From contig CASEWT010000004.1 of the NCBI GenBank assembly GCA_949291655.1, positions 1 to 50,041 of the forward strand: DNA of 50,041 nucleotides. Reading direction: 5' to 3'. The notes beneath the pieces were generated by a model. It worked only from the letters and a program-made list of their open reading frames with translations, was not told the DNA's origin and searched no databases. Numbering within the stretch: position 1 is the first letter of the stretch; the number at the start of each line of letters is the position of its first letter. Both the position numbers and the translations under genes were made by a program. Source of the DNA: an uncultured Bacillota bacterium. Its GTDB lineage: Bacteria; Bacillota_I; Bacilli_A; RFN20; CAG-826. Below are positions 1 to 50,041 of the stretch, one piece after another.

Positions 1-2
1 CC

Positions 3-731
3 TCTTTCGGCCGCCGGCTCGCCAAAGGGGAAGAGACTACGCTCGTCAATGAATTCGACGGCACTTTTCATTACCGCCAGGGAGAAACGAAGATTTCCTT
101 CCTTTCATCCAAGGACCGTCTCGCCCCATCCTTTCGTTCCCTCCTCTCCCGCAAGGAATTCCGGGCGGCGGTCGACGATCTCATTGCCTTTTCGGCCAAA
201 AGGAACAAAGTGCGCTATGGCAAGCCCTACCGCGGTTCCGATTTTGCCCTTTTCGAGCGCTACTCTCGGGAAGACGTCTCGGTGCTCGTGAATTCTCCCA
301 AGGATTACACCTCGGTCCTTTTCGGCTACCGCTACCTCGAGGAAGGGAACGTCTTCCCCATCTTCGTCAACTACGTCAAGTCCCCGACCATTTCCCTTTC
401 GACCCGCTACGAGGACCAGTTCATCGACTCCCGCACCTTCTCCTGGGTTTCCAAATCGAATGTCACCTTGGAAAACCCGCAGATCCAAAAGCTCCTCCAT
501 GCCGAGGAAAACGGAACGAAGATCATGCTCTTCGTCCGGAAGTCGGACCGGGAAAGAGACGAGCGCAAGCAAAGCTATTTCCTCGGCTATCTCCATTTCG
601 GCCCCCAAGATTACTGGGAAGGCAAAACCGGGGGATACCCGGCCGTCTATTTCCGCTTCAAGCTGGAAGACGAAGTCCGCGCCGACATCTATGATTACTT
701 TTGTTCAAGCGTTGACGGGAGCAAGGCATGA
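3..731 (+). CDS. C-terminal part of DUF3427-type superfamily II helicase (partial)
   Basis: The frame is open from the left edge of the window, so the N-terminal helicase core lies outside and only about 242 residues are visible. The visible part has the DUF3427 layout: a stretch on response to environment-like pattern 'FSWVSKSNVTLENPQ', then 'KIMLFVRKSD', then 'YFLGYLHFG' and a final 'AVYFRFKLE'. DUF3427 is the usual C-terminal domain of DEAD/DEAH helicases that sometimes carry an N-terminal PLD-like nuclease; whether that nuclease exists here cannot be seen. The stop codon overlaps the start of the following Nudix gene in an ATGA arrangement, so the two are probably co-transcribed. Family assignment is by motif memory and is fairly secure; exact substrate (DNA or RNA repair/defence) is unknown. 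Confidence 0.75.
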   Translation, partial: SFGRRLAKGEETTLVNEFDGTFHYRQGETKISFLSSKDRLAPSFRSLLSRKEFRAAVDDLIAFSAKRNKVRYGKPYRGSDFALFERYSREDVSVLVNSPKDYTSVLFGYRYLEEGNVFPIFVNYVKSPTISLSTRYEDQFIDSRTFSWVSKSNVTLENPQIQKLLHAEENGTKIMLFVRKSDRERDERKQSYFLGYLHFGPQDYWEGKTGGYPAVYFRFKLEDEVRADIYDYFCSSVDGSKA

Positions 732-1114
732 AGAGAATCGAAGTGGTGGGGGCGGTCATCCGGAAAGGAAACCTCGTCCTCGTTACCCAGCGGGGACAAG
801 GCGAGTTCAAGGATGGCTGGGAGTTCCCGGGCGGGAAAATCGAGCCCGGGGAAACCCCTGAAGAGGCCGTCAGGCGGGAAATCGAAGAAGAGCTCGGCGC
901 ATCCATCGCCGTCGAGAACTTCCTGACCTCCGTCGAATGGGATTACCCGGCCTTCCGCGTTTCGATGCGCCTTTATCTTTGCCGTCTCGAGGATCCGCAT
1001 TTGGAACTCCGCGAGCACGAAAGCGCAAGGTGGGTGGGGGAGGACGAACTGGACCGTTTGGCCTTCCTTCCGGCCGACCGCCTCGCCCTAGCGGAGGTCA
1101 AAGCCGCCCTTTGA
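728..1114 (+). CDS. mutT: MutT-like Nudix hydrolase (8-oxo-dGTP diphosphatase type)
   Basis: The 128-residue protein carries a complete Nudix box at residues 36-58: G36, E42, R50, E51, E54, E55 and G57 fit GX5EX7REUXEEXGU. The preceding WEFPGGK and the short single-domain length match the MutT/8-oxo-dGTP diphosphatase group, which removes oxidised dGTP from the nucleotide pool in the cytoplasm; some relatives act on CTP or other nucleotides, so the substrate is inferred. The ATG overlaps the stop of the upstream helicase (ATGA), implying translational coupling and a shared repair or nucleic-acid theme. It converges on the XRE regulator, whose last base abuts this gene. Confidence 0.85.
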   Translation: MKRIEVVGAVIRKGNLVLVTQRGQGEFKDGWEFPGGKIEPGETPEEAVRREIEEELGASIAVENFLTSVEWDYPAFRVSMRLYLCRLEDPHLELREHESARWVGEDELDRLAFLPADRLALAEVKAAL

Positions 1115-1642
1115 CTATTCGACGATGATTTGGACGACGTCGCCGTCGGCGCTTTTGACGTCGACGATCGTTCCGAAGCATCCTTGCTCGGCCGCCTCGA
1201 AGATCGCATCGACGTCGATGTTCTTCATCGCTTCGTTCCCGCCGAACTTGAGTCCGGCCTTGAGAAGGAACTTGGCCGCCCGGTAGGGGAGGTTGAGGTT
1301 CGCTTTGTCACCATCTTCCGAGTTGACCCGCACGAGGATCTTCTTCGGCTTCCGCCCTTCTTCGTAGCCGACCGTTTCCCGGCCGAAGAGGCGGTCGATG
1401 GTGGCGCCTAGGGCATCGGCAATCCCCGGAAGATAGGAAATGTCCGGGTTGGCGGTTCCCGTTTCGTACTTGCTGATCGACTGGGCACTCAGCCCGAGCT
1501 TGGCGGCCAGCTCTTCCTGGGTCAGCCCAGCCTTCTTCCTGAGTTCGACGAGATTCCTTGCGAAGCTATCCATGTTGCCGTCCTCCTTTTTGACGATGCT
1601 ATTTTGTTCCTTAACGACGAGGCTGTTATCTGATGAGTCCAT
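1115..1642 (-). CDS. XRE-family transcriptional regulator with C-terminal accessory domain
   Basis: An N-terminal helix-turn-helix of the XRE/Cro type is clear: 'LVELRKKAGLTQEELAAKLG' followed by 'SAQSISKYETG' and 'PDISYLPGIADALG'. The C-terminal ~85 residues ('DVDAIFEAAEQGCFGTIVDV', 'GDVVQIIVE') look like the small DUF4097/SHOCT-type tail found on some Firmicutes XRE regulators. Two starts are good: ATG at 1642 (GGAGG, 7-nt spacer; 175 aa) and ATG at 1573 (GGAGG, 8-nt spacer; 152 aa), the latter starting right at the HTH. I list the longer one. Two CAAC...GTTG palindromes sit about 80-110 bp upstream, suggesting autoregulation. It lies between genes of unrelated function, so its targets are unknown. 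Confidence 0.8.
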   Translation of the reverse strand: MDSSDNSLVVKEQNSIVKKEDGNMDSFARNLVELRKKAGLTQEELAAKLGLSAQSISKYETGTANPDISYLPGIADALGATIDRLFGRETVGYEEGRKPKKILVRVNSEDGDKANLNLPYRAAKFLLKAGLKFGGNEAMKNIDVDAIFEAAEQGCFGTIVDVKSADGDVVQIIVE

Positions 1643-1720
1643 TTTATTTCCTCCTTCGACGCCTTTATTAAAGGTCCGGAGGCCCTTCTTGTTTATTGCC
1701 AGAAGGTAGAAATGACTCAT

Positions 1721-1752
1721 CAACTGGTTGGATATTTTGCAACCACTGGTTG
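1721..1752 (-). promoter_or_regulatory. Paired palindromes upstream of the XRE regulator (candidate operator)
   Basis: CAACTGGTTG (1721-1730) and CAACCACTGGTTG (1740-1752) lie in the A/T-rich gap between the XRE gene and the sucrase. The second is a perfect 6-1-6 inverted repeat. Their centres are about 20.5 bp apart, two helical turns, as expected for two dimers bound on the same DNA face. Binding by the adjacent XRE protein is an inference. Confidence 0.5.
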
Positions 1753-1780
1753 AATTAATCCTTTTTGGACGATTTTTCTC

Positions 1781-3181
1781 TTATTTCGAAGCCTTTTCGA
1801 AGACATCCTCCCTGATGGAAGGATGGCCGCCCTTCACTTCGACGACGGCCGTTCCTCCCTCCGACAAATGGGGGTAGTACATGAGGGAGGCCCATTTCTC
1901 ACCGCCATTGAAGCAAAGCTCGAGGACATAACGGTCCAAATAGGCATCGATGGACCATAGGCCGTCTTGGAGTTCGACGGTCCGCTCCTCCCCGTCGTAG
2001 ATGAGGAAGCTTTCCCGCCGGTCGTCTTCAATCGTGATGACTGCTTCCTTTTTAAGGGGGTCATAGGCAAGATGGACTCCCCCGTGGGAGTTGAGGAAAA
2101 AGGAAAGGCAAAGCGGCTCATTACGGCCTTCGATCCTTAAGCGGCTCGCGAGGGAATACTCCTTCCTTTGGCCTGGGCCCAGATCTTCGCATTGACCGGC
2201 CTTTAGATATTTTTCGAGCGAAGGAAGGGGCTTTTGCCATAGTTTTCCTTCTTTCAGAGTCAATAGGCGGGGCAGGGCCATCGTCCCTAGATAACCATCC
2301 TTTTCCTTCGTCGGAATGAAAGACGTCTCCTTGTTCCAGAGACAAAGCCAGGCCGTCAGGAGAGCCTCTTTCCCGTTTCCTGGAAGACTGATTCCCTGGG
2401 CTGCGTAGTAGTCGAAGCCTTCGTCGAGGTCGAGGTAGTCGGTTTCTTCCACGAAGCGCCCGTCGCCGTTTATGTGTCCGATCAGGTAAACGTTGTTCGA
2501 CTTGTTTTGGTGGTGGTTTCCTTCTTCGTGAAGGCCTATCGGGGAAACGATGAGAACCGCTTTCCCATTGAGAAAAAGAAGGCACGGGCATTCGAACATC
2601 GTCACTTCTTCGTCGTCGAAGAAGACGCCCTGATAAACGGCTTCTTCGCCTTGAAGTTCATAAAGGAGAATCAGCCCTTTCCCCAGGGTCGAAGAAGCCC
2701 CGACGATGAAGTAGTCATGGCCCTCATAGGCAAAATAGTAAGGATCGCGGAAGGAATCCTTCTTGACGAAGGCGGGCGGGAGGGCAATCTGGTTCTCGGG
2801 AAGCTGCCGGTATATGGAACCGTCTTTCCTGGCCAAGGCGATGCTTTGCCCAAGATTCGACGATGCGGCCGCGTAAAGGAGATAGTCACCGCTTTTGGCA
2901 CGGTAACGGCTTCCGGAGAAGCAACCGCCTCCTCCCTCTTCCGTTCCTTCGTAGGGAAAGCGCGGGGCCAGCTTCACCCCTTGATCAATGTAAGAAACGA
3001 GATCCTTCGAGGAAGCGAGCCGCCAGGAAAGGTGGGTCGATCCCTCGCCCTCGAGTTCGCGGTACTGGTAGAAGAGTTCGTAACGGCCGTCGACATAGGA
3101 GAAGCCGTTGGGGTCATTCATCCATCCTTGAGGGGGAGTCAGGTGGTAGAGAGGCCGATAGGAAGCGAGAGGTTTTGCCAT
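1781..3181 (-). CDS. scrB: GH32 sucrose-6-phosphate hydrolase / beta-fructosidase
   Basis: This 466-residue protein has all three GH32 signatures: WMNDPNG with nucleophile D23, FRDP with transition-state stabiliser D146, and ECP with acid/base E197. No signal peptide is seen, so it should act in the cytoplasm, cleaving sucrose, sucrose-6-phosphate or short fructans to fructose plus glucose(-6-P). Length fits single-enzyme ScrB/SacA proteins with a C-terminal beta-sandwich. No PTS sucrose permease or fructokinase is adjacent, so whether the substrate is phosphorylated cannot be settled. The ATG at 3181 follows an AAAGGG at short spacing, and a TTTAAT lies just upstream, so the leader may be very short. 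It is divergent from the AAA ATPase gene. Confidence 0.88.
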   Translation of the reverse strand: MAKPLASYRPLYHLTPPQGWMNDPNGFSYVDGRYELFYQYRELEGEGSTHLSWRLASSKDLVSYIDQGVKLAPRFPYEGTEEGGGGCFSGSRYRAKSGDYLLYAAASSNLGQSIALARKDGSIYRQLPENQIALPPAFVKKDSFRDPYYFAYEGHDYFIVGASSTLGKGLILLYELQGEEAVYQGVFFDDEEVTMFECPCLLFLNGKAVLIVSPIGLHEEGNHHQNKSNNVYLIGHINGDGRFVEETDYLDLDEGFDYYAAQGISLPGNGKEALLTAWLCLWNKETSFIPTKEKDGYLGTMALPRLLTLKEGKLWQKPLPSLEKYLKAGQCEDLGPGQRKEYSLASRLRIEGRNEPLCLSFFLNSHGGVHLAYDPLKKEAVITIEDDRRESFLIYDGEERTVELQDGLWSIDAYLDRYVLELCFNGGEKWASLMYYPHLSEGGTAVVEVKGGHPSIREDVFEKASK

Positions 3182-3246
3182 AGCCCTTTAATTAAAGGCA
3201 AGGCGGAGGCAAAAGGGAATGGGACGGAACGGCCTTCAAGGCTCTA

Positions 3247-3276
3247 TTGGGCGAAGCGAACTGCTTACGTTATCAT
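3247..3276 (+). promoter_or_regulatory. Putative promoter giving a near-leaderless AAA-ATPase mRNA
   Basis: TTGGGC (3247-3252), an 18-bp spacer and TATCAT (3271-3276) precede the ATG at 3283 by only 6 nt, leaving no space for a ribosome-binding site. A transcript starting 6-7 nt after the -10 box would begin at the start codon. Confidence 0.45.
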
Positions 3277-3282
3277 TGATTC

Positions 3283-4227
3283 ATGATAAAGGACATCCGC
3301 CTTTCGAATTTCAAGGCCTTCCTCGCCCCTCAGAAGTTTTCCCTCAGGGCCAAGAAAAGCGACCGCCTGCAGGGAAACTATCTCCGGGAAGGAAGGAGTC
3401 TCCTCTACAAGTCCGCGGCCATCTTTTCTGGCAATAACGTCGGCAAAACCTCCTTCCTTGAAGCTGTTTTCCTCCTTAAGAAAGCCCTTCTCGGCGAAGA
3501 TATTGCCTCCTATGCCGAGCCGAACGTCCATGCGAAGGATGCGGTGGTGAAGATGGATGCCTCCTTTTCCCTGGATGGCCAGGGCCATGTTTATTCCTTC
3601 GCCTACGACTCTTCGAAGAAAGTGTTCTTGTATGAACGCTTCGATGGGGCGGAAGGCGAGAGTTCCTCGCTATGCGATGAAGCGAGGCAACCCTTCCTCG
3701 AGCAAGGCCGCCGCCTCGAGGTCCTCTTCATGGACGACCTCCCCGAGCGCCCGAAGGAAGACGCCTTGAGCCGTCTCCTTCTTTCCTCGCTCGGCCTCAA
3801 TATCGAAAAGGGGCACGAGGATCTTTCTTCCCTCGGCACCCGGCGGGCCGCGGCCCTCATTCCCCATGTCGTCGATGCCCTCGTCGAGGAAAAAGCCCTC
3901 TTCATCGACGAGTTCGACTCCGGGCTCTCCTTCGTCCTCACCCGGGCCATCGTCTCCCTTTTCAACAACATCGACAATCCCGGGGCCCAATTGGTGTTCG
4001 CTTCCCACGACATCACCTTGCTCGACACCAAGCGGCTGTTCCTCCTTCCCCAAATCAAGCTGATTGCCAAGAAAGGACGGGGGGCCGCGATCTTCTCCCT
4101 CGAGCAGCTCGTGAAGGAAGGGGAAGACCCCCGGGACCTCTTCCTCCGCGGGAAGCTTGGGAGCATCAACCGGGCGGGCCTTGCCAAATTCCTCGTCGAG
4201 CTTTCCAAGAGGCGGAACCATGGCTGA
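3283..4227 (+). CDS. AAA15-family ATP-binding protein (putative defence ATPase, AbiL/PARIS-like)
   Basis: A 314-residue ABC/SMC-like ATPase. It opens with IKDIRLSNFKAF, typical of RecF/OLD/AAA15 proteins, then a Walker A GNNVGKTS at residues 50-57, a Walker B ALFIDE ending at D209-E210, and an H-loop FASHD with H242. The domain is compact, with a short insertion between Walker A and B rather than a long coiled coil. The next gene, overlapping by 8 bp, encodes a small Toprim-like protein; ATPase plus Toprim partners are the layout of AbiL (AbiLi/AbiLii), PARIS (AriA/AriB) and related abortive-infection systems. Function as phage sensor/regulator of the partner nuclease is inferred from this context. 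The start has no Shine-Dalgarno and sits 6 nt after a -10-like TATCAT. Confidence 0.75.
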   Translation: MIKDIRLSNFKAFLAPQKFSLRAKKSDRLQGNYLREGRSLLYKSAAIFSGNNVGKTSFLEAVFLLKKALLGEDIASYAEPNVHAKDAVVKMDASFSLDGQGHVYSFAYDSSKKVFLYERFDGAEGESSSLCDEARQPFLEQGRRLEVLFMDDLPERPKEDALSRLLLSSLGLNIEKGHEDLSSLGTRRAAALIPHVVDALVEEKALFIDEFDSGLSFVLTRAIVSLFNNIDNPGAQLVFASHDITLLDTKRLFLLPQIKLIAKKGRGAAIFSLEQLVKEGEDPRDLFLRGKLGSINRAGLAKFLVELSKRRNHG

Positions 4228-4786
4228 TTACCGTCTCGCCCTCATCGTCGAGGGAAACGAGGAAGTCAACTTTCTGAAGATCGTGAATTCCTATGGTCGC
4301 CTGAACTCCGGCCTCGAGATCGAAGTGGTGAACGCCGAAGGGGTCGGGAACATCCCCTCCCTTTTCGACGCCTACTACCGGGACCTTTCCTACGACGAGG
4401 TCGTTTGCCTCCTCGACGTCGATGGCTGGAAGACCGACTGCTACGAGACGGCGACGAGGAAGCTTTCGGCGATCCTCGGCTACTTCCCGCATAAGGAGGC
4501 CCTCTTCAACAATCCCAATAGCCTCCAGCTCCTCCTCGCCCCCTTCACAGACGAGGTGATGGACGTCAGCGACAAAGCCGGCTACAGTCCCCTCATTCAT
4601 CGCTGTTTCCCCAAGATGAGAGGAGTCTACCGGGCTTCCAAGGCCCAGCTAAGATCCATCTACCAAGCTTATGACCGCAGGGCCTATCTTCTCATGCTCG
4701 AGAAGACGGCCGGATATTCAAATGACCCGCAAGACCTGCCGTCTTCGACTTTCGCCCCTTTCCTAAGGGCTATCGAGGAAAAATGA
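4220..4786 (+). CDS. Small Toprim/RloB-like protein, partner of the AAA15 ATPase
   Basis: A 188-residue protein with a Toprim-like acidic pattern: a beta-strand followed by E11 in LALIVEGNEE, and a second strand ending in D66-x-D68 (CLLDVDG). This order is seen in RloB/AbiLii and OLD-type Toprim nucleases, which cut nucleic acids with metal ions. The start at 4220 was chosen because it begins right before the first Toprim strand and overlaps the ATPase stop (4225-4227) by 8 bp, implying translational coupling. No longer N-terminal domain is needed. The C-terminal half ('RSIYQAYDRRAYLLMLEKTAG') is helical and not recognised. RloB assignment is moderate; a distinct Toprim subfamily is possible. 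Confidence 0.6.
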   Translation: MADYRLALIVEGNEEVNFLKIVNSYGRLNSGLEIEVVNAEGVGNIPSLFDAYYRDLSYDEVVCLLDVDGWKTDCYETATRKLSAILGYFPHKEALFNNPNSLQLLLAPFTDEVMDVSDKAGYSPLIHRCFPKMRGVYRASKAQLRSIYQAYDRRAYLLMLEKTAGYSNDPQDLPSSTFAPFLRAIEEK

Positions 4787-4848
4787 TCCCTCTCCCAAGG
4801 AGAGAAGAAGATTGCGTGATGCGCATGAAAGTTGCTCACAACCGCCAA

Positions 4849-4865
4849 TGTAAGCGCTTTATAAT
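4849..4865 (+). promoter_or_regulatory. cre-like palindrome overlapping a TATAAT -10 box upstream of fucO
   Basis: TGTAAGCGCTTTAT (4849-4862) matches the catabolite-responsive element pattern TGNAANCGNWNNCW except at one position. It overlaps a perfect TATAAT (4860-4865), placing it where a CcpA/LacI-type repressor would block RNA polymerase. No good -35 box is visible 16-18 bp upstream. Catabolite repression of fucO is inferred. Confidence 0.6.
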
Positions 4866-4895
4866 CTCCACGGTTAGCAAGGAGGAAATTTTCAA

Positions 4896-6044
4896 ATGGC
4901 CAACCGTTTCTGTCTAAACCCCGTTTCCTACCATGGCTATGGAGCCATCGACTCCATTCCGGTGGAAGCGAAAGCCCATCATTTCAAGAAGGCGCTCGTC
5001 TGCACCGATCCGGACCTCGTCAAATTCAAGGTCATCGATCACGTGACGAAGCTGCTCGAAGATAACAAGCTCGCATACGAAGTCTACGACGGCATCAAGC
5101 CGAACCCGACGATCGAGAACGTCAAAGACGGCGTCAAGGCCTTCGAGAATGCCTCGGCCGATTACATCATCGCCATCGGCGGCGGTTCCTCGATGGATAC
5201 GGCCAAGGCCATCGCCATCATTATCGCCAACCCCGAGTTCGCCGACGTCCGGAGCCTCGAAGGCGTGGCCCCGACCAAGAATCCCTGCGTCCCGATCTTC
5301 GCCGTCCCGACGACGGCCGGCACCGCGGCGGAAGTCACCATCAACTATGTCATCACCGACGAGGAAAAGCACCGGAAGTTCGTCTGCGTCGATCCCCACG
5401 ACATGCCGATCGTCGCCTTCGTCGACCCCCTCATGATGTCGACGATGCCGAAGGGCCTTACGGCCGCGACCGGGATGGACGCCATGACCCACGCCATCGA
5501 AGGCCTCATCACCAAGGGAGCCTGGGAGCTGAGCGACTGTCTCCACCTCGAAGCCATCAAGCTCGTCGCCAATAACCTCCGCTCCGCCTATAGGGGCGAG
5601 AAGGAAGGCCGGGAGGGGATGGCCCTCGCCGAATACGTCGCCGGCATGGGCTTCTCCAACGTCGGCCTCGGCATCGTCCACTCGATGGCCCACCCCTTGA
5701 GCGCCCTCTACGACACCCCCCACGGGGTTGCCTGCTCGATCCTCCTCCCGACCGGGATGGCCTATAACGCCGACTACACCGGCGAGAAGTACCGTGAACT
5801 CGCCAAGGCGATGGGCGTCGAAGGCGTCGAGAAGATGAGCCAGGAAGAATACCGGAAGGCCGCCATCGACGCGGTCCAGCAGCTCTCGATCGATGTCGGC
5901 ATCCCGACCTCCCTCAAGGGCATCGTCAAGGAAGAAGACCTTTCCTTCCTTGCCGATTCGGCCATGGCCGATGCCTGCATGCCGGGCAACCCCCGGACCC
6001 CGACCAAGGAAGAGGTCATCGCCCTTTACCGCTCCCTCATGTAA
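4896..6044 (+). CDS. fucO: Lactaldehyde reductase (iron-dependent 1,2-propanediol oxidoreductase)
   Basis: A 382-residue group III iron-containing alcohol dehydrogenase. The NAD-binding GGGSSMD motif is at residues 95-101, and metal ligands D195, H199, H262 and H276 fall at the E. coli FucO positions shifted by one. Length is the usual one. It reduces L-lactaldehyde to L-1,2-propanediol in the cytoplasm, the redox step needed after RhaD or FucA aldolase cleavage; the rhamnose genes lie ~22 kb to the right, so this gene likely serves them although it stands alone. Other alcohols are possible substrates. Start ATG 4896 follows a strong AAGGAGG, a cre-like site overlaps the promoter, and a clear terminator follows. 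Confidence 0.88.
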   Translation: MANRFCLNPVSYHGYGAIDSIPVEAKAHHFKKALVCTDPDLVKFKVIDHVTKLLEDNKLAYEVYDGIKPNPTIENVKDGVKAFENASADYIIAIGGGSSMDTAKAIAIIIANPEFADVRSLEGVAPTKNPCVPIFAVPTTAGTAAEVTINYVITDEEKHRKFVCVDPHDMPIVAFVDPLMMSTMPKGLTAATGMDAMTHAIEGLITKGAWELSDCLHLEAIKLVANNLRSAYRGEKEGREGMALAEYVAGMGFSNVGLGIVHSMAHPLSALYDTPHGVACSILLPTGMAYNADYTGEKYRELAKAMGVEGVEKMSQEEYRKAAIDAVQQLSIDVGIPTSLKGIVKEEDLSFLADSAMADACMPGNPRTPTKEEVIALYRSLM

Positions 6045-6064
6045 GGGAGGCGCTAGCCATCTCT

Positions 6065-6087
6065 AGCCCCGGACTTCCGGGGCTTTT
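6065..6087 (+). terminator. Rho-independent terminator after fucO
   Basis: An 8-bp perfect stem, AGCCCCGG / CCGGGGCT, with a 4-nt ACTT loop, is followed by a short T-rich tract. It begins 20 nt after the fucO stop. Confidence 0.8.
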
Positions 6088-6114
6088 CGTTGTCCCTCGG
6101 GTATAATGGGAGGC

Positions 6115-6492
6115 ATGAAAGCACTCAAAATCCTTTCCATCGTCTGCGGAATCGTCGGTTTCCTCCTTTTCGCCCTCGGAATCCCCGTCGGGATCATCTT
6201 CGGCGAACTGAACGTCGGGATTGCCCTAACTATCTCGATGGGCGGCTTCGTCCTCTTCACGGCCGCGATGGTGATGGGGTCCGTCTACCAAAGCCGCAAC
6301 CGGAAGGCCGGGCGGGGAAGCGGCGGAACCCTCCAAGGGGGGATCGGCTATCCCGACCTCCCGCCGATCCCGACCGCCCTCTCGGCCCGGAAGTGCCCGC
6401 GGTGCGGGGCCGAGGTCGAACCTTCCGACATCTACTGCCCGAAGTGCGGCTACCGGCTCGACGGGATGGCCGATGATGACAAAAAGCTTTGA
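6115..6492 (+). CDS. Small membrane protein with C-terminal zinc ribbon
   Basis: A 125-residue protein with two N-terminal transmembrane segments (about residues 5-28 and 34-57), a glycine-rich linker, and a C-terminal zinc ribbon formed by CPRCG and YCPKCG. The zinc ribbon should face the cytoplasm. Such proteins are common and of unknown role in Firmicutes. A perfect TATAAT at 6102-6107 lies 7 nt before ATG 6115; the GGGAGG in between is too close to serve as a normal ribosome-binding site, so this may be a leaderless mRNA. An in-frame ATG at 6106 overlaps the -10 box and is less likely. A bidirectional terminator separates it from the convergent membrane-protein gene. Confidence 0.65.
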   Translation: MKALKILSIVCGIVGFLLFALGIPVGIIFGELNVGIALTISMGGFVLFTAAMVMGSVYQSRNRKAGRGSGGTLQGGIGYPDLPPIPTALSARKCPRCGAEVEPSDIYCPKCGYRLDGMADDDKKL

Positions 6493-6520
6493 TTGAAGAG
6501 GCTTTTGCAGGGGAAATACG

Positions 6521-6548
6521 AAAAAAGCTCCCGGCCGGGAGCCTTTCT
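6521..6548. terminator. Bidirectional terminator between convergent genes
   Basis: The perfect palindrome GCTCCCGGCCGGGAGC (6527-6542) is flanked by AAAAAA on the left, giving a U-run on the minus strand, and by CTTTCTT on the right. It serves the minus-strand gene best and can stop the + strand gene too. Confidence 0.75.
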
Positions 6549-6559
6549 TGCTGCCTTTC

Positions 6560-7156
6560 CTAGTTGATCCAGTCGCGGCGGCGGAGCCCGATCCAAAGTC
6601 CGGCGCCCGTAAGGCCAAGCCCGGCGGCGAGCAGTACGGCCTGCAGGAAGGGCATGAAAGACCATTCCCCGCCGTCGACGGCCGTGATGATGGCCGTGAC
6701 GATGTAGGAAACGATGACCAGGAGGGCGTAGACGAGCGAGGTCACCGAGGCGATCATGCCGAGCCACTTCTTGTGGATGAAGACGAAGACGAAGAGGGAG
6801 ACGAGAATGACGACCCAGACGATCGAGGCAATGCTATTGATGGCCGAGGTGACGTCGTCATCCCCGAAATTCAACGAGTATTGCCCGCAAATGGCCAGGA
6901 TGAGGACGATCGGGGCAAGCGTCTTCCAAGCCCCGTTATAGCCGGGCAGGCCGAAGACGAAGAGGACGTAGAAGCCGACGAGGACGATGGTGACGATGAG
7001 GGAACCGACGAACTGGAAGACGCCGGCCGTGCTGATCGGGTTCTGCAGAATGTACTTCACGAGCAGACAGAGGCCGGCGATCAGAAACATGATCTGGGCC
7101 AGGCTCACCCGACGGGTTCTGCTTGTTTTGGTAGTGGTTGTTTTGTTGGTTGCCAT
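6560..7156 (-). CDS. Multi-pass membrane protein of unknown function
   Basis: A 198-residue protein with a basic, Thr-rich N-terminus (MATNKTTTTKTSRTRR) and about six hydrophobic segments covering nearly the whole remainder: LAQIMFLIAGLCLLV, VGSLIVTIVLVGFYVLFVFG, APIVLILAICG, IVWVVILVSLFVFVF, MIASVTSLVYALLVIV and a last one ending at the RRRDW tail. I do not recognise the family; no enzyme motif is visible. The start at 7156 was chosen for its GGAGG with a 7-nt spacer and because the upstream reading frame is atypically basic. It ends just before a strong palindromic terminator and is divergent from the GDPD-GH78 fusion gene. Confidence 0.65.
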   Translation of the reverse strand: MATNKTTTTKTSRTRRVSLAQIMFLIAGLCLLVKYILQNPISTAGVFQFVGSLIVTIVLVGFYVLFVFGLPGYNGAWKTLAPIVLILAICGQYSLNFGDDDVTSAINSIASIVWVVILVSLFVFVFIHKKWLGMIASVTSLVYALLVIVSYIVTAIITAVDGGEWSFMPFLQAVLLAAGLGLTGAGLWIGLRRRDWIN

Positions 7157-7290
7157 GATGATTCCTCCGAAGCTGATTATAGATGAGCTGAGCCAAGGAG
7201 GTTCGCCTTTTTTGACTTGTTTCAGCGCTTTTTCCGCGCTGGAGGCTCCGCGCGCGGTTTTGCTTACTTTTCGTCTTCGCGCGCCGCCCT

Positions 7291-7317
7291 TTGTCACTGC
7301 GGGCAAAGACCTATACT
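7291..7317 (+). promoter_or_regulatory. Possible promoter of the GDPD-GH78 gene
   Basis: TTGTCA (7291-7296) and TATACT (7312-7317) lie upstream of a TAGGAG ribosome-binding site for ATG 7340. The 15-bp spacer is shorter than optimal, so confidence is limited. Confidence 0.35.
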
Positions 7318-7339
7318 AAAGGCGCTTAGGAGAAGCGTT

Positions 7340-10321
7340 ATGGACGTTCAGCGATTATTCGATATCTTGCGGGAACGCGGGGTGGCCCACCGGGGACTCC
7401 ACGGCCCTTTGGCTTACCAAAATTCCCCTTTGGCTTTCCGCTTGGCCAAGGAATGGGGCTATCCCTTCGAGACCGATGTCCATCTTTCCAAGGACGGGAA
7501 GCTTTATCTCAACCACGACCACGACCTGATTTACCAAGCCGGCGAAGAGGGCGTGATCGAGGAGATGAGCGAAGAAGAGATTTCCCGTTACCGCCTCCCC
7601 GACGGAGCGCCTCTATTGACCCTCGGGGAACTTCTATCCATGGTCGAGGGAGCGGTGCCGATCGTCATCGAGCTCAAGGCTTATAAAGGAAACGGACCCG
7701 AATTGGCTCGCAAGGTCAAAGCGGCCTTGGGTTCCTACCAAGGGCCGGCGGCGATCATTTCCTTCAATCAGGAAGCCCTCTTGGCCTACGGTCGGGGCCG
7801 CGAGCCGCTCGGCGCGCTCATCGGCGGGGACGAGCTCCCGAAGATGAGCGAAGAGGACTTCGCCAAGTTCGATTTCCTCGACGTAGCCTACCCCCTTCTC
7901 GACGATCGGAAAATCGCGAACTATCGCGCGAAGGGCGGCAAGGTCCTCTCCTGGACCATCCGCAACGAAGAGCAGCTTGCCCTCTCCCTCTCGAAGAGCG
8001 ATGCGGTGACCTTTGAGAATTTCCGTCCCTTCAAGGCAGGGGAAAGAGTGGAACCGGGCTATTACCCGGTTTCGATCGAGAACACGATGAACGGTTCGAT
8101 TGCCATGGCCGTCGACCTTCCCGATGATGCCCGCCTATTGGAAATTACCGGCGCGAGCGAATATCAGTGCTTCCTGAACGGGGATTTCCTCCTCTACGGT
8201 CCCGAACGGGGAGCCAAGGGGCGTTTCTACGTCGATGAGGCCTTCCTTCCGGGAAGCGGTCCCCGACGGCTTTCCGTCTTCCTGACCGGGAGCAACGCCA
8301 AAGGCTACGAACGGGTGAACGAAAAGCCCTTCCTTTTCTATCGAATCTACGACAAGCGAGGAAATATCCTCCGCAAAACCTCCTCGGACGACGGCGTTTA
8401 CGTTTCGCCTTTCCGCCTTCAGAAGGTCGCCCGCTTCTCTTACCAGCGGGCCTTCTCCGAGTCCTACCGGATGGATTATGATGCCTACAAGGCCTTCCGG
8501 ACCCCGGGGATGAGGATCGATCTTCCGAGTGAGCCCCTTGCTCAGGTCGGGGAAGTGAGCCTCTATGAGCGGCGGACCCACTATCCGCGCTACGAGCGCT
8601 ACGTTGGTACTCTTCTTGAAGGCGGACGCTTCGAGATCGATCCTTCCCTTCCGGTCTGGGACGACCGCTCGATGCACGCGCCGTTCCTTGGGATGTACGA
8701 AAAGAAAGACTGGGAGGTGGCTCCGAGCGACTATGTTTCCCAATGCGTTTATCGCCTGGGCTCGCCCAAGAATTCCCTCTCCAAAGGCGACTTCCTGACC
8801 TATGGCTTAGCAAAGAGTAAGACCGGCTTCCCGGTCCTCCGCCTCCGGGTCTACGACCATAGCGTCGTCGACATCGTCTTCGACGAGGCCGATACCGCGG
8901 AAGAGCCGGGTCCGATCGGCATCGATTTCAAGCGGAACGGGACGCACAATATCCTCCATTACGATCTCACACCGGGCACTTACGAGCTGACCGGCTTCAT
9001 CCCGGTGAGCGGCAAGTATTTCCGCTTGCTCGTGGAAGAAGGCTGGGTCGAGCCGCTGCCTGGCGCCTTTGAAGTGACTTCCCTCGAGAACCCCGACGCC
9101 ACCCGCCTGGCGGCTCGGATCGAGGATAGCGAACTGAGCCTCGTCTTCGAGGCGGCCCGCGAGTCGTTCCGGCAATGCGCGGTCGACGTCCTCATGGACT
9201 GCCCCTCGCGGGAACGGGCGGGCTGGCTTTGCGATACCTATTTCACCGCCCGGGCCGAGGCCCTTCTCACCGGGGAGAATGCCGTCGAGAAGGCGTTCCT
9301 CGACGATTATGCCCATTACGTCAATCTCGGCGACCAGCCGTCCAAGATGATCCCGATGTGCCATCCGAGCGATTATGGCGACCAGGGCTATATTCCGAAC
9401 TGGCCGATGTTCTATGTCCTCGAACTCCTCGAGGCCAAGAAGCGGAACGAACGGACCCTCGACTTAGAGGGGGCCTATCAGAAAATCGCCCCCTTCCTTG
9501 AGTGGTGCGAAAGCTTCCGCGACGAAGAGGGCTTCCTCGAGGATGTCGACGGGGTCGTCTTCGTCGAATGGAGCCACGCGAACGATCTAGAGAGCACCCG
9601 CGGGGTCAACTTCCCGACCAATATGCTCTATGCCCGCATGCTCGAGGCTCTTTCCGAGCTTTACCCGGAACGTCTCAGCTATCTGAAGGAACGGGCCCGC
9701 GGCCTGAGGAAAGCCATCATGGCCCTCGGCTACGATGGGAAGTGGTGGAACGACAACGCCCTTCGGGACGAGGAGGGAAACCTCGTCCTGACCGGCCGCG
9801 TGAGCGAGGTTACCCAGTACTACGCCTTCCATTTCGGCTTTGCCAGCAAGGAAAAGGACCCGGAACTCTATGAACGGGTCTTCTCCCTCCTCGGGCCGAA
9901 ACGGAACCCGAAAGTGAGCGAGGACGAGGTCTTCCCGGCCAACATGTTCATCGGCTACTATCTCCGCCTCTCGGCCCTTCTCAAAGAGGGCGAGTTCGAA
10001 AAGGCCATCGAGGAAGCCCGCCTCTACTTCGGGAAGATGGCCCTTCGGACCGGAACCCTTTGGGAATACGATTCCTATTTCGCCTCCTTGACCCACGGCT
10101 TCGCTTCCTTTGCGACGAACATCATCGTCGAGTGCCTGAGCGGCGTTTATCTCATCGACGAGGTTAAGAAAGTCGTGCATCGTCGGAAGGGGAAGCGGGT
10201 AGCAATCAAATGCCGCTTCGACATTCCGGTCGAGGGCGGGACTCGCTTCGTCACCTACGAGCGAAAAGAAAAGGGCGAAGCCCTCTTCTTGCCGGAAGGC
10301 TACGCCCTGGTCGATGATTGA
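7340..10321 (+). CDS. Cytoplasmic GDPD-GH78 fusion: glycerophosphodiesterase plus alpha-L-rhamnosidase-like domain
   Basis: A 993-residue protein with two enzymes in one chain and no signal peptide. Residues 1-235 form a glycerophosphodiester phosphodiesterase domain: AHRG (H17, R18), ExD (E44, D46), H59 and IELK (E111, K113). After beta-rich linker domains, a six-hairpin GH78-like domain follows: DCPSRER places D620 and E625, then D632, and TLWE gives E909. These match the spacing of the four acidic residues of Bacillus GH78 rhamnosidase (D567, E572, D579, E841). GDPDs split glycerophosphodiesters into glycerol-3-phosphate and an alcohol; GH78 releases terminal alpha-L-rhamnose. The fusion suggests a substrate carrying both groups. 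Start ATG 7340 has TAGGAG upstream. It converges on the GDPD lipoprotein gene with no gap. Confidence 0.82.
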   Translation: MDVQRLFDILRERGVAHRGLHGPLAYQNSPLAFRLAKEWGYPFETDVHLSKDGKLYLNHDHDLIYQAGEEGVIEEMSEEEISRYRLPDGAPLLTLGELLSMVEGAVPIVIELKAYKGNGPELARKVKAALGSYQGPAAIISFNQEALLAYGRGREPLGALIGGDELPKMSEEDFAKFDFLDVAYPLLDDRKIANYRAKGGKVLSWTIRNEEQLALSLSKSDAVTFENFRPFKAGERVEPGYYPVSIENTMNGSIAMAVDLPDDARLLEITGASEYQCFLNGDFLLYGPERGAKGRFYVDEAFLPGSGPRRLSVFLTGSNAKGYERVNEKPFLFYRIYDKRGNILRKTSSDDGVYVSPFRLQKVARFSYQRAFSESYRMDYDAYKAFRTPGMRIDLPSEPLAQVGEVSLYERRTHYPRYERYVGTLLEGGRFEIDPSLPVWDDRSMHAPFLGMYEKKDWEVAPSDYVSQCVYRLGSPKNSLSKGDFLTYGLAKSKTGFPVLRLRVYDHSVVDIVFDEADTAEEPGPIGIDFKRNGTHNILHYDLTPGTYELTGFIPVSGKYFRLLVEEGWVEPLPGAFEVTSLENPDATRLAARIEDSELSLVFEAARESFRQCAVDVLMDCPSRERAGWLCDTYFTARAEALLTGENAVEKAFLDDYAHYVNLGDQPSKMIPMCHPSDYGDQGYIPNWPMFYVLELLEAKKRNERTLDLEGAYQKIAPFLEWCESFRDEEGFLEDVDGVVFVEWSHANDLESTRGVNFPTNMLYARMLEALSELYPERLSYLKERARGLRKAIMALGYDGKWWNDNALRDEEGNLVLTGRVSEVTQYYAFHFGFASKEKDPELYERVFSLLGPKRNPKVSEDEVFPANMFIGYYLRLSALLKEGEFEKAIEEARLYFGKMALRTGTLWEYDSYFASLTHGFASFATNIIVECLSGVYLIDEVKKVVHRRKGKRVAIKCRFDIPVEGGTRFVTYERKEKGEALFLPEGYALVDD

Positions 10322-12220
10322 TCAGGCTCCGTAAACCGATTCTTCAAGGCTTTCTGGGACGACCAGGGAGCCTTTTTCTTCGTACTGTCTTTGATAATCT
10401 TTGGAGGCACCGAGATCGCCGTTGCCGATGGTTACGGCCTGACTGTAGAGACCGTGGGAGAGAGATTCGTCGTAGTAGTAGAAGGTGCCGGTGAGATACT
10501 GGTCGGTTGCAACGTCACCCTCGAGGAGAATGAAGGTTGCTTCTACTTCCTTGGAAGTGCCGCCATAGGTGACGGCCGGGCACGATGAGAGAGTCTTCAT
10601 GTCGCCAATGGAGTTCAGAAAGATGTACGGCTCGGGCGCAAGTCTGGCTACCACCTCTTGGCTCGTTTCGGCGACATCGGTCGTGACGATGTTGGAGGCA
10701 TTTGAGAAGTTACTCTGATCCTCATACGTGTAGCTGTTGATTGGATAGCCGCGGGCTTCCAACTTATAGCTATTCGCTAGGAGCATCGTTTCGAGCGAGT
10801 AGTCGCATCCCCATTGGTATTTTCGTAGGTAGTCAGTCATGCCTTCGGGATCGCTGGGTCCTACGTATTCCATGTAATACTTGTCGCCATGGCCGATGGA
10901 AGCAAGCGGCATCCAAGGGGAGTATTGCCGCGCCTCCATGGCATAGAAAGGATAGTAAGTAATTCCAATCACCTGTTTTTCCATGCCGGTTTTGCGGACG
11001 ATTTCGTTCACATATTGCAATGGTTCCTTGGCAAGGGCCTTGTCGCTGCACCAATCGATCTTAAACTCCAGCATGAAGACCAGATCAGTTCCTTTGGCCG
11101 CGAGGAGAGCTTCTTCGAGAGTTGGAATCTTGTTGCCGACATCAACACCGTTGTCGTTGAGTCGATAGTCTTTCATTTCGTCCCAGTCGTAGTCGATGAA
11201 GCGGTCAGCCTTGGACGGACAATCGTCGCTGAAATAGCCGGGGGAGTCGTCGTGGCAGACCACAATAACGTTGTCCCGGGTAATCTGAAGGTCGATTTCG
11301 ACGTGGGTTGCCCCGACCTTTTCGGCATCGAGGATGGACGGAATTGAGTTTTGGTTGTACTTGCCAGGCGTCGTCAAACCGCGGTGAGCAGAGATGAATT
11401 GCTTCCTCGTCCGACCCATCTTGTCCATCTTGGCGTACAAAGCATTAAGATCCGACACATTTTCAGTCATGACCCCGTACGCTCCCGAGCAAATTGCCCG
11501 GCTAAGGTGATCTTCGGTTTTGACCCAAGTTGATTTGAAACGAGCGTTTAACCACTCGACGGCTTCTTCCAACTTGGCGTTTTCTTCGCCAAGGATGATC
11601 GTATCGGCTGAATCGATGGTTGATAGGGCCGAGGCAACATAGTAATCGTCGGCGTTGCTGAGGTCATAGGAACTCGCGTCAAAGGCCAGGTAGAAGCTTT
11701 TTGCAAAAGTATCCTCGCTGGCCCTTTTGAGGACTTCCGGATCGGACGAAACGAGATAAGAATCCTTGATCAGGGTGTTGGACCGGATGCCAGCTAGATA
11801 GAGGTCCAAGGCTTTTTGCGATTCTATTTTGATGCCAGGAATGGTCTCTACTTTATAGAGAACGGTGAGGTAGACAGTGAAAAAGTCCTCGCCTTTGCTC
11901 CCATCTCCAAAGACGACATTCAAATCGTCGTCAACTGTGAGGATGGTGACGGTTGGGAGGCTCTTTCCCTGAAGGACCGACGACAAGGACGCGGCATTGG
12001 CTGGCTCGAAGACACTGATCGGCTCGTTAAGCAAGCCGGTCGACTTGGCACGGACATTTGCAAAATCATCTACGGTCATCCCCGTTACCTCGTCTGGCAG
12101 ATCGAGTTGGCTCAGAGAAGAACTTGAGGAATCACTTTCGGAAGCGGTAGTAGGACCGCAAGATACGAGGACTCCGCTTAGCAGCGCAAAACAGGAAACC
12201 ATCCGAAGGGCATTTTTCAT
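10322..12220 (-). CDS. Lipoprotein with tandem GDPD domains, first one degenerate
   Basis: A 632-residue surface lipoprotein: a signal peptide ends in a lipobox LVSC (C21), followed by a Ser-rich spacer. The C-terminal GDPD domain begins near residue 278 with SAHRG, then HVEIDLQITRDN, CHDD and FMLEFK, the normal catalytic set. The preceding region (about 60-275) keeps GDPD-like strands, including SSDPEVLKRA and an end 'GAYGVMTENVSDLNALY' resembling 'GVDGIITDRPDLL', but lacks the catalytic His and acids, so it is probably a decayed tandem copy. A C-terminal ~80-residue beta domain is unrecognised. It would cleave glycerophosphodiesters outside the cell. SD AATGGAGG precedes the ATG. The upstream gap holds an ATTTTTGCTCA motif like those before the sugar operon. 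Confidence 0.78.
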   Translation of the reverse strand: MKNALRMVSCFALLSGVLVSCGPTTASESDSSSSSLSQLDLPDEVTGMTVDDFANVRAKSTGLLNEPISVFEPANAASLSSVLQGKSLPTVTILTVDDDLNVVFGDGSKGEDFFTVYLTVLYKVETIPGIKIESQKALDLYLAGIRSNTLIKDSYLVSSDPEVLKRASEDTFAKSFYLAFDASSYDLSNADDYYVASALSTIDSADTIILGEENAKLEEAVEWLNARFKSTWVKTEDHLSRAICSGAYGVMTENVSDLNALYAKMDKMGRTRKQFISAHRGLTTPGKYNQNSIPSILDAEKVGATHVEIDLQITRDNVIVVCHDDSPGYFSDDCPSKADRFIDYDWDEMKDYRLNDNGVDVGNKIPTLEEALLAAKGTDLVFMLEFKIDWCSDKALAKEPLQYVNEIVRKTGMEKQVIGITYYPFYAMEARQYSPWMPLASIGHGDKYYMEYVGPSDPEGMTDYLRKYQWGCDYSLETMLLANSYKLEARGYPINSYTYEDQSNFSNASNIVTTDVAETSQEVVARLAPEPYIFLNSIGDMKTLSSCPAVTYGGTSKEVEATFILLEGDVATDQYLTGTFYYYDESLSHGLYSQAVTIGNGDLGASKDYQRQYEEKGSLVVPESLEESVYGA

Positions 12221-12348
12221 CTTTAAACAACCTCCATTAGTAATTAGGCTTTTTTGATCGTTTTAATTCAAGACACTCAAAGAAATACAAAAGTAAGGGC
12301 TTACAAAAGAATCCGATAAAACCTGAAATTTAACATTTGTATGAGCAA

Positions 12349-12359
12349 TGAGCAAAAAT
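12349..12359 (-). promoter_or_regulatory. ATTTTTGCTCA motif upstream of the GDPD lipoprotein
   Basis: Read on the minus strand, this is ATTTTTGCTCA followed by a second TGCTCA. It resembles the ATTTTGCTCA half of the direct repeats at 13158-13206 upstream of the sugar operon. A shared site for the DeoR regulator encoded between them is inferred. Confidence 0.35.
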
Positions 12360-12368
12360 GCGCAAAAC

Positions 12369-13133
12369 CTAATCAGCGACTATGAGCTCGACGTTGGCTC
12401 TAAGCAGCGCCTCTTTGTAATCCTCGCTTGGCTCTTTGTCCGTAATGAGAACATCGATGTCGGCTATGGCGCAATCGCTTGAAAGAAGAGTGCGGTTGAA
12501 CTTCGTATGATCAACCAGGCAAACCAGCTTTCGGGCCCTGGAAGCCATCGCTGCTTTGACCCTTTGCTGCTCGATTGTTCCTTCGTTGGGGCCGGCTTCA
12601 AGTGAAAAACCGCGGCAAGAAAAGAAAAAGGCATCAACGTAAAAACGAGATACAAATTGAACGGTGTCAGGACCGACAGCCGAACAGACATTGCTCGAGA
12701 TGATTCCCGGGGCCATATATGAGGAAAAATTAACAAAATTTGATAAAGACGTGGCATTATCAAAGCCATTAGTTATTACAGTAATGTCAGTAAAATGTTT
12801 CAAAAGCGGGATTACTTGGCCAACAGTCGTAGACGAATCAAAGAAATAACTTTCGCCTTCGTGAAAATATTTAAGCGCTGATTGCGCAATTCTTTTCTTT
12901 TCGAGAACGTTCGTTTTTCGACGGATAAGAGTAGAAACTTCTCCGGTATTCGGAGCCAGCACGGATGCGCCCCCGCGAACCCTCTTAATCAGGCCGGCAT
13001 TAGCTAAATCAGCGAGGTCGCGTCGGATGGTTGCTGGCGAGGCATATACCAGCTTGGCAAGCTCTTCGACCGATATATAGGTTCTTTCGCTGGTGATGCT
13101 TAGGATCTCCTGTTTTCTTTCGTCGATTAACAT
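12369..13133 (-). CDS. DeoR-family transcriptional regulator of the rhamnose locus
   Basis: A 254-residue protein of typical DeoR length. The N-terminal winged helix is clear (RKQEILSITSERTYISVEEL, then SPATIRRDLADLANAGLIKRVRGGA), followed by the DeoR sensor domain: FFDSSTTVGQVIPLL, ITVITNG, FFSCRGFS and KLVCLVDHTKF. DeoR sensors are related to sugar-phosphate isomerases and usually bind a phosphorylated sugar. The gene is divergent from the SGNH/ABC/rhamnose operon, so it most likely controls that operon and perhaps the GDPD lipoprotein; rhamnulose-1-phosphate is a reasonable inducer, but this is inference. The base composition here is more A/T-rich than its neighbours. No clear SD precedes ATG 13133 beyond a weak purine stretch. 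Confidence 0.85.
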   Translation of the reverse strand: MLIDERKQEILSITSERTYISVEELAKLVYASPATIRRDLADLANAGLIKRVRGGASVLAPNTGEVSTLIRRKTNVLEKKRIAQSALKYFHEGESYFFDSSTTVGQVIPLLKHFTDITVITNGFDNATSLSNFVNFSSYMAPGIISSNVCSAVGPDTVQFVSRFYVDAFFFSCRGFSLEAGPNEGTIEQQRVKAAMASRARKLVCLVDHTKFNRTLLSSDCAIADIDVLITDKEPSEDYKEALLRANVELIVAD

Positions 13134-13157
13134 TTTTGGTTCCTGCCCTTGATTGAA

Positions 13158-13206
13158 ATTTTGCTCAAATTTGATTATTTGTCAACATTTTGCTAAAAAT
13201 CGATTA
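13158..13206. promoter_or_regulatory. Direct repeats in the DeoR/sugar-operon divergent promoter
   Basis: Two 20-bp direct repeats at 13158-13177 and 13187-13206 both begin ATTTTGCT and end GATTA, and match at 17 of 20 positions; start-to-start distance is 29 bp. A TTGTCA lies between them at 13179-13184. They are the best candidates for the DeoR operator controlling both divergent transcripts. Confidence 0.55.
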
Positions 13207-13239
13207 AAACCTTGCAGATTCGAGCGCACGCTCAAAGAA

Positions 13240-13253
13240 TGAAAGCGCTTTAC
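13240..13253 (+). promoter_or_regulatory. cre-like palindrome upstream of the sugar operon
   Basis: TGAAAGCGCTTTAC shares the AAAGCGCTTT core of CcpA-type operators and matches TGNAANCGNWNNCW at all but one position. It lies immediately before, and touches, the ACGGAGG ribosome-binding site of ATG 13265, so it would act within the 5' untranslated region as a roadblock. Confidence 0.55.
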
Positions 13254-13264
13254 GGAGGAAGCGT

Positions 13265-14557
13265 ATGTCATTTGGACGAAACAAAGCGTGGAAGGCTGGC
13301 AGTCTTGGACTAGTCCTAGCCTCGGCTGGTTTGGCTCTTGCCGCGTGTGAAACTACTACCGTCAGTTCTTCAAGCAATGCCGAGATTTCTTCGGAGAACG
13401 GACAGGTTTTTGATCCGAGTGACTTCCCTAATTACGTGGAAGATATTGATTCACTTGAATACGACTATGAGGTCAATGATCCGAAAGTGAGCGACCCGTT
13501 CTTTTACGGCAACGTTATTTACAACGAAACGGTCATGCTCCGTACCCAAGAAGATGGTACGGGCCTTGGGCATCTTCGCTTCACCCCGACCAAGATCATT
13601 TCCATTCGTGACTTCACTTTGACTACCGAATACACGGAAGGAAGCGACTACGTTATCGACGGAAATGCCATCAGCGCCCCAACCGGCAGCCGTATCGGCC
13701 ACTGGACCAATCGCCAGATGTGGGGCGAAGAGGACCTTCCTGATCCGTACGTTATCAAGGACACCTTGTCCAATCGCGATACCGATTGCATGAGGATGGG
13801 CGCGACGATCTACACGGAATCGCCTTTCTACTATGGCACGCAGGTATATGTCACCTACGCCTATGACATCAATGATCTTGATTTGGAATCGCTCCCTAGC
13901 TCCCAGATTGAGAAGATGCCAAGCCTTAAAGTCAAGCTTGAAGCCAAAGCCGGAACGATCAAGATTGCCGGCATCGGCGATAGTGTCATGGAAGGCTGCT
14001 CTTCGTCAGTCAATTTCGATCATGAACCCTATCAAAAACCATTCTTTGATCTATTTGGCGAAGCGATTGCGCATAAATACGGCCTTGAGGTGACTTCCGA
14101 AAACATGGGCGTGGGTGGAACGACGTCAGCCGACGGAACCCAAAAGTCCTTGCTCGACAAGGTGGTCAAATACGCTCCTGACCTCCTGCTTGTTCATTAT
14201 GGGATTAACGATCTCGGCGGTAGGACGACCCCAAACGGCTACATGGACAACATCCTTTACATCGTCACCTATCTCAAGGAGAACCTCCCCGATCTCGAAA
14301 TCATCCTCATGGCGCCTCTTTCCCCCAATCCCCGTGTCTATGACCAGATGTGGCTCGAGTCGTACGTCAACAAACTCGAAGACGTGGCGGAAAGCTTCAC
14401 CGGCGTCGTTGTCTTGGACACCTACGCCTACGGTAACTATCTCCTGGAAAACGGCCGGGACTATTACGACATGACCGGAAATGGCATCAACCATCCTAAC
14501 GATTATGGACACCGCGTTTACACCGGTGCCCTCCTCGCCACCATTGAAAATGCTTGA
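13265..14557 (+). CDS. Lipoprotein SGNH/GDSL-family esterase
   Basis: A 430-residue lipoprotein: lipobox LAAC with C28, an acidic/Ser-rich spacer, an N-terminal beta domain of ~190 residues, then an SGNH hydrolase domain. The four SGNH blocks are present: GIGDS with nucleophile S240, GVGGT, GIND with N315, and HPNDYGH with D413 and H416. These enzymes remove acyl groups, commonly acetyl esters, from polysaccharides at the cell surface. As the first gene of the operon with an ABC importer and rhamnosidases, deacetylation of the imported glycan before glycosidase attack is the likely role. Strong ACGGAGG ribosome-binding site; a cre-like palindrome and DeoR-type repeats lie upstream. Confidence 0.82.
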   Translation: MSFGRNKAWKAGSLGLVLASAGLALAACETTTVSSSSNAEISSENGQVFDPSDFPNYVEDIDSLEYDYEVNDPKVSDPFFYGNVIYNETVMLRTQEDGTGLGHLRFTPTKIISIRDFTLTTEYTEGSDYVIDGNAISAPTGSRIGHWTNRQMWGEEDLPDPYVIKDTLSNRDTDCMRMGATIYTESPFYYGTQVYVTYAYDINDLDLESLPSSQIEKMPSLKVKLEAKAGTIKIAGIGDSVMEGCSSSVNFDHEPYQKPFFDLFGEAIAHKYGLEVTSENMGVGGTTSADGTQKSLLDKVVKYAPDLLLVHYGINDLGGRTTPNGYMDNILYIVTYLKENLPDLEIILMAPLSPNPRVYDQMWLESYVNKLEDVAESFTGVVVLDTYAYGNYLLENGRDYYDMTGNGINHPNDYGHRVYTGALLATIENA

Positions 14558-14576
14558 TAAAGGAGGTTTTACCAAA

Positions 14577-15956
14577 ATGAAAGCAAGCAAGAAGAAAGTC
14601 GTGGTCGGAGGCTTACTAGCGGCCTTCGCCCTCACCGGGTGTGTCATTGCCCCGACCGTTGGAACGTCCTCGTCTGTCAGCATCGAGTCTGTCGAGATCG
14701 GTGTCGATCCTTCCATCAGTGAATCACTAAAGCTCCTTATCCCGTCGGGAAACAGCAACGAGCAGACGATGATTGAGAAAGCCAACGAGGCTTTCAACCT
14801 TCTTTATCCGAACGTCACCTTTGACATCAACTTCGTGTCAATCCCCACCTATGAGTCGACCATCCGTCAATTCAACATGGCCGACGACATGCCTGATGTC
14901 ATCTGGACTAACTCCCAGGAAGTCTACTTCCTCCGTTCTCTTGGCGCGATCGATCCTCTCAATCAGTACATCGAGCAGTCGGAAGCCCGCGGCGACTATA
15001 ACTTCGAAGAGGACTTCAAGACCGAGTTCTTCGACATGGCTGGCGATAACGGAACGTATTACGCCGTTCCGCGGAGCGCCGATACCGTCGTTTGCTTCTA
15101 TAACAAGAAACTCCTCAACCAAGCTGGGATCTCGATGGATAAGATCCAGAACGGTTGGAGTTGGGAAGACTTCATCGATCTTTGCTCCCAGTGGCGGTCC
15201 TATGCCGACAAGCAAGGCCACAGCGACTGGTATTGCTGCGACTTCAACTTCTCCTGGTCTTCTGTTTATTACCCGTTCATTCGCAGCTACGGTGCTGACA
15301 TCTTCTCGGCTAAGGATACCGTTGGTGTCGATACCCCGGAGATGAGAGAAGCACTAACGGCCATCCGCCAGCTCGTCGACGATCACTATTGCGTCGGCAG
15401 CGGCGTCACCTCGGGCTCGAGCTTCGAAAGCGGAACTTGCCCCTTCATTTTCCAGTCGGCCGCCATCTCTCACTATGACGAGATGCGCGAACTCAAGGGC
15501 AACATTGACATCGTCACCTTCCCGTTCATCAACGGCCAAGAGAACGCCAAGATCGGGGCTGGCGTCGCCGGTTATTCGCTCTGCACGAAGTCCAAGAAGA
15601 AAGCTCTCGCCTGGGAATATCTCAACTTCCTCATGAGCTATGATGGCCAGCAGGCTCTCGCCACCGGCGGTCTCAATCTCCCGTCCATTCGTAACGACCT
15701 TGCGGATCCCGATAACGCCGAAGCCAATTGGACGAAGGGCTACACCGATCGGAATCTCGAAGCCTATGTCCTATACGACGAGAAGAAAATCGCCGATGAT
15801 TATTATGCCTATTGCGATCCGAGTGCGATGGCTAATGTTACCCTCGCCCTCAGCGACGTGATGGATAACACGCTTTCGACCCGCGAAAATCGGCGCAACA
15901 TCGACGATATCATCTCTCGCGCCGTTAGCGACCTCAATGACGCCGTCGGCAAGTAA
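14577..15956 (+). CDS. ABC sugar transporter substrate-binding lipoprotein
   Basis: A 459-residue family 1 extracellular solute-binding protein. The signal peptide ends in a lipobox ALTGC (C22), followed by a Ser-rich linker. Family features include an early LLIPSGNS strand, DDMPDVIWTNS, 'YYAVPRSADTVVCFYNKKLL' typical of this family's YAVP...YYNKxLF region, NGWSWEDFIDLC and 'KKALAWEYLNFLMSYDGQQAL'. It captures an oligosaccharide for the two permeases that follow. The ATG 14577 has AAAGGAGG 11 nt upstream and begins 20 nt after the esterase stop. Specificity for rhamnose-containing oligosaccharides is inferred from the operon. No ABC ATPase is encoded here; a shared MsmK/MsiK-type ATPase elsewhere is expected. 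Confidence 0.88.
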   Translation: MKASKKKVVVGGLLAAFALTGCVIAPTVGTSSSVSIESVEIGVDPSISESLKLLIPSGNSNEQTMIEKANEAFNLLYPNVTFDINFVSIPTYESTIRQFNMADDMPDVIWTNSQEVYFLRSLGAIDPLNQYIEQSEARGDYNFEEDFKTEFFDMAGDNGTYYAVPRSADTVVCFYNKKLLNQAGISMDKIQNGWSWEDFIDLCSQWRSYADKQGHSDWYCCDFNFSWSSVYYPFIRSYGADIFSAKDTVGVDTPEMREALTAIRQLVDDHYCVGSGVTSGSSFESGTCPFIFQSAAISHYDEMRELKGNIDIVTFPFINGQENAKIGAGVAGYSLCTKSKKKALAWEYLNFLMSYDGQQALATGGLNLPSIRNDLADPDNAEANWTKGYTDRNLEAYVLYDEKKIADDYYAYCDPSAMANVTLALSDVMDNTLSTRENRRNIDDIISRAVSDLNDAVGK

Positions 15957-16005
15957 TTGCCGCTAAGCCCCTCATCATCAATTCCACCATTACATAGGCA
16001 AAATT

Positions 16006-17007
16006 ATGTCAACTGTCGATGCAACGAAGGACAAGGCATCCTTTTGGTCCGGCCTCAAAGGGCGCATCGCGGAGATCCTCCCTGCCAAAAAAGGCAGGAA
16101 GGACCCCGGTTCGTTCCGCCCCAAGATGAGCCGGATGAAGAAAAAGGAAGCATTGGCCGGTTGGGTGTGCGTAACGCCCCTTCTAATCGGCTTGGCCCTC
16201 TTCACGGCCGTTCCGATGTTCTGTTCGCTCTTCTGGAGCTTCTTCCATTACGACGGATTCACGCTTTCGCCAGCCGGGTTCTGGAACTTCGTTCAGGCGT
16301 TCCAGGACCCCGAAGTCGGTGCTAGCGCCCTCAATACCTTCATTTATGCGATCGTCAACGTGCCGTTGAATTTGATCCTTAGCTATTTCTTGGCCTTGCT
16401 TGTGAACAATGCCCACAAATTCACCAGGGTCTTCCGGGTCCTCTTCTACCTCCCGGTTGTCATTCCGGCTGTTGTTAGCGGTCTTCTTTGGAAGGACATC
16501 TTCGACAATACCTATGGCATCTTCAACAAAATCCTCACCAGCATTGGCCTCGAACCGTTCCCCTTCTTCATGGATTCGAGAACGGCCATGTTCTCCCTCA
16601 TTCTCATGGGTCTATGGGGTGTCGGTGGCGGCATGATCCTCTGGCTCAGCGCTTTCAAGAACATCCCGAAGGACCTCTACGAATCCGCCAAGGTCGACGG
16701 AGCCAACGCTATCCAGCGTTTTGCCCACATAACCATTCCGATGTCGACCCCGATTATCTTCTTCAACCTTGTTACGAGCGTCATCGGCTCTCTCCAGTAC
16801 AACGGGACCCTCATCTTCGCCCCGCGTGACGGCCGAGGCATCGACGATTCCCTCTTCCTCTTCGGCGTCAAGATCTACTGGGAAGCCATCAGGGTCGGTG
16901 ACATCGGGTATGCCAGTGCCCTGAGCTGGATGCTTTGCATCGTTATCTCGCTCCTTACCGCCCTTCTCTTTACCACTTCGAAGTGGGTCTTCTACGGAGG
17001 CGATTGA
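16006..17007 (+). CDS. ABC sugar transporter permease (MalF/UgpA type)
   Basis: A 333-residue membrane protein with a ~45-residue basic cytoplasmic N-terminus and six transmembrane segments, the first being VCVTPLLIGLALFTAVPMF. The EAA loop that contacts the ABC ATPase is 'ESAKVDGANAIQRFAHITIP' near residues 226-245. It is the first of the permease pair and starts 49 nt after the solute-binding gene, with only a weak AGG before ATG 16006. It forms the import channel with the next gene product. Confidence 0.88.
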   Translation: MSTVDATKDKASFWSGLKGRIAEILPAKKGRKDPGSFRPKMSRMKKKEALAGWVCVTPLLIGLALFTAVPMFCSLFWSFFHYDGFTLSPAGFWNFVQAFQDPEVGASALNTFIYAIVNVPLNLILSYFLALLVNNAHKFTRVFRVLFYLPVVIPAVVSGLLWKDIFDNTYGIFNKILTSIGLEPFPFFMDSRTAMFSLILMGLWGVGGGMILWLSAFKNIPKDLYESAKVDGANAIQRFAHITIPMSTPIIFFNLVTSVIGSLQYNGTLIFAPRDGRGIDDSLFLFGVKIYWEAIRVGDIGYASALSWMLCIVISLLTALLFTTSKWVFYGGD

Positions 17008-17008
17008 T

Positions 17009-17932
17009 ATGACTTGGAGCGAATTTAAAAATCGCCTGACCGGTGAGTCCTTCGTCGAGGATCGGAAGGCCAAAATCTGGGACTTTAGCAAGACGACCGC
17101 CCTCTTCGTGGGGATGTGCATCGTCGGGGTCGTTCTCATGTTCCCGTACATCTTCATGGTGTTCAAATCACTCATGTCGGAAGCGGAAATCCTTGACCCA
17201 AATCCCCATTTCTTCCCCGACTGGTCGAATCTCCAGTTCAGCAACTTCGTCACTCTCTTCACCGATGCGAGCTCCGGTTACAACTATGCCGAGGCGCTCC
17301 TCCATACGATGATCATCATCTGCTTCAACGTTGTTGCCATCCCCCTTTCTGCGACCTTTATCGCTTATGGTTTCTCCAAACTTAAGTGGAAGGGCAGAAA
17401 CATCGTCTTTGCCGCGATGATGCTAACGGTCACCCTCCCGGGTGTCGTCACCCAGATTCCGCTTTACGTCATCTACTCGAAGATCGGCTGGCTCAACACT
17501 CTTTACCCCTTCACCATCCCGAACCTCTTCGGCGGCGGTGCCATGTACATCTTCCTCATTAGGCAGTACATGTTCGGTATCCCGAACGAGCTATGCGACG
17601 CGGCTAAGATCGACGGCTGTGGGCCGTTCCGCATTTATTGGTCGGTCATTCTGCCCAATTGCAAGTCCATCATCATTTACATCATCATCTCCGTCTTCAA
17701 TTCCTATTGGGGCGACTACTACGGCCCGCTTCTTTACATGCCTGCCTCCGACGCTCCGATTCCATTCGCTTATGCCATTTTCAAGAGCACAGTCGAAGGT
17801 CTCGCCTCGACGCGGTGGGCCGCGGTAAGGATGGCAGGGGGAGTCTTCATGACTTTCTTCCCGACGCTTCTCTTCATCATCTTCCAAGAGCAGCTGACCG
17901 ACGGCGCCTTGACAAGCGGTATCAAGGGGTAA
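17009..17932 (+). CDS. ABC sugar transporter permease (MalG/UgpE type)
   Basis: A 307-residue permease with six transmembrane segments; the first is TALFVGMCIVGVVLMFPYIF. The EAA loop 'CDAAKIDGCGPFRIYWSVIL' is at about residues 197-216, followed by LPNCKS. It is separated from the MalF-type partner by a single base and would form the heterodimeric channel with it, delivering oligosaccharide to the cytoplasmic GH78 enzymes. The typical C-terminal 'GLTSGALKG' motif of MalG-like proteins is represented by GALTSGIKG. Confidence 0.88.
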   Translation: MTWSEFKNRLTGESFVEDRKAKIWDFSKTTALFVGMCIVGVVLMFPYIFMVFKSLMSEAEILDPNPHFFPDWSNLQFSNFVTLFTDASSGYNYAEALLHTMIIICFNVVAIPLSATFIAYGFSKLKWKGRNIVFAAMMLTVTLPGVVTQIPLYVIYSKIGWLNTLYPFTIPNLFGGGAMYIFLIRQYMFGIPNELCDAAKIDGCGPFRIYWSVILPNCKSIIIYIIISVFNSYWGDYYGPLLYMPASDAPIPFAYAIFKSTVEGLASTRWAAVRMAGGVFMTFFPTLLFIIFQEQLTDGALTSGIKG

Positions 17933-17936
17933 AAAC

Positions 17937-19799
17937 ATGGAATCAAAAATTAAGCAAATCGTATTGCCCGGGGCCTTCCTCCTCTCGCTTTGCCTTCTTG
18001 CTTCATGCGGCCCGAGCGAGGTTCCCGATCCTTATGAACGGGTCGAAGACGAACGGACGCTCACTGATGAGCAGTGGACCGTCAATAGTCTGGCTTCGAC
18101 CGATGCCTTCGGACGCTCATTCTCTTCTGTTTCGACTGCCAACCCATCCAAAGAAGTAGGCATCTTCTACTCCCTTTGGCACGGGTCGCACGAGACCGGA
18201 ATCTACGACGTCACCCTCCTCAAAGAAGTCAATCCCGATGCCCTTTGGGACGTTAGTAGCGGCAATGGGCAGCCAACCGACAGCCCTCTAGGGGCGTTCC
18301 ATTACTTCGGCCGCCCGCTCTATGGCTATTACGACAGTCGCGATCCTTGGGTTTTGACAAGGCATTGCGAACTTTTCGCAATGGCCGGCATCGACTACAT
18401 CGTCTTCGATACTACCAATAGCGTCATCTACACCGATGCCGTCAAAGCCTTGATCGAAGTCTTCCGGAAATACGCCGCCCAGGGCTTCGAGGTTCCGAAG
18501 CTGGCCTTCTATACCAATTCGCATAGCCAGATTACCGTCGACTCCCTCTATAGCATCTGGTACAAGGACGGGCTTTACGACGACGTCTGGTACAAAATCG
18601 ACGGCAAGCCGATGCTCGTCACCAACAAAGACGAGTTCACCGATTACGACAAACTCGACTTCTATGAAGAATTCTTCACTTTAAAGGGCAGCCAATGGCC
18701 CGATGAACGGATGAGAAAGGAGAACTTCCCTTGGATGAATTGGGAATGGCCCCAGTTCAACCACGACGGCATCATGTCCGTTTCCATCGCTCAGATGCCA
18801 GGCTACAACGCAGCAAACCAAGAGATTGGCAATTTCGGCCGCGGATACACTCGGGTCACCGAGGGATACAAGACCGGCGCTCAAAACGTCGACGAGTATC
18901 AAAAGGGACTGAACTTCGAAGAAGAGTGGCGGACAGCCCTCGACCCGGAGCTTTCTGGAGGAGAAGTCAACAATGTCTTCATTACTCAATGGAACGAGTG
19001 GATGGCCATCAAGAACCGCGCCAACAACGGCGACATGCAGATGGTCGACGGCTTTGATCTCGTTTATAGCCGCGATGCCGAAATGACGGATAGCGAAACT
19101 GGTTATGGAGACGGGTTTTACCTGCAACTCGCCCGTAACTTGCGCAAATTCGCCTATAACGACGGCGAGCATTACTTCCTCGATCCCCATACGATCGCCA
19201 TCGGCGAGAACGATAAGACCTGGGACGAGGTCAAGCATTCCTACCGCGATTTCCAAGGCGATGCCATGTTCCGAAACTTCAAAAACGCGGCGGGATCGCC
19301 TTCGGCCTACGGCTACGAAATGTACGAGGACCTGACGGCCCGCAATGACATCGTGTCCACCAAGGTTACCCACGACAACGACAACATCTATGTCCGGGTC
19401 GAAACCGCCGAAGAGCTTGTTTTGAGCAGCGGCGATGAAAGTTGGATGAACCTCTTCATCGGGACGCCCGACATCGATGGGCGGACTCCTTTTGCCGAAA
19501 CCTTCGATTACCGGATCATGCCGGACAGCACCGAAGGCAGCATGGCCATCGCCCGCTACGCCGAAACAGATAGCGGTGACAAGACCTGGGCGAAGACCGA
19601 TCAACGCGCCAAGGTGAGCTTTGACGGCAATGTGGTGGAATACCAAATCCCTCGTTCTGCCATTGGCGTTGGAAACCGGGTCCCGCACCTTCTTCTCAAG
19701 GCGACCGACCACCTGACCGACCCCCTGGACATCGACGACTTTTACGTGAGCGGCGATTCCGCTCCGATTGGGAGGCTCGCCTATGAATACGCCTACTAA
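17937..19799 (+). CDS. GH71/GH99-like glycosidase lipoprotein with C-terminal CBM9/DOMON-like domain (copy A)
   Basis: A 620-residue lipoprotein, lipobox LASC with C24. The N-terminal ~400 residues resemble the GH71/GH99-like clan of TIM-barrel proteins: VGIFYSLWHG, GRPLYGYYDSRDPWVL, AGIDYIVFDTTN and a strand ending WNEW (E354). In GH99 the motif is NEWxxE with two Glu residues; here the second is Ala, so the mechanism may differ. The C-terminal ~190 residues (ARNDIVSTKVTHDNDNIYVRVE) resemble a CBM9/DOMON sugar-binding domain. It likely attacks the imported glycan at the cell surface; substrate unknown. It follows the permease by 4 nt and the next gene, a paralogue, overlaps its end, showing a tandem duplication. 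Confidence 0.7.
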   Translation: MESKIKQIVLPGAFLLSLCLLASCGPSEVPDPYERVEDERTLTDEQWTVNSLASTDAFGRSFSSVSTANPSKEVGIFYSLWHGSHETGIYDVTLLKEVNPDALWDVSSGNGQPTDSPLGAFHYFGRPLYGYYDSRDPWVLTRHCELFAMAGIDYIVFDTTNSVIYTDAVKALIEVFRKYAAQGFEVPKLAFYTNSHSQITVDSLYSIWYKDGLYDDVWYKIDGKPMLVTNKDEFTDYDKLDFYEEFFTLKGSQWPDERMRKENFPWMNWEWPQFNHDGIMSVSIAQMPGYNAANQEIGNFGRGYTRVTEGYKTGAQNVDEYQKGLNFEEEWRTALDPELSGGEVNNVFITQWNEWMAIKNRANNGDMQMVDGFDLVYSRDAEMTDSETGYGDGFYLQLARNLRKFAYNDGEHYFLDPHTIAIGENDKTWDEVKHSYRDFQGDAMFRNFKNAAGSPSAYGYEMYEDLTARNDIVSTKVTHDNDNIYVRVETAEELVLSSGDESWMNLFIGTPDIDGRTPFAETFDYRIMPDSTEGSMAIARYAETDSGDKTWAKTDQRAKVSFDGNVVEYQIPRSAIGVGNRVPHLLLKATDHLTDPLDIDDFYVSGDSAPIGRLAYEYAY

Positions 19800-21702
19800 A
19801 GCCCTCTTCGCCTGCCTTTCCATCATGGTTCTTGCTTCTTGTGAATCGGGAGGATCTTCCAGCATGCCGACTTCTGAAAAGCTGAACGTCACCTACGATC
19901 AAGGCCTTCCGCTCGACGAGCGGCAGTTAACTGACGTCGAGTTCTCGCAGCTTCAGCTCGAGGGCATCGACGAGGTCGGGCGCAAGGTTCTGCCGATGGG
20001 TTCGTTCAAAGACGGTGAGCACCATGTCGGCCTCTTCTACCATATCTGGCTCGGCCAGCACGACTACGATTTCCGCGGCAATACCGGGCCGCGCGATATC
20101 GATAAGCTTCTTTCCACCGAGGAAGGGCGGGCCGCCCTTTATAGCGAGGACGATCCGATGTCCCCAAACGGCCGTTTCCATACCTGGGGCAAACCGCTTT
20201 ATGGCTATTACAATTCGGCCGACCCTTGGGTCATTAGGAAGCACCTCGAGCTTTTCGCGAACTGCGGAGTCGATTATCTCTGCTTTGATGCGACCAACAA
20301 CGTGATTTACCAGGATGTCGTTCCCAATATCCTGAACGCTATCCTCTATTACCAGGCCCAGGGCATTAAAGTTCCACAGGTCATGTTCTATACGAATACC
20401 GCCTCTGGCCAGACGGTACAGATGATCTTCAATGCCTACTACACCCATCCTGAATGGGAGAGCTGTTGGTGGGCGCCGAACGGCAAGCCTCGGATTGTCG
20501 GCATTACCGAAAACAACGGCAAAGCCAGCGACCAGACAATGTACGAGGGAAAAAACCCTGTCATGTCTGAAGACATGATTGCCTACTTCGACGTTCTTGA
20601 AAGCCAATGGCCGAACGGGATGTACAACGAGAACGGCCAACCCTGGATGAGTTGGAGCCGGGCACCTGGTGGCGCCATGTCGCAAGCGGGGATGACTTAT
20701 GGCTACCCCCAGAAAATCCATAACGGCCACATTGCCGTTCCGGTTGCCCAGCATAACCACGACCTTATCTGCTATTCCCTCGAAGGAGCCGAGTCGGCAC
20801 GGGGCTATAACCCGGAGACCGACAAGAAAGAGGGCGATTGGAAGGAAGGCCTGGCCTTCCAGAAGATGTTCGACACGGCTCTCGACCCCAACAACAAAGT
20901 GACCGACGTCTTCGTCACCGGCTGGAACGAGTGGCAGGCCATCAAGCAGTGGGACGGCACGAATATCGGCTACGGGGGCGACAAGGGCATCTACTTCGTC
21001 GATACCTGGAACCACGAATACAGCCGCGACCTTGAAATGATGGAAGGCGGCTATGGTGACAACTACTACATGCAGTTCGTCATGAATACCCGGGCCTACA
21101 AGATGAACGAATACGTCGAATACGCCCATGAGCGCAAGACGATCGACATCAACGACTTCTCCTCTTCGGCCTGGGACGGGATCACCCGTTCCTATGTCGA
21201 TCCGACCGGGGACTGTGAGGACCGCGACTTCATCGGCATTACCGTGCCGGCCTATTACACCGACCAATCGGGGCGCAACGACATTGCCTCCGTCCGGGTA
21301 ACCAACGATGGGAACAAGGCTTACTTCCGCATCGAATGCGCTAGCGACATCGAGCTTGGCAACAGCGGCGATGCCCTTACCCTCCTGCTCGGAAAAGAAG
21401 CGGACGGCAACGGCTTCATGGGCGCCTACGAGTACCGGATTGGCGCGCGTAAGGCTGACGGCAAAGCTTCGCTTGAGCGCTATGAGAACGGCACCTGGAC
21501 CGAAATTACTTCCGACATCGAATACGCCGTTGACGGAAGCGTGATGCAACTATCCGTTTCCTTGTCTCCATTGGGCCTTTCGGGCGACCGGGCCAGCTTC
21601 GTTTTCAAGGTATACGACAACGTAGCCGATCCCGACGATCCGATGAGTTACTACCAGAGCGGAGACGTCATGCCGCTAGGGCGGCTTGGCTACCGCTATT
21701 GA
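19783..21702 (+). CDS. GH71/GH99-like glycosidase lipoprotein with C-terminal CBM9/DOMON-like domain (copy B)
   Basis: A 639-residue paralogue of the preceding gene. ATG 19783 lies inside the end of copy A (overlap 17 bp) and has GGGAGG 7 nt upstream. The lipobox LASC gives C20. Matching landmarks are GLFYHIWLG, GKPLYGYYNSADPWVI, CGVDYLCFDATN and WNEW with E383; the residue three after E383 is again Ala rather than the second Glu of GH99. The C-terminal sugar-binding-like domain is present (RNDIASVRVTNDGNKAYFRIE). Copies A and B are clearly diverged rather than recent duplicates, so they may act on different linkages or ends of the same polymer. Enzyme activity is inferred. Confidence 0.7.
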   Translation: MNTPTKALFACLSIMVLASCESGGSSSMPTSEKLNVTYDQGLPLDERQLTDVEFSQLQLEGIDEVGRKVLPMGSFKDGEHHVGLFYHIWLGQHDYDFRGNTGPRDIDKLLSTEEGRAALYSEDDPMSPNGRFHTWGKPLYGYYNSADPWVIRKHLELFANCGVDYLCFDATNNVIYQDVVPNILNAILYYQAQGIKVPQVMFYTNTASGQTVQMIFNAYYTHPEWESCWWAPNGKPRIVGITENNGKASDQTMYEGKNPVMSEDMIAYFDVLESQWPNGMYNENGQPWMSWSRAPGGAMSQAGMTYGYPQKIHNGHIAVPVAQHNHDLICYSLEGAESARGYNPETDKKEGDWKEGLAFQKMFDTALDPNNKVTDVFVTGWNEWQAIKQWDGTNIGYGGDKGIYFVDTWNHEYSRDLEMMEGGYGDNYYMQFVMNTRAYKMNEYVEYAHERKTIDINDFSSSAWDGITRSYVDPTGDCEDRDFIGITVPAYYTDQSGRNDIASVRVTNDGNKAYFRIECASDIELGNSGDALTLLLGKEADGNGFMGAYEYRIGARKADGKASLERYENGTWTEITSDIEYAVDGSVMQLSVSLSPLGLSGDRASFVFKVYDNVADPDDPMSYYQSGDVMPLGRLGYRY

Positions 21703-21786
21703 CGAAAGGAGGTTCAGGAAAGAGAAAAAATCACGCAAAACCTCATCTAGTTATCGAAAACATTAGCTTGCAAAGAAAGGAACAAA

Positions 21787-24612
21787 ATGAAAGCGAACAA
21801 AAGACGACTCCTATTAGGAGCAGTCGCGTTGTTGGGCTTGGCGGCCGTTGGTGCCCCCGAGACGACGCCACTCGTGGCTTCCGCAGCTGACGTAGAAACG
21901 ACAGCGACTGTTTCAAACTACGACGTCATGTTTGGGGGCGGCGACTATGGCGATGCCGTTGCCATCAACATTGATACGACCGACGACTTTAGCGTTTGGT
22001 TCGCAGGCGGTGCAACTATTACCCCGGTAGCTCCCTACGCGACGATGTATGACGGATACGGCACTCCATCCGAAATCACGACGGGGGCCTATCCGTTTGG
22101 AAATAAGGTCCTCGTTTCCTTCAACAACATCAATAGATATGGCTCGATCCTCCATATCCCAGAAGGAGCCGGCTTTACTTCGAACATTTCGGGAAATACC
22201 TACAAGCTCGAGGAATCCTGGTGGGTCTGCGACCTCCCGAATGGCGAATTCGGCGCATGGCGCACCTTCGTGGCCCCGACCGCCCTCTCTTTCACGGAAG
22301 ACACCTTCGAACTCAAGGTTGGCCAAACGCTCGATCTCAGCGAACTCGTTGATATCGAAACCACCGACACTGATCCGGTCTTCGTCTATCAATCGAGCGA
22401 CGAGTCTAAGGTCGCTGTTACCAATGATGGTCTAATTACCGGCACTGGCGAAGGCACGGCGACGGTCACCGTCTATAGCGGCCTCCTCAAGGACACGATC
22501 GAAGTCGATGTGAAGGCCGGATCGCCGCAGACTGGCATCGCGATCGTCAATCTCGGCGAAGATAATGTCTATCAAACCTATGTCGGCGTCGAAAAGGACT
22601 TCAGCGACATCGAGGTCGTTTCGACATACGAAGACGGGTACACCGGATATGTCCCCTTCGATCCGTCCACTGACATCACCGGTACTTATGACTTCGATGT
22701 CGCCGGCGAATATCCGCTGACAATCACCATCGGCGAATTCTCGACAACCTTCACTCTCAAGGTCGAGCAAATCGACAAAGAGTTTGCGATGGACGCCTCC
22801 AATACGTTCGGAGCTACTGGCACCGTTCTCCAGTGGGGCATGAAGTTCGGCCTCATCATGAACGACGGTACCCAGAACATGAACCTCCGCGGAGAAGCGC
22901 TCGAAAACGTTCTCTCGCATGTCACGGTCAACGGCAGCCATGACGTCTTTACGAGCGTCAAGGTTCTAACGACCTACATGATGCTCGGAACCGATTCCAG
23001 CTTCACCGGCTGGAAGGTTGGCGACGTCGTTACCTTGACTCCGGGCCTCTATTCTTGGTCCTACACGGGAAGCATCAACCCCGCCTCGCAAGAGGTCAAT
23101 GGCGACGGCAACTGGGTTGCGACGAGCGTTTTGAAGCAAAACCTCTCCTTCATCTACAACGGAAAAGAATTCCTCGTTGCCGGCGTGGAGGTCAAAGACT
23201 TCGCGATCGAGTATGATGGCGGTCTCATGATCATGCCGGGGATGACGTATCATCCTTCCTTCACCTTCGATCCGATCACGAGCGCCGGCCTCCCGACCTT
23301 CGTCAGCAGCGATCCGACCAAACTCGCCGTCGATACCTATGGCAACGTGACGGCGGTCGAGGGCGCGACGGCTGGAAAGGCGACCATTACGGCTACCCTT
23401 GGCGAAATCGTCAAGACTTATGAATTCGACGTTACCGAGGTGATGGATATCAAAGGCGTCTCCCCGGTTGGCTACACCCATCAGGTCTATGTTGATCAAG
23501 ATCTCGACGAATGGGAATGGAACCCCGATTTCAACGGCTTCCAGATCATTTATGACGACGGAAGCGAAGAAGGCCTCCTCTTCCCGCTCGTCCATCCGAC
23601 CAATGAGTTCACTTGGACCGCGAGTCGCGATTTCGACCACAGCACGGTTGGCACGACCGAAACCTCGCTGACCGTCACCTACGAAGAAAAGCAGTACACC
23701 TGCACGATCCCGGTCGAAGTCTATGAGCTTTACGACCAGGAATACACAACCTGCTCTGTCGTCGGATGGTTCAGCTACTGGATGTTCGTCGATGCTCCCA
23801 ACACGGCCAGCAATGTTCCGAATATTGCCAGCACGGTCGGGACCGATTGGACCACCAAGTACATGAGGCCCTTCATCCATTACACGAGGGCGGATGGAAC
23901 GGAAGTTGGCATCAAAACCATCTACCAGCTTGGCCATAACACGGCTATCGAGCCGGAATTCCTCGCCACGCCGGGAATCAACGACTCCAACTTCAACAAA
24001 GGCCCCTACTACATGGAAGGCGACATCATCACCATCGATGCTGGCATGCCGATTCCGAAGTTCACCGGAAGCAAGGTGGGCAATGGCGATGACGCCATGG
24101 ACCTCACGACTGGGGAAATCGTAGTTGACGGATTCACGACCAAGACGACGCAGTTCCGCTTCGACGGCACGGCCTTCTCGGCCTACATGCCGGCCGACGG
24201 TCTGAAAGCCACGAAGGAAAGCATCGAGCTCAAGGTCGGGCAGAACGTCACGGCGGGCGTCGAGCGCACGCCGGAAGGTGCCACGACCGGAACCATCACC
24301 TACTCCTCCAGCAATGAAAGCGTCGCGACCGTCACCAGCGCCGGCATCGTCTCCGGCAAGGGCGCCGGAACCTGCACTATCACGGCCACCCTCACGGTGG
24401 ACGATGAGGTTATCGACACTGTCACCATCAACGTCACGGTAACGGCTGCTCAAACCTCCGAACCGACGACGAGTGAACCGACGACGGGCGAGCCGACCGA
24501 AGGACTTACCCCGGCGGCCATTGGCGGCATCGTTGGCGGATGCGTCGGCGGAGTCATTGTCATCGGACTCATTGTCTGGCTCATCATCTATCTCCGCAAA
24601 AAGAAAGCCTAA
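21787..24612 (+). CDS. Membrane-anchored surface protein with BIG2-type Ig-like repeats
   Basis: A 941-residue exported protein: a signal peptide (RRLLLGAVALLGLAAVGA) and a C-terminal hydrophobic anchor GGIVGGCVGGVIVIGLIVWL with a short RKKKA tail, preceded by a TSEPTTSEP-type Thr/Pro linker. There is no LPXTG. At least three BIG2-like repeats are visible: VFVYQSSDESKVAVTNDGLI, LPTFVSSDPTKLAVDTYGNV and ITYSSSNESVATVTSAGIV, each followed by a TATVT-type strand. Other segments (a bacterial Ig-like 'YPLTITIGEFSTTFTLKVEQ') are also beta-rich. A binding or scaffold role for the surface glycan enzymes is likely; no catalytic motif is seen. It sits in the operon between the lipoproteins and the rhamnosidase, after an 84-bp gap. 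Confidence 0.75.
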   Translation: MKANKRRLLLGAVALLGLAAVGAPETTPLVASAADVETTATVSNYDVMFGGGDYGDAVAINIDTTDDFSVWFAGGATITPVAPYATMYDGYGTPSEITTGAYPFGNKVLVSFNNINRYGSILHIPEGAGFTSNISGNTYKLEESWWVCDLPNGEFGAWRTFVAPTALSFTEDTFELKVGQTLDLSELVDIETTDTDPVFVYQSSDESKVAVTNDGLITGTGEGTATVTVYSGLLKDTIEVDVKAGSPQTGIAIVNLGEDNVYQTYVGVEKDFSDIEVVSTYEDGYTGYVPFDPSTDITGTYDFDVAGEYPLTITIGEFSTTFTLKVEQIDKEFAMDASNTFGATGTVLQWGMKFGLIMNDGTQNMNLRGEALENVLSHVTVNGSHDVFTSVKVLTTYMMLGTDSSFTGWKVGDVVTLTPGLYSWSYTGSINPASQEVNGDGNWVATSVLKQNLSFIYNGKEFLVAGVEVKDFAIEYDGGLMIMPGMTYHPSFTFDPITSAGLPTFVSSDPTKLAVDTYGNVTAVEGATAGKATITATLGEIVKTYEFDVTEVMDIKGVSPVGYTHQVYVDQDLDEWEWNPDFNGFQIIYDDGSEEGLLFPLVHPTNEFTWTASRDFDHSTVGTTETSLTVTYEEKQYTCTIPVEVYELYDQEYTTCSVVGWFSYWMFVDAPNTASNVPNIASTVGTDWTTKYMRPFIHYTRADGTEVGIKTIYQLGHNTAIEPEFLATPGINDSNFNKGPYYMEGDIITIDAGMPIPKFTGSKVGNGDDAMDLTTGEIVVDGFTTKTTQFRFDGTAFSAYMPADGLKATKESIELKVGQNVTAGVERTPEGATTGTITYSSSNESVATVTSAGIVSGKGAGTCTITATLTVDDEVIDTVTINVTVTAAQTSEPTTSEPTTGEPTEGLTPAAIGGIVGGCVGGVIVIGLIVWLIIYLRKKKA

Positions 24613-24644
24613 TCGGCTGAAATCACCTGCGAAAGGCCCCTCAA

Positions 24645-27092
24645 ATGATTAAGATTCTAAGTTTTGTCCTCGAAGGAAACCCCCTTCTCGCGAACCCGGC
24701 TCCTACCTTTGACTACGCCCTGGATGGCGACGAAGAGTTGGATGCTGCTGAGATCTCGATCGCGGGGCCTTCCCTTGAACAACCATCATCGACTATCGAA
24801 CGGGCTTACCGGGGGAGGATCTCCTATGGAGGTTCTCCTCTCCGGGCCCGGGAGGAATATGCCGCGACCTTGACGGTCAGGGGAAAGGGGGGAAGCGTTA
24901 GCGAAGCGACCACTCGCTTCCTCGTTGCCCCGACCGCGGCCGATTTCAAAGGCGGCTACATTGGGTGCGCCCTTCTATCCGACGGCCCCCTCTCCATCAG
25001 GAAGCGCCTCCCCGTACGCGAGGACGACCAATGTGTGAGGGCCGTGGCCTATGTCGCTGCCGTCGGCTATCACGAAATCTATCTGAGCGGACGGAAGGTT
25101 TCGTCCTCGATTCTCGCCCCCTCCCAGAGCAACTACGCGAAAAGAGTCTACTTTGAGGCCTATGATCTCCTTCCTTACATGAATGGGAAGGATGATGTCT
25201 TCGGCATTGTCCTGGCCAACGGCTGGTTCGGAAGCAAAGTCGCCAATATGTTCATCGAGCTTCGCTATGCTTCCGGGAAGAAAGAAGAAATCTATTCCAC
25301 TTGCAACGGCGATTGGTGGTTTGCCACATCGCCGATTACCGAATCCTCCATTTATGGTGGCGAAACGATTGACTATCGCCTTGGACAAGTCGGCGATTTC
25401 ACTCTTCCGAGCGTGGAACCCGGATATCGGAAAGGATGGTTCGGATCGATTTACGCCTACGGGCCATCGGGCGAGCTGCTCCCCGATCCGCTTCCGCCCA
25501 TCGAGGCCCACGGCCGTTACGACCTCAAGCCTATCAGGCGCGAAGGAAAGACGACAGTTTACGATGCCGGCTTTAATTTGGCTGGGCATGTCGTCCTTAA
25601 AGTCCGGGGCAAGGAAGGAACGCGGATCGTTCTAAAACATTCGGAAGCAATAGACGAGGAAGAAAACATCGATCAAACGAATCTAAGGAATGCCCGGCAG
25701 GAAGACATCTATTACCTCGCCGGAAAGGAAGAAGAAACGCTTTATCCGCACTTCACTTTCCATGGCTTCCGTTATGTCGAGATGACAATCGATGGAGATG
25801 CCGACATTCTTGAGGCCTATGCCGTTCATGTTCATTCGACCCTTCCCATGACCGGAAAAGTCGAAGTGGGGGAAGAGAAACTGCAGATCCTCCACGACAT
25901 CGCGGTCCGGACCGAAGAAAACAACGAACAAAGCGTACTGAGCGATTGTCCTCAGCGGGATGAACGGTTTGGCTGGCTTAATGACCTCTCCAGCCGTGTC
26001 ATTTACCTGAATTACGACTTCGATGCCTCCTCTTATCTTTACAAGGTTGCGGTCGATATCGCCGACACGGCCAACGCGAAAGGCGAAATCGCCGACACGG
26101 CTCCCTATTTCACCGGGGGCCAGCCGGCCGATACGACGACCGCCTCCTTCCTCTTGCTGGCCGACAAGCTGATTGACCTCTACGGGGAGAAGGAAAAGGC
26201 CGAGGCGGTCTATCCCTCCCTCAAGGCCTGGGTCGAGGCGCTTCTCGCCCGGAGCCACGATGGCTGCATGGATTATTACTACTACGCAGATTGGGTTCGC
26301 CCCGAGGGCCTTCCTTCGAAGCAAGCCAAGCCGGAAGTGGTCTCGAGCTTCTTCCTCTATTGGCATGTAGCTCTTCTAGCGAAAATCGCCGCAAAACTAG
26401 GCCATAAGAAAGACAATTCCCACTATTCTTCGCTTCTAAGGAAGTTGAAGATGCTTCAAAGGAAGGCCTATCTCAAGGATGGCCTCTTCGGAAACGGCTC
26501 GGTCACCGAGACGGCAACGGCCCTCGAACTCGGCCTCTACGAGGAAGAAGAAAGAGAGGCTGCCTATTCCCACATGAAGGATCTCATCGCTTTGGATGGG
26601 ACCCATCTCAACTGCGGGAACCAAGGCTACCGCTTCGCCTTCTACGAACTCTGCCGGCACGGGGATATCGATTTGGCCTTTGCCATCTTGCGGAACCCGG
26701 AGTACCCGGGCTGGGGCTACATGCTGGCCAACGGAGCGACGAGCGTCTGGGAGCGTTGGGAGAAAGCGGTGCTGGCCACCATGAACTCCTTCGATCACCC
26801 GATGTTCGCTTGTTACGACGCGCTCTTCTACCGCTTCCTGGCCGGGATCGAAATCACCGACATCGAGGAAGGGAAGGGGCTCTTCGACCCTGCCCCCTTG
26901 GAAGAGAACATCCCCTTCCGCGTCTCCTACAAGACCCGGAAGGGAACCATCGAGGTTTCCTCGAAGGGGGTCGAAGACGGAACGCGGTCCTACGAGATCG
27001 ACGTTCCTTACGGACTCGTCCTCTATGTGCCTTCCCTCAGGAAGGAACTAGGGGCCGGCCATCATCAATTGGTGTTCCATGTTTCTAAATAG
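24645..27092 (+). CDS. GH78 alpha-L-rhamnosidase (cytoplasmic)
   Basis: An 815-residue GH78 protein without signal peptide. After N-terminal beta domains (a rhamnosidase N-domain and 'VRAVAYVAAVGYHEIYLSG' jelly-roll region), the six-hairpin catalytic domain carries DCPQRDERFGW (D434, E440) with D447, and SVWERWE with E703, the four conserved acids of the family. 'HSTLPMTGKVE' and 'YGGETIDYRLGQ' are also family landmarks. It hydrolyses terminal alpha-L-rhamnose from imported oligosaccharides and feeds the isomerase just downstream. Length is slightly shorter than many GH78 enzymes (~900). Separated by 32 nt from the surface-protein gene and by 30 nt from rhaA, with AAAGGAGG for rhaA in the latter gap. 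Confidence 0.9.
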   Translation: MIKILSFVLEGNPLLANPAPTFDYALDGDEELDAAEISIAGPSLEQPSSTIERAYRGRISYGGSPLRAREEYAATLTVRGKGGSVSEATTRFLVAPTAADFKGGYIGCALLSDGPLSIRKRLPVREDDQCVRAVAYVAAVGYHEIYLSGRKVSSSILAPSQSNYAKRVYFEAYDLLPYMNGKDDVFGIVLANGWFGSKVANMFIELRYASGKKEEIYSTCNGDWWFATSPITESSIYGGETIDYRLGQVGDFTLPSVEPGYRKGWFGSIYAYGPSGELLPDPLPPIEAHGRYDLKPIRREGKTTVYDAGFNLAGHVVLKVRGKEGTRIVLKHSEAIDEEENIDQTNLRNARQEDIYYLAGKEEETLYPHFTFHGFRYVEMTIDGDADILEAYAVHVHSTLPMTGKVEVGEEKLQILHDIAVRTEENNEQSVLSDCPQRDERFGWLNDLSSRVIYLNYDFDASSYLYKVAVDIADTANAKGEIADTAPYFTGGQPADTTTASFLLLADKLIDLYGEKEKAEAVYPSLKAWVEALLARSHDGCMDYYYYADWVRPEGLPSKQAKPEVVSSFFLYWHVALLAKIAAKLGHKKDNSHYSSLLRKLKMLQRKAYLKDGLFGNGSVTETATALELGLYEEEEREAAYSHMKDLIALDGTHLNCGNQGYRFAFYELCRHGDIDLAFAILRNPEYPGWGYMLANGATSVWERWEKAVLATMNSFDHPMFACYDALFYRFLAGIEITDIEEGKGLFDPAPLEENIPFRVSYKTRKGTIEVSSKGVEDGTRSYEIDVPYGLVLYVPSLRKELGAGHHQLVFHVSK

Positions 27093-27122
27093 AACCCAGC
27101 AAGGGAAAAGGAGGAAAAAGAC

Positions 27123-28382
27123 ATGAACGAAAAGACGAAACGCGCTTATGAGGAGGCCAAGAAGGTCTACGCCGAATACGGCGTCGACGTCGAGGCGGCC
27201 CTCGAGAAATTCAAGACGATCCAGGTCAGCCTTCAGTGCTGGGCCGGCGACGATGTCAAGGGCTTCGAGAACCTCGGCCCGGTCGCCAGCGAAAACGTAG
27301 TCACCGGCGGCTATCCCTATGCCGCGAGGAATGGGGACGAACTCCGGGAAGATATCGAGGAAGCCTTTTCCCTTTCTCCGCTTACCCACCGGGTCAATCT
27401 CCACTCGATGTACGCCGAGCACGGCCATCCGCGGAACGACCTCACGGTCGAAGATTTCCGGGAGTGGATCGACTGGGCCAAGGCCAAGGGCTACAAGCTC
27501 GACTTCAATACCTCGTTCTTCACCCATCCGATGATGGACAAGGGCAATAGCGTCTGCTCCTTCTCCAAGGAAGTCCGCGACTATTGGATCAAGGCCGGCA
27601 TCGACAGCCGGAAGATTTCCGTGGCCATCGGCCGGGAACTCGGCGACAAATGCTACAACAACTTCTGGTTCCCCGACGGCACGAAGGACATCCCGGCCAA
27701 CCGCAAGTACTATCGGGAACTCCTCAAGGACGCGCTCGACCAGATGCTCGCCCATAAGTACACCGAAGAGGAAAGCAAGTACGCCTGCGACGTCCTCGAA
27801 GGCAAGTGGTTCGGCATCTCGACCGAGGCCTTCGTCGTCGGCAGTCACGACTTCTACATCGCCTATGCCGCGAAGAACAACCTCGGCGTCACCCTCGACA
27901 CCGGCCACTTCCGGCCGACCGAGGACGTCGCCGACAAGATCAGCGCCATCTACCCCTTCGTCAACGGGCTGATGCTCCACGTGAGCCGCGGCATCCACTG
28001 GGACAGCGACCACGTCGTCATCGAAGACGACGGCCTCCAGGGGATGATGAACGAGCTGAAGCGGGGCGACTACTACGGGAAGGTGGCCATCGGCCTCGAC
28101 TTCTTCGACGCCTCGATTTCCCGGGTCTACGGCTGGGTCATCGGCCTCCGGGCGACGGCCAAGGCCATCCTGAAGAGCCTCCTCGAGCCGACGGCGATGC
28201 TTCAGAAAGCCGAGCTCGAAGAAGACAAGAGCCAGCGCCTCCTTCTCATGGAGGAGCAAAACAACCTCCCCTTCAACGCCGTCTGGAATTACCTCCTCGA
28301 GAGCAAAGGCATCAAGAGCGGCCTCGAGATGGAAAAGGAACTCAAGCGCTACGAGCGGGAAGTCCAAAGCGTCCGGAAGTGA
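27123..28382 (+). CDS. rhaA: L-rhamnose isomerase
   Basis: A 419-residue protein of the expected length with the diagnostic QCWAGDDVKGFE near residues 39-50, NLHSMYAEH, DFNTSFFTHP, FGISTEAFVVGSHDFYIAY and TLDTGHFRPTE, which bring together the metal-binding acids and histidines of RhaA. It interconverts L-rhamnose and L-rhamnulose in the cytoplasm, the first step of the phosphorylative rhamnose pathway. The rhamnulokinase and aldolase follow in the same operon with 9 nt to the next gene, and the GH78 rhamnosidase precedes it. Strong AAAGGAGG ribosome-binding site. Confidence 0.95.
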   Translation: MNEKTKRAYEEAKKVYAEYGVDVEAALEKFKTIQVSLQCWAGDDVKGFENLGPVASENVVTGGYPYAARNGDELREDIEEAFSLSPLTHRVNLHSMYAEHGHPRNDLTVEDFREWIDWAKAKGYKLDFNTSFFTHPMMDKGNSVCSFSKEVRDYWIKAGIDSRKISVAIGRELGDKCYNNFWFPDGTKDIPANRKYYRELLKDALDQMLAHKYTEEESKYACDVLEGKWFGISTEAFVVGSHDFYIAYAAKNNLGVTLDTGHFRPTEDVADKISAIYPFVNGLMLHVSRGIHWDSDHVVIEDDGLQGMMNELKRGDYYGKVAIGLDFFDASISRVYGWVIGLRATAKAILKSLLEPTAMLQKAELEEDKSQRLLLMEEQNNLPFNAVWNYLLESKGIKSGLEMEKELKRYEREVQSVRK

Positions 28383-28391
28383 GGAAGGAAT

Positions 28392-29204
28392 ATGGGAAAC
28401 ATTCTTGAGTGCCGTTCGATCGGCCAATATCTCTCCATCATCGACAACATGTACCGCCTCGGATGGGACGAGCGGAACGGCGGGAACGTCTCAATGCTCC
28501 TCTCCGCGGAAGAGGTCGCCTCCTACGTCCCGAAGGAGACCATCCGGGATATTCCCCTCCCGATCGTCGCCGACGAAATCCTCCGGGGCAGGACCCTAGC
28601 CATCACCCGGACCGGCGGCTATTTCCGGAACACCAAAGGCGATCCCCGCCATAACGTCGGCATCATCACCATCTCCGACGACGGGCGGAGCGCCCACCTC
28701 CATTGGGGCTTCGAGGGCGAGGGCTCCTTCACGAGCGAAGTCTATGCCCACCTCATGTGCCATGCGACCCGCCTCAAGGTCAACCCGCGGAACCGGGTCG
28801 TCATGCACACCCACCCGACGAACCTCTTGACCCTCACCCACCTCGTGAAGCTTGACGAGAAGGAACTCACCTTGGCCCTCTGGCGGACGATGACCGAGTC
28901 GATCGTCGTCTTCCCCGAAGGGGTAGGGGTCCTTCCCTGGATGCTTTGCGGGACCAACGAGATCGGCGTCGCGACGGCCGAGAAGATGAAGGAATTTCGG
29001 GTCGTCGTCTGGTCGCTCCACGGGGTCTACGGCTCCGGGGAAACGATCGACGAGGCGTTCGGCCTCATCGAGACCGTCGAGAAGGCCGCCCAGATCATGA
29101 TGGGCGAGCTCGGGCACAAGGTGCTCAACGACATCGACGACGAGGGGCTGAAGGCCATCGCCGACCACTTCGGCCTCGTTCCCCATCCTGGCTACCTCAA
29201 ATGA
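28392..29204 (+). CDS. rhaD: Rhamnulose-1-phosphate aldolase
   Basis: A 270-residue class II aldolase. Zinc ligands H139, H141 (VVMHTHPTN) and H210 (SLHGVYG) match E. coli RhaD H141/H143/H212 shifted by two; the N-terminal 'WDERNGGNVSMLL' is the phosphate-binding GGN region. It cleaves L-rhamnulose-1-phosphate to dihydroxyacetone phosphate and L-lactaldehyde; the latter is the substrate of FucO encoded at the left of the window. GAAGGAA precedes ATG 28392. Its stop overlaps rhaB start (ATGA). Confidence 0.95.
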   Translation: MGNILECRSIGQYLSIIDNMYRLGWDERNGGNVSMLLSAEEVASYVPKETIRDIPLPIVADEILRGRTLAITRTGGYFRNTKGDPRHNVGIITISDDGRSAHLHWGFEGEGSFTSEVYAHLMCHATRLKVNPRNRVVMHTHPTNLLTLTHLVKLDEKELTLALWRTMTESIVVFPEGVGVLPWMLCGTNEIGVATAEKMKEFRVVVWSLHGVYGSGETIDEAFGLIETVEKAAQIMMGELGHKVLNDIDDEGLKAIADHFGLVPHPGYLK

Positions 29205-30508
29205 AACGCTACGAAGCGGCCCTCGATATCGGCGCCACTTCGGGACGGCTTCTCCTCTCCTCCCTTTCGGAGGAAGGGAAGCGGAGCCTGGAGGAGGTCC
29301 ATCGCTTCAAGACGCCGCTCGTCGACGACGGGGAAGGGCACTGCCATTGGGACGTCGACGCCCTTTTTGCGGAAATCATCGCCGGACTTCGGAAGTGCCA
29401 CGATCTCGGTAAGGAGCCTTACATCCTTGGCATCGATTCCTTCGGGGTCGATTATGCCCTCCTTGACGGGAGCGGAGGTCTCATCGGGGACGTCGTCTCC
29501 TACCGCGACAGCCGGACCCGCGGGGTCAAGGAACGCTTCCTGACCCCCTCCCGCCTCTTTGAGCTGACCGGCATCCAGCCGATGGAGTTCAATAGCGTCT
29601 ACCAACTCTTCCTCGATCAGGAAAGCGGAAAACTTTCAAAGGCCGAGGGCTTTCTCTTCTTCCCTTGTTATCTCGCCTACCTCCTTACCGGAAAGAAGGC
29701 AAACGAACTCTCGATCGCCTCGACCTCGGGGCTTCTTGTTCCCGGCGGTCCGGCTTTTGAGGAAGAGATCCTCTCTAGGCTCGGGCTTACTCCTTCCTTC
29801 TTCTACGAGGTGGTCGAAGCCGGGACAACCATCGGCCGCCTCAAGCCGGAAATCGAAGAAGAGGTCGGCTTCGACCTCGAGGTCCGGACCGCCCTTTCCC
29901 ACGATACGGCCGCGGCCTTCCTCGGCTCCTTGGGCAAGGAGGGCGAGGTCCTCATCTCCTCGGGAACATGGTCCCTCATCGGGATCCTTGCCTCCCGGCC
30001 CTGCCTTTCCAAGGAGGCTTTCGAGAAAGGCTTTTCCAACGAGCTTTCGCGCTTTGGGGAAGTCCGTTTCCTCAAGAACATCTCCGGCATGTGGATGGCC
30101 AACCGCCTGAAAGCCGAGCTGCTCCCCGAAGAGCCGATCGCCAAGGCCGTTGAACGGGCTCGGGAAAGTTCCTACCCCGGGCATTTCGACCCGACGGCGG
30201 AAGAGCTCATGAATCCCCCTTCGATGAAAGAGGCCCTCGACGCCCTTCTCGAAAAGGGCGGCTATCCCCGTCCCGCCTCCCCAGGGGACTACTTCAAGGC
30301 CGTCTACGTTTCCCTTGCCAAGGAATACGCCCGAAGTGTCGAGGAGCTTTCCCGCCTGGCTTCCTTCTCCCCGCGGGGGATAAGGATCTTCGGCGGCGGG
30401 AGCAAGAACCTCTACCTCAATGAACTCACGGCCCTTGAAAGCCGCCTCCCGGTCTTCACCGGCCCGAGCGAAGCGACGGGGCTCGGGAACGTCCTTTCGA
30501 TCATCTAA
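29201..30508 (+). CDS. rhaB: Rhamnulokinase
   Basis: A 435-residue FGGY-family kinase opening with ALDIGATSGRLLL, the phosphate-1 motif. SFGVDYALLDGSGGLIGDVVSYRDSR, GIQPMEFNSVYQL and SSGTWSLIGI are RhaB landmarks, and the C-terminal IFGGGSKNLYLN is the adenosine-binding motif. It phosphorylates L-rhamnulose at O-1 with ATP. ATG 29201 overlaps the rhaD stop by 4 bp, so the start inside the rhaD end is preferred over any upstream start. It is the last gene of the operon; a strong terminator follows within 10 nt. Kinase length is about 50 residues short of E. coli RhaB, which is common among Firmicutes enzymes. Confidence 0.94.
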   Translation: MKRYEAALDIGATSGRLLLSSLSEEGKRSLEEVHRFKTPLVDDGEGHCHWDVDALFAEIIAGLRKCHDLGKEPYILGIDSFGVDYALLDGSGGLIGDVVSYRDSRTRGVKERFLTPSRLFELTGIQPMEFNSVYQLFLDQESGKLSKAEGFLFFPCYLAYLLTGKKANELSIASTSGLLVPGGPAFEEEILSRLGLTPSFFYEVVEAGTTIGRLKPEIEEEVGFDLEVRTALSHDTAAAFLGSLGKEGEVLISSGTWSLIGILASRPCLSKEAFEKGFSNELSRFGEVRFLKNISGMWMANRLKAELLPEEPIAKAVERARESSYPGHFDPTAEELMNPPSMKEALDALLEKGGYPRPASPGDYFKAVYVSLAKEYARSVEELSRLASFSPRGIRIFGGGSKNLYLNELTALESRLPVFTGPSEATGLGNVLSII

Positions 30509-30511
30509 ACG

Positions 30512-30554
30512 AAAAAACGGACCCGGTTTTCTCCTTTACGGGTCCGTTTTCCTT
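30512..30554 (+). terminator. Terminator of the rhamnose operon
   Basis: The stem AAAACGGACCCG / CGGGTCCGTTTT has a 13-nt loop and a T-rich end (TTTTCCTTT). The flanking A-run also gives a U-run in the other direction, so it can serve the convergent ABC permease gene as well. Confidence 0.8.
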
Positions 30555-30580
30555 TGCAAAAAGCCGTTCTTTCTTTTGTT

Positions 30581-31675
30581 TTAGGCGTACATCGCAATGG
30601 CGCAGGTGATTATCCCGACGGCGAAGAAGAGAAGGCTTGCCCCATAGCCGGGAACATCGGACAAGGTCGGGATGAACGAATGGTTGTAAAGGGAAACGAC
30701 TCCGTAATAGAAGACGAGGAAAACAATGATCAGAATGACCGGGATGATGGGTATGTAGGTGAAGATGAGGGAAGAGGAACCAAGCATCAAGGCTATTTCG
30801 GCCATGACGTAATGGAGGAGGTAGCGTTCCAAGTGAGGACCCTTGCTTGAAGTGCCCATCTTTTCGCCAGAGGGTTCCTTGAGGAAGAGGGCCGTCGCCC
30901 CGGAAGCGAGGGCGAGGAGGGGATAGACAATGGTCTTGGCGGCGAGGATCTGCCCAAGTAGAGGCGGGATATCCTCGAGGCTCGTCCCTCCGAGAAGGGG
31001 AAGGATAAAGACGGTGTAGCTGAGGCTCGGGTAGGCGATGCCCATCGGGAAAAGGCCCGAGGAGAGAAGGGCTTCCCAGGTGGCGGTATTACCCGGATCG
31101 TAGGTACCGCCCATCGGGCTCAAGAGGACATAAAGCCCATAGGGAACCAGATCGAGGCTGAGGATCGAAATGACGAGGACGAGGAGGAAAAGAGCCTCGA
31201 AGATCGTCTTGGCCCGGGCGAAAGGAAATAAGAAGAGGAGATAGGTGGCAACAAGCATCGCGAAGGCATAGCCGAAGGTCCCGAAGACGAGGCCGGCATC
31301 GATGGGGCCGAAGCGGAGGGCGACGACAGCCGTCGTAAGGAAGAAGGAGACGAGATAGGGGACGAGGACGTAGATGAGGCTAACGAGCATCCGGGCCAGG
31401 CGGAAGCCGATTGCCTGGGCGGGGAGGGAAAGGAAGTAGTCGCTCGAGCGGCGGCTATAGCGGTAGGAGAAGGTAAGCCCGGCCATGAGGACGGCGAAAG
31501 CCGATCCGAAATAGAGGGGAATGAGGGAAGCGGTGGCAAATACCGCAGTCGCCCCGCCTTCCTCGGGCTTGATGAGGAAGGGAACGAGGACGGAGACCCC
31601 GAGGGCCAAGGAAAGGTAGACGATCCCAAAGCCGAGCCAGCGGCGGAGCTGCCAGAGGAAATAGCGGGCATTCAT
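30581..31675 (-). CDS. ABC-2 type transporter permease (YtrA-type cassette)
   Basis: A 364-residue integral membrane protein with a short cytoplasmic start (MNARYFLWQLRRW), many hydrophobic segments including FGIVYLSLALGVSVLVPFLI and a C-terminal pair ending in VGIITCAIAMYA. A soluble stretch around residues 265-290 (KEPSGEKMGTSSKG) probably faces the cytoplasm. It follows the ATPase gene with a 4-bp ATGA overlap and is the third gene of a GntR-ATPase-permease cassette, the layout of ytrA-like operons that react to cell-envelope stress or export antimicrobials. Substrate unknown. Confidence 0.75.
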   Translation of the reverse strand: MNARYFLWQLRRWLGFGIVYLSLALGVSVLVPFLIKPEEGGATAVFATASLIPLYFGSAFAVLMAGLTFSYRYSRRSSDYFLSLPAQAIGFRLARMLVSLIYVLVPYLVSFFLTTAVVALRFGPIDAGLVFGTFGYAFAMLVATYLLFLFPFARAKTIFEALFLLVLVISILSLDLVPYGLYVLLSPMGGTYDPGNTATWEALLSSGLFPMGIAYPSLSYTVFILPLLGGTSLEDIPPLLGQILAAKTIVYPLLALASGATALFLKEPSGEKMGTSSKGPHLERYLLHYVMAEIALMLGSSSLIFTYIPIIPVILIIVFLVFYYGVVSLYNHSFIPTLSDVPGYGASLLFFAVGIITCAIAMYA

Positions 31676-32550
31676 TTCTTTTCGGCCTCCTCCATCGCAT
31701 AGGCGATGATTTCGGTGCTCGAGAGGGGAGCGAGGTTGACGTAGGGTGGGGCGTAGCGTTCCCGGATGAGGTCGACGACTTGCTCGCTATGGGTCATGAA
31801 TTCGGCCATGGCGCCCTGCGAACGGTAGCCGATGACGTCGATTCCAAGGGCCTCGATGTCGCTCTGGGCGACCGGGACCGCGAAGACGACCTGGACCTTC
31901 CGTAACCCCTTGGCGATCTCCTCGCTCGAGCCGTTCTCGCTGAGTTTACCCCCGTCGATGAGGAGGAAGGTATCGCTCAAGCGTTCGAGGGAAACGATGT
32001 TGTGGCTGGCGATGACGACGATCTTGTCTTGCCCGGCGTAGCGTCCGACGATTGCCGCCTTCACCTTTTCGAGGGCGAGGGGATCGAGGCCGTCGAAGGC
32101 CTCGTCGAGGAGGAGGAGCCGGGCATCGACGGCGAGGGCAGCGGCTAGATACGCCTGCCGCCTCATTCCCTTCGAGAAACTGGAAATGAACTTGTCGGTC
32201 GGAAGGTTCAGCTCGCTAGCCAGCGCGAGGAGGGCTTCCTTGTCCATCTTGTAGTAAAGGGAGAGGAACTCGTAAAGCCCGAGGAGGGTGATGCGGCTCG
32301 GGTAGTAGGGGTCGTCAGGCAGAAAGAAGGTTCCCTTGGGCGGCTTTTGGAGGGAAATGGGCGTTCCCTCGCAGGTGAGGGTCCCGCCGTCGAGGGCATA
32401 GACCCCGGAAAGGGCCCGAAGGAGGGTGCTTTTGCCGGCTCCGTTCCGCCCGACGAGGCCGACGATCCCTTCCTTGATCTGGAAGGAAAGATCGTTCAGG
32501 GCCATCGTCTTCCCGAGTTTCTTCCTGATGTGGTCGGCTTCAATGATCAT
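31672..32550 (-). CDS. ABC transporter ATP-binding protein
   Basis: A 292-residue ATPase with Walker A GRNGAGKST at residues 34-42, signature region SFSKGMRRQ at 125-132, Walker B LLLLDEAFDGLDP at 146-158 and an H-loop IASHN. The signature is the FSKGM variant common in ABC-2 export ATPases. The C-terminal ~80 residues form an extra domain. It drives the permease encoded immediately downstream and is overlapped at its own start by the GntR regulator, so the three genes are translationally coupled. Confidence 0.88.
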   Translation of the reverse strand: MIIEADHIRKKLGKTMALNDLSFQIKEGIVGLVGRNGAGKSTLLRALSGVYALDGGTLTCEGTPISLQKPPKGTFFLPDDPYYPSRITLLGLYEFLSLYYKMDKEALLALASELNLPTDKFISSFSKGMRRQAYLAAALAVDARLLLLDEAFDGLDPLALEKVKAAIVGRYAGQDKIVVIASHNIVSLERLSDTFLLIDGGKLSENGSSEEIAKGLRKVQVVFAVPVAQSDIEALGIDVIGYRSQGAMAEFMTHSEQVVDLIRERYAPPYVNLAPLSSTEIIAYAMEEAEKK

Positions 32551-32905
32551 AGCCGTCTCCTTTCGCGATTAGCCGATAGGCCCGATCGACCTCGTCGGGG
32601 TCGTATCCCTCCGCGGCGATGGGGAGCAGGAGGCGGTTGAGCTTCCGTTCCCTTTCTTTGCCCGGTTTAATTTCCCGGACCCGGTAGCCCTTGCGGTCGA
32701 GGCAGTCGAGGTAGCCTTCGCTTTCGAGCCGCCGGTAGGACTTGGCGACCGTGTTCGGGTTGATGCCGAAGGCTTCGGCCGCCTCGCGGATGCTCGGGAC
32801 ATAGGAAAAGGGCGGGTAGGCACCGCTTTCGATGAGGTGCTTGGTGAGGGCATAGAGGCGCTCGCTCACCGGGCCGCTTCCCGGCAGGGTCATCGGTTTA
32901 ATCAC
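32540..32905 (-). CDS. GntR-family regulator, YtrA subfamily
   Basis: A 121-residue regulator with an N-terminal GntR winged helix (PFSYVPSIREAAEAFGINPNTVAKSYRRLESEGYL) and only a ~45-residue tail, the short form typical of the YtrA subfamily. YtrA-type proteins usually repress their own ABC cassette, and the ATPase and permease follow directly with overlapping ends. GTG 32905 is preferred over the internal ATG at residue 5 because it lies 6 nt after the -10 box of a promoter with a perfect -35 hexamer, with no ribosome-binding site, so the mRNA should be leaderless. Confidence 0.85.
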   Translation of the reverse strand: MIKPMTLPGSGPVSERLYALTKHLIESGAYPPFSYVPSIREAAEAFGINPNTVAKSYRRLESEGYLDCLDRKGYRVREIKPGKERERKLNRLLLPIAAEGYDPDEVDRAYRLIAKGDGYDH

Positions 32906-32911
32906 GGCTTT

Positions 32912-32940
32912 AGGTTACCTTGCTGTATTATCTGTGTCAA
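32912..32940 (-). promoter_or_regulatory. Promoter of the GntR-ABC operon (leaderless)
   Basis: On the minus strand a perfect TTGACA (32935-32940), a 17-bp spacer and TAACCT (32912-32917) are followed by 6 nt (AAAGCC) and the GTG start. This is the best-supported leaderless promoter in the window. Confidence 0.65.
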
Positions 32941-33034
32941 TTGTTCCAAATGCCAGGCTGGAAAAACCCCTGCAAAACGCGCTTCAAGTAATGAAAGTTC
33001 CGTTCTTCCTTGGCCCTCGCTTGGGGCGAAGAAA

Positions 33035-33059
33035 CAAAAAATGCGATGGAGCATCGCAT
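33035..33059 (-). terminator. Terminator downstream of tRNA-Ser
   Basis: Read on the minus strand, the stem ATGCGATG / CATCGCAT with a 3-nt loop is followed by TTTTTTG. It lies 14 nt past the encoded CCA of the tRNA. Confidence 0.85.
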
Positions 33060-33072
33060 CTAAATTTTGAAG

Positions 33073-33163
33073 TGGCGGAGAATCGGGGATTTGAACCCCG
33101 GCTGGGCTTGCACCCACTATCAGTTTTCGAAACTGACCCCTTCAGCCGCTTGGGTAATTCTCC
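33073..33163 (-). tRNA. tRNA-Ser (anticodon CGA)
   Basis: On the minus strand a 7-bp acceptor stem GGAGAAT/ATTCTCC closes a class II tRNA. The D arm CCC...GGG, the anticodon stem TCAGT/ACTGA with loop TTCGAAA (anticodon CGA), a long variable arm (GTGGG...CCCA type) and a T arm with GGTTCAAATC are all present. The discriminator is G and CCA is encoded (33073-33075). The long variable arm and G73 fit serine. A promoter and a terminator frame it as a single-gene unit. Confidence 0.96.
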
Positions 33164-33172
33164 GTGCGACGT

Positions 33173-33201
33173 ATCATAACCCTACTTTGACTTGCCTGCA
33201 A
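33173..33201 (-). promoter_or_regulatory. Promoter of tRNA-Ser
   Basis: On the minus strand TTGCAG (33196-33201), a 17-bp spacer and TATGAT (33173-33178) precede the tRNA 5' end by about 9 nt. The -35 box overlaps the palindrome at 33197-33210. Confidence 0.65.
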
Positions 33202-33210
33202 GCGCTTGCT
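33197..33210. promoter_or_regulatory. Perfect cre-pattern palindrome between tRNA-Ser and a membrane-protein gene
   Basis: TGCAAGCGCTTGCT fits TGNAANCGNWNNCW at every position, and its central 12 bp GCAAGCGCTTGC are a perfect palindrome. It overlaps the tRNA-Ser -35 box and lies 46 bp before the divergent gene start. A second inverted repeat, TCCCTC-TAG-GAGGGA, abuts it at 33210-33224. Confidence 0.5.
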
Positions 33211-33239
33211 CCCTCTAGGAGGGAGAGGAAAAAAGAGGC

Positions 33240-33245
33240 TATAAT
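33240..33245 (+). promoter_or_regulatory. -10 box of the GGDEF-EAL-like gene
   Basis: A perfect TATAAT lies 10 nt before ATG 33256, giving an expected leader of only a few nucleotides without ribosome-binding site. No convincing -35 box is seen; the region 17 bp upstream is the inverted repeat at 33210-33224. Confidence 0.45.
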
Positions 33246-33255
33246 CCCTCGTCGG

Positions 33256-35028
33256 ATGAACAATCTTTTGCTTATCTCCTTCGACGACCCCGCCTTCTGG
33301 CCCGGCCTCTTCGCCCTCGCGGCGGTTTTGGCCGTCCTTTTGGCTTCCGTCATCGGGATCGGGGTTCATTACGGGTATTCCGTCTACCGCGAGAAACGCT
33401 ATCTCCTGACCATCCAGCGCGAGACCTCGACCGTCCGCTTTTACCGGATCAACCGGATGGACGATCAGGTGACCTATTTCAATTTGAGCGACATGGCCGA
33501 CGTCAAGACCTCGACCTGCGGGCAGTTCTATGCTTCCTTCCCGGCTTCCGAGCGGGAGCGCCTATCGACCTGGGTCGACGATTTGCTCGACGGAAAGGCC
33601 ACCCCCGACTATCTTGAGCTCGACGTTTACATCGGGAAGCGGCGGAACCGCCAGCTCGTCCCTAGCTTCCTCAAGACGACGGGAATCGACCTTCCGAAGG
33701 GGACCCTTCACCTCGAAAGCTACCTTCTTTCCGGCCTTGCCCCGAACTCTTCTTCCTCGGCCCTCCATCTTTCGACCGAGTCCGAATTCGCCGAGGCGTT
33801 GAAAAGCAACGGCTATGCCAATGGCTTCGCCTTCTGCTTTTCCTTCTTCCCCAAGAAAGGCGGGAAGAGCAAGGGCCGCCCGAAGGTCGGCAAGGACCTT
33901 TCCAGCCGTTTCCGGGCCCTCATCTCGCCTTACGTCAAGGGCAACCAGCGCCTCATCCAGTGCTCCGAGAGCGAATTCCTCCTCGCCAACTTCGACATGT
34001 CGGAAAGAAGCGAGGCCATCGACTTCGCCCTCCGCTCCGGCAAGGGCATCGATGCCCTCCTCATCACGACGAGGAAAAAGCGTGAGCCCCTTTACGAATG
34101 CCGGATCGGCATCGTCGTGAACCGCGACCTCCCCGGGGACGCCGACGCCATCGTGGCCGAGAGCCGGGCTTCGGCCCTCGCCGCGCGGGAGGCCGGAATC
34201 GGCTTCGTGTTCTTCGACAAGGACAAGGAGCCCTTGGCCAAGGTCGACGAAATCGGCGTCTTCAAGAACGAGGTCGACCGGATCATCGAAGATCGGAGGA
34301 TTGCCTTCTCCTACCGCCCGGTCTATGCGGTGGCCCGGCGCTTCGTCTATGCCTACTTGGCCGATGCCCGCCCGGTCAATACCTCCTTCGCGACGATCGA
34401 CGAGCTGAAGAACTACGCCCGGCGGGCCATGGACGACAAGAACCTCTTTGCCCACATTGCCAAGACCCTCGTCAACCGCTTCGTTTCCCAGCGCGAGCTG
34501 AAGTCCCAGAAGCTCGTCTATCCGGTCCGTTACGACGAGCTTGGCCTCATCCAAAGCTTCTTTCTCCGCTTCCGCCCGGCCAAGGAAGCCAACGTCGTCT
34601 TCCTTTTCCGGGAAGAGGATTGCGCCCAGTCGATCGGGCCCGGCGGCCTCGACGACTTCCTTCTGGCCCTTTCTTCCCTCAAGGAGAAAGGCTTCCAGAT
34701 CGCCTTCCTCCTAGCCGGGAACAGCCTTGCCCTCAATCCGGGCTGCTACCAGTTGGCCGATGCCTTCTACGTCGACTTCCAGAAGGCGGCCGGCCCCCAT
34801 ATGGACAGCCTCGTCCGGACCCAGCTCCACGCCCTCGTCGAAAAGCTGCTTCGCTACAAGAAACCGATCGTGGCCATGAACCTCATCAACTGGATGGCCT
34901 TGGAACTCGTCGTCGGGAGCGGGATCGATTACATCTCCTCCGACTGCTTCGCTCCATATGACGCCAACCTCCGCCCGATCGGCCAAAAGAACATCCAGCG
35001 CATCCAAGCGCTCAGGGAAAGGAAATGA
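33256..35028 (+). CDS. Membrane protein resembling a doubly degenerate GGDEF-EAL protein
   Basis: A 590-residue protein with one N-terminal transmembrane segment (FWPGLFALAAVLAVLLASVIGIG) and a long cytoplasmic part. The middle (about 160-340) follows the GGDEF fold order: 'LIQCSESEFLLANFD' sits where RyGGDEFaill is expected, and 'CRIGIVV', 'AIVAESRASALAAREAG' and 'GFVFFDKD' match the end of that domain. The C-terminal ~240 residues follow EAL order: FSYRPVY for FQPIvd, then 'LSSLKEKGFQIAFLLAGNSL', 'ADAFYVDF', 'KPIVAMNLINWMALELVVGSGIDYISSDCF'. The GGDEF and EAL catalytic motifs themselves are absent, so it would bind rather than make or break a cyclic dinucleotide, or have a new role. Assignment is my structural inference. 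Its stop overlaps proS. Confidence 0.5.
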   Translation: MNNLLLISFDDPAFWPGLFALAAVLAVLLASVIGIGVHYGYSVYREKRYLLTIQRETSTVRFYRINRMDDQVTYFNLSDMADVKTSTCGQFYASFPASERERLSTWVDDLLDGKATPDYLELDVYIGKRRNRQLVPSFLKTTGIDLPKGTLHLESYLLSGLAPNSSSSALHLSTESEFAEALKSNGYANGFAFCFSFFPKKGGKSKGRPKVGKDLSSRFRALISPYVKGNQRLIQCSESEFLLANFDMSERSEAIDFALRSGKGIDALLITTRKKREPLYECRIGIVVNRDLPGDADAIVAESRASALAAREAGIGFVFFDKDKEPLAKVDEIGVFKNEVDRIIEDRRIAFSYRPVYAVARRFVYAYLADARPVNTSFATIDELKNYARRAMDDKNLFAHIAKTLVNRFVSQRELKSQKLVYPVRYDELGLIQSFFLRFRPAKEANVVFLFREEDCAQSIGPGGLDDFLLALSSLKEKGFQIAFLLAGNSLALNPGCYQLADAFYVDFQKAAGPHMDSLVRTQLHALVEKLLRYKKPIVAMNLINWMALELVVGSGIDYISSDCFAPYDANLRPIGQKNIQRIQALRERK

Positions 35029-36461
35029 ACATGGACAAGAAAAACGATGCGATCACTTCCCGCGACGTCGATTTCGCCAAGTGGTATACCGACGTCTGCC
35101 GGAAGGCCGAGCTGATGGATTACAGCCCGGTCAAGGGCTTCATCAATTACCTGCCCTACGGCTATGGCATCTGGGAAGCCATCAAGGCCTTTGCCGATCC
35201 CCTCTTCAAGGAGAAGGGGGCCGAGAACGTCTACCTTCCGATGGTCATCCCGATGTCGATGTTCAATAAGGAAAAGGAGCACGTCGAGGGCTTTGCCCCC
35301 GAGATTCTCGTCGCGACCGTCGGCGGCGGAAACGAGCTGGCCGACCCCCTCGTCATCCGCCCGACGAGCGAAATCCTCTTCAGCGACCTCTACAAGCGGC
35401 TGGTGAAGAGTTATCGCGACCTCCCGAAGCGCTTCAACCAGTGGTGCTCGGTCGTCCGCTGGGAAAAGACGACCCGCCCCTTCCTCCGGGGGAGCGAGTT
35501 CCTCTGGCAGGAAGGGCACTGTCTCTTCGAAACGGAAAAAGAGGCCGTCGATAACGCCCTTGAGATGCTCGAGGTCTACGATCGGATCGGCCGCGAGTGC
35601 CTTGCCATTCCTTTCCTGAAAGGAAAGAAGAGCAAGCACGAGACCTTTGCCGGGGCGGTCGCCACCTATGCCATCGAGGCCCTCATGCACGACGGGAAGG
35701 CCCTCCAGGCGGGGACTACCCATTACCTTGGCCAAGGTTTTGCCAAGGCCGGAGGCATCGCCTTCCTTGGGAGGAACAATGCCCTCGAGACTCCCTATCA
35801 GTCTTCGTGGGGCATCTCGACCCGCCTCGTCGGAGCCGTCATCATGGTTCACGGTGACGATAACGGCCTTGTCCTCCCCCCGATGGTCGCCCCCGATCAA
35901 GTCGTTGTCGTCGGGATCCGGGTCAATGACGAAAAGGTCCAGGCCGCCTGCCAAGACGTTTTTGCCCGCCTCAAGAAGCTCGGCATCCGGGCCAAGCTCG
36001 ACATCGATCCCGCCAAGACCCCGGGTTGGAAGTTCGCCGAGTACGAGATGAAAGGCGTCCCCCTTCGCCTCGAAATCGGCCCCCGCGACCTCGAGAAGGG
36101 CGAAGCCGCCCTCTCGATTCGCTTCTCCGGCGAGAAGCGGACGGTGAAGCTCGACGACATCGAAAGGCTTGTTCCCGAGCTCCTTAGGCAAATCCAGGAA
36201 GGAATGTACTTGGCCGCCAAGAAGCGGCTTGAGGCCTCCATCGTCGACGTCGAGACGATCGACGAGCTGAAGGAAGTCCTCGCTAAGGGCGGCTATGCCC
36301 GGATGGCCTATTGCGGCGGTGAGGAGTGCGAGTTGAAGATCAAGGAAATAACCGGCGGGGGAACGGCCCGCTGCATCTACAAAGAAAACATCGAGAGCGG
36401 AACCTGCCCGGTCTGCGGAAAGCCGGCCACGGTCATTGCCTACTTTGCCAAGGCTTATTGA
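35025..36461 (+). CDS. proS: Prolyl-tRNA synthetase, archaeal/eukaryotic-like short type
   Basis: A 478-residue class II synthetase lacking the ~180-residue editing insertion of the usual bacterial enzyme. Motif 2 lies around 'FNQWCSVVRWEKTTRPFLRGSEFLWQEGH', and 'VIRPTSEILF' and 'GTTHYLGQGFAKA' are typical for the type 3 ProRS found in archaea, eukaryotes and some bacteria, including Mollicutes and several Firmicutes. The C-terminal zinc-binding-like domain is recognisable ('YCGGEECELKIKEITGGGTARC' split over Cys pairs, TCPVCGKPA, ending in AKAY). It charges tRNA-Pro. The ATG at 35025 overlaps the previous stop (ATGA); ATG 35031, two codons later, has a better-spaced AAAGGA and is an alternative. 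Confidence 0.95.
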   Translation: MNMDKKNDAITSRDVDFAKWYTDVCRKAELMDYSPVKGFINYLPYGYGIWEAIKAFADPLFKEKGAENVYLPMVIPMSMFNKEKEHVEGFAPEILVATVGGGNELADPLVIRPTSEILFSDLYKRLVKSYRDLPKRFNQWCSVVRWEKTTRPFLRGSEFLWQEGHCLFETEKEAVDNALEMLEVYDRIGRECLAIPFLKGKKSKHETFAGAVATYAIEALMHDGKALQAGTTHYLGQGFAKAGGIAFLGRNNALETPYQSSWGISTRLVGAVIMVHGDDNGLVLPPMVAPDQVVVVGIRVNDEKVQAACQDVFARLKKLGIRAKLDIDPAKTPGWKFAEYEMKGVPLRLEIGPRDLEKGEAALSIRFSGEKRTVKLDDIERLVPELLRQIQEGMYLAAKKRLEASIVDVETIDELKEVLAKGGYARMAYCGGEECELKIKEITGGGTARCIYKENIESGTCPVCGKPATVIAYFAKAY

Positions 36462-36620
36462 AGCGGGGACCGATAGAGCACATTGGATTGGACGCCATTT
36501 TTTCAACGTTGTTTCTTCGCGCAGGCCATCTTCCTCGGAATCTCTCTGCTCGCTTCACGCCCTTCCCGCCGGCGGAAGGAAAATTAGGATTTGCCTCTCC
36601 TAGCCTAACACCCGATGACC

Positions 36621-36626
36621 TATAAT
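36621..36626 (+). promoter_or_regulatory. -10 box of the DUF4011 helicase gene
   Basis: A perfect TATAAT is followed after 7 nt by ATG 36634, with no ribosome-binding site; a leaderless mRNA is likely. The 172-bp gap before it (36462-36633) holds no other gene that I can support, and no clear -35 box. Confidence 0.5.
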
Positions 36627-36633
36627 TTTGCAT

Positions 36634-39600
36634 ATGGCTGAGAATCGCTTTTCTTTTCTCTTCGAAGGGCTCGAAGAGGTTTCCTATCCTCTCTACCAGG
36701 CCGAGCAGTCGATCCGCTCCGTCTCGCCGGGCGGCCGCCCCAACGCTTTCTCCTTTCTCAAGGCCGTTTACCTCGAAAGCCGGACGCCCGGCACCTATCG
36801 GGACCTCGTTTTCCGCCTCGAAAGCGATTTGCCCGGCTTTTCGTTCAAGGACATCCACCTTTCCCGCCTAGCCCTCGGCGAGAAGGCGATGATCGACGAC
36901 TATTCCTATGCCCTCGACGAGGACTTCCTCTACCGCCTCCCCGAGCGGCGGGACATCGTTTTCCGGGCTTCCCTCTACAATGGCCCCACGGTGATTGCCA
37001 CCCATGAGGCGAAAGGAATCGCCCTTCCCTTGTCCGAGGCCCTTGACCACGCTTCCGATCCCGTCCTCCTTGCAAGCTACGTAACCCCGGAAGACGCCGC
37101 TCTCGATCGCCTCTACGAAAAAGGGGCGCGAAAGGCCAAGGAGGAGAAGCTTTCCCTTTCCGGTTACGAAGAACGGGATCCCAACCTCGTCCTTTCGGCC
37201 GCCGAATGTCTTTATGAAGCCCTCCGGGAAGAGGAAATCGCCCTTCTTCAGCCCGCGAGCAAATCTTCCCTCCGGGAGAAGGTGCGCCTTCCTTACCTGA
37301 CCTTGGCCGAAAAGAAGGGGACTTCCCTCGACATCGCCCTCGTCTACGCTTCCCTTCTCGAGCGGAGCGGCCTCCACCCCCTCGTCTTCCTCTACCGGGA
37401 CAAGGCAGCGGTGGGCATCTGGCTTGAGGAAAGCCTCTTTGCCAGCGGCTTCACTGACAATCCTTCGCCCTTCCTCGTCGCGGCGAGCAAGGGCTACGAC
37501 CAGCTTCTCGTCATCGACCCGTCTTCTTCCCTTTCGCCGGAAGAGGCCCGGGCCAAGGGCTATAACGACCTCGAGTCCGGTAGCCTCTTTGCCGGGGCCA
37601 TCGACGTCCTGACCTGCCGGAAGGAACACATCCTTCCCCTTCCGACGCCGGGGCGGGAGGGAAAGGTCGCCTTCCCCTCTTTCGAGAAGCAAGGCGAGGG
37701 AAAGCTTTCGGAGATCGACCTTTCGACCCATCGTTACATCGATAGCGAGGACCGCGGCGACAAGAACCGCTACGACCATTGGCTCGACAAGCTCCTCGAC
37801 CTCAATCTCAAGAACCGCCTCATCAACCTCCGCCCTGGGCGGAGCCTGCCCCAGCTCCTCGTCCCGGATGCCGAGAAGTTCCTCGACCTCTTGAAGGAAA
37901 ACAAGAAGCTCGTCCTCGCTCCCTACGAATCCTACGTTGCCCGGGAGAAAAAAGGGGAAGCCATCATCGACTTCCCGCCCTCCTATTTCGGGACCATCGC
38001 CAAGGACAGCTACGAGAAAGGCGTCGTCCCCTTCCTCGTCGGAAGCGGGGAGGCTAGCGACGACCTCGTCAAATCATTGTCTCGCCGGAGCAACACGGCC
38101 CTCGAGGAAAGCGGCAGCAACCCCCTCTTCCTGACCGTCGGGCTCCTTCGCTATTTCGACAACGAAAAGGCCGCCGCCCGGGGGAAGGGAGCGATGTATG
38201 CCCCGATTCTCCTTCTCCCCATCCGGATTCCCCTTCGGAAGGCCGGGCCCCATTTCTCCTTCGAATACGATTATGACGAGATCACGGTCAACACGACCCT
38301 CTTCGAGTATCTGAAGCAAGCCTTCGGCATCGACCTCGGTCCCCTCGAAGGGACGATCCGCCGGAAGGACGGGCAGGTCGACCTCCGGCTCATCTATAAC
38401 TACATCAGGGGGAAAATCGCGTCCCACAAAGGCTTTGCCCTCTTGGAAAACGCCTCGGGCATCGGCCTCTTCTCCTTCGCCCATTTCGTCATGTGGGACG
38501 ATTTGAGGAGAAGGAAGAACGACCTCCTTTCCAATCCGCACATCGCCTCGATGGTCGCCGGGAAAGTGTCCTTCCGGGAGCCGGAAGGGCTTCTAAGCAA
38601 GGACGAATTCGATTCCCGCGAGGAGTTCCTCCCCCTTCCCCTCCCGGCCGATTCTTCGCAGATCAAGGCCATCGATGACGCCCTCCGGGGCGCGAGCTTC
38701 GTGATGGACGGCCCGCCGGGGACCGGCAAGAGCCAGACGATCGCCAACATGATCTGCGCCTTCCTTTCCGGCGGCAAGAAAGTCCTTTTCGTCCCCGAGA
38801 AGGAAGTCGCCCTCGAAGTCGTCAAGAAGCGCCTCGACCAAATCGGCCTCGGGCGCTTTGCCCTCTTCCTTTCCTCCTCGCGGACGGCCAAGGGCGACGT
38901 CCTCAAGGCCCTTGGCGAGCTCATTGGCCTCGGGATGCTGACTTCCGATGCCTCCTTCGAAGAGGCGAAGGAGCGGCTTTCCGCGAAGACGAAGGAACTC
39001 AATTCCCTCCTTTCTTCCCTCCATGGCCGGAAACGCTATCTCTTCTCGATCGAAGAGGCCATCGACCTTTATCTTTCGAGCCTGGAGGGCCAGGGCTTTT
39101 ACCGTTTCTCCCTCGACGAGGCCCGCGGGCTCGACGAAACCCGCTATCAAGAGGCCGTCGAAAGCCTCGCCCGCCTCGCCCGAAGCGACGAGAAGGTCAA
39201 CGGCCACCTTGCCTCGCCCTTCCGTCCCTACGTCGGGGAAAGCTACAGCCTCCTCATCCGGGAGAAACTCATGGCTGCCCTCCAAGGCTTCCTCGAGCTC
39301 GACCAAGAGCTCTACCTTGCCGAGCACAACGCGGCCTTAGCTATCGGAGATATCAAGAAAACGCGGCAAAACGCCTCTATCATTGCCGAAATCGCGGAAG
39401 TCGACCGTTCTCTCGGCGGCCTTTTCGGACCTTATTTCTCCGCACCGTCGACCCCGAGCCGCGACGCCGAAATCCGTTCTTCCCTCGCCCTTTTGGACGA
39501 TGCCGAGAAGCGGCGGGCCAAGATCCTTTCCCGTTTCAAGGAAAGCGTCTTCACCCTGCCCCGGGAAGCCGTCGTCGCCCTCGGAAAGGAATTCCAAGGC

Positions 39601-42387
39601 GGCGGTTTCTTCGCCCGCTCGCGGGCCAAGAAGGACCTTCAGAAACTCCTTTTGCCCCACCTCGTCGTGCGGCGAAAGGCGAGCAAGAAGGAAATCGCCT
39701 TCTTCCTCGAGGCCTTCGACGGGCTCACCTTCGGGCCGGAAGAGGCCCTGGCCAAGCGTTTGGAGCTCGAGTCCTTCCTCGGACCTATTTCCCTCAAGGA
39801 AGAGAACCTCCTTGCCCGTTTCGACGCGACGGCCAAGATGGCCGCGAAGGTAGATGAGCTTGTCGCCTCCTCGGCCCATCCTTCCCGGGTCCGGGCCAAG
39901 CTCGCCTCGTCCTCCCGCCCCTTCGGGAGCGAGGCCGCCTACCGCTTGGCCGACCTCTACAAGGAACACGAAGAGAAGGCCTCCGCCCTCCTCAAGGAAT
40001 GCGCTTTCGACCTTCGTCTTTATGAAGACGACGACGATTACTACAAAAAGGAAAAGGCCCGGATTGCCGACTGTCTCGCCCACGAGGGCGAAATGGCCTC
40101 CTACTTCGGTTACCTCGAAGCCTGCCTCGAGGCCTCGACGAAGGTGCCTTCTTCCTTCCTCGAGCTTTTCAAGGCCGGGAAGATCCCGCCCTCGAAGCTC
40201 GTCAAGGCCTATCAAAACGCCCTTTCTCTCCTTCTGGTGAGCGCGGCGGCCTCAGAGGAGGGAGTCGCGAGCCTTTCCCACGAGGAAATCGAGAAACTCC
40301 TCTCTTCCTATGCCGACGACCTTAGGGCCTATCAGGAAGCCTCGATCGCCGAATGCGCCTCGAAGATCACGGCCAAGTATCCTTCCCCGAGCGCCGGAAC
40401 GGCCGCCTCGAGCGATCTCTACCGCCTCCGGAAGTTCATCGCCAACGGGGGCCGGGGGATTTCCCTCCGGACCCTTCTCCGGGAGTTCGGCGGCCTTATC
40501 TCCACCCTTTGCCCGTGCTATCTGATGTCCCCCCTTTCGGTCGCCCAGTTCCTTCGCCCGGAAGACCGCTTCGACATCGTCATCTTCGACGAGGCTTCCC
40601 AGATTCCGACGAGCGAAGCCATCGGCTCGATCTCCCATGCCGAGGCCATCGTCGTGGCTGGGGACCAGATGCAGATGCCGCCGACCGATTTCTTCAAGGC
40701 GACCATCACCGGGGTCGAGGAAGGGGAAGAGAGCTTCCAAGCCATCGACGAGGACCTCGAGTCCCTCCTCGACGACGTCATCGTCATGGGTTATCCCCGG
40801 AACCGCCTGACCTTCCATTACCGTTCGCGGAACGAGAACCTCATCGCCTTCTCCAACGAGCGCTTCTACGGGAATTCCCTCTTCACCTTCCCTTCCCCCC
40901 GGAAGGAAGGGACCGGCGTCTCCTTCCGCAAGGTCAAGGGAGCCTACCAGCCGGGGCGCGGCATCAACCGCCCCGAGGCCGAGGCCCTCGTCGAGGAAGT
41001 CGCCCGGCGCCTTTCCGACCCGCAGGAGAGCAGGCGCTCCATTGGGATCGTCACCTTCAACGAGGCCCAGCAAAACCTGATCCTCGATTTGCTTGAGAAG
41101 AAGGATCCCTCGGCTTTTGCCGAGAAGGACGGCCGGGAGCCGGTTTTCGTCAAGAACCTCGAGAACGTCCAGGGCGACGAGCGCGACGTCATCTTCTTCT
41201 CGACGACCTACGGCCCGGACCGGAAGGGTTCTTTCTCCATCAACTTCGGCCCCCTTTCCCGGGAGAAGGGCGAGCGGAGGCTCAACGTCGCCATTACCCG
41301 GGCCCGGGAAGAGATGATCGTCTTCTCGAGCTTCGATCCCGAGGAGATAAGGGCCGAGCGGGCCAAAAATGCCGGGGCCCGCTACCTCCGGGACTTCCTC
41401 TTCTTTGCCCGCGACGGGGTCAAGGCCCTCTACAAGGTCCCCGGGAGCGCCCATTACGAAAGCCGCGGGGAAGTCGCCCGCCATTTGGCAAGCGACCTCC
41501 GGAAGCTCGGCTACGAGGTCGAGGAAGAAGTCGGGACCTCCCTTTTCCGGGTCGACCTCGCCGTCAAGGACGAGAAGGGCGATTACGCCCTCGGCATCTT
41601 GCTCGACGGGGCCAGCTACCTCGGGGCGGCGACCTGCGAGGACCGCAATCTCGTCCAGCCTTCGATCCTCGCCAATCTCGGCTGGAACTTCGTCCGCTTC
41701 TACGCCATCGAGTACTTCGATCACCCGAAGGAGATGGTCAAGGAAATCGTCAACCTCCTCAATGCCCCGAAGGAACGCCCGGCCCCGAAGAAGCTCGAGG
41801 TCCCTTCCTTCGCCCAGGAAGAGGTAAGCCTGGCCCCCAACAAGGTCAATTACCGGCGCTACGAAGGCCATCCGGAAGGGGAAGACGAGGCCGCAAAGGT
41901 CCTTGCCGTCGTCAAAGGGGTCATCGCCGACGAGGCCCCGGTCGCCCTTACCCTCGTCGAGAAGCGGGTCCGGGAAGCCCTCGGCCTCAAGGCCATGACG
42001 AGCAAGTACCGCTCCTATGTCGGGATGGCTCTCGAAGCCCTCCGGCCGGTCCGGGAAAACTACCCCAACGAAGGCACCTTCCTTTACCCGGAAGGGACCG
42101 ATCCCCGTTCCTATTCCTACTACCGCCTCGACAAGTCGGCGGGGCGCTCGGTCGAGGAAATCAGCTTCGTCGAGCTCGGCAACCTCTACAAGGACATCCT
42201 TCTCGTCGAAGGGCGCCTTTACAAGGAAGACCTCGTCAAGATGGCCCTCCAGCGCCTCGGGGCGACTTTCAAGAAGAAGGGGAACGACCACCTTCTCCTC
42301 GCCCTCAAGGCCGCGGTAAGCGACCACCGGGGCCTTGCCTACGACGACGACGGCTATGTCGTCCTCGCCCGCCCGGCGGGCCATTGA
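36634..42387 (+). CDS. Giant DUF4011-type SF1 helicase with Vsr-like/DUF3320 C-terminus (putative defence)
   Basis: A 1917-residue protein. Residues ~200-290 resemble a transglutaminase-like domain whose Cys is Ser231 (GTSLDIAL) and whose His position is K257, so inactive. DUF4011 follows near 380 (HWLDKLLDLNLKNRLINL). The SF1 helicase core has Walker A GPPGTGKS (693-700), a long helical insertion, Walker B FDEAS (D1319-E1320) with VVAGDQMQMPP, motif V GDERDVIFFSTTYGP and motif VI NVAITRARE near 1553. A Vsr/MTES_1575-like nuclease region follows (RVDLAVKDE, GILLDGASY), in which the usual Glu of 'IExDG' is Leu, and a DUF3320-like winged helix (VEKRVREALG). Such proteins occur in anti-phage loci such as Hhe. 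It stands alone after proS; leaderless-type start. Confidence 0.82.
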   Translation: MAENRFSFLFEGLEEVSYPLYQAEQSIRSVSPGGRPNAFSFLKAVYLESRTPGTYRDLVFRLESDLPGFSFKDIHLSRLALGEKAMIDDYSYALDEDFLYRLPERRDIVFRASLYNGPTVIATHEAKGIALPLSEALDHASDPVLLASYVTPEDAALDRLYEKGARKAKEEKLSLSGYEERDPNLVLSAAECLYEALREEEIALLQPASKSSLREKVRLPYLTLAEKKGTSLDIALVYASLLERSGLHPLVFLYRDKAAVGIWLEESLFASGFTDNPSPFLVAASKGYDQLLVIDPSSSLSPEEARAKGYNDLESGSLFAGAIDVLTCRKEHILPLPTPGREGKVAFPSFEKQGEGKLSEIDLSTHRYIDSEDRGDKNRYDHWLDKLLDLNLKNRLINLRPGRSLPQLLVPDAEKFLDLLKENKKLVLAPYESYVAREKKGEAIIDFPPSYFGTIAKDSYEKGVVPFLVGSGEASDDLVKSLSRRSNTALEESGSNPLFLTVGLLRYFDNEKAAARGKGAMYAPILLLPIRIPLRKAGPHFSFEYDYDEITVNTTLFEYLKQAFGIDLGPLEGTIRRKDGQVDLRLIYNYIRGKIASHKGFALLENASGIGLFSFAHFVMWDDLRRRKNDLLSNPHIASMVAGKVSFREPEGLLSKDEFDSREEFLPLPLPADSSQIKAIDDALRGASFVMDGPPGTGKSQTIANMICAFLSGGKKVLFVPEKEVALEVVKKRLDQIGLGRFALFLSSSRTAKGDVLKALGELIGLGMLTSDASFEEAKERLSAKTKELNSLLSSLHGRKRYLFSIEEAIDLYLSSLEGQGFYRFSLDEARGLDETRYQEAVESLARLARSDEKVNGHLASPFRPYVGESYSLLIREKLMAALQGFLELDQELYLAEHNAALAIGDIKKTRQNASIIAEIAEVDRSLGGLFGPYFSAPSTPSRDAEIRSSLALLDDAEKRRAKILSRFKESVFTLPREAVVALGKEFQGGGFFARSRAKKDLQKLLLPHLVVRRKASKKEIAFFLEAFDGLTFGPEEALAKRLELESFLGPISLKEENLLARFDATAKMAAKVDELVASSAHPSRVRAKLASSSRPFGSEAAYRLADLYKEHEEKASALLKECAFDLRLYEDDDDYYKKEKARIADCLAHEGEMASYFGYLEACLEASTKVPSSFLELFKAGKIPPSKLVKAYQNALSLLLVSAAASEEGVASLSHEEIEKLLSSYADDLRAYQEASIAECASKITAKYPSPSAGTAASSDLYRLRKFIANGGRGISLRTLLREFGGLISTLCPCYLMSPLSVAQFLRPEDRFDIVIFDEASQIPTSEAIGSISHAEAIVVAGDQMQMPPTDFFKATITGVEEGEESFQAIDEDLESLLDDVIVMGYPRNRLTFHYRSRNENLIAFSNERFYGNSLFTFPSPRKEGTGVSFRKVKGAYQPGRGINRPEAEALVEEVARRLSDPQESRRSIGIVTFNEAQQNLILDLLEKKDPSAFAEKDGREPVFVKNLENVQGDERDVIFFSTTYGPDRKGSFSINFGPLSREKGERRLNVAITRAREEMIVFSSFDPEEIRAERAKNAGARYLRDFLFFARDGVKALYKVPGSAHYESRGEVARHLASDLRKLGYEVEEEVGTSLFRVDLAVKDEKGDYALGILLDGASYLGAATCEDRNLVQPSILANLGWNFVRFYAIEYFDHPKEMVKEIVNLLNAPKERPAPKKLEVPSFAQEEVSLAPNKVNYRRYEGHPEGEDEAAKVLAVVKGVIADEAPVALTLVEKRVREALGLKAMTSKYRSYVGMALEALRPVRENYPNEGTFLYPEGTDPRSYSYYRLDKSAGRSVEEISFVELGNLYKDILLVEGRLYKEDLVKMALQRLGATFKKKGNDHLLLALKAAVSDHRGLAYDDDGYVVLARPAGH

Positions 42388-42409
42388 TGCATCTATTTCA
42401 GGAGTTACC

Positions 42410-44602
42410 ATGGACAATCGTCGACCTTTCCATGCCGAAGCCTTGGCCTTCGGCCTCCTCCGCGTCGCGGAGGACCTTGCCTCTTCCTCCCCAGTTGTCG
42501 TTCGCCTTCCCCGCGAAGGGGAAAGCCTAAGCGAAGGGGAACTCGTCCACGGCGGCCTTCGCCTCGTCCTCCGGGGCGGGAAACTATCTCTCTACACCGG
42601 GGAAGAGGCCCTTCTCGCGGAGAAGGATTTCGCCTTCGATCCCCTACGGACGTACGTGAAGGACAAGATCATCGACCGCGAGCACGGCAAGAGCGAAAGC
42701 GACCTCACGGCCGGTGGCCTTACCCTCGACGACGGGGTCAGCTACCGGAAGGTGCTTTCCTTTGCCCTCGATCCGGCGAGCGAGTTCTTTGCCCTCGGCG
42801 ACCACGTTGGGCCTTTGTCCCGCCGCGGCTACGAGTTCGTCAACTACAACACCGACGATCCTTCCGACCATACCGAAAACAAGAAAAGCCTCTACAAATC
42901 CTTCCCCTTTGTCTTGATTTCGCTGAAAGGGAAGTATCTCGGCATCTATCTCGACAACACCTACCGGACCCTCTTCGACTTCGTGGAAGAAGGGACGATG
43001 AACCTCGCCGCCCGGAAGGGGAACCTCGACCTTTACTTCGCTATCGATAGCGACCCGAAGGCTCTTCTTTCCCGCTTCTCGAAGCTTCTTGGGACGATGC
43101 CCCTCATCCCGCGGTGGGCCCTCGGGATCCAGCAGACCCGGTGGGGTTACGACGGGGAAAAAGACCTCGAGGCAGTGGTCGAAGGCTATAAGAAGGCCGA
43201 CATCCCCCTTTCCGCCGTCCACCTCGACATCGACTACATGGACGGCTATCGGGTGTTCTCCTTCGATTCCAGGCGCTTTCCTGACCCCGCGGCCTTCATG
43301 GAGAAGATGAAGGAAGAGGGCGTCCACGTCGTCACGATCGTCGACCCCGGGGTCAAGGTCGACCCCGGCTATGAAGTCTACGAGGACCTCGTGGGGCGGG
43401 GCCTCGTCGCCACCCTCGATGGGGAAACCTACGTCAACGAAGTGTGGCCGGGCGAAAGCGTCTATCCCGCCTTCAACGATCCCGCCTGCGCGGAAGCCTG
43501 GGGCGGCTACGTCGACTCTTTCCTGAAACGCGGCGTGAGCGGCTTCTGGAACGACATGAACGAGCCGGCGTCCTTTGCCGGGGAACTCCCGCCGGACGTC
43601 GATTTCCATGGGGTCAAGCACGAAGAGATGCATAACCTTTACGGCTATTACATGGGCAAGGCTACCGCCGAGGCGATGGTCAAGGCCGGGCGCCGCCCCT
43701 TCGTCATCACCCGGGCCACCTTCATGGGCGGGCAACGCTACGCGGTCGGCTGGACCGGGGACAACCATTCGACCTTCGATTCCCTCCGCTTGCTCCCAGC
43801 CCAGCTGATGAACCTCGGGCTTTCCCTTTTCCCCTTCGTCGGGGCTGATATCGGGGGCTTCGGCGGGGATTGCACCCCCGAGCTTCTCCGGAAGTGGGCC
43901 GCCTTCGCCGTCGCCTGCCCCCTCTTCCGGAACCATTCGGCCATCAATACCAAGCGCCAGGAGCCCTATTTTTACGATGAAAGGACGATTGAGGCCTACC
44001 GCCGGGCGGCCAAGTTCCGTTACCGCCTCGTTCCCTACCTTTATGACGGTTTCCACGCGGCTTCGGAGAGCGGGATTCCCCTCATCCGCCCTCTTTTCCT
44101 CGAGTTCCCGTTGGACAAGGAAGGCGAAGCGGTGTCCGACGAATTCTTCCTCGGGGATTCCCTTCTTTGCTGCCCGATCCTCAACCCGGGGCCCGACGTC
44201 CGGGCCGCCTATTTCCCGAAAGGGTCAAGCTATTACCCATGGTCTTTCGGGAAGAAGATCGAGGGCGGGCATTTCCAGCTCGTCGAGGGTAAGCCCGGCG
44301 CGATGCCGATCTTCGCCCGGGAGGGAAGCGCCGTCGTTCTGTATCCCGAAGGGTTCTACGACCTCGATAGGAATCCGGAGACGATTTGCCTCAAGGCCTT
44401 CCCGGGACAAGGGAAAACCCTCCACTACGTGGATGAGGGAGAAGGCTTCGGGTATAAGGAAGGCCGTTACGATCTCCTAGAAATCGTCAACGACGACGGG
44501 AAAGTCGAAGTCTCCTACCTCCATCGGGGCCTTGGGGCCTATCGGAAGGCCATGGTCGAGACTTCGGGCGGAACCTACGAAATCGATCTTCAGAAACGGT
44601 AA
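42410..44602 (+). CDS. GH31 alpha-glucosidase
   Basis: A 730-residue GH31 enzyme without signal peptide. WNDMNEPASF gives nucleophile D382, WTGDNHSTFDSL gives acid/base D451, and GADIGGFGGDCTPELLRKW, PLFRNHS and RHPxx-type flanks complete the clan-D barrel signatures; N- and C-terminal beta domains are present. It should act in the cytoplasm on alpha-glucosides such as maltose or isomaltose oligomers; alpha-xylosidase is less likely given the DMNEP and GWTGDNHS context. ATG 42410 has CAGGAG 6 nt upstream and lies 22 nt after the helicase stop. Its last 13 bp overlap the end of a convergent gene. Confidence 0.9.
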   Translation: MDNRRPFHAEALAFGLLRVAEDLASSSPVVVRLPREGESLSEGELVHGGLRLVLRGGKLSLYTGEEALLAEKDFAFDPLRTYVKDKIIDREHGKSESDLTAGGLTLDDGVSYRKVLSFALDPASEFFALGDHVGPLSRRGYEFVNYNTDDPSDHTENKKSLYKSFPFVLISLKGKYLGIYLDNTYRTLFDFVEEGTMNLAARKGNLDLYFAIDSDPKALLSRFSKLLGTMPLIPRWALGIQQTRWGYDGEKDLEAVVEGYKKADIPLSAVHLDIDYMDGYRVFSFDSRRFPDPAAFMEKMKEEGVHVVTIVDPGVKVDPGYEVYEDLVGRGLVATLDGETYVNEVWPGESVYPAFNDPACAEAWGGYVDSFLKRGVSGFWNDMNEPASFAGELPPDVDFHGVKHEEMHNLYGYYMGKATAEAMVKAGRRPFVITRATFMGGQRYAVGWTGDNHSTFDSLRLLPAQLMNLGLSLFPFVGADIGGFGGDCTPELLRKWAAFAVACPLFRNHSAINTKRQEPYFYDERTIEAYRRAAKFRYRLVPYLYDGFHAASESGIPLIRPLFLEFPLDKEGEAVSDEFFLGDSLLCCPILNPGPDVRAAYFPKGSSYYPWSFGKKIEGGHFQLVEGKPGAMPIFAREGSAVVLYPEGFYDLDRNPETICLKAFPGQGKTLHYVDEGEGFGYKEGRYDLLEIVNDDGKVEVSYLHRGLGAYRKAMVETSGGTYEIDLQKR

Positions 44603-45087
44603 TCGGCTTCCCCCTTCTGCGGAAGGGGGACGAGAGGCAATTCGACGCCCGCCTCCTTAGCGAGGGCGCGGGCGCTTTTTTGGAAGTAGGCGTAAAGGGC
44701 CTTGGCCTTGGCGTCCGGGTAGTCTTCGTAACGGTCGCTTAAGTCGTTACCCCCGGGGTTGAAAAGGTAATCGGGGAGCAGAAAGGGCTCGAAGTCGAGG
44801 AATTGGACCTCGGCATGGCGGTAGGGGGCCGCTTCCTTCCCGAAGTGCCCGCGCCTTACGAGGGCGACGGCCTCCTCGAAGCCATCCTTTAGAAGGGCGT
44901 CGATTTCCTTCTTCGGTCTTTCCTTGAGGTGGATGATCGAAAAATCGTCCTTCCTTTCGAGGTAGCGTTTCCGCCGGACGGCGATTTTCCCTTCCGCGAT
45001 ATCGTAGGCGAGGATCAGGTGCACGGGATCGCTTTCCCCGCGGTAATAGGAAGGACCGACGAGGGAAAGCTGGACAAAATAGCTCAC
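44590..45087 (-). CDS. Conserved-looking hypothetical protein
   Basis: A 165-residue soluble protein that I do not recognise. It starts with a beta-rich part (YFVQLSLVGPSYYRGESDPVHLILAYDIAEGKIAVRR split by charged turns) and continues with a helical, charged C-terminal half ending PLPQKGEADYRF. GTG 45087 is preferred: a GATAAT lies 6 nt upstream, the leaderless pattern seen at other genes here. The longer frame back to 45147 would overlap the divergent gene's start. It converges on the GH31 gene with a 13-bp overlap of the stop regions. Confidence 0.5.
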   Translation of the reverse strand: MSYFVQLSLVGPSYYRGESDPVHLILAYDIAEGKIAVRRKRYLERKDDFSIIHLKERPKKEIDALLKDGFEEAVALVRRGHFGKEAAPYRHAEVQFLDFEPFLLPDYLFNPGGNDLSDRYEDYPDAKAKALYAYFQKSARALAKEAGVELPLVPLPQKGEADYRF

Positions 45088-45135
45088 GGCTTGATTATCC
45101 TTCAAGTATGGCTCTCTGGGTAGCCGGGAAACGCC

Positions 45136-45141
45136 TATCAT
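45136..45141 (+). promoter_or_regulatory. -10-like box of the small coiled-coil membrane protein gene
   Basis: TATCAT is followed after 6 nt by ATG 45148 with no ribosome-binding site. The divergent GATAAT at 45094-45099 lies 6 nt before GTG 45087, so two back-to-back leaderless-type starts share this 60-bp gap. Confidence 0.4.
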
Positions 45142-45147
45142 ATCCAT

Positions 45148-45690
45148 ATGGAAAGAAAACAGCTACGCATTCTCGAGGCCAACGAGAACGCCATCCTCGG
45201 CCAAGAGGCCTCCTTCGGCTGGGTTCTCAAAGGAAGGGAAACCGACCGTTCCCTCCTTTGGCTGAAAAGCCATCGCTATACCTTCGAACGGGAAGAGAGG
45301 GAAAGGACGCCCTTCGAGAAAGAAAAGGAGCATGAGTGGGACCGCCTTTTCCATGAGTGGAAAGACCTCTTTCTCTTCCGGAAGTGGCCTTGGACCGTCT
45401 TCGTCAACCTTTTGGCCCTCCTTTTCGTCGTGGCCGGGGTCGTCCTCTACATTGTCTCGAATTTCGTGCCCGAGAAACTCGGATTGCTCGTTGCCGCCGT
45501 CCTTTCCTTCCTCCTCGGATTGGCTGCTTCGATCGTCAACCTCGTCCTAATGCGGAAGCAGTTAGGGCGGGTCAAGGAACTCGACGCGATTGCGCGCGCC
45601 GTCCGTGAACGCCGGCTCTTGGAGGAACAAGAAAAGGCCGAGAAGAAGGAAGAGGAAGCGAAAAAGCGCCCGCAAAACCCCCTTCAATGA
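45148..45690 (+). CDS. Two-TM membrane protein with charged C-terminal helix
   Basis: A 180-residue protein of unknown function: a soluble N-terminal ~85 residues, two transmembrane segments (TVFVNLLALLFVVAGVVLYIV and LGLLVAAVLSFLLGLAASIVNLVL) and a highly charged C-terminal helix (ERRLLEEQEKAEKKEEEAKK) that could form a coiled coil in the cytoplasm. No catalytic motif is seen. The ATG follows a TATCAT box at 6 nt. It converges on the glycosyltransferase gene, leaving a 19-bp gap. Confidence 0.6.
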   Translation: MERKQLRILEANENAILGQEASFGWVLKGRETDRSLLWLKSHRYTFEREERERTPFEKEKEHEWDRLFHEWKDLFLFRKWPWTVFVNLLALLFVVAGVVLYIVSNFVPEKLGLLVAAVLSFLLGLAASIVNLVLMRKQLGRVKELDAIARAVRERRLLEEQEKAEKKEEEAKKRPQNPLQ

Positions 45691-45709
45691 AAAAAGATGA
45701 GTATCCTCT

Positions 45710-46804
45710 TCATTCCTTCTTATCGAGACGCTTGGCGATTTCCACGGCGATTTTCCGGGCCCCGTCGAGGTCTTGGCATTCCTTCTCCCGCCGGCTCATC
45801 TCGGCGAGGAGGGATGGCTCTTTTACCAAAAGGCGTTCGAGAAGGGGAGTGAGGGCCTTTGGGGTCTCGGCGGCAAAGCCGTAGCCCCGGCTTACCGCAT
45901 AGGCGGCATTTCTTTCTTCCTGCCCGGGGAGGTGCCCGGTAAGGATCAGGGGAAGGCCGGTGGCAATAGCCTCAAACATGATGTTGGGGCCGGCTTTCGT
46001 TAAAAGAAGGTCGGCGCTTGCCATCCGTTCCTTCAAGTCGTCGACATAGCCGTGGATGCTTAGTCCCTCCCGGGGCGGGAGGTGCTTTAGAAGATATTGC
46101 CTGAGGCGGGCGTCGCTTCCGGTGACGACATCGATGTCGACGTCGTAAGGATAAGCCGCCTCGATGAGTTTCCTGGTGGCTCTCAGTCCCCGCTGGCTGG
46201 GGTTCACGAAAAGGAGCTTCCGGCGCTTCCCTTCCCTTTCCTCGTGCCTAGGCGCGGAAGGGGAAAGGGGGAAGCCGCTGAGGAAAAGGGCCTCGGGAGG
46301 AAATCCTTCCTTAAGGAACGCCGCTTGGCACTCCTTGGTCGGGACGAAGGTGAGATCGGCCCGCTTGTCCCGCCATAGGCGCGAATGCTTCATCGGGTCG
46401 AGGACGGCGACGAAGAAGGGAATGTTTCCGCCTTCCTTCTTCACGACGGGGAGGGCCGAGCCGACGAAGCAGGGGTGGAGGGAGACGACGGCATCGGGCC
46501 TTAGTTCCCTCAATAGTTTCCGGAGGCGGTCCTTCATGGCGAGGCGCAGGCAGAAATTGGAAACAGGGCGGAAAAGCGAAGTGAATTCGAAGAAAACCTT
46601 CCAAAAGAAGCGGAGGCGGGTCGTCATCGTGACGTAGCCTTGCTCCCCGCCTTCGCCTTTGTAGCCGCAAAAGAGGAGGTTGCTATCGTAGTCGACGATC
46701 TCAAAGCCCTCTCCTAGGGAAAGGAAGGCCGCCTTCAAGGCATTGGAGGCGCTTCGGTGGCCGCCGGTCTTCCCGGCCGTCAGGATAAGGATTTTCTTTG
46801 GCAC
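45710..46804 (-). CDS. UgtP/MGDG-synthase-like diacylglycerol glycosyltransferase
   Basis: A 364-residue GT28-type enzyme. The N-terminal MGDG-synthase domain has the characteristic GKTGGHRSASNAL (glycine-rich acceptor/lipid site), and the C-terminal half has VVTGSDARLRQYL, GYVDDLKERMASADLLLTKAGPNIMFEA, GLPLIL and LPGQEERNA, the UDP-sugar-binding signature. Relatives transfer glucose or galactose to diacylglycerol at the inner face of the membrane to make glycolipids, including lipoteichoic acid anchors. GTG 46804 is supported by AAAGGAG 7 nt upstream. It follows the alpha/beta hydrolase gene by 64 nt on the same strand. Confidence 0.85.
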   Translation of the reverse strand: MPKKILILTAGKTGGHRSASNALKAAFLSLGEGFEIVDYDSNLLFCGYKGEGGEQGYVTMTTRLRFFWKVFFEFTSLFRPVSNFCLRLAMKDRLRKLLRELRPDAVVSLHPCFVGSALPVVKKEGGNIPFFVAVLDPMKHSRLWRDKRADLTFVPTKECQAAFLKEGFPPEALFLSGFPLSPSAPRHEEREGKRRKLLFVNPSQRGLRATRKLIEAAYPYDVDIDVVTGSDARLRQYLLKHLPPREGLSIHGYVDDLKERMASADLLLTKAGPNIMFEAIATGLPLILTGHLPGQEERNAAYAVSRGYGFAAETPKALTPLLERLLVKEPSLLAEMSRREKECQDLDGARKIAVEIAKRLDKKE

Positions 46805-46868
46805 TCTCTTTCTCCTTTCAAGGCGTAGGGCTATCGGAGGGTCGGGGAATCTTTAGGGGCGTTCTTCC

Positions 46869-47837
46869 CTAGGCCTTGACGAACTCTTTGATGGCCCCGT
46901 CGTAGGCTTCGGTATTGAGAGAACGGACGTGGGAGTGGCGGCCTTTCGGGAGGAAAAGAAGGCGGCTCTTCGGATTGGCCGCGGCCCGGTAGATGCTTTC
47001 CCCATCCTCCCGGGGGCAGAAAATGTCTTCGGCGCTATAAAGGAGGAGAATCGGGCATTTGAGTTTGGCAACGGCGTCGATCGGCCGGTTGGCGAAGAAG
47101 TCGGCCTTCGCGTAGATCCGGGCCAGGAGGAAGGTCAGGTGGAGCATCGGGAAAGCCTTCTTCTTGAAGGAGGCGAAGTTCCGTTCGAACATCTTGAAAT
47201 AGGTGGCGTATAGGCCGTCGCAGACGACTTTCTCGACGGGCGGATATCCCCGTTCCTCGAGAAGGCGAGCCGCGTAGACGGAAGTCGCCGCCCCGATGCA
47301 GATGCCGTGGAAGAGGAAGCTTTCGACATGGAAGCGTTCCCGGACGTAGTCGATCCAGGCCACGATGTCGCCGGCCTCCTTCATTCCGCCGGTTTGGTAT
47401 TTCCCGTCGCTAAGCCCGTGGGCCCTTAAGTCGACGACGAGGATGTCGTAGCCGAGGTCGGCATAGGGCCTAGCGAAGTAGTAGCTATATAGGAGCGACT
47501 CGGTCCTTCCTTGGATGATGACCGCGCATTTCTTGCTTCCGAAATCGATGAACTCCCCCTTCAGATGGAGCCCGTCGTGGACGATTTCGATGGGAAGGCG
47601 CTTCTCGCCTTGGCTTTCGGCCCACTGGACTCCCTCCTCGAACATCTTGACCTGGTCCTCGTCCTTTTTGTTAGTGCACTCCCGGTTCCGCTTCTTGGGG
47701 TTCCGATAAACGGTGAAATGGAAGATGACATGGGGAACGAGGATGAGGTAGACAAGGAGATTGAAAAGGAGGAAAGAGGCGACCGCGATGAGGGCGATGG
47801 CCCACCAAGGAAGGGCGGTGGCGGCCAGGAAAGTCAT
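46869..47837 (-). CDS. Membrane-anchored alpha/beta hydrolase with Cys at the nucleophile elbow
   Basis: A 322-residue protein with an N-terminal transmembrane segment (WWAIALIAVASFLLFNLLVYLILV) and an alpha/beta hydrolase domain of the S33/'serine aminopeptidase' type. The nucleophile elbow reads GICIG, placing C180 where Ser is usual; the codon is TGC, one change from AGC. The acid (SAEDIFCP) and His (KGRHSHVRS) are present, as are LRAHGLSDGKY and DYVRERF. A Cys nucleophile occurs in dienelactone hydrolases and some thioesterase-like relatives. Lipid or small-ester substrate is unknown. ATG 47837 overlaps the stop of the degV gene by 4 bp. Confidence 0.75.
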   Translation of the reverse strand: MTFLAATALPWWAIALIAVASFLLFNLLVYLILVPHVIFHFTVYRNPKKRNRECTNKKDEDQVKMFEEGVQWAESQGEKRLPIEIVHDGLHLKGEFIDFGSKKCAVIIQGRTESLLYSYYFARPYADLGYDILVVDLRAHGLSDGKYQTGGMKEAGDIVAWIDYVRERFHVESFLFHGICIGAATSVYAARLLEERGYPPVEKVVCDGLYATYFKMFERNFASFKKKAFPMLHLTFLLARIYAKADFFANRPIDAVAKLKCPILLLYSAEDIFCPREDGESIYRAAANPKSRLLFLPKGRHSHVRSLNTEAYDGAIKEFVKA

Positions 47838-48746
47838 AGCTTGTTCTTGATGATGCTTTCGAAGACCCCTTTCTCGTAGGAGAGATCGGTGATCTTCGTT
47901 CCGTAATAGAAGGCAGCGAAGAGGCCGGGGCCGCAGTTGATGCCGCTCGAGGGATAGATGTTCGTGACGATGACTTCCCGCGGCTTGATTTCCTTGCGGA
48001 TCATCTCAGCGGCCTTTTCGGCTTGCTGGCGCCGGAGGGTCTGGGAAATGAAGACGATTTGCTCGCCGGGCTTCTTGATCGTCTTCTTCATGTACTCGAT
48101 GAGGACCCGGTAGGACTTCTCGATGCCGTTGACCTTGCCGAGGACCTGGACCATGCCCTCGGGTCCGAAGTCGCCCATCGGCTTGATGCCGAACACCGTC
48201 CCAAAGAAAGCCTTGGCGTTGCTGATGCGGGATCGGGCCCATCTGGTGGAGGCATTCGCGCTCCTCCTCAAGAAGGTGGAAATTGTCCTCGATCGAAAGC
48301 CCTTCCTCCCGGTGGATGCCAGCCCGGATGGCCAAGCTCCCGACCCCGAGGGAGTAGCGGCGGGAATCGAGGATCATGACCTTGCGGCCCGGGAATTCCG
48401 GAAGGAGTTCCTTGGCGTATTCGACGAGCATCTTGTAGGTGGCGCTCATGGCGCTCGAGATGGTGACGATAAGGACGTCGAGGCCTTTCAAAAGCCAAGA
48501 ACGGATCTGCTCCTTGGGGTTCCCGCAGCCGAGGGCCGCGGTTTTGTATCCCTTGGGGTTGGCCTTGAGTTTGGTGTAGAAATCGTCGAAGAAGGCATCG
48601 TCATGGGCTTCCAGGTCGGATACCTGCTCTTCGCATTCCGGGGTCGAGATGACGGCCCGGAAGTAGTCGTCGATGCCGAAGCGCTCCCGGAGTTCAGGCG
48701 AGAGGTCGCTCGTCGCGTCGGTGAGGATGGCGTAGGTCTTTTTCAT
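47834..48746 (-). pseudogene. degV: DegV-family fatty-acid-binding protein gene, frameshifted with internal deletion
   Basis: The first ~165 residues are a good DegV start (YAILTDATSDLSPEL, TISSAMSATY, VMILDSRRYSLGVGSLAIRAG, LLEEERECLHQM). From about 48,240 the match continues in another frame: RISNAKAFFGTVFGIKPMGDFGPEG to the end GVFESIIKNKL. Between the two, the usual 'DDLxYLKRGG' segment of DegV proteins before RIS is missing, so a deletion of roughly 35-45 bp plus the frame change is likely, not a single slipped base. DegV proteins bind fatty acids for FakA kinase. ATG 48746 has AAAGGAG. The downstream hydrolase overlaps by 4 bp. Assembly error is an alternative. Confidence 0.7.
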
Positions 48747-48760
48747 ATAATTTCTCCTTT

Positions 48761-49102
48761 TCAGATTTTAAGGGTAAGGCGGTTGACGAGGTCAAGGCAG
48801 TTGTTGGTTTCCAGCGAATAGTCGCTTCTCCCGAGCACTTCCTTGGCATAGGCTTCGATGTCCTCGATCTTCCGGGCCTTCCGGGGGTTTTTGAGGACCC
48901 TTACTTCGGGAAGGGTCCCGTTCCCGAAGGCACGGAGAGAGGTGTAGTGGACGTCGATTTTCTCGCCCGGGGGATTGCAGGCCCGCCCGAATTCGAGAAC
49001 CCGGTCATCGTCGAAATAGATGCCATAGTGGTAGTAGGGGCCGCAATTGACCCGGATGACATCCCCCCGATGCGGCTCGAGGTAATCATAATGCATCTTC
49101 AC
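48761..49102 (-). CDS. LRAT/NlpC-P60-like protein (possibly N-terminally truncated by a junction)
   Basis: A 113-residue protein with the circularly permuted NlpC/P60 (LRAT-like) pattern: GDVIRV, then HYGIYF with H25, VLEFGR, and ETNNCLDLVN with candidate nucleophile C102. Relatives are acyltransferases, phospholipases or peptidases. The start is uncertain: GTG 49102 or the ATG two codons later, with AGGAAA nearby; the frame stays open upstream with plausible sequence (ALNEEIRGRCFRLFYEIKRE) until about 49,180, where foreign-looking DNA begins, so a longer protein may have been cut off. It precedes degV by 14 nt. Confidence 0.65.
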   Translation of the reverse strand: MKMHYDYLEPHRGDVIRVNCGPYYHYGIYFDDDRVLEFGRACNPPGEKIDVHYTSLRAFGNGTLPEVRVLKNPRKARKIEDIEAYAKEVLGRSDYSLETNNCLDLVNRLTLKI

Positions 49103-49171
49103 TTTCCTGGCCTTCTCGCGTTTGATTTCGTAGAAAAGGCGGAAGCAGCGCCCCCGGATTTCTTCGTTCAG

Positions 49172-50041
49172 GGCTGACGTCCTTTCCCTTGAGGAAGCCC
49201 ATGTTGGCCCTTACCGCACGGAAAGTCTCAGAGAAGATATCCCTGCTGCCCTGTACCACGAAGGCTTCATCCTTGGTCGACGGGATGACTCCCAATACCG
49301 GCACTTCCGTCCTGTCGGTGATGTCCTTGACTGTCGAAACCTTGCGCTTCAGGAGGTCCTTGAGGAAGAATACGCCCGGAGGAGCGATGAAACCGAGGAC
49401 GAGGCACATGAAATATATCATCATCGGTTTCGGTGACGACGGAGTGTCAGGACCGTCGGCCGGCTCCACGATTCTCGCATTGTCTGTCACGGCACTGAGA
49501 GCAATCAGGGCCTCTTCCTTCTTCTGGCGGAGAAGCACGTACAGCGGTTCGACTATCTTCTGCTGCCGTTCTATCTGAGCCAGATCGAGCTGCTGCGTAG
49601 GGATGCCAGACATCTTGGCCCTGTCGGATTCCGCCTCCTTGACAAGCATGTCATACCTGAGCTTGTAGGCATCCTTGAGCTGGTTGATCGTCAGGTTGAC
49701 AGCATTCTTCATATCCTGAATCTGATTGGTAAGAGCCTGCACCCTCGGATTGGATTCCGAAGCTCCGAGCAGAAGCCCCCTCCTCTCCATCACCATGGTA
49801 TTGTACTGGGTGATCAGACTGGAAAGTCCGCTGTCTTCAATACCGATATTCGTAGGAAGAAGATTGAAGTCATTGACCTTGAAATACTCCTCGATCATAT
49901 CCAGCAGCTGCTGCTGCACTCCGATCTGGGCTATCTCCTTGTCATATTCGGTCCCCTTCTGTATCATGGACTGGGACTGGAGCGCGAAATCCACAAGATA
50001 ATTGTCTGTCTTGTAGTTTCTCACCTCGGCTTCGATGTTTC
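49172..50041 (-). CDS. Bacteroidota-type Wzz/tyrosine autokinase fragment (partial at both ends)
   Basis: The frame is open from the right edge, with residues reading NIEAEVRNYKTDNYLV before any start, so the N-terminus is outside. It contains a long helical Wzz/GNVR part ('NPRVQALTNQIQDMKNAVNLTINQLKDAY' spaced by Gln/Leu heptads), 'QRKIVEPLYVLLRQKKEEALIALS'-like text, one transmembrane segment (PMMIYFMCLVLGFIAPPGVFF) and the start of the BY-kinase linker (VSTVKDITDRTEVPVLGVIPS, ETFRAVRANMGFL). Such proteins control capsule or exopolysaccharide chain length in Bacteroides/Prevotella. The match stops at about 49,180; the 27 codons that follow to 49,086 read LRAT-side DNA in a wrong frame. Codon use and G/C look lower than the rest of the window. 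Confidence 0.7.

Follow-up and report, generated by a model that had tools for sequence, protein, structure and literature searches.

The open reading frame at positions 7340–10321 (+) of the window, which is the whole 50,041-nt stretch of DNA analysed here, encodes a 993-residue protein in which an N-terminal GDPD domain is followed by a C-terminal GH78 part of the RhaB (2OKX) type. The frame is open throughout, and neither half of the fusion departs from its family in any feature open to testing. We infer the catalysis, localisation, order of steps and substrate, and propose, with a probability only slightly above one half (about 0.52), that the protein is a cytosolic bifunctional hydrolase for the sequential processing of imported rhamnosides bearing a glycerophosphodiester.

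The mechanically called frame begins earlier, at a TTG at 7217. However, we favour the ATG at 7340 as the start codon, because the ribosome-binding site AGGAG and a conserved TATACT hexamer precede it. In each of the four fusion orthologues, the hexamer lies 21–25 nt before the start codon; a sigma-70 scan requiring a −35 element found no site. By inspection, no signal peptide was recognised in the fusion, which is taken to be cytosolic on the basis of its sequence, and the GDPD and GH78 halves are apparently joined without a flexible linker.

A preliminary description had listed nine catalytic residues in the single chain (H17, E44, D46, H59 and E111 of GDPD, and D620, E625, D632 and E909 of GH78), and each was found at its assigned position. 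The domain search it suggested placed both PF03009 and Bac_rhamnosid6H (PF17389) above their curated Pfam cut-offs, and an NCBIfam search with the fusion returned nothing over any curated cut-off. The GDPD match covers residues 17–213 (E = 7e-11, 43.1 bits against a cut-off of 23.6), and the sequence profile matches the T. tengcongensis GDPD 2PZ0 with E = 4.7e-30. The five GDPD residues align with H17, E44, D46, H59 and E119 of 2PZ0; by homology, H17 and H59 would be catalytic, and E44, D46 and E111 would be metal ligands. The two histidines and three acidic ligands do not vary among the four fusions and the aligned stand-alone GDPDs. The TIM-barrel fold is supported by Foldseek and VIA, which both matched many GDPD entries (Z up to 27.8; 22–28 for the N-terminal part in VIA-align). 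The stand-alone GDPDs 2PZ0, 3QVQ, 2OTD and GlpQ (5T91) have the same barrel (Z 24–28) and the same histidines and acidic ligands, whereas they have no glycosidase joined to them; in the EN motif, the stand-alone copies compared carry Glu where the fusion has Gln. Sequence and model together suggest that this half would hydrolyse glycerophosphodiesters.

In the second half, the PF17389 match is confined to residues 598–773 (E = 1.4e-12, 48 bits against a cut-off of 24.5). The GH78 part matches RhaB of Bacillus sp. GL1 (2OKX) with a profile E of 2e-20, and residues 235–993 superimpose on it with Z 36.2 over 716 aligned residues at 3.2 Å (VIA-align), which places this half in GH78 and not, as had been considered, in another six-hairpin family. 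Through this match, the model is also predicted to adopt the multi-domain fold of GH78, with an (α/α)6 barrel and flanking β domains. D620, E625 and D632 align directly, and with the same spacing, with D567, E572 and D579 of RhaB, which, together with E841, are reported to be crucial for hydrolysis (PMC12524486). E909 sits in an invariant T-x-W-E motif, and was matched via the equivalent motif of 3CIH and not directly to E841. The GH78 catalytic residues are invariant across 17 homologues. On the other hand, RhaB lacks a GDPD domain and shares only ~17% identity with the fusion in the structural alignment. The GH78 half would release L-rhamnose from α-rhamnosides, the evidence for this being the rhamnose locus in which it lies.

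The preliminary description had asked for a structure prediction of the whole chain. The AlphaFold2 model, built from a 28-sequence alignment, was confident, with a mean pLDDT of 89.5 and a pTM of 0.87; one weak loop, at residues 617–628 (pLDDT <50), bears two of the GH78 catalytic acids. By fold, the GH78 half was closest to RhaB (2OKX) and the N-terminal half to GDPDs, and the best long matches were all α-L-rhamnosidases. In agreement with the earlier claim, both catalytic sets are thus intact in one chain, as judged by residue position and by alignment to 2PZ0 and 2OKX, and both sites are predicted to be active from sequence and model.

Full-length orthologues of the window protein (genome G000) were found in G002, G012 and G019, with 92, 73 and 66% identity, respectively. 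The junction is gapless and in the same frame in all four species, which belong to one genus. Since the same gapless junction recurs in three further species, the fusion is not a product of chance or mis-joining, and its presence in four separate MAGs ruled out an assembly or frame artefact. Across the four species, dN/dS was 0.10–0.21 for the GDPD part and 0.07–0.19 for the six-hairpin part where estimable, with a maximum of ~0.31 over all sections of the chain. Both halves are under purifying selection.

The fusion occurs in 4 of the 279 genomes of the order, and no further example was found in the class and phylum samples, so that a widespread distribution was ruled out. In a PF03009 survey of 245 genomes, four GDPD frames longer than 900 residues were among the matches listed, none of them with a GH78 domain. 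The concern that the fusion might be widespread and already characterised was not borne out by these searches. The preliminary description had also stated that no enzyme with this pairing is known to have been described. No paper on a GDPD–GH78 pairing was found in the open-licence literature, and the exact pairing appears to be undescribed, but the joining of a GDPD to a glycosidase is already known from a solved example, the β-1,3(4)-glucanase of Pedobacter terrae (7WW4/7WWC), a structure without an accompanying publication (PMC12448869). This protein has a GDPD-like domain at residues 3–224 of 480 (E = 7.4e-18, Z ~25) and was deposited as a glucanase, not as a GH78 enzyme, crystallised with a glucan ligand. 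A GDPD is also joined to PF06439 (3-keto-disaccharide hydrolase-like) in G053 and in three phylum-sample genomes (L085:43-2811, L086:2110-4887 and L087:1138-3975; ~920–945 residues). In contrast to the fusion, the three phylum-sample proteins have no GH78 and carry the GDPD toward the C-terminus.

In a GDPD tree, the fused domains form one supported clade (100/100), apart from the genome's own stand-alone GDPD, and the sister of this clade is a small group of stand-alone copies. The genome's stand-alone GDPD is therefore still present, because the fused copy belongs to a separate lineage. No rhamnose or GH78 neighbours of the closest stand-alone GDPDs (G016, G035, G036 and G100) were detected by similarity to the window proteins.

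Next to the fusion lies a gene for a lipoprotein GDPD with its catalytic residues present (H279, E308, D310, H323 and E385), and it is the next gene after the fusion in all four fusion genomes. Among 60 relatives, close homologues (50–65%) occur only in the three other fusion genomes; the next homologue is 28% identical and belongs to G017. The G017 relative (L083:1676-14332) is part of a glycan operon that also contains ABC permease, GH31, GH26-like, GlcNAc 2-epimerase and NAGPA phosphodiester glycosidase genes. Since the lipoprotein GDPD and fusion genes adjoin, their co-occurrence could reflect shared inheritance and not shared function. The ENS motif of the fused GDPD reads QNS; this Glu-to-Gln change in the EN(S/T) motif is common to the four fused GDPDs and extends to three of the four lipoprotein GDPDs (window 7340–8044 and 10322–12220; L022–L027), while stand-alone GDPDs keep the Glu (27 frames compared, some of them duplicates). 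The change common to both types is possibly a shared adaptation.

Table 1. Coordinates of the fusion gene and neighbouring features in the window
Feature	Position	Strand	Basis
TATACT, putative −10 element, 22 nt 5' of start codon	7312–7317	+	same hexamer in orthologues
AGGAG ribosome-binding site of fusion gene	7328–7332	+	sequence directly
GDPD domain of fusion (residues 1–235)	7340–8044	+	Pfam, alignments, fold search
GH78 (RhaB-type) part of fusion (residues 236–993)	8045–10318	+	Pfam, 2OKX profile match, fold match, invariant residues
TGTAAGCGCTTTA, cre-like site before lactaldehyde reductase gene	4849–4861	+	site search
Lactaldehyde reductase (FucO), upstream of fusion	4896–6044	+	NCBIfam equivalog over cut-off
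Lipoprotein GDPD (632 aa), convergent with fusion; lipobox LVSC	10322–12220	−	Pfam, motif positions
DeoR-family regulator	12369–13133	−	Pfam
TGAAAGCGCTTTA, cre-like site before GDSL–ABC operon	13240–13252	+	site search
GDSL esterase, lipoprotein-like leader	13265–14557	+	Pfam
ABC importer solute-binding protein; actual start codon probably a little downstream	14481–15956	+	Pfam
ABC importer, two permeases	16006–17932	+	Pfam
Two paralogous lipoproteins (620 and ~640 aa), GH71/GH99-like and CBM9-like domains	17937–21702	+	alignment; weak fold evidence
Surface protein, Big_2 domains, C-terminal membrane segment	21787–24612	+	Pfam, sequence
Second, canonical GH78 α-L-rhamnosidase	24645–27092	+	Pfam, three GH78 models
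L-rhamnose isomerase RhaA	27123–28382	+	Pfam, E 1.9e-140
Rhamnulose-1-phosphate aldolase RhaD	28392–29204	+	NCBIfam NF002963 over cut-off
Rhamnulokinase RhaB, open frame, kinase begins near 29210	28946–30508	+	best NCBIfam match rhamnulokinase, below cut-off; Pfam FGGY

The fusion lies beside what, as read from its genes, is a complete L-rhamnose locus, with RhaA, a rhamnulokinase (below its curated cut-off), RhaD and a sugar importer. The model of the 620-residue lipoprotein has low confidence (pLDDT 56), so its GH71/GH99 and CBM9 matches are suggestive at most, and an NCBIfam search with the two paralogous lipoproteins gave no match at all. Two copies of TGWAAGCGCTTTA, at 4849–4861 and 13240–13252 (0.23 expected), resemble catabolite-control sites; the strict cre consensus did not match the shared site, and neither a cre-like site nor another operator in common with the operon was found upstream of the fusion. 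Farther along the window, the 1919-residue protein at 36628–42387, with DUF4011, AAA_11/AAA_12 helicase and MTES_1575 nuclease-like domains, looks from these domains like a defence-type helicase–nuclease.

Between G000 and G002 (L025 and L084; window 4896–35028), the fusion, lactaldehyde reductase and RhaA are 88–98% identical, whereas identity falls to 39–83% from the lipoprotein GDPD through to the Big_2 protein; it looks as though the genes for surface and uptake functions were replaced and those for cytosolic enzymes kept.

Two congeners provide a comparison with unfused loci. The one-contig genome G029 has the GH78, DeoR, GDSL, importer, lipoprotein, Big_2 protein, second GH78 and RhaA/RhaD/RhaB genes in the same order as the window, but its first GH78 stands alone, and there is no neighbouring GDPD gene within the stretch examined. 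The locus of G014, syntenic for the regulator, the esterase, the importer and the lipoproteins, likewise has an unfused GH78 and no adjacent GDPD within the stretch examined. These two GH78 proteins are 41–45% identical to that of the fusion. The fused and lipoprotein GDPDs are therefore the main gene-level differences seen, and the simplest reading is that the fusion-bearing locus deals with a substrate carrying a phosphodiester, for which the plain locus is not equipped. In other genera, unfused GH78 relatives have right-handed β-helix, GH127-like and GH88-like genes as neighbours. In G270 (L079:16015-18077), several short frames matching the same GH78 subfamily lie near an intact copy, and appear to be what is left of a second copy that has decayed.

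When two genes are fused, their products often carry out two steps on one substrate. For the sequential processing that we propose, surface lipoproteins (the GH71/99-like endo-enzymes, the GDSL esterase and the second GDPD) would trim an α-linked, rhamnose-containing glycan bearing phosphodiesters, and its fragments would enter via the ABC importer. Inside the cell, the GDPD half would take off a phosphodiester group, either glycerol-phosphate or one like it, and the GH78 half, as an exo-α-L-rhamnosidase of the RhaB type, would free L-rhamnose, which RhaA, the rhamnulokinase RhaB, RhaD and lactaldehyde reductase would convert to dihydroxyacetone phosphate and propanediol. Among known glycans, rhamnans decorated with glycerol-phosphate, such as streptococcal wall polysaccharides, would fit as the substrate by analogy. 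It is established that α-rhamnan backbones of streptococci carry glycerol-phosphate (PMC11754754), and cleavage of wall teichoic acids has been reported for GDPD domains on phage tails (PMC10194240); together with the contrast between the fused and plain loci, these observations led to the proposal. A difficulty for this scheme is that removal of the phosphodiester by the outer GDPD would make the inner GDPD superfluous, unless its target is a different linkage. The more specific version, in which one cytosolic enzyme and the surface GDPD are dedicated to glycerol-phosphate rhamnans of the streptococcal type and let their hosts feed on the wall polysaccharides of other bacteria, with the two sites acting in turn on a single imported fragment and the Glu-to-Gln change of both GDPDs, which are only distantly related, as an adaptation to this substrate, seems unlikely to hold in all its parts.

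The two activities might instead be unrelated, the GDPD half being a generic cytosolic glycerophosphodiesterase (acting, for example, on deacylated phospholipids) that was tethered by gene fusion and shares no substrate with the rhamnosidase. Most relatives indeed retain a stand-alone GDPD that belongs broadly to this family, distant from the rhamnose genes where examined, and the fusion gene is preceded by a promoter-like element of its own, without the cre-like site that the operon has. However, the fused lineage is separate from the genome's own stand-alone GDPD, the fusion has been kept under strong purifying selection in four species, and it always lies within the rhamnose locus and accompanies the lipoprotein GDPD; we therefore regard this explanation as rather improbable.

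It is also conceivable, at long odds, that the GH78-fold half acts on a sugar other than L-rhamnose and that the fusion handles a different phosphodiester glycan. The ~17% identity to RhaB would allow this, and substrates may vary within the GH78 subfamily, because its unfused relatives in other genera adjoin the β-helix, GH127- and GH88-like genes. Nevertheless, the window locus encodes RhaA, RhaB, RhaD and lactaldehyde reductase, the long fold matches point uniformly to α-L-rhamnosidases, and the catalytic acids of RhaB are conserved. A catalytically dead GDPD half, serving the rhamnosidase as a binding or spacing module, is very improbable: despite the QNS in all four fused copies, as against Glu in the 27 stand-alone frames (some duplicates), none of these copies has lost either histidine or any of the three metal ligands, and dN/dS of the GDPD part resembles that of the remaining chain.

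Under the preferred reading of sequential processing, the fusion predicts a glycan in which rhamnose occurs together with a glycerophosphodiester, as is known for rhamnans of bacterial cell walls. G000 and G029 form a natural pair of loci with and without the fusion, which makes the idea of a shared substrate directly testable. If true, a single enzyme would be able to strip two decorations from wall polymers, and small-genome bacteria would have a specific route to harvest them.

Follow-up and report, generated by a model that had tools for sequence, protein, structure and literature searches.

Two adjacent genes of an uncultured Bacillota bacterium, here called GHA and GHB, encode paralogous lipoproteins with a GH71/GH99-like barrel that keep the first acid of the catalytic dyad and carry Ala in place of the second, and the missing second Glu is a trait of their whole family. 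The loop that follows holds a conserved motif, SRDxE, that is a strong candidate for the replacement of the lost Glu. We regard it as evenly poised whether GHA and GHB are extracellular glycosidases of the GH71/GH99 superfamily that pair E354 with an SRDxE carboxylate and have a rhamnose-containing glycan as their target. Falling a little short of that balance, and so held tentatively, is the broader proposal of a new family within the superfamily, in which the SRDxE carboxylate replaces the second Glu in action on rhamnose-bearing glycans and which would represent a third catalytic arrangement on this fold. Table 1 lists the features discussed; the window is the whole stretch of DNA analysed, 50,041 nucleotides long.

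Table 1. Genes, residues and regions of the GHA-GHB block, with positions in the window.
Feature	Position	Strand
DeoR-type regulator, divergent	12369..13133	-
GDSL esterase, predicted lipoprotein	13265..14557	+
Sugar ABC solute-binding protein; listed start probably too far upstream	14481..15956	+
Sugar ABC permease 1	16006..17007	+
Sugar ABC permease 2	17009..17932	+
GHA: lipoprotein, 620 aa, signal peptide and presumed LASC lipobox, GH71/GH99-like barrel, C-terminal CBM9-like domain	17937..19799	+
GHA D158, invariant Asp at barrel-strand end (DxTN), common to dyad-keeping relatives	18408..18410	+
GHA E354, kept first dyad acid, aligned to BxGH99 E333	18996..18998	+
GHA A357, place of second dyad Glu, aligned to BxGH99 E336	19005..19007	+
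GHA SRDAE, residues 378-382, loop specific to the family and candidate for supplying the second carboxylate	19068..19082	+
GHA C-terminal domain, CBM74/CBM9-like beta-sandwich	19149..19796	+
GHB: paralogous lipoprotein, 639 aa, ATG start	19783..21702	+
GHB E383, kept first dyad acid	20929..20931	+
GHB A386, place of second dyad Glu	20938..20940	+
GHB SRDLE, residues 414-418	21022..21036	+
Surface protein, Big_2/Big_3 Ig-like domains, C-terminal membrane anchor	21787..24612	+
GH78 alpha-L-rhamnosidase, no signal peptide seen	24645..27092	+
L-rhamnose isomerase RhaA	27123..28382	+
Class II aldolase (RhaD-like)	28392..29204	+
FGGY sugar kinase (rhamnulokinase-like); listed start too far upstream	28946..30508	+

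An earlier note, made from the sequence alone, had read positions 17937-21702 as tandem GH71/GH99-like lipoproteins, and both genes are indeed found there. Hydropathy shows a hydrophobic stretch ending in L-A-S-C at the N-terminus of each product, which we take to be a lipobox. The start codon of GHB, the ATG at 19783, lies within the end of GHA (a 17-base overlap) and is preceded by GGGAGG 7 bases before it; a TTG at 19768 was rejected as the start in favour of this ATG and its GGGAGG. The two products are 37% identical along their whole length, C-terminal domain included. An assembly or frame error is not indicated: the frames are open, ribosome-binding sites are present, and the same tandem pair turns up in eight further genomes from the taxonomic family. 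A promoter scan returned fewer sites than did shuffled sequences.

Neither protein matched any Pfam family at E <= 10, and NCBIfam offered no fitting family above cut-off for the pair, nor a fitting model for eight relatives and the deep relative L105. The comparison with models of GH71, GH99 and DUF5010 that the note had proposed thus left the pair unmatched at E <= 10, whether to PF03659 (GH71), PF16317 (GH99), DUF5010 (presumably PF16402) or, in addition, WbsX (PF14307). Family relatives reached at most 24.0 bits against PF16317, whose cut-off is 33 bits, and neither DUF5010 nor WbsX is among the ten Pfam families that 22 family members matched at E <= 1. The suggestion that the pair could represent a new family therefore stands in this form: it is new relative to Pfam and NCBIfam, where no known family fits. 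At the level of literature listings we found no description of the GHA/GHB family, and one may still exist.

Structure prediction supports the GH71/GH99 fold. The AlphaFold2 model of mature GHA, computed with 109 aligned sequences as input, has a mean pLDDT of 95.6 and a pTM of 0.95. Foldseek comparison of the model with the PDB places GH99 and GH71 structures on top (best GH99 E 2.5e-7). With VIA-align, GH99 reaches Z 18.9 (rmsd 3.6 over 257 residues) and GH71 at most 15.3, and the best unrelated fold stands at Z 11.2; among the families listed, none besides these two stood out for the barrel. A profile of the 109 relatives, searched against the PDB, finds GH99 chains only (best E 3.7e-7). 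A profile was needed for such a match, as single-sequence PDB searches with GHA or GHB gave chance matches only. The C-terminal domain, modelled alone with a mean pLDDT of 95.0, scores Z 12.6 to 9.2 against CBM74, CBM9 and related structures, with unrelated rows at 6.7 or below; for CBM9 1i82 the values are Z 10.0 and rmsd 4.2 over 156. Pfam model CBM9_1 (PF06452) matched 3 of 84 members at E <= 0.01, GHA not among them. The sugar-binding-like domain that the note had described as common to both proteins is thus covered by their sequence identity and has a carbohydrate-binding-module-like fold.

The dyad of GH71 and GH99 is D/E-x-x-E according to passages of PMC12394665, and passages of PMC11025385 describe EW[H/G]E as a motif conserved throughout GH99 in every domain of life. 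The motif NEW begins at residue 353 of GHA and 382 of GHB, so the kept acids are correctly numbered E354 and E383, and the residue three positions on is Ala in both (A357 and A386), as the note had said of each. Its further claim, that the second dyad Glu is lost, is borne out by profile alignment, which sets the family N-E-W-x-A on N332-E333-W334-H335-E336 of BxGH99 and hence Ala on E336. In PDB 6fwo, the BxGH99 variant E336Q, the mutated Gln aligns opposite the family Ala, and the residue numbers match the variant names of the Foldseek hits.

These positions were counted in alignment A3, whose 109 rows derive from 109 blastp hits minus two fragments (L057:2-691, which does not cover the motif region, and L063:11114-13090, which is cut by a contig end and reads NEWIA) plus the two proteins of the window. 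Residue 354 is Glu throughout all 109 rows. At residue 357, 107 rows have Ala, one has Val and one Asn, and none has Asp or Glu. The count at residue 357 is biased because one of the two scan patterns that gathered most of these sequences contained NEWxA. We therefore turn to a set free of that pattern, from whole-length profile searches of 224, 392, 148 and 296 genomes, with matches in 11, 5, 9 and 9; these include partial matches, and certain genomes enter the tally twice. From 58 distinct profile-hit rows, 17 lacking one of two loops were set aside (dyad-keeping relatives, sandwich-only matches and L126, a frame-broken copy reading NEWIA, are among them), leaving 41. All 41, which are distinct sequences and count GHA and GHB among them, have both Glu354 and Ala357; the profiles were made from family members, and the figure describes the inside of the family rather than all GH99 relatives. 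Active-site decay local to this genome is ruled out, as relatives share the Ala. The family is large, with at least 575 encoding stretches among the 587 pattern matches listed from the genome collection, and one genome has nine copies. One relative was found among viral contigs, and plasmid records held no relative of the Paenibacillus member L069 at E <= 1e-5.

Loss of the dyad acid could be a plain loss of hydrolysis. GHA and GHB would then be catalytically dead surface proteins whose cleft binds glycan for the importer, and the lack of a second dyad Glu in 109 of 109 and 41 of 41 sequences, the carbohydrate-binding-module-like C-terminal domain and the nature of the pair as lipoproteins encoded near a solute-binding protein all agree with this. 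We nevertheless consider it unlikely, as E354 shows no variation among 109 relatives from several phyla, nor do ten other polar residues, while dead enzymes usually drift; moreover, the pair are the sole predicted extracellular glycosidase-like products of their gene block, and a genome with nine copies also speaks against a mere binding role.

For active enzymes, a second carboxylate would be expected elsewhere, and a check of acidic residues around the WNEW strand brought out the SRDxE loop, which the note had not mentioned. D371, R379, D380, E382 and D392 are each invariant (109/109) among the aligned relatives, and residue 378 is Ser in 107 of 109. In the profile-found set E382 is again invariant (41/41), and D380 is Asp in 40 and Gly in one, L117, which reads SRGIE instead of SRDIE; D380 is therefore perhaps dispensable, an argument that leaves E382 unaffected. 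In the secondary structure of the model, S-R-D-x-E falls after the final strand of the barrel (346-352) and before its final helix (393-406). Passages of PMC12394665 describe the strand 8-helix 8 loop of GH71 as one wall of the cleft. The SRDxE loop would by analogy be its equivalent, and we infer that D380 or E382 may serve as the second carboxylate.

Another invariant acid, D158 (109/109 aligned, 41/41 profile-found), might act with E354 in place of the SRDxE loop. It is the last residue of a predicted strand, and profile alignment pairs it with BxGH99 T124, two residues before W126 (T160 pairs with W126 and N161 with N127). Its motif is informative when compared with five outside relatives that the profile searches picked up at weak scores: L129 (NEYAE), L130 (NEFAE), L142 (NEWSE), L134 (NDHAE) and L145 (NDFGE), of which L134 and L145 score above the Pfam GH99 cut-off. 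All five keep the dyad acid pair and none has SRDxE. DxTN is present in L129, L130, L134 and L142, all of them dyad-keeping. SRDxE is therefore the feature that varies in step with the Glu-to-Ala exchange, and the role of D158 is probably older and different, which makes active enzymes relying on D158 a rather improbable reading. A glycoside phosphorylase or transglycosidase could manage with one carboxylate, phosphate or a sugar replacing water and being bound by R379 and K/R359. An invariant R379 and a residue 359 that is mostly basic (Lys in 82 and Arg in 20 of the 109) would suit such an enzyme, as would the loss of one carboxylate. Phosphorylases are unusual on the outside of the cell, where GHA and GHB sit as lipoproteins, and we give this possibility very little weight. 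The SRDxE loop remains our preferred source of the second carboxylate.

A maximum-likelihood tree of 109 sequences separates the 14 tandem loci by gene position: their first genes group together and so do their second genes, with one change each, support of 99, and none of 500 shuffles as low. The pair thus stems from one old duplication, and a recent local duplication is rejected, as the tree gives two separate old groups. The order GHA-GHB is fixed across Bacilli, genomes labelled Mollicutes, and Clostridia. An old duplication kept in fixed order suggests that the tasks of GHA and GHB differ. Bacteroidota relatives (Parapedobacter, Niabella and others) lie nearest the GHB group.

The gene order GDSL esterase, solute-binding protein, two permeases, GHA, GHB recurs in 13 other named loci, unbroken by crude gene calls in 11 of them; in L025 and L036 one gene is masked by a longer frame. 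A GH78 gene is found after it in 10 of the 13, and in the other three the contig ends first. In nine of the 13 loci GHB is followed by an extra lipoprotein of roughly 410 to 450 aa, truncated in L031. In L027 it has a weak alpha/beta hydrolase match (E 8.8e-6), and so again hints at an esterified substrate. Pfam neighbour tallies, covering 131 of 133 neighbours (two L093 genes were omitted on account of their length), brought up no dominant partner other than the ones that comparison with the window's own genes had yielded. No signal peptide was seen in the GH78 protein, isomerase or aldolase of the block.

The note had also tied the pair to rhamnose glycans. Within the taxonomic family, all 11 genomes with these genes have a GH78-type domain, versus 58 of 213 without them (Fisher p 1.3e-6, kinship ignored); inside the genus the figures are 9 of 9 versus 7 of 27 (p 1.2e-4, kinship likewise ignored). 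The domain lies within 9 kb of the family genes in 9 of the 11 genomes; G060 and G182 have family genes with no neighbouring GH78. Among 77 loci examined, 21 have GH78 within the fetched stretch, those of Parapedobacter, Niabella and Paenibacillus among them. The link to GH78 and rhamnose catabolism is thus real in the pair's branch but does not extend to the whole family: GH78 is absent from planctomycete genome G570, and none is near the family genes in omnitrophote G571. It is a serious possibility, if on the lower side of even, that the proteins are active yet cut a bond outside the rhamnose backbone, the rhamnose genes serving to remove side sugars only. The lack of GH78 beside members from Planctomycetota and Omnitrophota, and in several clostridial clusters, fits this, while conserved adjacency and co-occurrence with GH78 in the pair's branch weigh against it. 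Only the substrate is at issue in this alternative, and the SRDxE mechanism could hold alongside it.

In the scheme we favour, GHA and GHB would be membrane-anchored outside the cell as part of an unnamed, widespread family of the GH71/GH99 superfamily, retaining the first acid (E354/E383), with D380, E382 or both most likely bringing a second carboxylate into the cleft. Together with the esterase lipoprotein they would act on an ester-decorated, rhamnose-containing glycan at the cell surface, and the adjoining ABC importer would take up the released oligosaccharides. GH78 would trim these inside the cell, and the freed rhamnose would pass to RhaA, the kinase and the aldolase. If true, this would show how a catalytic acid can shift within a barrel, would provide hundreds of so far unannotated surface proteins from gut and soil bacteria with a function open to testing, and would point to an extracellular step in the use of rhamnose glycans by Gram-positive gut bacteria.

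By fold and kept acid GHA and GHB are GH71/GH99 enzyme-like, and by dyad and score they are members of neither family. GH99 and GH71 have one shared dyad and different mechanisms, GH99 following a 1,2-anhydro route and GH71 inverting; we infer catalysis for GHA and GHB too, by inverting or retaining chemistry. GH99 (endo-alpha-1,2-mannosidase/mannanase; BxGH99, BtGH99, MANEA) shares the barrel, and GHA E354 falls on E333 and GHA D136 on the Asp of the SSxD stretch; in contrast, E336 is Ala and W126 is Thr in the GHA/GHB family, which adds SRDxE in the following loop and a C-terminal CBM9-like domain. The five dyad-keeping relatives, which are GH99/GH71/WbsX-like, have the same strand-loop plan as the family, with DxTN or DWYG at the place of D158, but unlike it have a complete dyad (NExxE or NDxxE) and no SRDxE. 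GH71 alpha-1,3-glucanases (AnGH71C, Agn1p) have the same fold (Z 13.8 to 15.3) and likewise a barrel followed by a beta-sandwich. Their motif is D-x-x-E in the passages of PMC12394665, where GHA and GHB have E-x-x-A, and their sandwich is FnIII-like, whereas that of GHA shares its fold with the CBM9 and CBM74 modules (1i82, 7nwn, and Sas6 7uww).

In the family of GHA and GHB, the tandem GH71/GH99-like lipoproteins of the window, a naturally occurring variant could be used to probe what D380, the Asp of the GHA SRDAE loop, does. Among the 41 distinct sequences found by whole-length profile searches with both loops covered, the window's two included, a single one, L117:1342-4689, has SRGIE where the others have SRDxE or a near form.

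Another member, L023:253-3612, on a 46-kb IMG/VR contig of phage or host sequence, carries NEWIA and SRDAE and is fused to a Cu_amine_oxidN1 domain. The Paenibacillaceae genome G702 encodes nine family members, several within open frames of 800 to 1,200 aa.

A further lipoprotein gene, absent from the window and its closest relatives, lies 3' of the pair in L027 (11598-12833), with counterparts in L028, L029, L031 (cut short), L032, L033, L036, L042 and L067. The products are about 410 to 450 aa, and the L027 copy weakly matches alpha/beta hydrolase.

Elsewhere in the window, one product joins a glycerophosphodiester phosphodiesterase domain (58-254) to a partial GH78-like six-hairpin domain (639-814). 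Frames sharing this GH78-like match lie near the pair in other genomes: long frames 8 to 9 kb away in G203, G211 and G201, and a 784-aa frame 7 kb away in G213.

Features of the window and family members of G702
Feature	Position or locus	Strand	Basis
Glycerophosphodiester phosphodiesterase/partial GH78-like fusion gene	7217-10321	+	domain matches
tRNA-Ser (cga)	33073-33163	-	
DUF4011, AAA_11/AAA_12 helicase, MTES_1575 nuclease frame	36628-42387	+	domain matches
G702 family members	L111, L119, L123, L127, L131, L133, L135-L137		

The tRNA-Ser gene overlaps the listed start of frame 33067-35028, whose true start is probably downstream; a Pfam search of this frame returned nothing at E <= 0.001. 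The DUF4011 frame encodes 1919 aa, and its domain make-up is defence-like.
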